Origin: Verrucomicrobiota bacterium
Lineage (GTDB): Bacteria; Verrucomicrobiota; Verrucomicrobiia; Palsa-1439
Assembly: GCA_003152315.1 (NCBI GenBank)
Contig: PLZV01000010.1
Location: 1 to 36,279 of the forward strand
Direction: 5' to 3'
Length of the DNA stretch: 36,279 bases
The position numbers were made by a program, and so were the translations under genes. The notes under the pieces are model-generated. The model worked only from the letters and a program-made list of their open reading frames with translations. It was not told where the DNA came from and searched no databases. Of this stretch, positions 1-36,279 are shown in pieces; the first letter of the stretch is position 1; each line of letters opens with the position of its first letter.

Positions 1-400
1 CGCGAACGATGTCGCCGGGGACCAACTCCCGGGCCGGAATGACCTGCCAGCTTGAATCGCGACGGACGCGCGCACTGACTTGCAACCGTCGCCGCAGTGC
101 CTCGACGACGCCGGCTGCCCGGCTTTCCTGCATATAGCTCAATAGGGCATTCACAACCAGCAACGCGCTTACCACGGCGAGGTCTGAGTATTCACGGAGG
201 ACGGCGGACAGGACCATGATCAGTTCAAGCATCCATGCCGACACGCCCCAGAATTTCCCAAGGAATTTGAGGACTGGATGCCCTGTCTGTTCGGCCACTT
301 CGTTGTAGCCGTGCTCCTTCCGTCGGGTGTCCACCTCCGCGCGCGTAAGCCCTGCCTCAGGACTCACGTGGAGCGCCGCGAGCGTGTCGGGAACCGGCAT
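1..400 (-). CDS. P-type ATPase, plasma-membrane proton-pump type, N-terminal part (runs off the window)
   Basis: The minus strand reads open from an ATG at 400-398 to the window edge, so only about 133 N-terminal residues are visible. They begin MPVPDTLAALHV, continue with a cation-ATPase N-terminal region (GLTRAEVDTRRKEHGYNEV), then HPVLKFLGKFWG and WMLELIMVLSAVL, a first membrane hairpin, and end in the actuator-domain signature ARELVPGDIVR. The K-F-x-x-K-F-W-G...WMLE pattern is typical of the P3A-like proton-efflux ATPases of bacteria and archaea, so proton export is the likely role; the catalytic DKTG motif lies outside the window and the ion is inferred. The frame is open upstream of 400 to a stop at 461-463 but has no other ATG. 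The gene follows two small lipoprotein genes on the same strand with short gaps and may share their transcript. Confidence 0.85.
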   Translation of the reverse strand, partial: MPVPDTLAALHVSPEAGLTRAEVDTRRKEHGYNEVAEQTGHPVLKFLGKFWGVSAWMLELIMVLSAVLREYSDLAVVSALLVVNALLSYMQESRAAGVVEALRRRLQVSARVRRDSSWQVIPARELVPGDIVR

Positions 401-455
401 GGAGGCGATGTCGGGCGTTTTCGCCGGTGCCGGTTTCGAGGTCAGGTTCCGATAC

Positions 456-989
456 CTATTTCACTTGTGCTGCCCCAACGGCGTTTGCTTGTGGCGATCC
501 TTCAGCCCGCCAGCCAACGACAGAGCCGTTTGGCAATCGCACCAAGTCGTTGTTTCTCTTTGAGGGATCGCGTTGCGACGGCTCGTTGTGCCTCAGATTG
601 ACCGTCGTCAGTTTCCCGGGTTCGATGACAACCTTAACTTTCACCATGCCATAATACTCGGATTCAGCCAGAACAGTGTAGGTACCCGCTGGTATCTCCG
701 CCAGGGCTGGATCCTCGTCATGAATGCCGATGGCGTTGGCGACTTTCTTGACGATTTTTCCTTCTGCCGAGTAGATGGTGTAACTTGTGTGAGGGAAGTA
801 ATGTACGTCTCCGTCATTATGATCTTCCGTAGCCGAGTAGACTTTGAGATAGCCCGTCGGAGCCAATTCAATTCGCTTTGATGTTTCCGGACCAACGGGT
901 CCCAGCACGAGAGAGCCTCCTGAACTCGCACAGGAAGCCAGTAAGGGCACCAGACCCACAACCAGCCAGACGAGCAACGGATTCTTCAT
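456..989 (-). CDS. small lipoprotein, paralogue of the next one upstream
   Basis: The 177-residue product begins MKNPLLVWLVVGLVPLLASC, a type II signal peptide with lipobox LASC, so it should be a lipid-anchored envelope protein. The mature part is a compact beta-rich domain that opens with SLVLGPVGP, contains IPAGTYTVLAES and a repeated V-K-V-K-V-V-I strand, and closes with VRLPNGSVVGWRAEG. The same three blocks occur in the protein encoded at 1017-1517, so the two arose by tandem duplication. The central L/I-P-A-G-x-Y segment resembles small beta-sandwich (carboxypeptidase-regulatory-like) folds, but I do not recognise a named family. It lies between its paralogue and a P-type ATPase gene on the same strand. 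Function unknown; a periplasmic sensing or binding role is only a guess. Confidence 0.8.
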   Translation of the reverse strand: MKNPLLVWLVVGLVPLLASCASSGGSLVLGPVGPETSKRIELAPTGYLKVYSATEDHNDGDVHYFPHTSYTIYSAEGKIVKKVANAIGIHDEDPALAEIPAGTYTVLAESEYYGMVKVKVVIEPGKLTTVNLRHNEPSQRDPSKRNNDLVRLPNGSVVGWRAEGSPQANAVGAAQVK

Positions 990-1016
990 ATCCGCAGATT
1001 ACGGCGTGCTCCGGTT

Positions 1017-1517
1017 CTATTCCGTGGCTCGCCAGCCGACGATTTCTCCGTCAGGCAGACGTACGGAATTAGCCTGGTTGAATGCAGTATCGCTTGGCCA
1101 CGAATAACCCCCTTCGAGATGCAACACGGTCGTTCGATTTGTCGCTATCACCACGGGCACGATCACAGTGCCATAGCCATTGGAATTGGCGGCAACTCGA
1201 TACTTGCCGGCGGGCAACTGCACTCGCGATGCTTCCTTGACCACAGTGCCAATATCGTTATGCACCGTTTGCACGGGTTTCCCGTCCTCGGATAAAATCT
1301 TGTAGTCCGAGTAGTGATGTCGGTGCTCGAAATCGCCAACACCAGGTGACGTGACCTCATAAGCCGAGAAGACTACAAGCGTTCCTGTGGTGCTGTTTCC
1401 CGATACCTGGGGAGACGGTCCCACGGGATTCAGCACAAGGCTGTGTTGATTGTAGGCACAACTCGACCATAATAGCGCAGCGCCCGTAAGAGAAAGATAA
1501 GTCCATAGGTTTTTCAT
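1017..1517 (-). CDS. small lipoprotein, tandem paralogue
   Basis: I start this gene at the ATG at 1517-1515 rather than further upstream, because the product then opens with a clean lipoprotein signal, MKNLWTYLSLTGAALLWSSC, lipobox WSSC. The mature domain repeats the blocks of its neighbour: SLVLNPVGP, LPAGKYRVAANSNGYGTV, a strand VPVVI and the closing VRLPDGEIVGWRATE. The resemblance is clear but diverged, so the duplication is not recent. The gap to the next gene (456-989) is 27 bp, suggesting one transcript. The gene diverges from the response regulator at 1634, and the 11-bp-phased repeats at 1571-1597 sit in the shared upstream region, so control by that two-component system is plausible. 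Function unknown. Confidence 0.78.
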   Translation of the reverse strand: MKNLWTYLSLTGAALLWSSCAYNQHSLVLNPVGPSPQVSGNSTTGTLVVFSAYEVTSPGVGDFEHRHHYSDYKILSEDGKPVQTVHNDIGTVVKEASRVQLPAGKYRVAANSNGYGTVIVPVVIATNRTTVLHLEGGYSWPSDTAFNQANSVRLPDGEIVGWRATE

Positions 1518-1570
1518 AACAGAGCCTACTTGCCACAAGTCAGCGACCAATGAAAGTTTCTGAACGAATT

Positions 1571-1597
1571 TTAACACGGAGTTCATGCGGGCTTAAT
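1571..1597. promoter_or_regulatory. three direct half-sites at 11-bp spacing, candidate response-regulator binding site
   Basis: TTAAC at 1571, TTCAT at 1582 and TTAAT at 1593 begin exactly 11 bp apart, each followed two bases later by a G, with CGG after the first two. OmpR/PhoB-type regulators bind such tandem half-sites with an 11-bp period as head-to-tail dimers. The site lies 54 bp before the lipoprotein start at 1517 and 37 bp before the response-regulator start at 1634. It is therefore placed for autoregulation and for control of the divergent unit. Binding is an inference from spacing and position. Confidence 0.5.
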
Positions 1598-1633
1598 GTG
1601 CGTCTGAGACAGTGCTTGTGGGTCTAATTTCCC

Positions 1634-2314
1634 ATGCGCTTGTTACTCATAGAAGATGAACGAAAAGTGGCGGACGTGGTGGCCCGAGGCCTGCGGGCCG
1701 AGCGCTTCGCTGTCGATGTCGCCTATGATGGCAACACCGGCTGGGAAATGGCCTCAAGTGTTGACTACGATCTTGTTGTCCTCGATCTGATGCTGCCAGG
1801 GCTTAACGGCACGGAGTTGCTCCGCCGGCTGCGCCGGAAGGGCGGCAAAGCGCCCGTGCTGGTGCTGACGGCGCGCGATGGTACCAGCGACAAGGTTGAG
1901 AATTTCGAGGCGGGAGCCGATGATTACCTGACGAAGCCGTTCGCTTTCGCCGAATTGCTGGTGCGCGTCAAGGCGTTGTTGCGCCGCCCTCCCGCCGGTC
2001 GCGACCCGGTGCTGCGGGTTGCCGATTTGGAAGTAGATCGCCTCACCCAACAGGTCCGCCGCGCGGGAAAACGCATCGAATTAACCTCCAAGGAGTACGC
2101 GCTACTTGAGTATTTGGCTTCACACGCTGGCCGCGTGCTCTCCCGCACGATGATCATTGAGCATGTATGGGATGAAAGCTTCGAGGGCCTGACGAACATC
2201 GTCGACGTTTACGTACGCCATCTTCGCGAAAAGGTGGATGAGGCGCACAAGTGCAAGCTCATCCGTACCGTGCGCGGGACCGGTTACTGTCTGACCGACG
2301 AGGCCGAAACGTGA
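1634..2314 (+). CDS. OmpR-family response regulator
   Basis: The 226-residue protein has an N-terminal receiver domain (about residues 1-115) with the acidic pair E8-D9, phospho-acceptor D51 in LVVLDLMLPGLNG, T79 in VLTARD and K101 in DDYLTKPF. A C-terminal winged-helix DNA-binding domain follows, ending in the wing motif IRTVRGTGYCL. It is full length for the OmpR/PhoB class and closest in style to the CusR/CopR-like regulators that sit with RND pumps. It overlaps the kinase gene (TGA at 2312-2314 over GTG at 2311), so the two are translationally coupled. It likely controls the downstream efflux genes and, through the 11-bp repeats just upstream, its own promoter. The inducing signal cannot be read from sequence. 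Confidence 0.95.
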   Translation: MRLLLIEDERKVADVVARGLRAERFAVDVAYDGNTGWEMASSVDYDLVVLDLMLPGLNGTELLRRLRRKGGKAPVLVLTARDGTSDKVENFEAGADDYLTKPFAFAELLVRVKALLRRPPAGRDPVLRVADLEVDRLTQQVRRAGKRIELTSKEYALLEYLASHAGRVLSRTMIIEHVWDESFEGLTNIVDVYVRHLREKVDEAHKCKLIRTVRGTGYCLTDEAET

Positions 2315-3726
2315 CCACACGTTCCATTCGATTCCGGTTGATTGCCTGGTACGCAGGTCTGTTAACCGGCGTATTTATGTTACTGGGCGTGCTGATGTAT
2401 TTCGACCTGAAGTCTTTTCTTGAAAGCACCTTGCGCGACACCCAGGCACGGCGGGCGCGGCAGATTGCCGACACCCTGGTAACGCGCGTTCACCAGACCG
2501 GCGAAGGATATGTGGCAGCCGAAATAAAGGACCTCTACGAACCAGAGGTCAACGACCGTTTCATTCGCGTCACGCGAGCGGACGGTAGCATCGTTTACGT
2601 ATCCGGAATCCCCAATGACCAAAGCTTTGATCCGACCCAACTTCCTCCGCTGGCGTCGTCGCGGAAAGAGTTCTCACAAAAGGTGCGGCTACCGGGGAAC
2701 ACAACCCTGCTCATCGCCGTCTTGAATTATCAGACACCCGAGGGTGTACGTTACCTCATCGAAGTTGGCGCCCCGTTTGATCCTGTGGAAACGATGCTGA
2801 ATCATCTATCCTTGCAACTGACCCTTGGACTGCCGATCGCTGTCCTCATAGCCATCGGCGGCGGTTACCTTCTGGTTGGTCGCGCGCTGGCGCCGGTGGA
2901 TCAGATCGCCCGAAAAGCTGAACAGATCACCCAGCATAGTCTGAGCGAGCGCCTGCCGGTGGCGCGGACAGCGGACGAACTGGAGCGCCTCTCGCTTTCC
3001 TTGAATCACATGATTGGACGCCTACAGGACGCATTCTTGAATTCCAAGCGGTTTGTCGCCGACGCTTCGCACGAATTGCGCACGCCGTTGACAGTCGTAC
3101 GCGCTGAATTGGAGAGCATGTCAGCCAACCGTGATCTTGCGCCAGAGTTTCGCGAGACCATCGGCAGCGTGCTCGAAGAGGTCGAGCGACTCGCCAGAAT
3201 TGTCGAACAATTATTCGCCCTTTCCCGGCTCGACGCGGGTGAGTCACAGGCGGAATGGGTGAAGTTCGATCTGGCTGAACTGGTGACGACAACTGCGGAT
3301 CAGATGAGCCTTCTCGCGGAAGACAAAGGGATTTCAGTTTCGTGCGATGCGGCACAGCCTGTTTTGGTAGATGGTGACCGCTCACGTCTCAAGCAAGTCG
3401 TGGTGAACCTGCTCGACAACGCCATTAAGTACACGCCGGAAAAAGGCCGGATCCAGTTGCGTGTCGCCTCCCTTAACGGGCATGCCGTATTGGAAGTCTC
3501 GGACAATGGCATAGGCATTCCGGCCGAAGCGCTGCCGCACGTTTTTGAACGATTCTTCCGCGTGGACAAAGCTCGAACCCGTGATCCAGAAGGAGCCGGC
3601 TTGGGACTCTCTATCGTCAAATCAATCTGCACCGCGCACGGGTCGGTCGTGGAAGTGGAAAGCAACGGTGTCGGAAGCCGGTTCCGCGTGAAACTCCCCA
3701 TCGCCCGTGCCAACAAGTTCCCATAA
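2311..3726 (+). CDS. sensor histidine kinase of the efflux operon
   Basis: Taking the GTG at 2311, which overlaps the regulator stop, gives 471 residues. The order is a first membrane helix (about residues 10-30), a periplasmic sensor region of about 130 residues with no recognisable metal-binding cluster, a second helix (LGLPIAVLIAIGGGYLLVG) and a HAMP domain. The dimerisation domain has H254 in ASHELRTPLTVVRAE, and the ATPase domain has N-box VVNLLDNAIKYTP, G1 DNGIGIP, F-box and G2 GAGLGLSIVKSI. All catalytic motifs are intact. It should autophosphorylate and pass phosphate to D51 of the regulator encoded just before it. The lack of a His/Met-rich sensor loop argues against a simple Cu/Ag sensor, so I give no gene symbol. 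Confidence 0.95.
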   Translation: MTTRSIRFRLIAWYAGLLTGVFMLLGVLMYFDLKSFLESTLRDTQARRARQIADTLVTRVHQTGEGYVAAEIKDLYEPEVNDRFIRVTRADGSIVYVSGIPNDQSFDPTQLPPLASSRKEFSQKVRLPGNTTLLIAVLNYQTPEGVRYLIEVGAPFDPVETMLNHLSLQLTLGLPIAVLIAIGGGYLLVGRALAPVDQIARKAEQITQHSLSERLPVARTADELERLSLSLNHMIGRLQDAFLNSKRFVADASHELRTPLTVVRAELESMSANRDLAPEFRETIGSVLEEVERLARIVEQLFALSRLDAGESQAEWVKFDLAELVTTTADQMSLLAEDKGISVSCDAAQPVLVDGDRSRLKQVVVNLLDNAIKYTPEKGRIQLRVASLNGHAVLEVSDNGIGIPAEALPHVFERFFRVDKARTRDPEGAGLGLSIVKSICTAHGSVVEVESNGVGSRFRVKLPIARANKFP

Positions 3727-3733
3727 GAAGCCC

Positions 3734-4915
3734 ATGAAAACATATTTCGCCCATTTCTTGCGACAGGCAGTAGCTTGCACCAAATTACGGCTGGTCCTTG
3801 TCACCGGAGTGCTGTTGGTGGCAGTTGGCCTGGTATGGTCCGTGAGACGTGTACGGGCGGAAGACGCTCATGCACCCACATCCTCTGTGCTTCCCACAGT
3901 CGCCGTGGCGAAGGTGGATCGCGAAGACCTTGACCGGAAGGTGACCATCCCTGCGGAGTTCCGTCCGTATCAAGAAGTGGAATTGCACGCGAAGGTTTCC
4001 GGTTACGTCAGCGAAATGAAGGTGGATTTCGGCGACCGGGTGAAGGCCGGCCAGCTCATGGCCACTTTGGAAGTTCCGGAATTGCTGGACGACCTGCATA
4101 ACGCAATGGCGGCGGAACAGAAAGCCGAAGCCGATCACACGGACGCCCATCTCATCCACACGCGCCTCGTCTCGGTCAATCAGCAACAGCCCAATCTCGT
4201 CGCGCAGCAGGACCTCGACACCGCCGAGGCGAAAGATGGCGCCACGGCAGCCGCAATCGTAGCCGCCAAAGCGGATGTGGAAAAGTACCAGACGTTGGTC
4301 AGCTACACGCAAATCACCGCCCCATTCGATGGCGTGGTCACTTGGCGCTATGCGGATCCCGGCACGCTTATCCAGGCAGGCACGGCGTCCAACTCCCAGG
4401 CCCTGCCGCTGGTGCGGGTTTCCGACAACTACCGGCTCCGACTCGATTTCCCCGTGTCCGTGGAGTACGTCAAAGACATTCATCTTGGGGACAAGGTGGA
4501 CGTGCGTGTGGAATCGCTCGGCAGCAGATCGTTCACCGGCACCATCTCGCGTTTCACTCAAAAAGTTACCGACAACACCCGGACAATGATCACCGAAATG
4601 GAGGTGCTCAACCCGAATCTCGAAATTATCCCGGGCATGTACGCCACCGTGGTGTTGAACGTGGAAAATCGACCACAAACTCTGGCCATTCCGATCCAGA
4701 CCTCGGCTTCGGGTGGAACCACCCGGGTTCTGATCGTTAACGGCAAGCATGAAATCGAAGAACGTCCCGTAACACTGGGACTCGAAACACCTTCCAAGTA
4801 CGAAGTCGTCTCCGGTCTCCGAGAAGGGGATCTGGTGATGATGGGCAATCCGGCCCAACTCAAACCGGGTCAAAAGGTCGAGACTAAAACAATTGAATCT
4901 GAGGCCGTGGAATGA
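3734..4915 (+). CDS. RND efflux periplasmic adaptor (membrane-fusion protein)
   Basis: I choose the ATG at 3734, 7 bp after the kinase stop and with AAGAAG just before it; the frame is open back to 3707. The 393-residue product has an N-terminal membrane/signal helix (LVLVTGVLLVAVGLVWSV), then the usual adaptor order. A lipoyl half-motif (YQEVELHAKVSGYVSEM) is followed by an alpha-hairpin (about residues 105-170), the second lipoyl half (TQITAPFDGVVTWRYADPG), a beta-barrel (LDFPVSVEYVKDIHLGDKV) and a membrane-proximal domain ending near GDLVMMGNPAQLKPGQKV. It should link the RND pump encoded at 5624 with the outer-membrane channel at 8770. The stop overlaps the start of the RraA-like gene (ATGA at 4912-4915), so the latter is translationally coupled. 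Confidence 0.93.
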   Translation: MKTYFAHFLRQAVACTKLRLVLVTGVLLVAVGLVWSVRRVRAEDAHAPTSSVLPTVAVAKVDREDLDRKVTIPAEFRPYQEVELHAKVSGYVSEMKVDFGDRVKAGQLMATLEVPELLDDLHNAMAAEQKAEADHTDAHLIHTRLVSVNQQQPNLVAQQDLDTAEAKDGATAAAIVAAKADVEKYQTLVSYTQITAPFDGVVTWRYADPGTLIQAGTASNSQALPLVRVSDNYRLRLDFPVSVEYVKDIHLGDKVDVRVESLGSRSFTGTISRFTQKVTDNTRTMITEMEVLNPNLEIIPGMYATVVLNVENRPQTLAIPIQTSASGGTTRVLIVNGKHEIEERPVTLGLETPSKYEVVSGLREGDLVMMGNPAQLKPGQKVETKTIESEAVE

Positions 4916-5607
4916 ACACACTCCTGACTACCGAGCAACTGGAAGCCTTGCGCCGCCTGGACGCTTGCACGTTGGCCAACGCCATCGAGAGTTTTCAACA
5001 ACGCCTGCGCAACGAAGGATTCGCGGACGGCAGCATGCGCTGCCTGTTTCCGCATCTTCCGCCGGTTGTCGGCTACGCCGTCACGGTCAAGATTCGGGGA
5101 TCGGCGCCACCGGTGGCCGGAGACAATTACATGGACCGGACCGACTGGTGGGACTACGTCGTCTCGTTGCCAGCGCCGCGAGTGGTGGTGGTGCAGGATA
5201 TGGCCACTCGTCCCGGGCTCGCGTCATTGCTCGGCGCAGTGCACGTCAATATCCTCCATGCACTTGGTTGCGTCGGCGCCGTTACCAACGGCGCGGTACG
5301 GGCGATACCGGCAGCCGAAAACCTTGGCTTCCAACTTTTCGCCGGGAGCATCTCGGTATCGCACGCCTATGTTCACATCGTCGAAGTCGGCACGCCGGTT
5401 GAGATCGGCGGACTGAAGATCCAGTCCGGAGACCTACTGCATGGCGACCTGCACGGGGTTCAATCCATCCCCGAGGACATTGCCGCCCGGATTCCGCCGG
5501 TGGCAGCGGAAATCGCCGCGCAGGAGCAGGCGCTCATCAAACTGTGCCAGTCGTCGGAGTTCTCCATCGAAAAGCTCCGGGCAGCCGTCAAAAAGGATCG
5601 TTCGTAA
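4912..5607 (+). CDS. RraA-family protein (aldolase/decarboxylase-like) inside the efflux operon
   Basis: The 231-residue protein has the RraA/HMG-aldolase-type fold signature: RLDACTLANAIE at the N-terminus, the glycine loop LASLLGAVHVNILHALGCVG, TNGAVR at 125-130, LGFQLFAGSIS, and GGLKIQSGDLLHGDLHGV with the closing IP. Members either cleave 4-hydroxy-4-methyl-2-oxoglutarate or oxaloacetate, using a divalent metal, or act as RNase E-binding regulators. The metal-ligand Asp that normally follows Arg (GxxRD) is Ala131 here, so classical aldolase activity is doubtful, although the later Asp/His-rich loop is retained. It overlaps the adaptor gene by ATGA and precedes the RND gene by 16 bp, so it is an integral operon member, which is unusual for a tripartite pump. 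Its job there is unknown. Confidence 0.88.
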   Translation: MNTLLTTEQLEALRRLDACTLANAIESFQQRLRNEGFADGSMRCLFPHLPPVVGYAVTVKIRGSAPPVAGDNYMDRTDWWDYVVSLPAPRVVVVQDMATRPGLASLLGAVHVNILHALGCVGAVTNGAVRAIPAAENLGFQLFAGSISVSHAYVHIVEVGTPVEIGGLKIQSGDLLHGDLHGVQSIPEDIAARIPPVAAEIAAQEQALIKLCQSSEFSIEKLRAAVKKDRS

Positions 5608-5623
5608 AGAACTACTTCTCGCC

Positions 5624-8600
5624 ATGTCACGTTTTGCCATCCGATACCCGTACCTGATTATCGTGCTGTGTCTGATCACCTGCGTGGTGGGTGTGACCAG
5701 TTTGGGACGCATGCCTGTTGATTTATTTCCGGCGATACGGATTCCCGTCGTGGTCGTCGCCACCTTTTATTCCGGGATGGCTCCCGAGCAGATCGAGAAC
5801 GACATCACCGGCCAGTTCGAGCGGATGTTTACCTTGGCGTCAGGGATTGACCATATGGAGTCGCGCTCGTTGACGGGTGTCAGTCTCATCAAGGTGTATT
5901 TTCAACCCGGGTCCAATCCGGATTCTGACGTAACCAGCATCGCAAATTTGGCCATGGCGAGTCTGCGTTACCTCCCGCCGGGCACGTTGCCGCCTGTGGT
6001 GATGAAGTTTGATGCCTCGAGCCTGCCGGTGTGCCTTGTCACGCTGAAGGGCCAGGGTCTGAGCGAATCCCAACTACGGGACCTTGGCCAGTTCACCATC
6101 CGCAATCAGATGGCGGGCGTACCTGGCGCATCCGTGCCGCCAGCCTTTGGAGGCCGGTATCGCCAGATCATGGTGTACGTGGATCCACTCAAGTTGGAGG
6201 CGCACCAGTTGAGCGTGATGGACGTCGTCCGCACGGTAAATGAGGCCAACCTGATCCTGCCGGCGGGCGACGTGAAGATCGGGCCATACGATTACAACGT
6301 CTATGCCGACAGCCAAATCAACGGCATGCAGGACCTCAACCGAGTTCCACTGAAAACAGTTGGGAACGCATCCGTGTTGGTGGCTGATGTCGGCAAAGCC
6401 CAGGATGCCTCACAAATCCAATATAATATTGTCCGCGTCAACAGCCAGCACTCGGTGTATCTGCCGGTCATGAAGATGGGAGGCGACGCCAACACGATCG
6501 CCGTGGTCGACGGTGTCAGGTCTCGCGTGGCCAAACTGCTCGACGTACCAAAGCGGCTCGTCACGGAGGTTGTATTCGACCAATCGGTGTTTGTGCGCAC
6601 CGCCATTGAGACATTGATTCATGAAGGCGCCATCGGCTTGGTGCTCACCGGGGTGATGATCCTCATTTTCCTGGGCAGTATGCGGGCCACCGCTGCGGTG
6701 TTCTTGTCAATTCCACTGTCCGCCCTGGCCGCGTTCATTGCATTGGCCTTGGGCGGCAACACAATCAATGCGATGATCCTGGGCGGTCTGGCGTTGGTCT
6801 TCTCCCGGCTGATCGATAACTCCGTGATTGTGCTGGAAAACATCTTCCGCCACTTGGAAATGGGCGAGACGCCGGAAGTCGCTGCGGAAAAGGGCGGCAA
6901 AGAAGTTGAGTTGGCCGTGTTGGCTGCGACTCTCACGACGGTCGTGGTTTTCTTCCCTGTGCTGTTCCTCTACGGCGTCAGCCGGTTTCTTTTCACGGCA
7001 TTGGCATTGTCCGTTGTGCTATCATTGTTCGCCTCGTATTTCGTGGCAATGACGGTGGTGCCGCTGTTCTGCGCAAGATTGATCAAGGGTCATGCGTCGC
7101 ACGACGGGGGCGAGCATGCCGAGACAGAAACATGGGGTCAGAAGTTCAATGCCGGGTTCAATCGTCGGTTCACCCGGATGCTTGATCGCTACGAAGGTTA
7201 CCTGAACATCGCGTTGTTGCGCCCGCTGTCGACCATCCTCGGCATCATCGGCATTTTCGTGCTGAGCCTGGCGCTCTATCCGTTTGTCGGCAAGGCCTAC
7301 TTCCCGCGCACCGATCCCGGACAGTTCGTTATCAACCTCAAGGCACCCTCCGGTACGCGGATCGAACTGACGGACAAATTGGTCGGTCAAGTAGAGGACA
7401 TTGTGCGGGACGTTGTTCCCAAGCAGGACCTCAAAATCATTGTCTCCAACATTGGCGTTACACCGGGCTTCTCGGCCATTTTTACTCCCAACTCGGGTCC
7501 TCACACCGCGTTCGTGCAAGTGGGGCTGAACGACAGCCATCGCCTCAGCAGCTTTGCCTATATGAACCTCGTGCGCACCCGACTGGGAAGTGACCTGCCG
7601 CAGGTCAGCGCGTATTTCCAGACGGGCGGCCTGGTGGACGCCATCTTAAATCTGGGAATGCCCGCGCCACTGGACATTCAAGTCAGCAGCATGGACATGA
7701 AGGGCGCCCACGACGTCGCCAACAATATCGCGCAACAGGTGCGCCGGCTATCCGGAATCAGCGACGTGCTCGTGCCGCAGGACGTGGACTATCCGGCCCT
7801 AAAACTAAGCATTGATCGCGAGCGCGCCAGTGAACTCGGACTCAGCGCCAAAGAAGTCGTGGACAGTCTCATTACCGCGCTGACGTCGGACGGGATGATC
7901 GCGCCGAGTTACTGGATCGATCCGAAGACGGGCAACAACTACTTGTTGACTGTCGAGTACCCGGAAGACACCGTGAAGAACCTTGCCGATCTCGGTTCGA
8001 TGCCGTTGCGCGCGTCGAACTTGAAGCAGCCCACGCGTCTGGATTCCGTGGTGCGGATCTCCCACATCACCGCGCCCACCGAAGTCGACCACTATCAGAT
8101 ACGACGCACCATTGACGTGTATGTTGCGCCGTCGGGTGAAGATCTAAGCCACTGCTATGCCGACGTTCAGAAGATCATCGGCCGGACGCAGTTGCCGGAG
8201 AACATGACCGTCACGGTCCGCGGTTCCGTACAGGCCATGCGCTCCTCCTTCCAGAGCTTCGGCCTGGGACTGATTCTGTCCACGTTGCTGGTGTATCTGA
8301 TCCTCGTCGCACAATTTCAATCCTGGGTTGATCCGCTCTTGATTCTGTTGGCGGTGCCGACCGGCTTGACCGGTGTGATTGTTTTCCTGTTCATCACCGG
8401 CACCACATTGAATGTGATGTCACTCATGGGCGTGATCATGATGGTGGGCATCGTGGTGTCCAACAGCATTTTGATTGTCGAATTTACGAACCGGCTGCGT
8501 GCGGAGGGCCGCCCGCTCCAGGAAGCAGCGGTACTGGCCTGCCGCGTACGCCTGCGACCCGTATTGATGACTTCCCTGGCCACGCTATTCGGCCTGATTC

Positions 8601-8773
8601 CGATGGCTGCCAAACTCGGCACCGGTAGCGAGGCGTACGCACCGCTGGCTCGGGCGATCATCGGTGGTCTCGCCGTTTCCGTAGTGCTCACGGTGTTCAT
8701 TGTGCCAGCGGCGTATCTGCTGGTCTATCGACGGAAAGCGGCTAGGGTCACGCCGAGCGAGGAGTTGGCGTGA
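5624..8773 (+). CDS. RND-family inner-membrane efflux pump
   Basis: From the ATG at 5624 the product is 1049 residues, the usual length of HAE-type RND transporters. It opens MSRFAIRYPYLIIVLCLITC (first helix), followed by LGRMPVDLFPAIRIP and the first porter loop. A helix block (about 340-540) contains FLSIPLSALAAF and LVFSRLIDNSVIVLENIF, then a second large periplasmic loop and the final helices with VGIVVSNSILIVEFTNRL. Compared with AcrB, the proton-relay pair Asp407-Asp408 reads Asp-Asn and the TM10 Lys940 reads Ser. This pattern occurs in a divergent subfamily, so proton coupling probably differs in detail. It works with the adaptor (3734) and channel (8770); the substrate is unknown. 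The TGA overlaps the GTG of the channel gene. Confidence 0.95.
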   Translation: MSRFAIRYPYLIIVLCLITCVVGVTSLGRMPVDLFPAIRIPVVVVATFYSGMAPEQIENDITGQFERMFTLASGIDHMESRSLTGVSLIKVYFQPGSNPDSDVTSIANLAMASLRYLPPGTLPPVVMKFDASSLPVCLVTLKGQGLSESQLRDLGQFTIRNQMAGVPGASVPPAFGGRYRQIMVYVDPLKLEAHQLSVMDVVRTVNEANLILPAGDVKIGPYDYNVYADSQINGMQDLNRVPLKTVGNASVLVADVGKAQDASQIQYNIVRVNSQHSVYLPVMKMGGDANTIAVVDGVRSRVAKLLDVPKRLVTEVVFDQSVFVRTAIETLIHEGAIGLVLTGVMILIFLGSMRATAAVFLSIPLSALAAFIALALGGNTINAMILGGLALVFSRLIDNSVIVLENIFRHLEMGETPEVAAEKGGKEVELAVLAATLTTVVVFFPVLFLYGVSRFLFTALALSVVLSLFASYFVAMTVVPLFCARLIKGHASHDGGEHAETETWGQKFNAGFNRRFTRMLDRYEGYLNIALLRPLSTILGIIGIFVLSLALYPFVGKAYFPRTDPGQFVINLKAPSGTRIELTDKLVGQVEDIVRDVVPKQDLKIIVSNIGVTPGFSAIFTPNSGPHTAFVQVGLNDSHRLSSFAYMNLVRTRLGSDLPQVSAYFQTGGLVDAILNLGMPAPLDIQVSSMDMKGAHDVANNIAQQVRRLSGISDVLVPQDVDYPALKLSIDRERASELGLSAKEVVDSLITALTSDGMIAPSYWIDPKTGNNYLLTVEYPEDTVKNLADLGSMPLRASNLKQPTRLDSVVRISHITAPTEVDHYQIRRTIDVYVAPSGEDLSHCYADVQKIIGRTQLPENMTVTVRGSVQAMRSSFQSFGLGLILSTLLVYLILVAQFQSWVDPLLILLAVPTGLTGVIVFLFITGTTLNVMSLMGVIMMVGIVVSNSILIVEFTNRLRAEGRPLQEAAVLACRVRLRPVLMTSLATLFGLIPMAAKLGTGSEAYAPLARAIIGGLAVSVVLTVFIVPAAYLLVYRRKAARVTPSEELA

Positions 8774-10068
8774 ACAAGACATGCGTTTGTTTGGCGTTGG
8801 CTTGCTCCGTCGGACTGGGTCTTCGCCCGGTGCGCGCCGAGGAAACGCACTCTCTGACCTTGAAAGAAGCACAGGAGATCACGCTCCGCAATCATCCCCG
8901 GATTTCCGAGACCGAACTGGAAGCACTAGCCACGGAGCAAATAGTGACGCAGGTCCGTGCCGGGTTCCTGCCGAGTGTGACGTTGAACGCCACGGCTGTG
9001 GATGCCTTTGAATCGAACACCCGCCTGGCGGCGGGCAGCCTGAATAACCCTTCTGTTTTTGATCGTGAGGCTGAGGGACTTACAGTCACGCAGATGTTGA
9101 CAGATTTTGGGAGAACCGCGCATCTGTTGAGTAGTTCCCGGCTTTATTCACGCGCACAAAATGCGAATGCCGAGGCAACGCGTGAGGAAATCCTGTTGCA
9201 AGTGGACGTAGCCTTTTTTACAGCATTGAAAGCGCAATCCGTGTTGGATGTGGCACGACAAACCTTGGAGACACGAAAATTGCTGCTAGATCAGGTTACC
9301 GCATTGGCCACAAATAAACTCCGATCCGAACTCGACCTCAGCTTTTCCCAAGTAGCCTACGAGGAGGGCAATCTACTGGTGGCCAAGGCGCAAAATGATT
9401 TGGACGAGGCGTTCGCGGTGCTCTCTACGCTGCTGGGGGATCGGGAGAAGCGCGCGTATCGGCTGATCGAAGAACCTGTATCGAATACGGCCACCGTGGA
9501 TACGACATCCTTGATTGACGTGGCGTTGTCGAGGCGACCGGATCTGGCCCGGTTGCGCTTGGAGCGCGATGGGGCTGCGCAATATGCGAAGGCGCAAAAA
9601 GCCCTCAGCTATCCAACCATTAATGCCTTCGGTAGCGGCGGTCTTATCCCGGTACGCGACACCGCTCATTTTGATGATCGGTACGCCGCCGCAGGTGTCA
9701 ATCTGAGTCTACCGATCTTCGATGGGGGTTTGAATTCTGCCAAGCGCTCGGAAGCCGAGTTGCGAGCCCAAGCGGCAGGGGAAAAACTACGGGATGCCGA
9801 GAACACGGCGATTCACGAAGTCCGCGCGGCGGGTCTCAATGTCAATTATGCCTGGGAACGGCTCGATTTGACCCAAAAACTCTTCGACAACGCCAGCCAT
9901 GCGTACGAACTGGCCGACGCGCGATACAAATTAGGGAGCAGCTCCATCGTGGAACTAAGCCAGGCACAACTCAGCAAGACCGAAGCCGAAATCGCCCACA
10001 CCAGCGCCAAATACGAGTATGAAATCCAGCGGGCCATGTTGAACTTCGAGATTGGTGCGGCGCAGTAA
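8770..10068 (+). CDS. TolC-family outer-membrane channel
   Basis: The gene starts at a GTG (8770) that overlaps the RND stop, giving 432 residues. A Sec signal peptide (MNKTCVCLALACSVGLGL, cleaved near VRAEE) precedes two similar halves of the outer-membrane-factor type. The first has LTLKEAQEITLRNHP and LGRTAHLLSSS-like helices; the second has LIDVALSRRPDLARLRLE, INAFGSGGLIP, ANLSLPIFDGG-like strand VNLSLPIFDGGLNSAKR, and a closing helix LADARYKLGSSSIVELSQAQ. There is no N-terminal lipobox, so it is not a lipoprotein channel of the CusC/OprM kind. It completes the tripartite efflux system and is the last gene of the operon; no clear terminator hairpin follows directly. Confidence 0.93.
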   Translation: MNKTCVCLALACSVGLGLRPVRAEETHSLTLKEAQEITLRNHPRISETELEALATEQIVTQVRAGFLPSVTLNATAVDAFESNTRLAAGSLNNPSVFDREAEGLTVTQMLTDFGRTAHLLSSSRLYSRAQNANAEATREEILLQVDVAFFTALKAQSVLDVARQTLETRKLLLDQVTALATNKLRSELDLSFSQVAYEEGNLLVAKAQNDLDEAFAVLSTLLGDREKRAYRLIEEPVSNTATVDTTSLIDVALSRRPDLARLRLERDGAAQYAKAQKALSYPTINAFGSGGLIPVRDTAHFDDRYAAAGVNLSLPIFDGGLNSAKRSEAELRAQAAGEKLRDAENTAIHEVRAAGLNVNYAWERLDLTQKLFDNASHAYELADARYKLGSSSIVELSQAQLSKTEAEIAHTSAKYEYEIQRAMLNFEIGAAQ

Positions 10069-10769
10069 TTCCAGACAGGGATTGCGCATCGCGTACGGCC
10101 ACATCGTTTGGCACCACGCTAACGACCCTACCACTTGATGGCCATCGTCTTGGTACTACAGACCCGACATTACCCGTGCAGGGCCGCCAAAGACTTTAGT
10201 GTTTTTCGCTCCGGCCCGCTCCGCCGCAAAACCCCAAAGACTTGGCTATGCCGTTTGCGATCAGACTTCGCTCCGAGGTCGCCGCTTCGATCCACAAATT
10301 CTCGCAGCCACATCGTTTGTCGCAATCACCGTCCATCGCGCATACGAATACCCAAGTCGGTTTGCGTGAATCGCCTTTCGATTGTACGGCTCGCGGCGCG
10401 CTGTCAAGGTCGAGTTCCCCTGCCGCCCCGAACTTCCACCGTTGACAGTGCTCGCTCCGCCACGGCTTGGCTTCTAAGGCTTCACGCTAGAGCAACTTCG
10501 CTCCCGCTGCATCTGCGTCGATTCACGTCGCTTGAAACGACCCGAAGCGGAGCGCATCGTCTCGACCGTGTAGATGATTAGAGAGCGACGCCCAACCTCT
10601 AAGCCGGGCTTAGAAGTTTTGACGCACAACTGACCCTTGTGTCACTGGTTTATCACCGATGAAATATCGCAACGACGATGCCAGTCCGTTAGAGTCCCCG
10701 CGCAGACACTGACGGACGTACCACGCATAGTGTACGCGCTCGCCGCAGATGCGGCCCGCAAGGTTTGCG
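10069..10769. other. about 700 bp without a convincing gene, with short repeats
   Basis: No reading frame here has recognisable protein character; open stretches are Arg/Ser-rich and look incidental. The stretch contains a 13-bp direct repeat, GCCACATCGTTTG, at 10098-10110 and 10307-10319. It also has two loosely similar blocks near 10240-10297 and 10463-10527, sharing CTTGGCT, ACTTCGCTCC and a later TCGAT-CAC, and an inverted repeat at 10594-10618. It separates the efflux operon from the recombinase-carrying region and may include the outer end of the mobile element or decayed sequence. I see no tRNA fragment in it. Confidence 0.5.
10594..10618. repeat. inverted repeat, 11-bp arms with one mismatch, 3-nt loop
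   Basis: The arms AACCTCTAAGC and GCTTAGAAGTT flank CGG, with one C-A mismatch, and the right arm runs into TTTT on the plus strand. It could be a transcription terminator, but no gene lies close upstream on that strand. It could equally be a recombination or protein-binding site of the mobile region. Confidence 0.45.
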
Positions 10770-11219
10770 CTAAATGGTTTTTGGGTCGGCAATGCGGGGA
10801 CCGCCGACGCCTTGCGGGCGGAAAATGTGTAAATCCGGCATGCCACCTTTCTCCGATTGCACAGCGGGCTTGATAGCGCACAAGCTGTCGGCTTTGCGCG
10901 TCCTGGCAGCTTTCGGATTGCCGGTCGAATCGTGCTGTAGCGCCTTAACGGACGCTTTGCGTGGTCGGCGCGTCCGAGGCGTCAACTCCAGCACCTCGTG
11001 GCAAAACCGTGCCACGGTATCATGCGATACCACTACGTTAATGCTGCGCAGGATTTCGGCGATGATTGCGTAAGACGCCCCTTTGCGCCGCAGTTCCACG
11101 ATGCCATCTTTGAGCGGCAGCAGCCTCTGAAACTTCGCCGACGGTTTTGGCGTAAAATTTCTGATGGCGGTTGCGAATTGGTTTTGCGCCAGTTCGGCGT
11201 CAATAGGGGTGTCATTCAT
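10770..11219 (-). CDS. hypothetical protein with HTH-like segment, mobile-element accessory
   Basis: The 149-residue product is basic, starts MNDTPIDAELAQNQFATAIR and contains a segment (LPLKDGIVELRRKGASYAII, then AEILRSINVVVSHDTVARFC) that looks like a helix-turn-helix. The pattern of a short 'rrKGaSyr-IA' helix, a turn and 'vSh-TVaRF' is seen in small accessory proteins of conjugative or integrative elements (TraK-like annotations). The C-terminal third (RTRRPRKASVKALQ onward) is low-complexity, basic and probably disordered. It diverges from the excisionase-like gene at 11359, with two palindromes between them. I do not assign a function beyond probable DNA binding. Confidence 0.55.
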   Translation of the reverse strand: MNDTPIDAELAQNQFATAIRNFTPKPSAKFQRLLPLKDGIVELRRKGASYAIIAEILRSINVVVSHDTVARFCHEVLELTPRTRRPRKASVKALQHDSTGNPKAARTRKADSLCAIKPAVQSEKGGMPDLHIFRPQGVGGPRIADPKTI

Positions 11220-11255
11220 GCGTAAAGCACTCTGTCGCGGTTGCGCGGTAAACTT

Positions 11256-11269
11256 CTAGCATTCGCTAG
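11256..11269. promoter_or_regulatory. palindrome CTAGC-N4-GCTAG, candidate operator
   Basis: A perfect 5-bp inverted repeat with a 4-base spacer lies in the divergent region, 37 bp before the hypothetical gene start at 11219. It has the same arm-spacer layout as the palindrome at 11327-11344, but the arms differ in sequence. Confidence 0.35.
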
Positions 11270-11326
11270 GGGTCGGGCGTGCCATCTTTCCATGCGCTGG
11301 AGTAAAGCGTATTCCTCGCAGCAATC

Positions 11327-11344
11327 TGTTCCCGTTTGGGAACA
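11327..11344. promoter_or_regulatory. palindrome TGTTCCC-N4-GGGAACA, candidate operator
   Basis: A perfect 7-bp inverted repeat with spacer GTTT ends 14 bp before the ATG of the excisionase-like gene at 11359. The position suits an operator overlapping the promoter or leader of that gene. One of the two element-encoded HTH proteins is a natural candidate to bind it. Confidence 0.45.
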
Positions 11345-11358
11345 CAATTTCCCGCGAA

Positions 11359-11568
11359 ATGCGGTACGTGAGATGGGTGCAAACAAACAAGTTGGAATTC
11401 CGGCTCGCGCTTACACGATATGAAACAGCCAAAGCCCTGGGCGTAACGCCGATCACGGTTGACCGACTTGTGGCCCGTGGGCTACTGCGTCCCTGCCGTG
11501 CGTTGCGTAGGCCGCTGTTTCCGCGTACTGAGATCGAACGGTTTCTAAAGGAAACGACTGCCGAGTAG
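11359..11568 (+). CDS. excisionase-like / MerR-like helix-turn-helix protein
   Basis: This 69-residue protein contains a small winged HTH of the HTH_17/excisionase type: LTRYETAKALGVTPITVDRL (turn and recognition helix), then VARGLLRPCRALRRPLFPRT and EIERFLKET, the usual 'R-P-L-F/Y-x-x-x-E-I-x-x-F-L' ending. Such proteins bind att-site DNA to set the direction of integrase reactions, or repress neighbouring genes. It sits tail-to-tail with the tyrosine recombinase gene (its stop at 11568, the recombinase stop at 11589), consistent with an Int/Xis pair. An upstream in-frame start is not obvious and the first 15 residues may be leader-like. Confidence 0.75.
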   Translation: MRYVRWVQTNKLEFRLALTRYETAKALGVTPITVDRLVARGLLRPCRALRRPLFPRTEIERFLKETTAE

Positions 11569-11588
11569 AGCAAGCAATGCGCCGTCCT

Positions 11589-12704
11589 TTATACCCTCAC
11601 CGCCATCGGCACGACGTTGGCGGGTTCGGCTGTGGATGCGCCCCAGTTCATGCGCTTGGCCATCGCGGCGCTGTGTTCGTCGCGCAAGTGGCCGTATGTC
11701 TTGGCTACGAGTAAACCCCCGTCTTTGTGCCCGAGCCAGCCCGCGATTGTTTTGAAATCAACGCCGGCTTCGATGGCATTGGAGCAAAAGAAGTGGCGCA
11801 GACTGTGGTGGTGGAAATGCGGTAGCTTTGATGTATCACAGGCAGACGTGATGGCTTTCTTTGCGTTGTCGATTTGTACGATGCGGTCTGTCGGTTCGGG
11901 TGGCTTGGGTAGTGAAGTCTGTACGCGTAGAAGAAACTCTTCCAGCGCGGGGAAAAGGGGAATAGTGCGCGCCTCGTGGTTCTTTGTGCCGGTTTCGCCG
12001 CCGGTCACGGTGAAGTTTTTCAATTCAAGATTTACGTCGCCCCAGGTCATGGCGGTGGCTTCCGCAAGACGGCAGCCGGAATAAGCTAGTAGCTCGCACA
12101 GATCAGCCGCCTCGCGATAGCGAACGTCCGACTTCCGCAATGTATCCAGCAGGGTCTTAAATTGCGCTTTCGTTGGGATGACAACCTTGGCTTGGTGTTG
12201 CTTGCGCCGCTCGACGACTCGCGCGGGGTTCTCCAGAATCAGGCCTTCGCGCATCCCGTAGTCGAGAATCTGAATCAGTGTCTCGCGCTCGATGTTGAAA
12301 GTGCGGGCCGCCGCAGTCTTGTTCCGTGATGCCGCCCAGGTATCGACGTGGCTCTTGTCGATAGCGCGGACGGTGTTGGTGAAGTACGGTTTTAACGCGT
12401 TGATCGCGGTCTCACGGCGCAAACGGCTCGACGGCTTCATCATGCTGCCGACGGTATCCAACCAACGTTTGGCTAGGTCGGCAAAGAGGATGGCCTTGCC
12501 TGCTTTGGTGTTGAGTCGGGCTACCTTTTGGCGTAAAGCTTCAAGTCGCCTGCGCGCCAGTTCTTTGTCAGTAGTTTTGAGTGATTTCTTAACTTGATCA
12601 CCCTTGCGGGTGAAGATGCCGTAGAAGACGCCGAAATCGGCGGAACGGTACAGGCAAGGGATATTGGTTTTCTCCAAGACTTGGCTCCTGGGGGCAGCTT
12701 TCAT
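11589..12704 (-). CDS. tyrosine recombinase / phage-type integrase
   Basis: From the ATG at 12704-12702 the product is 371 residues; the frame is open to a TTG at 12746, but that extension would read through the direct repeats. An N-terminal arm-binding-like region and a SAM-like core-binding domain (FADLAKRWLDTVGSM...INALKPYF) precede the catalytic domain. Catalytic residues are visible: R212 in AYSGCRLAEA, H300 and R303 in HHSLRHFF, H326 in GWLGHKDGG and the nucleophile Y337 in AKTYGHL. All are intact, so it should be active. Its start faces the 5' end of tRNA-Arg(CCU), 91 bp away, while an excisionase-like gene lies beyond its 3' end. This is the core of an integrated element. Confidence 0.93.
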   Translation of the reverse strand: MKAAPRSQVLEKTNIPCLYRSADFGVFYGIFTRKGDQVKKSLKTTDKELARRRLEALRQKVARLNTKAGKAILFADLAKRWLDTVGSMMKPSSRLRRETAINALKPYFTNTVRAIDKSHVDTWAASRNKTAAARTFNIERETLIQILDYGMREGLILENPARVVERRKQHQAKVVIPTKAQFKTLLDTLRKSDVRYREAADLCELLAYSGCRLAEATAMTWGDVNLELKNFTVTGGETGTKNHEARTIPLFPALEEFLLRVQTSLPKPPEPTDRIVQIDNAKKAITSACDTSKLPHFHHHSLRHFFCSNAIEAGVDFKTIAGWLGHKDGGLLVAKTYGHLRDEHSAAMAKRMNWGASTAEPANVVPMAVRV

Positions 12705-12714
12705 GGTGGGAATA

Positions 12715-12742
12715 GTAAAGATTGCAAGTTTAGATTGCAAGT
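12715..12742. repeat. tandem direct repeats upstream of the integrase
   Basis: AGATTGCAAGT occurs at 12719-12729 and 12732-12742, a 13-bp period. The longer word GTAAAGATTG, overlapping the first copy at 12715-12724, recurs at 12781-12790, only 5 bp before the tRNA. Such iterated sites between an integrase start and a tRNA suit arm-type integrase or Xis binding sites. This is an inference from position. Confidence 0.5.
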
Positions 12743-12795
12743 ACAATATATTGGCATAATGAAATGCTCACAAAAACACTGTAAAGATTGATTTT

Positions 12796-12872
12796 GCTCC
12801 CGTAGCTCAGATGGATAGAGCGTCGGTTTCCTAAACCGCAGGTCGCCCGTTCGAATCGGGCCGGGAGCGCCA
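12796..12872 (+). tRNA. tRNA-Arg (anticodon CCU), CCA encoded
   Basis: The sequence folds as a cloverleaf. Acceptor GCTCCCG pairs with CGGGAGC (12862-12868), the D-arm is GCTC/GAGC, the anticodon loop TTCCTAA gives anticodon CCU, and the T-arm GCCCG-TTCGAAT-CGGGC is perfect. The discriminator is G and the 3' CCA is encoded at 12870-12872. The outermost pair of the anticodon stem (T-C) is a mismatch. The anticodon reads AGG, a rare Arg codon in GC-rich genomes. The integrase gene lies upstream on the opposite strand. Confidence 0.96.
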
Positions 12873-12925
12873 TTTTCGAAATGGACAAAGTGCCGGACGC
12901 AGACAAGTAAGAAAGGATGGTCAAT

Positions 12926-13507
12926 ATGGCTTTCACACTGCAGATTGGAGATAAGGCGCTCGATTTCAAGTTGCCCGCTACGGACGGCAGGACTTACCGG
13001 CTCGCGGATTTCGCTGATGCCGGGGTGCTAGTGATCTTTTTTACCTGCAACCATTGCCCTTACGTCACCGGGTCGGACGAAGTGACGAGGCGGACAGCAG
13101 AGCAATTCGGTTCCCAGGGTGTCCGGTTTGTGGGGATCAATTCCAACAGCAAGAACACCTACGCCGACGATGACTTCCCGCATATGGTCGCGCGAATGCA
13201 GGAGAAGAAATTCCCATGGATCTACCTGCGCGACGAATCGCAGGACGTGGCCCGCGCCTATGGGGCGTTGCGCACGCCGCACTTCTACGTGTTCGACCGA
13301 TCCCGAAAACTCATCTACACCGGCCGAGGTGTGGATACGCCCCGCGACACGAGCAAGATGACCGTCAACGACCTGGAGCGGGCGCTGCGGGAACATTTGG
13401 CCGGGCAACCGGTGAGCCAACCGAAAATGAATCCCATTGGCTGCAACGTCAAATGGGACGGGAAGGATGCGCACTGGATGCCGGCTGAGGCCTGCGATCT
13501 GGTCTAA
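12926..13507 (+). CDS. thioredoxin-fold (AhpC/TSA-like redoxin) protein
   Basis: I start at the ATG at 12926, which has AGAAAGG at 12910-12916 with 9-bp spacing; the upstream ATG at 12917 abuts that site. The 193-residue protein opens [20 protein letters not shown], the usual redoxin entry, and has the redox motif [10 protein letters not shown] with C41 and C44. [20 protein letters not shown] and the cis-Pro region RTPHFYVFD follow. This is the cytosolic 'thioredoxin family protein' type with CxxCP, lacking a signal peptide, probably a thiol oxidoreductase or peroxidase; no partner is indicated. A C-terminal segment with NPIGCNVKW adds a third conserved Cys. The epimerase gene starts 3 bp after its stop. 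Confidence 0.88.
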
Positions 13508-13510
13508 GGG

Positions 13511-14515
13511 ATGCGCGTGTTGATCATTGGTGGGACGGGGCTGATTAGCCGGGGGATCGTCAAGCATCTGCTGGCGCGGGGTGCCGAGGTCACCGTCTTC
13601 AATCGCGCGCAACGCGAGAACACCTTGTCCGGCGAAGTGAAACGGCTCACCGGCGACCGCAACCAGTTTGCGGATTTCGAGCGGCAGTTCGCCGCGACGC
13701 GCTTCGACGTGGTCATCGACATGATCGGCTTCACACCCGAGCAGGCGGCCAGCGACGTGCGCGCCTTCCGCGGCCGGTGCGAGCAGTTCATCTTCTGTTC
13801 GACCGTCTGCACCTATGGCGTGAAAATGCCGCCGCAGGTGCTGGTGGACGAATCGTTCCCGCAGGAACCCGTCAGCGGTTACGGGCGCAACAAGCTGGCA
13901 TGCGAACAAATCTTTCGTCGTGCCCACGACGAGCGGCAGTTTCAAGTGACGATCATTCGTCCCAGTAGCACTTACGGCGCTGGGGCGCCATTGATCGACA
14001 ATCTGGAACCCGACGCTACGGCGTGGGACCGCATCGAGCGCGGACAACCTGTGCTCTGCGCGGGCGACGGGCTGGGACTGTGGCAATCCACGCATCGCGA
14101 CGATTGCGGCAAGTTTTTCGCCTACGCGGCACTCAATCCGCGAACCTACGGCCAGAATTACAACGCCACGCGCGATGAGGTTTTGACCTGGCGGGACTAC
14201 CATCGCCAGGCGGCCACCGCGCTCGGCAAGACGGCGCAACTGGTGTTCATGCCGGCGGCCTGGATTGTCCAGCATGATCCGCAGCGGTTTGGTCTGCTCC
14301 ACGAGATTACCCAATTTCACGGCGCGTACAACTCGACCAAGGCCCGCCGCGACGTTCCTGAATTCGTTTGCGAGGTTGACCTGACAAGCGGCGCGACGGA
14401 AACCTTTGCCGATCTTCGGCATCGCAACGCCTGGCGAGACAGCCAGGCGGATACACTCTATCAGTCGATGATGGACGAGGCGCTGGCTTCCGGCGTTGCG
14501 CCGGTTCCGGCTTAG
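13511..14515 (+). CDS. NAD-dependent epimerase/dehydratase (extended SDR)
   Basis: The 334-residue protein begins with a Rossmann dinucleotide loop, MRVLIIGGTGLISRGIVKHL, followed by the acidic-sheet region (VVIDMIGFTPEQ), a Ser/Thr-rich strand FIFCSTVCTYG and the catalytic Y-x-x-x-K in SGYGRNKLACEQ. It belongs to the extended short-chain dehydrogenases that act on nucleotide sugars; the GxxGxxS variant and FNRAQREN binding loop resemble the CSP41-like/isoflavone-reductase-like branch rather than GalE proper. Substrate unknown. It is the second gene of a probable pair with the redoxin (3-bp gap) and runs convergently toward the lipoprotein gene ending at 14531. Confidence 0.87.
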   Translation: MRVLIIGGTGLISRGIVKHLLARGAEVTVFNRAQRENTLSGEVKRLTGDRNQFADFERQFAATRFDVVIDMIGFTPEQAASDVRAFRGRCEQFIFCSTVCTYGVKMPPQVLVDESFPQEPVSGYGRNKLACEQIFRRAHDERQFQVTIIRPSSTYGAGAPLIDNLEPDATAWDRIERGQPVLCAGDGLGLWQSTHRDDCGKFFAYAALNPRTYGQNYNATRDEVLTWRDYHRQAATALGKTAQLVFMPAAWIVQHDPQRFGLLHEITQFHGAYNSTKARRDVPEFVCEVDLTSGATETFADLRHRNAWRDSQADTLYQSMMDEALASGVAPVPA

Positions 14516-14530
14516 GGACGATCGAGTGTG

Positions 14531-15319
14531 TTAGCGGAGCAGGCTCGTGTACATCCGCCTGACGTGAACGGGACCGCCGCGGAAATAAAAAGTCTTTTCG
14601 TAAGAAAATACCTGGACGGTGCGATCGAAAGTCAGGGTCCGCGGAGCGTCCGTGTAATTCGGATCATACACGTGGAAAGTAACTTGCCCGGGCTGGGTGG
14701 CCGCGATTTCTTCAAAGACCGTGACGGCATGATTGATGTTCAGCTCCGGGAAATTATAGAGCCACACCACCATTGGGTGGCCTTGATGCAGCCAGTCTTG
14801 CAAGTTATCGCATAGACGCCCCTCGTCTTCGGGTGAAGGTTTAAACGGCATGGGAAATTTCCGCAGGTGAAAATAGGTCGTCCACCCGGCGCCCAGGTTG
14901 GCGCGCAACAGGCGGCCCTCGCGTTCGCTCAATTCATGGAGGTTGGCAAAGCCTGGGAAGGCAACACGCTGGTCGGGAGGTTCGCTGGGCCACCATGCCG
15001 CGCGATCACGTACGTCACGAATGCGGCACGCCAGTTCCTCGGTTGACACGGGCGGCGCTTGCGGCTCGAAGCGGGCGTGTTTCCAGAATTGCACCACGCC
15101 TGCGGCCATGATGAAGCAGCGGCGGGTGTAGGAGTGTTCGCGTTCCTGCGGTTTTACATCTGGGGTATGAACACCGTTTTGGTAATTGAAGACCAATTCA
15201 TTGGCGTACGCGAAAGTATCATGCTGGAAGTTGAGGGGCCGGCCCGCGCCAGCGGTTGGTTGGACCGACGCGCAGCCTGCCGAAATCATCACGAGCCAGA
15301 CCGCAATCAAAATTCGCAT
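14531..15319 (-). CDS. lipoprotein with C39-peptidase-like C-terminal half
   Basis: From the ATG at 15319 the product is 262 residues with a lipoprotein signal MRILIAVWLVMISAGC (lipobox SAGC). The mature protein starts with FAYANELVFNYQNG, has a central helical region and ends with WLHQGHPMVVWLYNFPELN, then NHAVTVFE and VYDPNYTDAPRTLTFD. The GxPxxVxL...NHAVxVxxY...YDPN arrangement is how papain-like C39-type peptidases place their His and Asp, but at the position where a catalytic Cys is expected I see only Ala/Asn (FAYANEL). It is therefore probably inactive or a different fold. Its start overlaps the end of the deacetylase gene (15307-16029) by 13 bp, so the two are coupled. Confidence 0.7.
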   Translation of the reverse strand: MRILIAVWLVMISAGCASVQPTAGAGRPLNFQHDTFAYANELVFNYQNGVHTPDVKPQEREHSYTRRCFIMAAGVVQFWKHARFEPQAPPVSTEELACRIRDVRDRAAWWPSEPPDQRVAFPGFANLHELSEREGRLLRANLGAGWTTYFHLRKFPMPFKPSPEDEGRLCDNLQDWLHQGHPMVVWLYNFPELNINHAVTVFEEIAATQPGQVTFHVYDPNYTDAPRTLTFDRTVQVFSYEKTFYFRGGPVHVRRMYTSLLR

Positions 15320-16029
15320 GTTTTTAGTTCCAGTAGGCACCGCACATCCGCATCGTTATCCACATTGCGCGGGTGAAAGAAGAATTCGTGGAGTCCCGGG
15401 CGCAGTTGCCGCGCTGCATCCGCAACCTCCCGGGCCTGCATGTGAAACGTGCGGCCCAGACCCCACATCGTATCGCTGCGGCGGTGCGGGCAGCGCTGGC
15501 GCCGCAGTTCGAGGAACACCCTATCAGCAATTCCGGCAAGAATCACGCCCCTGGATGCCGGGAAGAACCGCGGCTTGCCCAAACGGACCCACCCTCCGAA
15601 TTGCGGGGGCAGGATATCCAGCAACGCCCTGTACACAAATGGATGGGCGTGGAGATGATGGTGTGAGTTAACGAAGGCACACGGCAGGCCGGTGGCGCGA
15701 AACAACTCCCACTGCACCTTGACCTCGTCGCGCATAAACCATCGCGCATTGGAGGACAGGCCGATGGCCCACCCTGCGCGCGAGTGTGATTTGCCCCATG
15801 GCCAGATGCTACGCGTGATGGGTTGCGAGTCGCAAAGGTGCAGATGCCAGCCAACTTGCAGACTTGGATTGTCCCGTGCCAGGCGAACGGCATCTTCGGT
15901 GGCCGGCTGGCCCATCATCAAACTCGCGCCGTGCAACACGCCGTGGCGATGGGCATGGATGATGGCGCGGTTGACCTCCGGGCTCATCCCAAAATCATCC
16001 GCGATGAAAAACACTTCTCTGTCGTTCAT
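15307..16029 (-). CDS. ChbG/YdjC-family carbohydrate deacetylase, HpnK-like
   Basis: The ATG at 16029-16027 gives a 240-residue protein beginning MNDREVFFIADDFGMSPEVN. The ADDFG motif supplies the metal-binding Asp pair. Further ligands are visible in VGWHLHLCD and in NSHHHLHAHPFV, and the end HEFFFHPR is also typical. The YdjC family removes acetyl groups from amino-sugar oligosaccharides; the HpnK branch accompanies hopanoid loci. Here it diverges from an HpnA-like gene, with start codons only 22 bp apart (or overlapping, if the other gene starts at 16028). It overlaps the downstream lipoprotein gene. Role as a deacetylase in glycolipid head-group processing is inferred from family and neighbours; no squalene-hopene cyclase is in the window. 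Confidence 0.82.
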   Translation of the reverse strand: MNDREVFFIADDFGMSPEVNRAIIHAHRHGVLHGASLMMGQPATEDAVRLARDNPSLQVGWHLHLCDSQPITRSIWPWGKSHSRAGWAIGLSSNARWFMRDEVKVQWELFRATGLPCAFVNSHHHLHAHPFVYRALLDILPPQFGGWVRLGKPRFFPASRGVILAGIADRVFLELRRQRCPHRRSDTMWGLGRTFHMQAREVADAARQLRPGLHEFFFHPRNVDNDADVRCLLELKTCEF

Positions 16030-16051
16030 GTTTGACGTAGATTCTGCCGCA

Positions 16052-17044
16052 ATGTTTGGGTCAACGCAATTCCTGATCACCGGGGGCACCGGGTTTATCG
16101 GCCGCCACGTAGTGCGGCGGCTACTCGCCCAGGGCGCGGGTGTGCGCGTATTCTGCCGCACACCGGAGAAAGCGCAACGGCTATTTGGCGACCGGGTCGG
16201 GATTGTGCGCGGGGACCTGCGCGATCGCGCCAGTGTCGTGGCGGCGATGCCGGGCTGTGGCGCGGTCATTCACCTGGGCGCGGCGTTTCAGTTTGGGCGC
16301 AAGGCACGGCGGATCAATGAGGAAACGAATGTGTCGGGCACGAGATATCTGCTGGAAGCCGGCGAGCGAGTCGGCCTCCAGCGGTTCGTGCACGTGGGTT
16401 CCTGTGGTGTGCTGGAGGGTCGCCACGATTTGCTGACAGAGCGTGACTTTCCGCGCGACGTGGATGTCCGCGAGTCGTATCGACGTTCCAAGTGGCTGAG
16501 CGAGATCGCCGCGCTGGAAGCCGCAGGTCGCGGGCTGCCGGTGACGATTGCCAGCCCCACGAGTCCGCTCGGTACCGGCGACGAAAAGCCGACGCCGACG
16601 GGGCGAATTGTTCAGGATTATTTACGCGGACAGTTTCCATTTGGCGCCCATGTGGGTTTAAACTTTGTCCATGTAGAAGATCTGGCCGAGGGGATCCTGG
16701 CAGTGGCGGAGCGAGGCCGAATAGGTGAACGGTATCTGCTCGGTCATCACAACGTGTGGCTTGATGAGTTTCTCCGGGTACTGGAACGGGTTACGGATCG
16801 TCCCGCTCCGCGCTTTACGCTGCCAAAGGCGGCGATTACGCTGGCGGGCGCCATCGGCGAAGCGACGGGCAGCGAACGGGTCTGTTGGGAAACCGCGGCG
16901 CACGCGCGGCGGCGGCAGTGGTTCGACTTCTCGAAAGCCGCCGCGGAACTGGGTTGGAGCGCGCGGGCGCCCTTGGATGCGATTGCTCGCGAGGCGGTCC
17001 AGTGGTTTCAGGCATGGCAGGATCAAGCGCGGATCTCGCGTTGA
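16052..17044 (+). CDS. HpnA-like NAD-dependent sugar epimerase
   Basis: Starting at the ATG at 16052 gives 330 residues; another in-frame ATG at 16028 would overlap the divergent start codon. The Rossmann loop is FLITGGTGFIGRHVV, and VIHLGAAF is the mid-domain strand. Catalytic Tyr/Lys lie in ESYRRSKWLSE. The later segments TSPLGTGDEKPTPTGRIVQ, GLNFVHVEDLAEG and IGERYLLG match the hopanoid-associated HpnA type closely. It probably modifies a nucleotide sugar or sugar-lipid intermediate for the glycosyltransferase encoded 9 bp downstream. As hopanoid cyclase genes are absent here, the lipid acceptor could be the product of the adjacent ketosynthase cluster. No clear ribosome-binding site decides the start. 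Confidence 0.85.
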   Translation: MFGSTQFLITGGTGFIGRHVVRRLLAQGAGVRVFCRTPEKAQRLFGDRVGIVRGDLRDRASVVAAMPGCGAVIHLGAAFQFGRKARRINEETNVSGTRYLLEAGERVGLQRFVHVGSCGVLEGRHDLLTERDFPRDVDVRESYRRSKWLSEIAALEAAGRGLPVTIASPTSPLGTGDEKPTPTGRIVQDYLRGQFPFGAHVGLNFVHVEDLAEGILAVAERGRIGERYLLGHHNVWLDEFLRVLERVTDRPAPRFTLPKAAITLAGAIGEATGSERVCWETAAHARRRQWFDFSKAAAELGWSARAPLDAIAREAVQWFQAWQDQARISR

Positions 17045-17053
17045 CGAAATCAA

Positions 17054-18232
17054 ATGTCACAACATTTTAAATGGCTGCTCATCTGTTGGTCCCTGCTGGC
17101 TTTTTGCTGGTGGGGGATCGCGCTCTGGCTCGTCTCCCGCGAACGTCATAGACCGCGTTCGCGAAAGATGCGTGGAAGCCATGCCGCCCAGCAGAATCGG
17201 CCTCCATTATCCATCTTCAAGCCGATCCCATCTTTACAGGGTGACACACCTTCGCCGCAGTTGGTCGGCGCTTTGGAGTCGTTTGTCAGTCAGTTGACTG
17301 CGGATGCCGAGATGTTACTGGGCATCGAGGAGACCGAGGCGGCGGCCTGGGAGCCCGTCATCGGGAAGTGGCGGCAGACCTATCCCGGGGTGAGATTGAA
17401 CGTGATCGTTGCCCCGCGGCCCGCGCAATTCCACAGCCCGAAAGTTTCCTGGTTTCACCATTTGGCGCGATACGCCGAGGGCGAAGTGTGGTTATGGAGC
17501 GATGCGGACATTATCGCGCCCGCTGGATCTCTGGATGCGATGCGTCGGGAGTTCCTGGAAAGTGGCGCGGGGATGTTGACATGTCCATATGTGGTCCGGA
17601 ATATCGGGCCGGCTCCCATGATGTTGGAAGGGTTATTTGTGAACATGGAGTTTTACCCGGGCGTGCTATTTTGCCGGCAAATGGGTCCCGTGCGATTCGG
17701 GTTGGGACCGGCGATGATGTTTTCAGCGATGCGCTTTCGCGAACGCGCGCTGTGGGAGAAACTGGGTGCGCGCATGGCGGACGACAACGCGCTCGGCCAC
17801 GCCCTGGCGCCGGTGAAGGTCAGCGAAACCACGGTGGTGACTTTCGCGGCGGAATCGGATTGGCGGGATGCGATCGAGCATTACTTCCGTTGGCAAAAAA
17901 CGGTGCGCTGGTGTCAACCAGCCGGTTTTGCGGGACTGGTCATCATCCAGCCGATGCTGGGTTGGCTCTCGGCCGTACTGCTGCATCCGGGCAACCCGGT
18001 CGCTTGGTTGGGATTGGCGGCGACGGGGCAGGTCGAAGTGCTGACGGCGACGAGTTTGTTTTGGTTGGTCGGTTACGAAATGCGCTCGTGGTGGGTGGTT
18101 AGTTTGTGGAGCCTGCTACTGCGGCCGCTGACGTGGGTCGCCTGCTGGATGCCGTGGCCGGTTGTGTTCCGTTCGCAGAAACGGAAATGGTGGAGTTTGT
18201 ATCATTCGGTGCCGTTGGAGGGAGAAACATGA
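17054..18232 (+). CDS. membrane glycosyltransferase, ceramide-glucosyltransferase/HpnI-like
   Basis: The 392-residue protein starts with one membrane helix (LLICWSLLAFCWWGIALWLV), then a GT-A catalytic domain: LSIFKPIPSLQG, the nucleotide-sugar motif LWSDADI (D150, D152), the acceptor-side acidic motif ADDNALG (D243-D244) and HYFRWQKTVRW, which takes the place of the (Q/R)xxRW motif. Two or three C-terminal membrane segments (LVIIQPMLGWLSAVLL, ATSLFWLVGYEM, VVSLWSLLLRPLTWV) follow. This order is that of GT21-type lipid glycosyltransferases, including HpnI. It should transfer a sugar to a membrane lipid at the cytoplasmic face. It follows HpnA-like by 9 bp, and its stop overlaps a 20-codon ORF, placing it at the head of the lipid cluster. 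Confidence 0.85.
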   Translation: MSQHFKWLLICWSLLAFCWWGIALWLVSRERHRPRSRKMRGSHAAQQNRPPLSIFKPIPSLQGDTPSPQLVGALESFVSQLTADAEMLLGIEETEAAAWEPVIGKWRQTYPGVRLNVIVAPRPAQFHSPKVSWFHHLARYAEGEVWLWSDADIIAPAGSLDAMRREFLESGAGMLTCPYVVRNIGPAPMMLEGLFVNMEFYPGVLFCRQMGPVRFGLGPAMMFSAMRFRERALWEKLGARMADDNALGHALAPVKVSETTVVTFAAESDWRDAIEHYFRWQKTVRWCQPAGFAGLVIIQPMLGWLSAVLLHPGNPVAWLGLAATGQVEVLTATSLFWLVGYEMRSWWVVSLWSLLLRPLTWVACWMPWPVVFRSQKRKWWSLYHSVPLEGET

Positions 18233-18291
18233 AGCAAGTCCCACAATTGCTGCGGTTGCCGCACCCCGGGGCGTTCCTTGTTGGAGGCTGA
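18229..18291 (+). CDS. 20-residue ORF between glycosyltransferase and ketosynthase
   Basis: An ATG overlapping the glycosyltransferase stop (ATGA at 18229-18232) opens a 20-codon frame that ends 4 bp before the ketosynthase ATG. A strong purine-rich site, GGAGGGAG, lies at 18217-18224 with good spacing, so translation is likely. The peptide contains PQLLRLPHPGAFLVGG, which resembles the 'LLPHxxPFL' opening of hotdog dehydratases such as FabZ. It may be the truncated start of a lost dehydratase gene, a coupling leader for the ketosynthase, or a real micropeptide. All three are conjecture. Confidence 0.45.
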   Translation: MKQVPQLLRLPHPGAFLVGG

Positions 18292-18295
18292 CGCC

Positions 18296-20533
18296 ATGAG
18301 CGAGCGCGTGGTGGTTACCGGCATTGGCGCTGTGACCCCGCTGGGCCTGGATTTTCCGACCACATGGCAGCGGCTCGTGGCGGGGGAAGATGCGGCGGCA
18401 CCGGTCGCTCTATTTGATGTCGCTGGCTGTCGCTGCAAACAGGCCGCGGCGGCACAATTGCCCGATCTTCCCGATTTCACTCCTAAAAGATTGTCGCGGC
18501 TCTCGCGGGCCAGCCGTCTCGCATTGCCTGCCGCGCAAGAAGCGTTGGCGAACGCCGGATTGCTGGACGATCGAAGGCGGTCGCGTTTGGCGCAGTTGGC
18601 ACTTTCCGTCAGCACTACTGGCGGCGGCATGGCGTTGGGCGAACAGTTCCTGCGGGCGATGCTGGGGCAACCATCCCGCGCGCGGCAGTTCTTCCGCGTC
18701 GCGCGGTATCAGTCGCAGAACCAGGTGCATGATCTGCACGAGCACCTCGGTTTCCGCGGGCCGATAACGATTGTGGCGAACGCCTGCGCCAGTGGCGCCA
18801 ATGCGATCGGCCACGGCGCGGATCTGATTCGTTCTGGCCGATGCGACTGCGTGCTGATCGGCGGCTTCGAAGCGCTGACGGAATTGATCTACGTAGGTTT
18901 CGACTGCCTGCAGGCCATGAGTCCCGAGCGTTGCCGTCCGTTCGATGTGGCGCGTAACGGCTTGATGCTCGGGGAAGCCGCGGCGTTTGCGGTGCTGGAA
19001 TCGGAGTCGCATGCTCGCTCGCGCAACGCAACCATCTTGTGTGAACTGGCGGGCTACGGACACGGAACCGATTTGCATCATTTGACACAACCGCATCCCA
19101 GTGGAGTTGCCGCCGTGGCCGCGATGCGCCAGGCCATTACCGAAGCGGGTTGCCACGCTTCCGACATCGGCTATGTGAACGCGCACGGCACCGGCACGCT
19201 GCTGAATGACACGAGCGAAGGCGCTGCGTTCGCGGCGGTATTTGGCGAGGACGGCGCGATTCCGTCGCGCATGCGCATCAGTTCTACAAAGGCCGCGATT
19301 GGTCACACACTCGGGGCGGCGGGTAGTATCGAAGCCTTGTTTGCGATGGCGGCGTTGCAGTCGGGACAACTCCCACCGAATCTGAACGTCCGTCAGCCGG
19401 AGCCGATTGTGGCGGCGAACCTCGTCGCTGTAGGAGAGCGGCAAGACGGAATGGCGGCGACGTTGACCGTGAATCTTGGGTTTGGCGGATCGAATGCCGC
19501 GCTGGTTTTCAAGCGGTACGATCAAGGCGCTGTGCATCGAGCGCGTGGCGGCGGTCATCGTCCGCCGCTGGAGTTGGCCATTTGCGGGATGGGCGCGGTG
19601 TTGCCGTCCGAAGTACCGCAACAGATACAGGGGTTGCAGGTGACGACCGGGGAGCACACGGTGCTTTGCGTGGACAGAAACCGGGAGCCCCTGGCAACGT
19701 TGCAGAATGAGTCGCGCGTGCGCCGGGCCAGTCCGATTACCTTGTATATGCTGGCCGCAGCACAACAGGCGTTGGCCGCGGCTCCGGCGATCTCTCGAGA
19801 CCGGCTGGGCATCGTTGCGACATTCAACACGGGCGCGGTCGTGGCTACGCGGCGGTTTTTTGAGGGCATCGTCCAGACCGGCCAGCGTTTTGCCAGTCCA
19901 AATTTGTTTCCCGAAACAGTTTTCAATTCACCAACCAGCCATGTTGCGGCGGTACTCGGAGTGGCTGGACCATGCTCTTCGCTCGTCGGTGACGACACGG
20001 CGTGGGTCAATGGGATCAGCGTGGCGGCGGCGTGGCTGGCGAACGGGTTGGTGGAACACGTGCTGGTGATCGGCGCGGAGGAACTCGATCCCATCGCAAT
20101 CGATGCCTACCAGCGCGCGGGCTGGTTGTCACCGCCCACGCGGACGGGTTTTGTGCCGAGCGAGGGCGCCGGTGCGTTACTCTTGGGGCGGGCGGAATCT
20201 GGAAAAGGACTGCGCATCGCGCAATGGACGGAAGGCTTCACCTACCGCCAGCGCAGCGAAGCGCTGTCGTCAGCGCAGGAATGCCTCGCGCAATTTCCAA
20301 AGGACGTCCTTCGTTGTCGCAACGCGCCACATAACTGGTTTCACCACATCGAAGAGCAGTTGTCCGATGGAAAGACCCTGTCATTGCCGTATCGCGGCGA
20401 TGCGTTTGTGGCGTCCGCTGCCTGGAGCACAATTGACGCGGCGGAAGCGGCGCGGCGCGAGGGACGCAGAATTTTGTTGCCCGTCTGGGGTTTGAGCGGG
20501 CAATGTTCCGCTTTGCTTTTGGCCGCCGGATGA
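18296..20533 (+). CDS. fused ketosynthase and degenerate ketosynthase (KS-CLF-like)
   Basis: From the ATG at 18296 (GGAGG at 18280-18284) the product is 745 residues. Residues 1-410 form a complete FabF-type beta-ketoacyl-ACP synthase: C164 in NACASGANA, H297 in NAHGTGT, K332 and H337 in STKAAIGHTLG, and the closing NLGFGGSNAALV. Residues 428-745 are a second thiolase-fold domain starting LAICGMGAVLP. Its active-site position, aligned through the preceding Gly-Pro, reads Asp567 instead of Cys, and its HGTGT and KxxxGH motifs are missing. This is the layout of a KS-alpha with a chain-length-factor-like partner, normally two genes in aryl-polyene and type II polyketide systems but fused here. 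It should extend acyl-ACP chains on the carrier encoded at 20562. Confidence 0.88.
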   Translation: MSERVVVTGIGAVTPLGLDFPTTWQRLVAGEDAAAPVALFDVAGCRCKQAAAAQLPDLPDFTPKRLSRLSRASRLALPAAQEALANAGLLDDRRRSRLAQLALSVSTTGGGMALGEQFLRAMLGQPSRARQFFRVARYQSQNQVHDLHEHLGFRGPITIVANACASGANAIGHGADLIRSGRCDCVLIGGFEALTELIYVGFDCLQAMSPERCRPFDVARNGLMLGEAAAFAVLESESHARSRNATILCELAGYGHGTDLHHLTQPHPSGVAAVAAMRQAITEAGCHASDIGYVNAHGTGTLLNDTSEGAAFAAVFGEDGAIPSRMRISSTKAAIGHTLGAAGSIEALFAMAALQSGQLPPNLNVRQPEPIVAANLVAVGERQDGMAATLTVNLGFGGSNAALVFKRYDQGAVHRARGGGHRPPLELAICGMGAVLPSEVPQQIQGLQVTTGEHTVLCVDRNREPLATLQNESRVRRASPITLYMLAAAQQALAAAPAISRDRLGIVATFNTGAVVATRRFFEGIVQTGQRFASPNLFPETVFNSPTSHVAAVLGVAGPCSSLVGDDTAWVNGISVAAAWLANGLVEHVLVIGAEELDPIAIDAYQRAGWLSPPTRTGFVPSEGAGALLLGRAESGKGLRIAQWTEGFTYRQRSEALSSAQECLAQFPKDVLRCRNAPHNWFHHIEEQLSDGKTLSLPYRGDAFVASAAWSTIDAAEAARREGRRILLPVWGLSGQCSALLLAAG

Positions 20534-20561
20534 CCTAAACAATTGATGCAGGATAAGGCAC

Positions 20562-20831
20562 ATGGCTGAAGTTTCGCTGGATGAATTGAAGAAACTGGTT
20601 GTCGAGAACTGCGTCCTGAAGATCAAGCCCGAAGAGATCGGGGAGGGGACGCCGTTATTCGGGCCGGGGAGTGTGGGGCTAGACTCGTTGGACGCTCTGC
20701 AATTGACGGTGGCCATCGAGCAGCAGTTCGGGATTGTGATCAACGACGCGGAAGTCGCGCGGCAGGCGTTGCAATCGCTCGGTGCACTGCGTCGTTGGTT
20801 GGCACAGCAACCCGGCGTCGGCGCGAAATAG
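20562..20831 (+). CDS. acyl carrier protein
   Basis: An 89-residue acidic protein of carrier-protein length. The phosphopantetheine attachment serine is S42 in VGLDSLDALQL, followed by the helix VAIEQQFGIVINDAEV. The first helix (LDELKKLVVENCVL) and the IGEGTPLFGPGS loop fit ACPs of aryl-polyene-type loci. No phosphopantetheinyl transferase is encoded in the window, so a general cellular one must load it. It lies 28 bp after the ketosynthase and 11 bp before the flavoenzyme, in the same transcript. Confidence 0.93.
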   Translation: MAEVSLDELKKLVVENCVLKIKPEEIGEGTPLFGPGSVGLDSLDALQLTVAIEQQFGIVINDAEVARQALQSLGALRRWLAQQPGVGAK

Positions 20832-20842
20832 CAGTGACGCTC

Positions 20843-22099
20843 ATGAATGCTCCATCTGTCTACGACACGATCATCATCGGTGGCGGCCCCGGCGGCAGCA
20901 CGGCGGGCGCATTCCTGGCGAAGGCAGGGCAGCGCGTGCTCGTGCTGGAGCGCGAGATCTTTCCGCGGTTCCATATCGGTGAATCGCTCCTGCCATTTGG
21001 GAACGACGTGCTCAAGGAAACCGGTGTGTGGCCGAAAGTCGAGGCCGCCGGGTTCCAGCCGAAGTACGGCGCGGAGTTTTTTGTCAGCAACGGTTCGCGC
21101 TGGCAGCGGTTCTGGTTCGCGCGCGGCCTGGTGCCGGGTTACGGGCAAACATTCCAGGTCGAGCGCGCAAGATTCGACCACATCTTGCTTGATCACGCCA
21201 GCGCGTGCGGCTGTGAAGTGCGCCAGGGTTGTGCAGCGAAAGAAGTGACGCGCACCGACGGTGGGTGGCGCGTCACCCTGGACGATGGGGAGGTGCGGGG
21301 GCGCTGGCTGATCGACGCGAGTGGGCGCGACACGTTTATCGGTCGCGCCCTGGGCCTGCCAAAAACCCCCCTCAACATCCCGAAACGCGTTGCCGTGTAC
21401 GCGCATTTCACGGGCATATACCGCAACCCGGGCGACGCGGAAGGGCACATCACGATCGTGCGGCTGCGGGACGGATGGTTCTGGTTGATTCCGCTAGCGG
21501 GCGGCAAAACCTCGGTCGGCATGGTGCGGATGCTTGACGACCTGAAACAGTTCGGCGGCTCGGTCGAGGAATGGTTTGCAAAAACGATTGCGGAGAGCAG
21601 CGAGTTGACGCGACGCATGAAGGACGCGCAGCAAGTGGGGGAGTTCTACAAGACTTCCGACTACAGCTATCGTTACGCGCAACTCGCCGCGGATCGCGCG
21701 ATTCTAATCGGCGATGCGGGTGGGTTCATCGACCCGATTTTTTCGTCGGGCGTGCACATTGCCACAAAGTCGGGGCAATGGGCGTCGGACTTGATCTTGC
21801 GCGCCGACACGCAGAAGCGTTCCCTGACCATTGGGGAGCAGCGACATTATACGCGGGAAATGCATCGGTTCATGGACATTTATCGCGACATGATCCTGAT
21901 GTACTACGACAACCGCGCCTTCGAGGTGTTCATGCACCCACGCAACCGCTTTCGCATGGTCCAGACGGTGAACTCGATCCTGGCGGGGAACATGCGCCGC
22001 TCCTTTGACATGTGGTGGCGGGTGAAACTCTTTCGATTGATCTGCGCGCTTCATCGCCGCGTGCCGATCGTGCCGCGACTGGATTACACCGAGACTTGA
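20843..22099 (+). CDS. FAD-dependent oxidoreductase of the flavin halogenase-like family
   Basis: The ATG at 20843 gives 418 residues. An N-terminal FAD loop DTIIIGGGPGGSTAGAFLA is followed by FPRFHIGESLLP and GFQPKYGAEFF, then FQVERARFDHILLDHA and the second FAD motif AILIGDAGGFIDPIFSSG. Two features recall flavin-dependent halogenases: the WxWxIP block at W212-P217 (GWFWLIPL) and a lysine, K74, in the GFxxKxGA position that carries the reactive lysine in phenolic halogenases. The same features occur in some non-halogenating relatives, so halogenation of an ACP- or lipid-bound ring is possible, not shown. Its stop overlaps the acyltransferase start (TTGA), so it is an operon member. Confidence 0.85.
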   Translation: MNAPSVYDTIIIGGGPGGSTAGAFLAKAGQRVLVLEREIFPRFHIGESLLPFGNDVLKETGVWPKVEAAGFQPKYGAEFFVSNGSRWQRFWFARGLVPGYGQTFQVERARFDHILLDHASACGCEVRQGCAAKEVTRTDGGWRVTLDDGEVRGRWLIDASGRDTFIGRALGLPKTPLNIPKRVAVYAHFTGIYRNPGDAEGHITIVRLRDGWFWLIPLAGGKTSVGMVRMLDDLKQFGGSVEEWFAKTIAESSELTRRMKDAQQVGEFYKTSDYSYRYAQLAADRAILIGDAGGFIDPIFSSGVHIATKSGQWASDLILRADTQKRSLTIGEQRHYTREMHRFMDIYRDMILMYYDNRAFEVFMHPRNRFRMVQTVNSILAGNMRRSFDMWWRVKLFRLICALHRRVPIVPRLDYTET

Positions 22100-23004
22100 A
22101 ACCGCATTACTCGCAGACATTGTACCGGGCCTTTTGGTTCAAGGCCGGCGTTGTCCTCGCGCGGTTCCTCGGAGTCAAGGGCGCGCGCTGCGCGAGTCGC
22201 GTGCTGGCAGAAATGTATCGCCTGACGCATCCGCAGACGCAGACAGCGGTGCGCGAGAATCTTACACTGCTCTGCGGACCGGAACTGCGCGAACAATCTG
22301 TCCGCCGCACGTTCCGCAATTTTGGCGCGACGCTCGCCGATTATTTTCAGCTGGGGGCACGCGACAAGCCACACGCACTGGCCCTGATTGAATCGCGCCG
22401 CGGGTTCGAGCATATCCAGGGAGCGCTTGCCGACGGCAAAGGCGCGCTGCTGGTGACGGTGCACACGGGATTGTTTGAACTCGGCGGGGTGCTGATGGAG
22501 GAATTTCGACTGCCGCTGGTCGTGCTGTCCTTACCGGAACCGAGCGCGGCGTTGAACCGCTGGCGGGCCGCGTACCGTCAACAGTGGGGTGCGGAGACGC
22601 TGGAGGTCGGCACGGACCAATTCAGTTTTGTGGATATCTCGCGCCAACTCGCGCACGGCAAATGCGTCGCGATGCTCATGGACCGACCGCACGGCAATGG
22701 CGACGTGGTGTTCGCGGATTTTCCGCATGGCCGTGTGCCGTTTTCGACCGGGCCCGTATGGCTCAGTCTGTTGACAGGTGCGCCGCTGGTGGCGGTGAAC
22801 ATACTGGCGACGGAGTCGGGCAACTACGCGCTAGAAGCGCTGCCGCCCCTGCGCTGGCAATGGCGCGGCCCCGACCGGGCCGCGACCGTTCGCGAGTACA
22901 CGCTCGAACTTGCCAGTCGTTTTCGTGAACCGTTATGCAATCACCCGGACCAATGGTATCAATTCATACCGCTGTCGCGGCTTTACTCCTCGGCATCGGC
23001 CTGA
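22096..23004 (+). CDS. LpxL/HtrB-type acyltransferase
   Basis: I take the TTG at 22096, which overlaps the previous stop, because the protein homology begins there and no ATG follows soon; this gives 302 residues. The HX4E catalytic motif is H123-E128 in TVHTGLFELGG, after the typical LTLLCGPELREQ and FRNFGATLADYF segments, and MLMDRPHGNGDVVFADFPHG matches the substrate-binding region of lipid A late acyltransferases. In aryl-polyene and flexirubin loci such enzymes move the finished acyl chain from ACP to a membrane lipid acceptor, and that role fits here. The 3' end overlaps the LolA-like gene. It is probably anchored at the inner membrane, although its first helix is weakly hydrophobic. 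Confidence 0.87.
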   Translation: MKPHYSQTLYRAFWFKAGVVLARFLGVKGARCASRVLAEMYRLTHPQTQTAVRENLTLLCGPELREQSVRRTFRNFGATLADYFQLGARDKPHALALIESRRGFEHIQGALADGKGALLVTVHTGLFELGGVLMEEFRLPLVVLSLPEPSAALNRWRAAYRQQWGAETLEVGTDQFSFVDISRQLAHGKCVAMLMDRPHGNGDVVFADFPHGRVPFSTGPVWLSLLTGAPLVAVNILATESGNYALEALPPLRWQWRGPDRAATVREYTLELASRFREPLCNHPDQWYQFIPLSRLYSSASA

Positions 23005-23579
23005 CTGCGGCCCGCGCGGACACGAATGCCGACGCGTTTGTCGCGCACCAGGTGGCCACGCAAACGTTTGAGGCGGACCTGCGCCAGGTGTTTCACTGGA
23101 GCTTTCCGCGAAAACACGTCGAAAGCCTCGGACACATCAGCTACCAGGCCCCGGGTTTTCTCGCGATTGTCCTCACCAATCCTGCGTCGGAACTGGTTCT
23201 TGTGCGCGGGGACGACCTCTATATCCAGCGCGACAAAAAGGCGCTGGGGACGTACAAGTTGGAGGTGCACAACGGCAAACCGGCGCAGAACGTGCAGTTT
23301 CTATTAAGCTTCTTCCAGAACGGCTGCACCAATTTCGCCGGGCTTTTCGATGCCATCGTCACGCGGGCCGACGACGCACAGACGGTCACGCTCCGGCCCA
23401 AGCATCCCGGACGGATGTTCCCGCTACGGTTCGTCGACAATGTGATCGCCTGGCCCTCGCTGGACGTGCGCTCGATGCGCATCGGCCTGATCTGGGACAG
23501 CTACATTACCTACGAGTTTAGCAATCCGCGCCGCAACCAGCCGCTTGCTGCCACTGTCTTCGAGGTGCCGAAACGATGA
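22953..23579 (+). CDS. LolA-like periplasmic outer-membrane carrier protein
   Basis: The chosen ATG (22953) gives a clean Sec signal, MVSIHTAVAALLLGIGLTAA, cleaved near ARADTN; the ATG at 22935 would add six residues. The mature part is LolA-like: FEADLRQVFHWSFPRKHVES, then strands GHISYQAPGFLAIVLTNPAS, LVLVRGDDLYIQRD, FLLSFFQNG and a C-terminal LRFVDN...SYITYEFSN. Aryl-polyene loci regularly contain such a protein, believed to ferry the hydrophobic product across the periplasm. The gene overlaps the acyltransferase by about 50 bp and the dehydratase by ATGA, so expression of all three is tied together. Confidence 0.78.
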   Translation: MVSIHTAVAALLLGIGLTAARADTNADAFVAHQVATQTFEADLRQVFHWSFPRKHVESLGHISYQAPGFLAIVLTNPASELVLVRGDDLYIQRDKKALGTYKLEVHNGKPAQNVQFLLSFFQNGCTNFAGLFDAIVTRADDAQTVTLRPKHPGRMFPLRFVDNVIAWPSLDVRSMRIGLIWDSYITYEFSNPRRNQPLAATVFEVPKR

Positions 23580-23977
23580 GTCTCACGCCGCATGGTCCGG
23601 GTTTTACGTTTCTCGATTCGTTCGAGATTATCGAGCCGCAGAAGCGCGGTCGGGGTCGCAAGTGGCTCGACCCGGCGGCGCCGTTTTTTGCCGATCATTT
23701 TCCTGGCAACCCGTTGATGCCCGGCGTGCTGCTCATCGAGTGCGCCGCACAGGCGGCGGGGGTACTGTGGCAGCCATCCGGCGGGGCCTTCCTTGCCGCC
23801 GTGAGCCAGTTTCGCTTTCGCAAGCCGGTCTTGCCCGATCAAACGTTGGACATCGAAGTGACGCTGGAGAAGGAACTCGGCGCGTTCGCGCAATTCGACG
23901 CCGTCTTACGCGTCGGTTCGACCGTTGTGACTCAAGGCAAATTGACGCTGAGCCGGGCCCTTAGCTCCGTGGTGTGA
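23576..23977 (+). CDS. FabZ-like 3-hydroxyacyl-ACP dehydratase (hotdog)
   Basis: A 133-residue single hotdog protein with the intact FabZ active site HFPGNPLMPGVLLIECAAQA: H41 from one subunit and E55 from the other perform the dehydration. The following AVSQFRFRKPVLPDQTLDIE is the family's strand-turn core. It would remove water from hydroxyacyl-ACP to build double bonds during chain extension by the fused ketosynthase. It starts in ATGA overlap with the LolA-like gene, and its last 46 bp overlap, on the opposite strand, the end of the acyl ligase gene. No ketoreductase that would supply its substrate is encoded nearby. Confidence 0.9.
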   Translation: MSLTPHGPGFTFLDSFEIIEPQKRGRGRKWLDPAAPFFADHFPGNPLMPGVLLIECAAQAAGVLWQPSGGAFLAAVSQFRFRKPVLPDQTLDIEVTLEKELGAFAQFDAVLRVGSTVVTQGKLTLSRALSSVV

Positions 23978-25179
23978 AGTTTACCGCGATCGGATCGGAA
24001 GAGGGCGGGGGCGATGAGCCAGGATTTGGGGAGCTTCCAGGCGGGCAGGGTCTTCAATAATTCCTGTTCGATATCAGCGCGGGTGCGAGTGGTTTCGACA
24101 GCGGCGGCGAGGTAATTGTTACCGCGTTTGTCATTCAAGACCGTGACCCAGACATCGGTGATGCCCCGGAGTTTGCGCAACGCGCCTTCGAGTTCTGCCG
24201 GAACGACTTTCTTACCGCCGACGTTGGCCACTTCCCCGACGCGACCGAGCAAGCGCAACTCGGCGTAGCGATTCCATTCACCCAAATCGGGCAGCGTGGC
24301 TTTACCGGCGGGGCTGGTTACCGCGACGCAGCCGTCGCGACGAATCCGCACTTTCACGCCAGCCAGCGGCTTGCCGACGCTGCGACCTTTCAGCGTCGCG
24401 GTCCCGGTGCGGTCATAGGTGATGCCGCCGGTTTCGGACGAACCGTAGAAATTGTGGATCTTAATGCCAAAACGATGGTGGAATTGCTGCGCCACTTCTG
24501 CCGTCAAGGGCGCGCCGGCGGAAATCACCAGGCGCAGGCTGGGCGGTTTGGTGGCGCCTTCCAATTGGGCCAGTGCGCGCAGGATCGCGGGAACGGTCGG
24601 CAAGACCGTGACTTTATGTTCGTCGATCAAACGCAAGATTTGGCGTGGGACGAACGCTTGTGCGCAGACAACTATCGTTCCTTGCAGCAGCAAAGGCATC
24701 ACGAGATTGCCCAGACCATACGAATGGCCCAGTGGAATGATGGCGAGGTTGCGGTCGGCGGGGCGAATTCCCATGGTGCGGATGATGTGTTCGCCATCCG
24801 CCCGCAGGTTGGCCGCGGAGCAGAGAATGCGCTTCAGGTCGCCGGTGGTGCCCGAGGTAAGCTTCACGCAGCAAATTGAGGATTTTGGGCGCACGCCAAG
24901 ACGGTAAACGGTTTCGCGTTGGGTTTCAGGGGGCAACGAAATATCGAGAGGGACGGCGGCAGCGCCGATTTTTTGGATGGCGAAGAACGTCGCGAGCCAC
25001 AAGGCGCTGTTGGGCTGGCAGAGGGGCACGTAGGGGCCGCGAAACATCGTGGCGAGGTGCTCGGCCTCCGCGGTGAGTTGGGCAGCAGTCCACGCGCGGC
25101 CGGTGTCGGCATCGATCGCGACCGGTTTTTCGGCGTAGTTAGCGGCGGTGGACTGCCACAATGTCCAAAGCGAGGTCAT
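23932..25179 (-). CDS. AMP-forming acyl/aryl ligase (ANL superfamily), short form
   Basis: The ATG at 25179 overlaps the antiporter stop (ATGA), giving 415 residues, about 100 shorter than typical acyl-CoA synthetases. The ATP loop is VKLTSGTTGDLK (about residues 105-116), the mid motif PLGHSYGLGNLVMPLL follows, and the adenine/acid pocket is FYGSSETGG. The hinge lies in LGRVGEVANVGGKKVVPAEL, and the catalytic C-terminal lysine K400 is in RGKLHTTEL. All steps of acid adenylation appear possible. In aryl-polyene-like clusters such ligases activate the starter acid and load it on the ACP; a cinnamate-type starter is conceivable, but no ammonia-lyase is present. It is convergent with the dehydratase and overlaps it. 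Confidence 0.87.
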   Translation of the reverse strand: MTSLWTLWQSTAANYAEKPVAIDADTGRAWTAAQLTAEAEHLATMFRGPYVPLCQPNSALWLATFFAIQKIGAAAVPLDISLPPETQRETVYRLGVRPKSSICCVKLTSGTTGDLKRILCSAANLRADGEHIIRTMGIRPADRNLAIIPLGHSYGLGNLVMPLLLQGTIVVCAQAFVPRQILRLIDEHKVTVLPTVPAILRALAQLEGATKPPSLRLVISAGAPLTAEVAQQFHHRFGIKIHNFYGSSETGGITYDRTGTATLKGRSVGKPLAGVKVRIRRDGCVAVTSPAGKATLPDLGEWNRYAELRLLGRVGEVANVGGKKVVPAELEGALRKLRGITDVWVTVLNDKRGNNYLAAAVETTRTRADIEQELLKTLPAWKLPKSWLIAPALFRSDRGKLHTTELRARLSVNLP

Positions 25180-26477
25180 ACGTCCGGGAGCAACTCGTAT
25201 TTGTACCCGATTTTGCGGAAATACAGCCGCAAGAACGGCGCGGTGATCACCGTGCTGAAAATGGCCATGAGCACCAGCATGGTGAATACATTCGGCGGGA
25301 TGACGCCGAGGTCGAAACCGACATTGATCACCACGAGTTCCATGAGTGCGCGGGTGTTCATCATGATGCCAAGGCAACCGGCATCCGCCCAACTCAGGCC
25401 GCAGAACCGCGCGGCCAGCGAGCACCCGACGAATTTACCGAACGTGGCCGCGCCGATGATGACCAGGCACCAGCCCCAGAGCAGGGGGGAATTCAAGCCG
25501 TGCACGTTGGTGCGCAACCCGGTGAACGTGAAGAAGATTGGCAGAAAGAACACCGTGACGAAATGCGAGACGGTATTCTTCCAAGCCGCTACAAACCGTG
25601 CATGGTCGTGAAGCATCATGCCCGCAACGAAACCGCCGAAGATGGTGAACACTCCGAGTTTGTAGGTGATCAACCCCGAAATGAAAACAACCATAATCAT
25701 GATCGCCAACAGATCGTGGGGGAGGCGTTCGTTGGTCCCCATGAATCTGTCGATCAGACGTTTCAACAGCGGTCGAAATGCGAAATGGCACACGGCCAGG
25801 TACACGACCAGCAGGCCGACCTGCAACGCGAACGTCTCCACCGAAAACCCTGAAGTTGCCAGCGCGCTGACGATCGCCAGCAACGTCCAACCGGTTACGT
25901 CGTCCATCGCCGCGGCGGTGATGGCGATGGCGCCGAGACGGGTTTTGGTGATTCCCAACTCCATCATGATGCGACCGAGTACCGGGATGGCCGTGATGGA
26001 CAGCGCCACGGCGAGGAAGAGCCGGTAGCCCAGCGGGTTGATCCCCTGGGCCAAAAACTCATGAGACCAGCCACCGATCAGCCATCCCAGCGCCAGGGGC
26101 AGTACGATTCCCGCCGCCGATATGCTAAAGACCGCGGCGCGGGTTTGTTTTTCGCGGAGATGGCTGAAATCGAATTCCAGGCCGATTTGAAACATTAACA
26201 GCGCCAGCCCGATCTGGCTAAGGATGACCATCGGCACGGACGAAATCGACTTGAAGACAAAGTCAAACTGGTTTGGAAACAAGCGGCCGAACAAGGATGG
26301 TCCCAGGATGAGGCCGCCGACGATTTCCCCAACGACGCGGGGTTGTCCGAGTAATCGCGCAACTTTCCCTGACAGGCGGGCGGCGGCAAGAATGGCGACC
26401 AATTGAATGAATGTGAAGGAGACGAGTCTTTCCGTCTCGTGGACGGAGGAGGCTGCGGCGGCGAGGATCAGGATCAT
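25176..26477 (-). CDS. cation/proton antiporter, CPA2 type
   Basis: With the ATG at 26477, one base after the radical SAM stop, the product is 433 residues with about 12 membrane segments and no C-terminal TrkA/RCK domain. Recognisable CPA2 parts are LGQPRVVGEIVGGLILGPSL, LSQIGLALLMFQIGLEFDF, ALSITAIPVLGRIMMELG, and AAAMDDVTGWTLLAIVSAL, which holds the ion-binding acidic pair. GIMMNTRALMELVVINVG is the second inverted-repeat counterpart. It should exchange Na+ or K+ for protons across the inner membrane. Its place between a radical SAM enzyme and an acyl ligase, with stop-start overlaps on both sides, is odd. It may balance pH or ion stress linked to the lipid product, or simply ride in the operon. 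Confidence 0.92.
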   Translation of the reverse strand: MILILAAAASSVHETERLVSFTFIQLVAILAAARLSGKVARLLGQPRVVGEIVGGLILGPSLFGRLFPNQFDFVFKSISSVPMVILSQIGLALLMFQIGLEFDFSHLREKQTRAAVFSISAAGIVLPLALGWLIGGWSHEFLAQGINPLGYRLFLAVALSITAIPVLGRIMMELGITKTRLGAIAITAAAMDDVTGWTLLAIVSALATSGFSVETFALQVGLLVVYLAVCHFAFRPLLKRLIDRFMGTNERLPHDLLAIMIMVVFISGLITYKLGVFTIFGGFVAGMMLHDHARFVAAWKNTVSHFVTVFFLPIFFTFTGLRTNVHGLNSPLLWGWCLVIIGAATFGKFVGCSLAARFCGLSWADAGCLGIMMNTRALMELVVINVGFDLGVIPPNVFTMLVLMAIFSTVITAPFLRLYFRKIGYKYELLPDV

Positions 26478-26478
26478 A

Positions 26479-27501
26479 TCAGGAAACTGGCGCGGTGGAG
26501 ATGCCGTTGCGCAGGTGTTCCGCGACACTGATGCGGCTGGGCTGGCAGCCGGCCTGTTCGATGGCTGACAGCACGCGCTCTTCATCCATAATGACGCGGT
26601 CGCGTTTGTAAATCGGGTAATCGGCGCGGACATTGCGTGGCGTGAAGTTGATCGTGGCAAGATTGGCGCCCGCCTGGAAAGCACGCACGTAACCATTCTC
26701 GGACACCAATTTCATGGCGCTGACGGCCGGGATGAGCCAATGAGGCGCGGCCAGTCGCATCCAAGCGACACAATTCAAGGTTTGCTCGATGCACCCGTTT
26801 GGCGCATTGACAAACGGCGTTTGTTCCCCGGCCACGAACGGGCTCACGCTGCCACCCGCCAGAGGCAGTGTGGTCAGCAACTGCAACGACTGTGTTAGAA
26901 TCTCGGCGGTTTGTCCGGGCAGCCCCACGATCAATCCCGACGACACCTTCCAGCCCGTGCTCGCGAGATAACGGATCGCCTCGACTCGTTCGGCCAGGGT
27001 TCCCGGAGCTTCAATGAAGCGGTAGTGCTGCGCTTCGCCGGTTTCAATTTTCAACACGTAGTAATGACCGCCGGCTTCGCGGAGTTCGTCGTACTCGGGC
27101 GGCGTCAGCGTGCCGAGGCAGAGCGTGATACCGAGGTCGGTGTGCCGATGCAACTCACGCACCAACGGGAGCACGACTTCGCGAACTGCCACGGGATCTT
27201 CGCCGGCCTGGATGTCGATGTCCGTCATGGAAGCAGGCCGGTGATGGATGATCAAGTCCGCGAGTTCGTCCGCCGCGAGCCGGTAGCGCGCCAGCTGGCG
27301 GTTGTCGCGCCGCATCGCGCAGTAATGGCAGTTTTGGCGGCAGTAGTTCGACACCTCGACTACGCCGCGCACAAACACGCGACGGCCGAAAACCGCGTCC
27401 CGCGCCGCGGCCGCTCGCGCATGGAACGCCTGCTGCGTACCGTCGGCGTTGTTCAACCGATAAAAATCTTGCCTGGTCTCACCCATTGCCGATGACAGCA
27501 T
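26479..27501 (-). CDS. radical SAM enzyme, HydE/BioB-like
   Basis: A 340-residue radical SAM protein. The cluster-binding motif is C54-x3-C58-x2-C61 in SNYCRQNCHYCAMRRDN, followed by LARYRLAADEL, DIDIQAGEDP and ITLCLGTLTPPEYDEL, then YYVLKIETG, SSGLIVGLPGQTAE and PFVAGEQTPF. The RRDN-x5-RYRL signature is most like HydE and methylornithine synthase (PylB) relatives of biotin synthase. No hydrogenase maturation partners or pyrrolysine genes are present, so the substrate is open. It heads the minus-strand unit radical SAM, antiporter, ligase, with one base between it and the antiporter. The first ATG (27501) has no visible Shine-Dalgarno sequence; a second ATG at 27486 is an alternative. Confidence 0.85.
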   Translation of the reverse strand: MLSSAMGETRQDFYRLNNADGTQQAFHARAAAARDAVFGRRVFVRGVVEVSNYCRQNCHYCAMRRDNRQLARYRLAADELADLIIHHRPASMTDIDIQAGEDPVAVREVVLPLVRELHRHTDLGITLCLGTLTPPEYDELREAGGHYYVLKIETGEAQHYRFIEAPGTLAERVEAIRYLASTGWKVSSGLIVGLPGQTAEILTQSLQLLTTLPLAGGSVSPFVAGEQTPFVNAPNGCIEQTLNCVAWMRLAAPHWLIPAVSAMKLVSENGYVRAFQAGANLATINFTPRNVRADYPIYKRDRVIMDEERVLSAIEQAGCQPSRISVAEHLRNGISTAPVS

Positions 27502-27549
27502 AATATGAATTGAGGAACAAACTCAACCTCGACTTCCAAGATAAGCAAA

Positions 27550-28113
27550 TCAATATAGCCAGGGCACCAATCGCTTCGTGGAACGGCAATAGGCCTCGTA
27601 TTCCTCTCTGAAATGCTGTTGGAGCGCGCGCTCTTCCACGCGAATTCGGTAAAGAAACACGCCGAGGATGGGGAGGAAGACGATGGGCAATGAGAGCCAA
27701 TTGCACATTCCGAGACCGACACCGAAGAAGGCAATCAAGGCTCCCAGGTACGATGGATGGCGAACCTGTGTGTAGAGGCCGCGCTGGATGAGTCGGTGAT
27801 CGCTAAGGATGGTTACGCGGACGGTGAAAAACTTCTTCAGCGTGAGGATGGCTGTCAATCGGATGGCTCCCCCAACGACCACCAGTGACGTGGCCGCCAC
27901 CAGCAACACGCGCTCGTGCCGATGCCAATCGCCAAAGCCCAACTTGCGCACGATGGAGCCCGCAAGAATGGAAAGCAACAACGTGATCCAAATGGCGCCC
28001 AGAGAAGCCCGGTCCAGGCCCTGCGCACGAATCCCGGTTGCGAACCTGGTCCCGACGAATTCAGTAGCGAACCAGAGGACGCAAACGAAAGTGTAGACCT
28101 GCACCAATGACAT
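27550..28113 (-). CDS. isoprenylcysteine carboxyl methyltransferase-like membrane protein
   Basis: From the ATG at 28113 the protein has 187 residues and about five membrane helices (YTFVCVLWFATEFVG, LGAIWITLLLSILAG, VLLVAATSLVVVGGA and others). The C-terminal signature of the ICMT/PEMT family is clear: GLYTQVRHPSYLGALIAFFG binds the cofactor, and RIRVEERALQQHFREEYEAY ends the domain. Such enzymes use S-adenosylmethionine to methylate small lipids or carboxylates in the membrane; the bacterial substrates are mostly unknown. The gap to the radical SAM gene is 48 bp on the opposite side (its stop at 27550, the radical SAM start at 27501), so it could be the first gene of the same minus-strand transcript. 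An upstream start at 28152 is possible. Confidence 0.83.
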   Translation of the reverse strand: MSLVQVYTFVCVLWFATEFVGTRFATGIRAQGLDRASLGAIWITLLLSILAGSIVRKLGFGDWHRHERVLLVAATSLVVVGGAIRLTAILTLKKFFTVRVTILSDHRLIQRGLYTQVRHPSYLGALIAFFGVGLGMCNWLSLPIVFLPILGVFLYRIRVEERALQQHFREEYEAYCRSTKRLVPWLY

Positions 28114-28200
28114 GCTGGGTGAGGAATTGCCAGAAAGTCCGGGGTGTGGCAAGCATAGACCGCGAAGAGACGACGCGAGCGAGGTGTGCGTGCCGGTGGA

Positions 28201-28648
28201 TTACGCCCGAGTACTCAGCACACGTCCGGAGGGTTCACCTACGAGTTTGCGGATGACGAAGAGCGCTTCGTCGATTCGGAGAGGCTTGTGGACGAAGGCG
28301 TCAATCGGATGCTGCTTCATGATTTGGCGAAGGTGCATTTCCTCGGCCCCTGAGAAGAGAACGACCTTGATATCCGGATTTAGTTTTCGCAGATGCTGGA
28401 CGGTCTGACCACCATCAAGTGTGGGCATGAAATAATCCAACAGCACGACGTCGGCGCAATCCGTGTTCCACGCGAATTTTTCCAGCGCGCATGGGATTCG
28501 AAGCGATCTCGACCGTGCATCCATGGCGTTGCAAGAGGCCTTTAGCGAGCGCGGAATTGACGCCGTCATCATCGATAATCAGGATACGGATATCGTTTTG
28601 CCTGGCCTCATTGGTCGGTTCGCTCACAGGTAATTTCGATCCCTTCAC
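28201..28648 (-). pseudogene. response regulator receiver gene, frameshifted
   Basis: Two overlapping minus-strand frames together make one receiver domain. The first (from ATG 28648) gives IRILIIDDDGVNSALAKGLL and continues to HGCTVEIASNP. After a shift near 28480-28500 the other frame gives ALEKFAWNTDCADVVLLDYF with the phospho-acceptor Asp, then VVLFSGAEE and DAFVHKPL with the Ser and Lys. Neither frame alone is a full domain. One base appears lost or gained around the run of A residues in this stretch (read on the minus strand), so it is either a true pseudogene or a sequencing error. The intact product would be a single-domain, CheY-like regulator, similar to the divergent one at 28767. 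Confidence 0.8.
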
Positions 28649-28766
28649 CCGAACTTTGGGTTATTTAGAGCAGACTGTATGCCATTCAGCGGCCTGCGCG
28701 GCAATGATATGCAGGTGCTCACGCACTTTGCTCCGAGTGGAATGACCCCTGCTTTATTGGGTGTCC

Positions 28767-29159
28767 ATGATGGGGGCAATCAGCACCAAGAGCCGTGGCA
28801 GAGTCCTCGCGATCGACGATGAACCCGAACTTCTCGAGATCGTAAAGGGCAGTCTGGAGCCTTGTGGGTTCGAAGTCCATACGGCGAACAGCGCCAAAGA
28901 CGGCGTGGAATACTACGAGCAAAACTGGAAGAACATCGACCTGGTTCTGCTCGATTTCCTGATGCCGGGAATGACCGGGGATCTGGTCTTCGAATGCCTG
29001 AAGCAGAAGAACCCCGATGTCCGCACCCTGCTGCTTACTGGGTGTGAAGATACCGTGGCCAAAAGGATGTTTGAAGAAGGTCTTTGGGGGTACGTGCACA
29101 AACCGTTCGTGTTGGAAGATTTTGTGCAGCAAGTTGGCGAGGCGGTCGACTCGGTCTGA
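28767..29159 (+). CDS. single-domain response regulator (CheY-like)
   Basis: A stand-alone receiver domain of about 130 residues: VLAIDDEPELLEIVKGSL carries the acidic pocket, DLVLLDFLMPGMTGD the phospho-acceptor Asp, TLLLTGCED the Thr, and WGYVHKPFVLEDF the Lys. There is no output domain. The frame also opens at a GTG (28761) and an ATG (28770), and no ribosome-binding site chooses between them. It diverges from the frameshifted receiver gene, and the two share the LLD(F/Y)(L/F)MP block, so they are probably duplicates. No kinase lies nearby; the partner is unknown. Confidence 0.88.
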   Translation: MMGAISTKSRGRVLAIDDEPELLEIVKGSLEPCGFEVHTANSAKDGVEYYEQNWKNIDLVLLDFLMPGMTGDLVFECLKQKNPDVRTLLLTGCEDTVAKRMFEEGLWGYVHKPFVLEDFVQQVGEAVDSV

Positions 29160-29180
29160 GGTCGAGAGGCGGCGCGGGGA

Positions 29181-29807
29181 TTAGTACCGTTGGGAATTTG
29201 GATTCGATGCTGAAGAGTGCAGGCTTTCGGTGCTGGAGACGTTCCGTTGGGCGACTTGTTGAATTCCCTTCTTGTAGGTCGACTCCGCGTTGTCGCCGTA
29301 GCCGGCGATGAATCCCCGTTGAAATTCATCACGGGCCCACGGCGGCGCGTTGACGATATAGGCTTGTAGGTATTCGACAAACCAGTCCCACGTGACCGTG
29401 TTGTTCCTCAGCCCCTTGCCCGCGTCGTGACCGAGCATCAGATAGGTGCGGGTATCGTTCGCAGGATAGGCGGGGTTCCGGTCATTGTAGTAGGAAACCG
29501 GCGGACCAGAGTCGTAGTAATAGCGAGGCGCGTAATTGTAGTCGCGGTAATAATAGTCTGGCGGTGGATAATCATAGTAGTAGTACGACGGTGAATAATA
29601 CGGGTACCAAAACGGGAACGCGCCGGCAAAAAAGAAGCCGGATCGGCCATGGAACCCATCGTGATCGAAATGACCACCGCCATTAAAGCCGCCCCCATGA
29701 CTTGGGGCCGGAGCACCCGCCCCGCCCATTCGAGCGTCCACGGCTGGAACAGCGGCCAAAGCCGATATTCCGACGGCCACGATCAGGCAGCCAACAAACC
29801 GTTTCAT
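29181..29807 (-). CDS. secreted Tyr/Gly-rich protein of unknown function
   Basis: The ATG at 29807 is preceded by GAGGTGG (minus-strand sense) at good spacing, so I prefer it to the GTG at 29816. The 208-residue product has a signal peptide ([19 protein letters not shown], cleaved near VDARMG). A Gly/His-rich stretch ([18 protein letters not shown]) follows, then a tyrosine- and proline-rich low-complexity tract ([18 protein letters not shown] and onward) that resembles cell-surface proteins with YYY/PPP repeats. A more ordered C-terminal helical domain has [20 protein letters not shown] and [14 protein letters not shown]. It is probably periplasmic or surface exposed. I do not recognise a family for the folded part. 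Confidence 0.78.
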
Positions 29808-29951
29808 ACGTACCACCTCATTATATTAGATGCTACAAAGCGGGCTTTGGTTCAAAAGTCCTGGCCAGTGAAGAGCCTTGATGTTCGCCTACTTGCGATT
29901 GCTTTTGGCAAAAAGATGGATTATTCTTTTCGCCAAGAACGGGGAGGCGAG

Positions 29952-30416
29952 ATGGCGACGATCACTTTGGACGTCAATGGACGGAAACAGCAGATCGATG
30001 TTGCGCCGGAGACACCGCTGTTATGGGTGTTGCGCGAGACGCTGGGGATGACGGGCACGAAGTTCGGTTGCGGCCGTGGTTTGTGTGGATCGTGCACGGT
30101 GCATATCGACGGCGGAGCGATCCGTTCGTGCGTGACGCCGGTTGAGTCCGTCGCGGGGAAAAAGATCACGACCATCGAGGGGTTGTCACCCGACCGCAAC
30201 CATGTCCTGCAATGCGCGTGGATTGCGGAAGAGGTCCCACAATGCGGCTACTGCCAGAGTGGCCAGATCATGACGGCAGCGGCACTGCTCACCCGCAAAC
30301 CGCATCCCACGGATGACGATATCGACGGCGCAATGATCAACCTGTGCCGGTGCGGTACCTACGTGAGGATCCGGCGCGCGATTCATCGGGCGGCGCAGGA
30401 AGGAGGCGGGAAGTGA
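29952..30416 (+). CDS. [2Fe-2S] subunit of a molybdenum hydroxylase (IorA type)
   Basis: The ATG at 29952, with GGGGAGG at 29941-29947, gives 154 residues; the open frame upstream to 29649 is not protein-like. A plant-type ferredoxin domain binds the first cluster through C40, C45, C48 and C60 ([18 protein letters not shown]). The helical domain binds the second through C96, C99, C130 and C132 ([11 protein letters not shown] and NLCRCGTY). This is the small subunit of xanthine-oxidase-family enzymes of the two-subunit isoquinoline-1-oxidoreductase type. Its stop overlaps the GTG of the large subunit gene. No FAD subunit is encoded, so electrons probably go to a cytochrome or quinone. It lacks its own signal peptide and would be carried out with the Tat-targeted partner. 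Confidence 0.93.
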
Positions 30417-32557
30417 ACACGACCATCCCCGTCAATCGCCGCGATTTCATCAAGATCGTTTCCGCGGCGGGAACCGGCCTGCTGCTGGGGGTTCATTTGC
30501 CGTCGTTGGCGCGGGTGTTCGCGGAAACAGCGCCAAACTCCGGCGAGCCGTTCGCGCCGAACGCCTGGATTCGCATCACACCCGACAATGTGGTGACCAT
30601 TTTGGTGGACAAATCCGAGATGGGACAGGGTGTGGAGACCTCACTGCCGATGTTGGTGGCCGAGGAACTGGAAGTGGACCTCGCCAAAATCCACACGGAA
30701 TTCGCGCCCGCCGGCCCGGTCTACCAGAATCCGATGATGGGTCAGCAGGGAACCGGCGGTAGCAGCAGCGTCCACACGGGGTTCGACCCGCTCCGCCGCG
30801 CCGGGGCCGCGGCCCGCGAGATGTTGATTGCCGCCGCGGCGCAACGATGGGGAATCGATCCCCAATCCTGCCGCGCGCGCGATGGATTCGTCATCGACGA
30901 GCGGACCGACAAGAAACTCAGCTACGGCGAGTTGGCTGGGGCCGCGGCGAAAATGCCCGTGCCGAAGAATGTGACGTTGAAAGAGCCGAAGGATTGGAAG
31001 TTGCTGGGCAAACCCGCCCATCGCGTCGACACGCCGCTGAAGGTGGACGGCAGCGCGGTGTTCGGCATCGACGTGAAGGTGCCTAACGCGCTGGTGGCGG
31101 TGGTGGCGCGCTGTCCGGTCTTTGGCGGGAAAGTGAAGAGCTTTGACGCGACCGCGGCGAAGAAGATCGGGGGCGTGAAGAATGTTTTGCAGATCAGCAG
31201 CGGCGTGGCAGTGGTGGCAGACGGATTCTGGGCGGCGAAGAAAGGCCGCGACGCGCTCAAGATCGAATGGGACGAGGGCGCCAACGCCAAACTCAGCAGC
31301 GCTGGAATCACGGAGAGGTTGAAGGCGCTCGCGGAGAAGCCCGGTGCCGACGCGCGCAAGGAAGGCGACGCTGAGAAGGCGCTGGCCGGGGCGGGCAAGA
31401 AGATTGAGGCGGTGTACGAGGTGCCGTTCCTGGCGCACGCGACGATGGAGCCGATGAATTGCACGGCGCACGTGCGGAAGGATGCCTGTGACATCTGGGT
31501 CGGCACGCAAGGGCAGACGCTGGCGCAACGCACGGCGGTGGGGATCACGGGACTCCCTCCCGAAGCGATCAACGTTCACACCACGTACTTGGGCGGTGGT
31601 TTTGGGCGGCGGTTCGCGGCGGATTTTGTGGCGGACGCGGTCGAAACTTCGAAGGCCGTGGGTGCGCCCGTGAAAGTCATCTGGACCCGCGAGGACGATA
31701 TGCAACACGGCATGTATCGGCCCGCAACGTATAACCGATTCGCGGCGGCGCTGGACAAGGACGGCCTGCCCGTGGCGTGGAGCCATCGGATTGTCGGGCC
31801 GTCCATCATGATGGGCTTGTTTCCGGGCGCGGTGAAAGACGGCATCGACCCGACGGGCGTCGAAGGCGCGGCGAACCTGCCATACGGCATCGCGAATATC
31901 CACGTCGAGTACACGATTGCCGACGTGGGAGTGCCGGTATGGTTCTGGCGTTCGGTGGGCAATTCGCAGAATTCGTTCATCACGGAAAGTTTTATTGATG
32001 AACTCGCGGTGGCAGGCCGCAAGGACCCCTACGAATTTCGCCGGGGGCTGCTCGAGAAATCGCCGCGACACAAGGCCGTGCTGGAGTTGGCGGCGGCGAA
32101 AGCGGGTTGGGGCAAGCCGTTGCCGAAAGGCCATGCGCGCGGCATTGCGGTGGCTGAATCGTTCGGCAGTTTCGTGGCGGAAGTCGCGGAAGTGTCGCTG
32201 AATGAGGATGGCGGCGTGAAGGTGAATCGCGTGGTGTGCGCGGTGGATTGCGGCACGGTGGTCAATCCGGACACCGTGACGGCGCAAATGGAAAGCGCCA
32301 TCGTGTTCGGGCTGACGGCGGCACTGAAGGGCGAGATCACGATTGAAAATGGGCGCGTGCAGCAGGGCAACTTCGATAACTACCCGTTGTTGACCATGGC
32401 CGAGACGCCCGCGATCGAAGTGCACATCGTCCCGAGCCAGGAAACGTGCGGCGGGATTGGCGAGCCGGGCACGCCGCCGATTGCTCCCGCGGTCTGCAAC
32501 GCGGTCTTTGCGTTGACTGGCAAACGCATCCGGCGATTGCCGATCAGAATTGCCTAG
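30413..32557 (+). CDS. molybdopterin-binding subunit of a Tat-exported hydroxylase (IorB type)
   Basis: A GTG at 30413 with AGGAGG at 30401-30406 starts a 714-residue protein. It begins with a Tat signal, [19 protein letters not shown], so the mature enzyme is periplasmic. Features of aldehyde/xanthine dehydrogenase large subunits include [65 protein letters not shown], and the catalytic glutamate in [15 protein letters not shown]. The two MoCo-binding domains appear as a shuffled tandem typical of IorB. Substrate could be an N-heterocycle or aldehyde; the sequence does not say which. Its neighbours give no clue, and no XdhC-type maturation gene is seen. Confidence 0.93.
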
Positions 32558-32589
32558 CGTACCGTCCGAGAAGTTTCCTTAAAGCGCGG

Positions 32590-32757
32590 TCCCCCCTCAC
32601 CTTACTCCTCTCCCCCGGAGGGGAGAGGAAATTCACGCATGCTGTGGTATTGGTAGCAGGCACCTTACGCCTCTCCTTCGGGGGAGAGGAAATCCCCCAA
32701 AGCGCAGACCAAACAGCATCTCCTCTCCCCTTGGGGGAGAGGACGGGTGAGGGGTCC
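32590..32757. repeat. cluster of three hairpin repeats (CTCTCCCC...GGGGAGAG type)
   Basis: Three similar palindromes follow the hydroxylase genes: CCTCTCCCCCGGAGGGGAGAGG at about 32608-32629 (arms of about 10 bp), a second at about 32670-32689 with loop TTC, and a third at about 32722-32742. CCCCTCACC near the left end pairs with GGGTGAGGGG at 32745-32754, so the whole block can also fold on itself. Repeats of this composition are scattered between genes in many GC-rich genomes. The first hairpin could double as a terminator for the hydroxylase operon, but no T-run follows. Confidence 0.75.
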
Positions 32758-32820
32758 GTCCTGCCGTCTCATCGTAAAGGCCTGTTAGAGACGCAACAGT
32801 AGCCGTCGGCCAGCGATCAG

Positions 32821-34377
32821 CTATTTGCCGGCGGCTGGCAGGAATAGATCGGCCATGTTGGTCGGCCATGATCGGCTGATGGCCGTTTTGCCACCGGCCA
32901 GGTTTGCGAGTACGACCTCCACCCGGTTGGTGCTTCCGGAAGGGTTGCCCGCAGGCACGGCCAATGTGATTTCATTCGCGGTTCGCCAACTCGGGATGAG
33001 TTGCTCAGAGTTTTGCGTGTTGGTGTACACATCGCTTGCCTGCAGTGGCACCAGTTTCCCGGTGTCCAAGGATAAAATGCTCACTTTCCCGGCGTTGCCG
33101 GGGATGGCCACCTTCTTTTTGTCCGGGCTGAGCACAAAGCGGTCCGCACGGTTCGGCAGCCCTTCGATGTCAGCTGGGGTGACGACCGATACGACGGACT
33201 GTGTTGGGCCCGACGAGAGCGCGAACACCGTGAGTAAACCCGGCATATCGGCAGAGATGGCCGGCAAGTGGACCGGAGCCGCGGCGAATAAGGTCCGTCC
33301 ATCCGGCAGACAGGCCACGCGAGTGCTGTGTTCACTGAGAAGGACCCCGGCCAAGTCTTTGGCCGGTGGGAACTCGGCGAGCATCTGGCCGAATGACCCG
33401 CAAACCTGCCGGCTCGTGATCGTGCCGAGTTGCACGCCCTTGCTGAGCAGTTCGTAAGGAATGGTGGTCTTGGCGTACACAAGGTCCTGGCCGTCGGCCG
33501 ACCAGTCGCCTTCGGTAACGCCTTCGTCCACCAGCGTGGCGTGACCAGCGGCGGAGGCAGGGATGACATAGAGGGACGGGCGCCCCGGTGTTTCCGCGGT
33601 AAACGCAATCACCTTTCCGGTCGGGGAAGCGCTCGCCCACAAGATTGAGAACGGGAACCGGGCCAACAACTGATCGGCCGGCGGTTCGGAGGGGAGAACA
33701 TTGCGGATGATGATCTCGTGGATATTGGGAGTGAGATCGTCGATCTTCGCTTTCTCATCCGCCGACATCGCATCGATGACGGGAGCGATGGCCTGCGGAT
33801 TGGTTTGTCGGAGATAGAAGGTCACCGACTGGAACAGCCAGATTCCGTTGTATGTCTCGCCGACCTCTAGTCGTTCCCATTTCTTGTACGACACGGAGTC
33901 GGTGAAATTGCTCCAGGTGCCGTGATAATTCTGGATGACGTTCACCATGTGGTCGGCGGCTTCCGTCACGCGGTCGACTTTGTCGGTGCCTATCAATTGC
34001 GCGTACTCATCCCAGGTTTTTGGTTTGACGTCGCGGACGGCGATTACGTGGCGGGAGTCTGGAAGCCAGGCGCGCGCATCGGTCGCCGGACCGAGGATGG
34101 CACCGGAACCGTCCACCAACCAGGTGCCGTCGTTGCCCTGCACGAAAGCGTGCTGGCCGTCGGGAGCCCAGTGAATGAAGTCGTGCAGGTCGCAGCCGGC
34201 GCCCAGCAGCAAGAAACAGCCGGCTACGCAGCTCAAAAACCGGTAGTACTCTAATTCGCCGTTTGGAGGGACGCGCTCCGTCGCGTCCGTTCCCTTAACG
34301 CGGCCACGACAGAGCGTGGCCCTCCAATTCAGGAGACTACCAAAAAACCGTTTGGAAATGTTTTTGGTGATGGTCAT
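32821..34377 (-). CDS. lipoprotein with WD40/TolB-like beta-propeller, signal region carrying a repeat
   Basis: The ATG at 34377-34375 has AAGGAG eight bases upstream and lies one base after the anti-sigma-like stop, so it is well supported; the product has 518 residues. The lipoprotein signal (SCVAGCFLLLGAGC, lipobox C62) is pushed unusually far in, because residues 17-39 are encoded by a 65-bp palindromic repeat. The rest has propeller-type blades with W-S/D-G motifs: HWAPDGQHAFVQGNDGTWLV, FSILWASASPTGKVIAFTAE, EGDWSADGQDLVYAKTT and LSPDKKKVAIPGNAGKVSIL. Such lipoproteins commonly act as envelope sensors or binding scaffolds. It is the third gene of an ECF sigma unit and may be the signal partner of that system. 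Confidence 0.75.
   Translation of the reverse strand: MTITKNISKRFFGSLLNWRATLCRGRVKGTDATERVPPNGELEYYRFLSCVAGCFLLLGAGCDLHDFIHWAPDGQHAFVQGNDGTWLVDGSGAILGPATDARAWLPDSRHVIAVRDVKPKTWDEYAQLIGTDKVDRVTEAADHMVNVIQNYHGTWSNFTDSVSYKKWERLEVGETYNGIWLFQSVTFYLRQTNPQAIAPVIDAMSADEKAKIDDLTPNIHEIIIRNVLPSEPPADQLLARFPFSILWASASPTGKVIAFTAETPGRPSLYVIPASAAGHATLVDEGVTEGDWSADGQDLVYAKTTIPYELLSKGVQLGTITSRQVCGSFGQMLAEFPPAKDLAGVLLSEHSTRVACLPDGRTLFAAAPVHLPAISADMPGLLTVFALSSGPTQSVVSVVTPADIEGLPNRADRFVLSPDKKKVAIPGNAGKVSILSLDTGKLVPLQASDVYTNTQNSEQLIPSWRTANEITLAVPAGNPSGSTNRVEVVLANLAGGKTAISRSWPTNMADLFLPAAGK
34263..34327. repeat. 65-bp palindromic repeat inside the lipoprotein coding sequence
   Basis: The ends TTGGAGGG (34263-34270) and CCCTCCAA (34320-34327) are perfect 8-bp inverted repeats. 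Between them lie two hairpins: GGACGCG/CGCGTCC (34269-34275 and 34282-34288) and GGCCACG/CGTGGCC (34302-34308 and 34315-34321). AATTC occurs just outside on both sides (34253-34257 and 34326-34330). The structure is that of a miniature dispersed repeat, here translated as residues 17-39 of the propeller lipoprotein. Confidence 0.7.
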
Positions 34378-34378
34378 C

Positions 34379-34855
34379 TTAATTCTCCTTCGAGTTTGCA
34401 TCACTCTTGGAACGTGATTGTTCGGTTGCGGAGGCCAAGAGGTACATCCGCTGGTTGGACCAGAAGGGAAGCGATTCGATCCTGCTCTTCACGAGAGCCG
34501 GTTGAATTTTTGCAATCGGTGGCGGATTGACAGCCGCCATGTTTTCCCGACGCGGGTTCGCGTGGATCACCAGCGCGGTAAGGCCCACGCCGACGACGAA
34601 CGAAGCGGCCAGCGCGAATACCTGTTCGGCGCGGTGTCGCCAGACAAGCCGATGAATCTGGTTCGGCATCTCGACCGTCGGCGCAGGGCTGCGCATTATC
34701 TCGGCGGCGAGGCGCACCGTTTCCTGTAACTCCCGGGCCTGTGTTGCCACGGCCGGGTCGTTGGCGAGATAATCGGCCAGCAACACCTCGGTGTCGGGGT
34801 CGAGGCGCTTTAGCGCGCGGTCCATCAACAAGCGTTCCAAAATATCGGGCTTCAT
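34379..34855 (-). CDS. anti-sigma-factor-like membrane protein
   Basis: The ATG overlaps the sigma factor stop (34852-34855), giving 158 residues. An N-terminal helical cytosolic region (ILERLLMDRALKRLDPDTEV, then VLLADYLANDPAVATQAREL) is followed by one membrane helix (VFALAASFVVGVGLTALVIH) and a short periplasmic tail rich in Lys/Ser. There is no His-x3-Cys-x2-Cys zinc motif, so it is not a classical ZAS anti-sigma factor. The size, single helix, and position directly after an ECF sigma gene all fit a sigma-binding role. A simple membrane protein of the operon is the alternative. Confidence 0.72.
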   Translation of the reverse strand: MKPDILERLLMDRALKRLDPDTEVLLADYLANDPAVATQARELQETVRLAAEIMRSPAPTVEMPNQIHRLVWRHRAEQVFALAASFVVGVGLTALVIHANPRRENMAAVNPPPIAKIQPALVKSRIESLPFWSNQRMYLLASATEQSRSKSDANSKEN

Positions 34856-35349
34856 GAATTTGTTTCCTCCGGCTTGGTCATCGTGCCGCGCAACTGGCGC
34901 ACGGCGTTGTGCAGGCGCGAGCGAACGGTCCCGATGGGGATGTCCAGCACGTGGGCGATTTCTTCGTAGGACAATTCCTGTTCGAGCCGCAGTTCCAGCG
35001 TGTCGCGCAATTCGGTGGGGAGACTGCGGATGGCTTCGCGCATGGCGGCGAGGCGGTCGTCCTTGGCGGCAGGTTCGGGCGCGGACTCGTACCAGGTTTG
35101 CGCGACGGGCAACGGATCGCGTTGGCGGCGGTAGTGTCGGGCAAGCATGTGGCGGGCGATGCCGAACAACCACGCACGGGGCATGGTCACCGCCGGCAAT
35201 TGGTCCGTCTGGCGGACGACCTGCAAGAAGGTTTCCTGCAAGAGATCGCCGGCGGTCGCGGTATCAGGACAGCGCCGGGCGAGGTAACTATAAAGCTCGC
35301 CCGAATGCTGCCGGTACAACTGCTCGATTAACCCTGGTTCGGATTGCAC
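34852..35349 (-). CDS. ECF-family RNA polymerase sigma factor
   Basis: The 165-residue protein has region 2 (IEQLYRQHSGELYSYLARRC, then AGDLLQETFLQVVRQTDQL with the conserved D-L-x-Q-E-T-F), the PRAWLFGIARHMLARHYRR stretch, and region 4 (LPTELRDTLELRLEQELSYE, then EIAHVLDIPIGTVRSRLHNA). Both DNA-recognition parts are complete. It should direct transcription of its own operon and perhaps envelope-stress genes, held in check by the membrane protein encoded next. The start at 35349 is preceded by an upstream region of about 245 bp that carries no gene; I could not fix its -35/-10 elements. Confidence 0.93.
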   Translation of the reverse strand: MQSEPGLIEQLYRQHSGELYSYLARRCPDTATAGDLLQETFLQVVRQTDQLPAVTMPRAWLFGIARHMLARHYRRQRDPLPVAQTWYESAPEPAAKDDRLAAMREAIRSLPTELRDTLELRLEQELSYEEIAHVLDIPIGTVRSRLHNAVRQLRGTMTKPEETNS

Positions 35350-35595
35350 GTTTGTAGGATTGTCTCCTGTATCCTAGTAGTTGCAAGTCGAGACCGAAAA
35401 GTTCACGCGCGAGGGCGGATTTATTGACTCAGCCAATCATGAGGCGGATCTTGAGCGACAATCAAGTGGCCTATGCACGTGCGGGTACCTTTGCACCTCA
35501 GACCCGCCATTCCACATCTCTACCTTCAAACCCTGCTCCCGATCCGACAGCGAAGCAAGCCAAACGAGCCGACCGCCGGAATCTTCGAAAACCTC

Positions 35596-36072
35596 TTAAA
35601 GACTTCCGCCGCTGCCGAGTTGCTTTTCGTAGAAAATGCAGTCGAGGCCGCCGAGTTGGCCGCGGCGGACTTCCTTGAAGCCGTTTTTGGCGTAGAAATG
35701 TTGGGCGCCGACGAGGACGACGGCGGTGTCGAGGTGCAAGACGGAGTAGCCGAGTTCTTGGGCGCGCTTTTCCAATGCCGTGTAGATCGCTTGCCCAAAG
35801 CCGTGTCTTTGATAATCGGCATGGACACGCATTCGTTTAATCTCGGCCCGATCCGGGTCGGTTTGGCGTAGCGCGCCCATCGCGACGATGCGGTCTTGAA
35901 GAGTGCCGACGAGGAATTCGCCGCTGCCGTTCAGGTAAACGGCCTCGATTTGATCCAGATCCGCATCCCAAGCGCAGCCACCAATGTGAGCGCCTGCGGC
36001 GAGCAGGGCCGTTTTGTGCAATTCGCACACGGCAGCGTGGTCGGATGGTTGATAGCGGCGAATCGTTAGCAT
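35596..36072 (-). CDS. GNAT-family N-acetyltransferase
   Basis: The 158-residue protein begins MLTIRRYQPSDHAAVCELHK, the usual first strand and helix of the GNAT fold. The central strand (EIKRMRVHADYQ) leads into the acetyl-CoA pyrophosphate loop QRHGFGQAIYTALEKRAQEL (Q/R-x-x-G-x-G/A). The second half is LHLDTAVVLVGAQHFYAKNG and FKEVRRG, with the conserved Y-x-K-x-G-F. The substrate (a protein amine or small metabolite) cannot be told from sequence. It is a stand-alone gene; 36073-36279 downstream of its start shows no gene, only AT-richer sequence. Confidence 0.9.
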   Translation of the reverse strand: MLTIRRYQPSDHAAVCELHKTALLAAGAHIGGCAWDADLDQIEAVYLNGSGEFLVGTLQDRIVAMGALRQTDPDRAEIKRMRVHADYQRHGFGQAIYTALEKRAQELGYSVLHLDTAVVLVGAQHFYAKNGFKEVRRGQLGGLDCIFYEKQLGSGGSL

Positions 36073-36279
36073 GATTAAGGCAGTGGCTCAAAGTTACAGA
36101 AGGGTGATGACGAAGACGAGGTTTTATGGGTGGAATGGAAGTGTGGGTCCTGATGCGATTTCAACAACTACGGGAATTCTGCGTTATCATGGGCGAGGCG
36201 AAGAGCCTCTCTGCGGTGCTGACGTGTGTGTGCAAAGAGAGATTCTTCGCTTCGCTCAGAATGAATATATGAAAGCGCG

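Follow-up and report, generated by a model that had tools for sequence, protein, structure and literature searches.

Organization of the fused gene and its neighbourhood

On the plus strand of the 36,279-nucleotide stretch analysed here (the window), an open reading frame at 18296–20533, with an ATG at 18296, GGAGG just 5′ of it and a stop codon at 20531–20533, encodes a protein of 745 residues. The protein consists of a FabF-type ketosynthase (KS) half, comprising residues 1–408 (18296–19519, +), a linker of about 15 residues (409–423; 19520–19564, +) and a second half resembling a chain-length factor (CLF), comprising residues 424–745 (19565–20530, +). The linker is variable in sequence, differs among congeners, most strongly in genome G001, and has low pLDDT at residues 415–421. 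In the KS half the Pfam domains PF00109 and PF02801 cover residues 3–365, and Cys164 (18785–18787), His297 of the HGTGT motif (19184–19186), Lys332 (19289–19291) and His337 of KAAIGH (19304–19306) are all present, confirming the first-pass annotation, which had described 745 residues with Cys-His-His in the first half. Both histidines and the lysine are conserved in 32 of 32 relatives and the cysteine in 31 of 31, one of the 32 aligned rows lacking that column. The first half thereby contains the Cys-His-His and Lys set of the KS partner in a KS-CLF pair. Its top sequence match is PDB entry 9s5h, one chain of which is also matched by the second half.

The second half retains the N-lobe of the fold, has a shortened C-lobe and lacks Cys-His-His. 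Its match to PF00109 (39.7 bits, E 5.5e-10) establishes KS homology beyond chance, while PF02801 is not matched. In the alignment VGDDTAW lies opposite ANACASG, which places Asp567 (19994–19996) at the former cysteine position and Asp566 immediately before it (Asp566-Asp567, 19991–19996, +). Compared with full-length relatives the C-lobe is reduced, and for this reason the HGTGT and KxxxGH motifs are missing. The aspartate and the two absent motifs had been noted before, but the aspartate is not diagnostic: the position is occupied by D, E, Q, G, A, K, P or S among 32 relatives, never by Cys, and Asp was therefore dismissed as a signature residue. The preceding residue, in contrast, is Asp or Glu in 32 of 32. 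Equally constant is an arginine patch, R474-V-R476-R477 (19715–19726, +), the R-x-R-R pattern of which is found in all 32 relatives, and an FPETV motif is nearly invariant; across 22 second-half relatives from many families 17 columns are invariant. The second half is thus a KS homologue without a nucleophile, as is expected of a CLF partner. Classical actinobacterial CLFs carry Gln at the cysteine position, which here is Asp and is Gln in one of the 32 relatives. The profile PF13723 (Ketoacyl-synt_2), which we take to be linked to ApeC, matches the window protein with 17.2 bits, under the Pfam cut-off of 25, and is matched by 10 of 22 second-half family members at E values up to 0.1.

The fused gene is flanked by genes for an HpnI-like glycosyltransferase of family 21 (17054–18232, +; PF13506, TIGR03472 below cut-off) and an acyl carrier protein (ACP; 20562–20831, +; PF00550), the latter being its probable partner. 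Further upstream lie an HpnA-like epimerase gene (15692–17044, +; TIGR03466 256 bits, below cut-off), which like the HpnI-like gene belongs to a cluster conserved in relatives, and a gene for an HpnK/YdjC-like deacetylase (15307–16269, −; PF04794, TIGR03473 145.6 bits, below cut-off). Downstream follow genes for a FAD-dependent halogenase/hydroxylase-like protein (20795–22099, +; PF04820), an LpxL-type acyltransferase (22012–23004, +; PF03279), a LolA-like protein (22935–23579, +; 40.9 bits against flexirubin LolA2, below cut-off), a FabZ/ApeI-like dehydratase (23576–23977, +; PF07977, PF22818) and an AMP-dependent acyl ligase (listed ORF 23932–25425, −; PF00501, with the homologous part starting around residue 83). 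Relatives share much of this gene set. No dedicated ketoreductase or second KS (ApeQ, ApeR) was recognised among the window ORFs scanned. The simplest reading of the cluster would be the attachment of an unsaturated chain to an envelope glycolipid.

Several other features surround the cluster. In relatives the corresponding clusters include large proteins with a C-terminal LpxL-type acyltransferase (L176:9240-12458 and L185:3751-6933), preceded in the L176 protein by an MMPL exporter domain, whereas the acyltransferase of the window stands alone. A radical SAM protein at 26479–27501 (−) is nearest to HydE (204.8 bits, below the cut-off of 254.6), and such HydE-like proteins are kept beside the KS-CLF clusters of several relatives. 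At the other end of the window, a two-component system with HlyD-type, AcrB-type RND and outer membrane efflux genes (1634–10068, +) is followed by a phage-type integrase gene (11589–12746, −).

Predicted structure and role of the second half

An AlphaFold2 model of the full chain, based on 33 sequences, has a pTM of 0.86 and a mean pLDDT of 78.6, and is weakest in the C-lobe of the second half; pLDDT values fall below 50 at residues 645–703, within this C-lobe, and at 438–462. The first Foldseek match in the PDB is the KS-CLF didomain of PfaC (PDB entry 6riw), which reaches a TM-score of 0.78 when normalised by the full query length (rmsd 7.9 over 889 columns), while the single KS chains among the matches listed do not exceed a TM-score of 0.52. 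A whole-query score of 0.78 implies that both halves superpose on 6riw simultaneously. The matches that VIA-align lists for the full-chain model are single KS chains and cover residues 1–410 only. When modelled alone, the second half reaches a pTM of 0.79 and superimposes on FabF and KS-CLF chains with Z-scores of 31–32 (approximately 306 of 326 residues, rmsd 2.5–3). The two halves are thus predicted to pack as a KS dimer. The first-pass annotation had read the protein as a KS fused to a CLF-type KS, which the fit of the model to a KS-CLF didomain along the whole chain bears out; packing of the halves as the KS-CLF heterodimer, which it had proposed to check by modelling, is supported by this fit and by the pTM of the full chain, the interface itself being a prediction.

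Taken together, the protein is very probably a single-chain KS-CLF pseudo-heterodimer, which would extend chains carried by ACP in a pathway to envelope lipids or polyenes. By analogy with FabF, the first half would be the elongating KS, in which the growing acyl chain would be loaded onto Cys164 and malonyl-ACP would be decarboxylated by His297 and His337, both present in the sequence. The second half would be a catalytically dead KS, with the thiolase N-lobe kept and most of the catalytic C-lobe loops gone, and is predicted to pack against its active counterpart in the place of the other protomer of a KS dimer. In this position it would offer its arginine patch for ACP docking and would line the far side of the substrate tunnel, setting chain length and substrate preference. 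Judged from the neighbouring genes, the cluster enzymes would then build the unsaturated chain onto an envelope glycolipid. Counting against a KS-CLF are the missing Gln of classical CLFs, the PF13723 score under the cut-off, the lack of a recognised adjacent ketoreductase, and the home cluster of G001, which is without KS-CLF while a fused copy is located elsewhere in that genome.

A role of the second half in ACP docking and tunnel shaping, not in catalysis, is supported by the alignments. The arginine patch aligns with the ACP-docking helix of Thermus FabF; the register of E. coli FabF against the aligned Thermus FabF is assumed here. In E. coli FabF, Lys65, Arg68 and Lys69 bind AcpP (PMC7138838), and in the aryl polyene (APE) CLF the conserved Arg30 and Arg31 have been proposed to bind ACP (PMC8358021). 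A docking and tunnel-shaping role is favoured because R-x-R-R and FPETV are kept while the cysteine position varies, and because of these parallels in FabF and the APE CLF.

The KS half could instead homodimerise, with the second half appended as a docking domain outside the dimer. FabF is a homodimer, and by its score the first half is a complete FabF-like KS. However, the whole-chain match to PfaC needs the halves to be arranged roughly as in the didomain, and relatives encode separate KS and CLF genes side by side, which makes this arrangement improbable. The acidic residue that precedes the cysteine position in every relative might suggest a KSQ-like decarboxylase or another starter-unit enzyme in which Asp567 or Asp566 would be the catalytic acid, since in other systems malonyl groups are decarboxylated by a Gln in place of the cysteine. 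Both the decarboxylation histidines and the lysine are missing in the second half, however, and with eight different residues at the cysteine position among relatives no side-chain chemistry is conserved there, so that such an activity is slightly less probable still. That the second half is a decaying, functionless KS duplicate carried on the C-terminus is the least credible explanation, as the loss of Cys, His and His and the shortened C-lobe, modelled at low confidence, are outweighed by a dN/dS no higher than in the first half (see below), by the 17 invariant columns, by a wide occurrence in the class almost entirely as stand-alone genes, and by the ability of the second half to fold alone in the prediction.

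Several known systems come close to the window protein. The KS-CLF of PfaC, from polyunsaturated fatty acid synthases, is likewise a natural single chain with KS preceding CLF, and residues 643–860 of 6riw also match the profile of the window second half; an intramolecular dimer has been proposed for it (PMC13311796). PfaC belongs to a megasynthase with many domains, whereas the window KS-CLF stands by itself, its ACP being encoded separately: the reading frame stops after the CLF half and contains KS-type domains only, without the DH domains of such a megasynthase. In addition, the window CLF has a shortened C-lobe, and the identity to PfaC is 16%. The ApeO-ApeC pair (PDB entry 6QSP; AbApeO-AbApeC) combines an elongating KS with a CLF that is without most of its second thiolase domain, as in the window, and the same kind of loss has been described for ApeC, the APE chain-length factor (PMC8358021). 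APE clusters also share dehydratase, LolA-like, acyl ligase and acyltransferase genes with the window. Unlike the single chain of the window, ApeO and ApeC are encoded by separate genes that are distant in the E. coli cluster, and the window differs further from APE systems by a CLF under the PF13723 cut-off and a cluster without a recognised second KS or ketoreductase. Direct relatives are the separate KS/CLF pairs of the same class (e.g. in G026, G083 and G219), the CLF of which is 42–50% identical to the second half; these are two genes versus the single gene of the window, in overlapping neighbourhoods. Single-chain double-KS proteins of approximately 800 residues from Fibrobacter, Lachnospiraceae, Eubacterium and Treponema (L039, L047 and others) resemble the window protein in having HGTGT and KxxxGH in the first half and not in the second, but their second half is full-length, has other residues at the cysteine position and shows about 20% identity to that of the window. 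A literature search for natural KS-CLF fusions in mainly freely accessible papers had no hits. Single-chain KS-CLFs are a kind already known, of which the window protein, free-standing and with a reduced CLF half, is a new variant.

Conservation, distribution and origin of the fusion

The fused frame is unbroken in both other genomes of the genus, G002 (89% identity) and G001 (59% identity), so that no stop or frameshift separates the halves within the genus, and an assembly or frameshift artefact is ruled out by its preservation in three separate genomes. In the comparison of the window with G002, the first half has a dN/dS of 0.14 and the second one of 0.11, similar to the 0.10–0.20 of the flanking genes; the low value of the second half indicates purifying selection. 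A remnant or pseudogene is ruled out by this dN/dS and by the broad conservation. The concern that the second half might be a truncated, unfolded remnant is answered similarly: its C-lobe is indeed shortened, yet it is predicted to fold alone and is under selection. The window protein is a real, conserved fusion, neither remnant nor artefact.

Of the 384 class genomes, 121, from 69 of 171 genera, contain second-half homologues. In the neighbourhoods read, they are nearly always encoded by a separate gene directly behind the KS gene, in line with the first-pass statement that KS and CLF subunits are normally separate genes, and the two genes often overlap shortly, in several cases by 4 bp. A search for the two-domain architecture, as that annotation had proposed, reveals fused frames in nine genomes from three lineages of the class: three from the genus of the window, five from a second genus (792–850 residues, family code f27) and G135 (family code f32), truncated by a contig end. 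In G006, from the same family, the CLF is interrupted by a contig end, which leaves fused and separate arrangements indistinguishable. The open frames of G046 (1115 residues) and G286 (776 residues) were not counted, their KS and CLF being in different frames, and G007:C13 and G056:C155 matched both halves in the search while their ORFs gave KS-half matches only.

Trees of the KS and CLF halves show the same main clades. On these trees the fusion needs three changes of state, which could in principle include losses, the starred branches alone forcing two, and a single clade of all fused proteins is rejected on the KS tree (p-AU 2e-70). The join therefore probably arose three times within the same bacterial class, as judged from the sequences, and is recurrent. 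The earlier suggestion that it may mark one separate lineage is not supported, given the three lineages, the rejected clade and the existence of other single-chain KS-CLFs. The fusion would have arisen by in-frame joining of neighbouring KS and CLF genes, which often overlap, with a short linker between them, and it fixes a 1:1 stoichiometry of KS and CLF.

In the CLF C-lobe, the fused f27 proteins L167, L168 and L169 carry repeat-like inserts that keep the frame (GRDALRRVRLDA, TVGTPARDCRDA), and their linkers are odd; the sequences suggest mobile repeat elements within these genes.

Relation to B12 radical SAM genes and implications for degenerate FabF proteins

In the home cluster of G001 the KS-CLF has been lost and only C-terminal CLF remnants are left, beside a small membrane-protein-like ORF. 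The start of this transporter-like ORF (L184, G001:C101, 8280-8933, minus strand) is resembled by a short stretch of the window between the HpnI-like gene and the KS (18229–18290); the two lineages thus seem to have lost different genes. G001 has a divergent fused copy on a different contig, where a B12 radical SAM gene directly precedes it; this gene scores 411.6 bits against TIGR04072 (rSAM_ladder_B12, cut-off 360). Among the 384 class genomes, 16 of the 23 with strong TIGR04072 matches also have the CLF (hypergeometric p 1.3e-4, uncorrected for kinship). In seven genomes, each of a different family, TIGR04072 and CLF genes share a strand and are no more than approximately 3 kb apart, and TIGR04072 directly adjoins the KS-CLF in G001 and G056. 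The TIGR04072 gene is located upstream of the KS-CLF at G056:C43:22602-23951, at G001:C113:22157-23497 and in five more genomes. Within the window no TIGR04072 gene is present, the single copy of its own genome being unlinked (G000:C20), and the locus in this respect differs from a ladderane-type FASII cluster.

Degenerate FabF proteins have been described before in planctomycetes. Kuenenia and Rhodopirellula have FabF paralogues without Cys163, with Asp or Glu at this position in R. baltica (Rattray 2009, PMC2649909), and the ladderane-cluster study left the role of the Rhodopirellula paralogues open (PMC2649909). The R. baltica pair keeps some histidine residues (table in PMC2649909), the likeness of the Kuenenia and Rhodopirellula paralogues to the window second half being by description only. 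It is conceivable, though rather unlikely, that the KS-CLF family forms the elongation core of a ladderane-like route, that the degenerate FabF proteins of Rhodopirellula and the anammox bacteria are its CLF subunits, and that together with the TIGR04072 B12 radical SAM enzyme an unusual polyene or cyclised envelope lipid is made. If so, the in-frame fusions would be evidence pairing the subunits.

As KS-CLF pairs otherwise need co-expression, a free-standing single-chain KS-CLF is handy for structural work and engineering. The most informative part of the finding is the recurrent fusion, which suggests that degenerate FabF-type proteins are CLF subunits: the repeated in-frame joining of neighbouring genes is a good comparative argument for the degenerate protein being the CLF partner of its KS. 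It offers a testable answer on the role of the planctomycete FabF paralogues with Asp or Glu in place of Cys, and perhaps of those in the ladderane clusters too.
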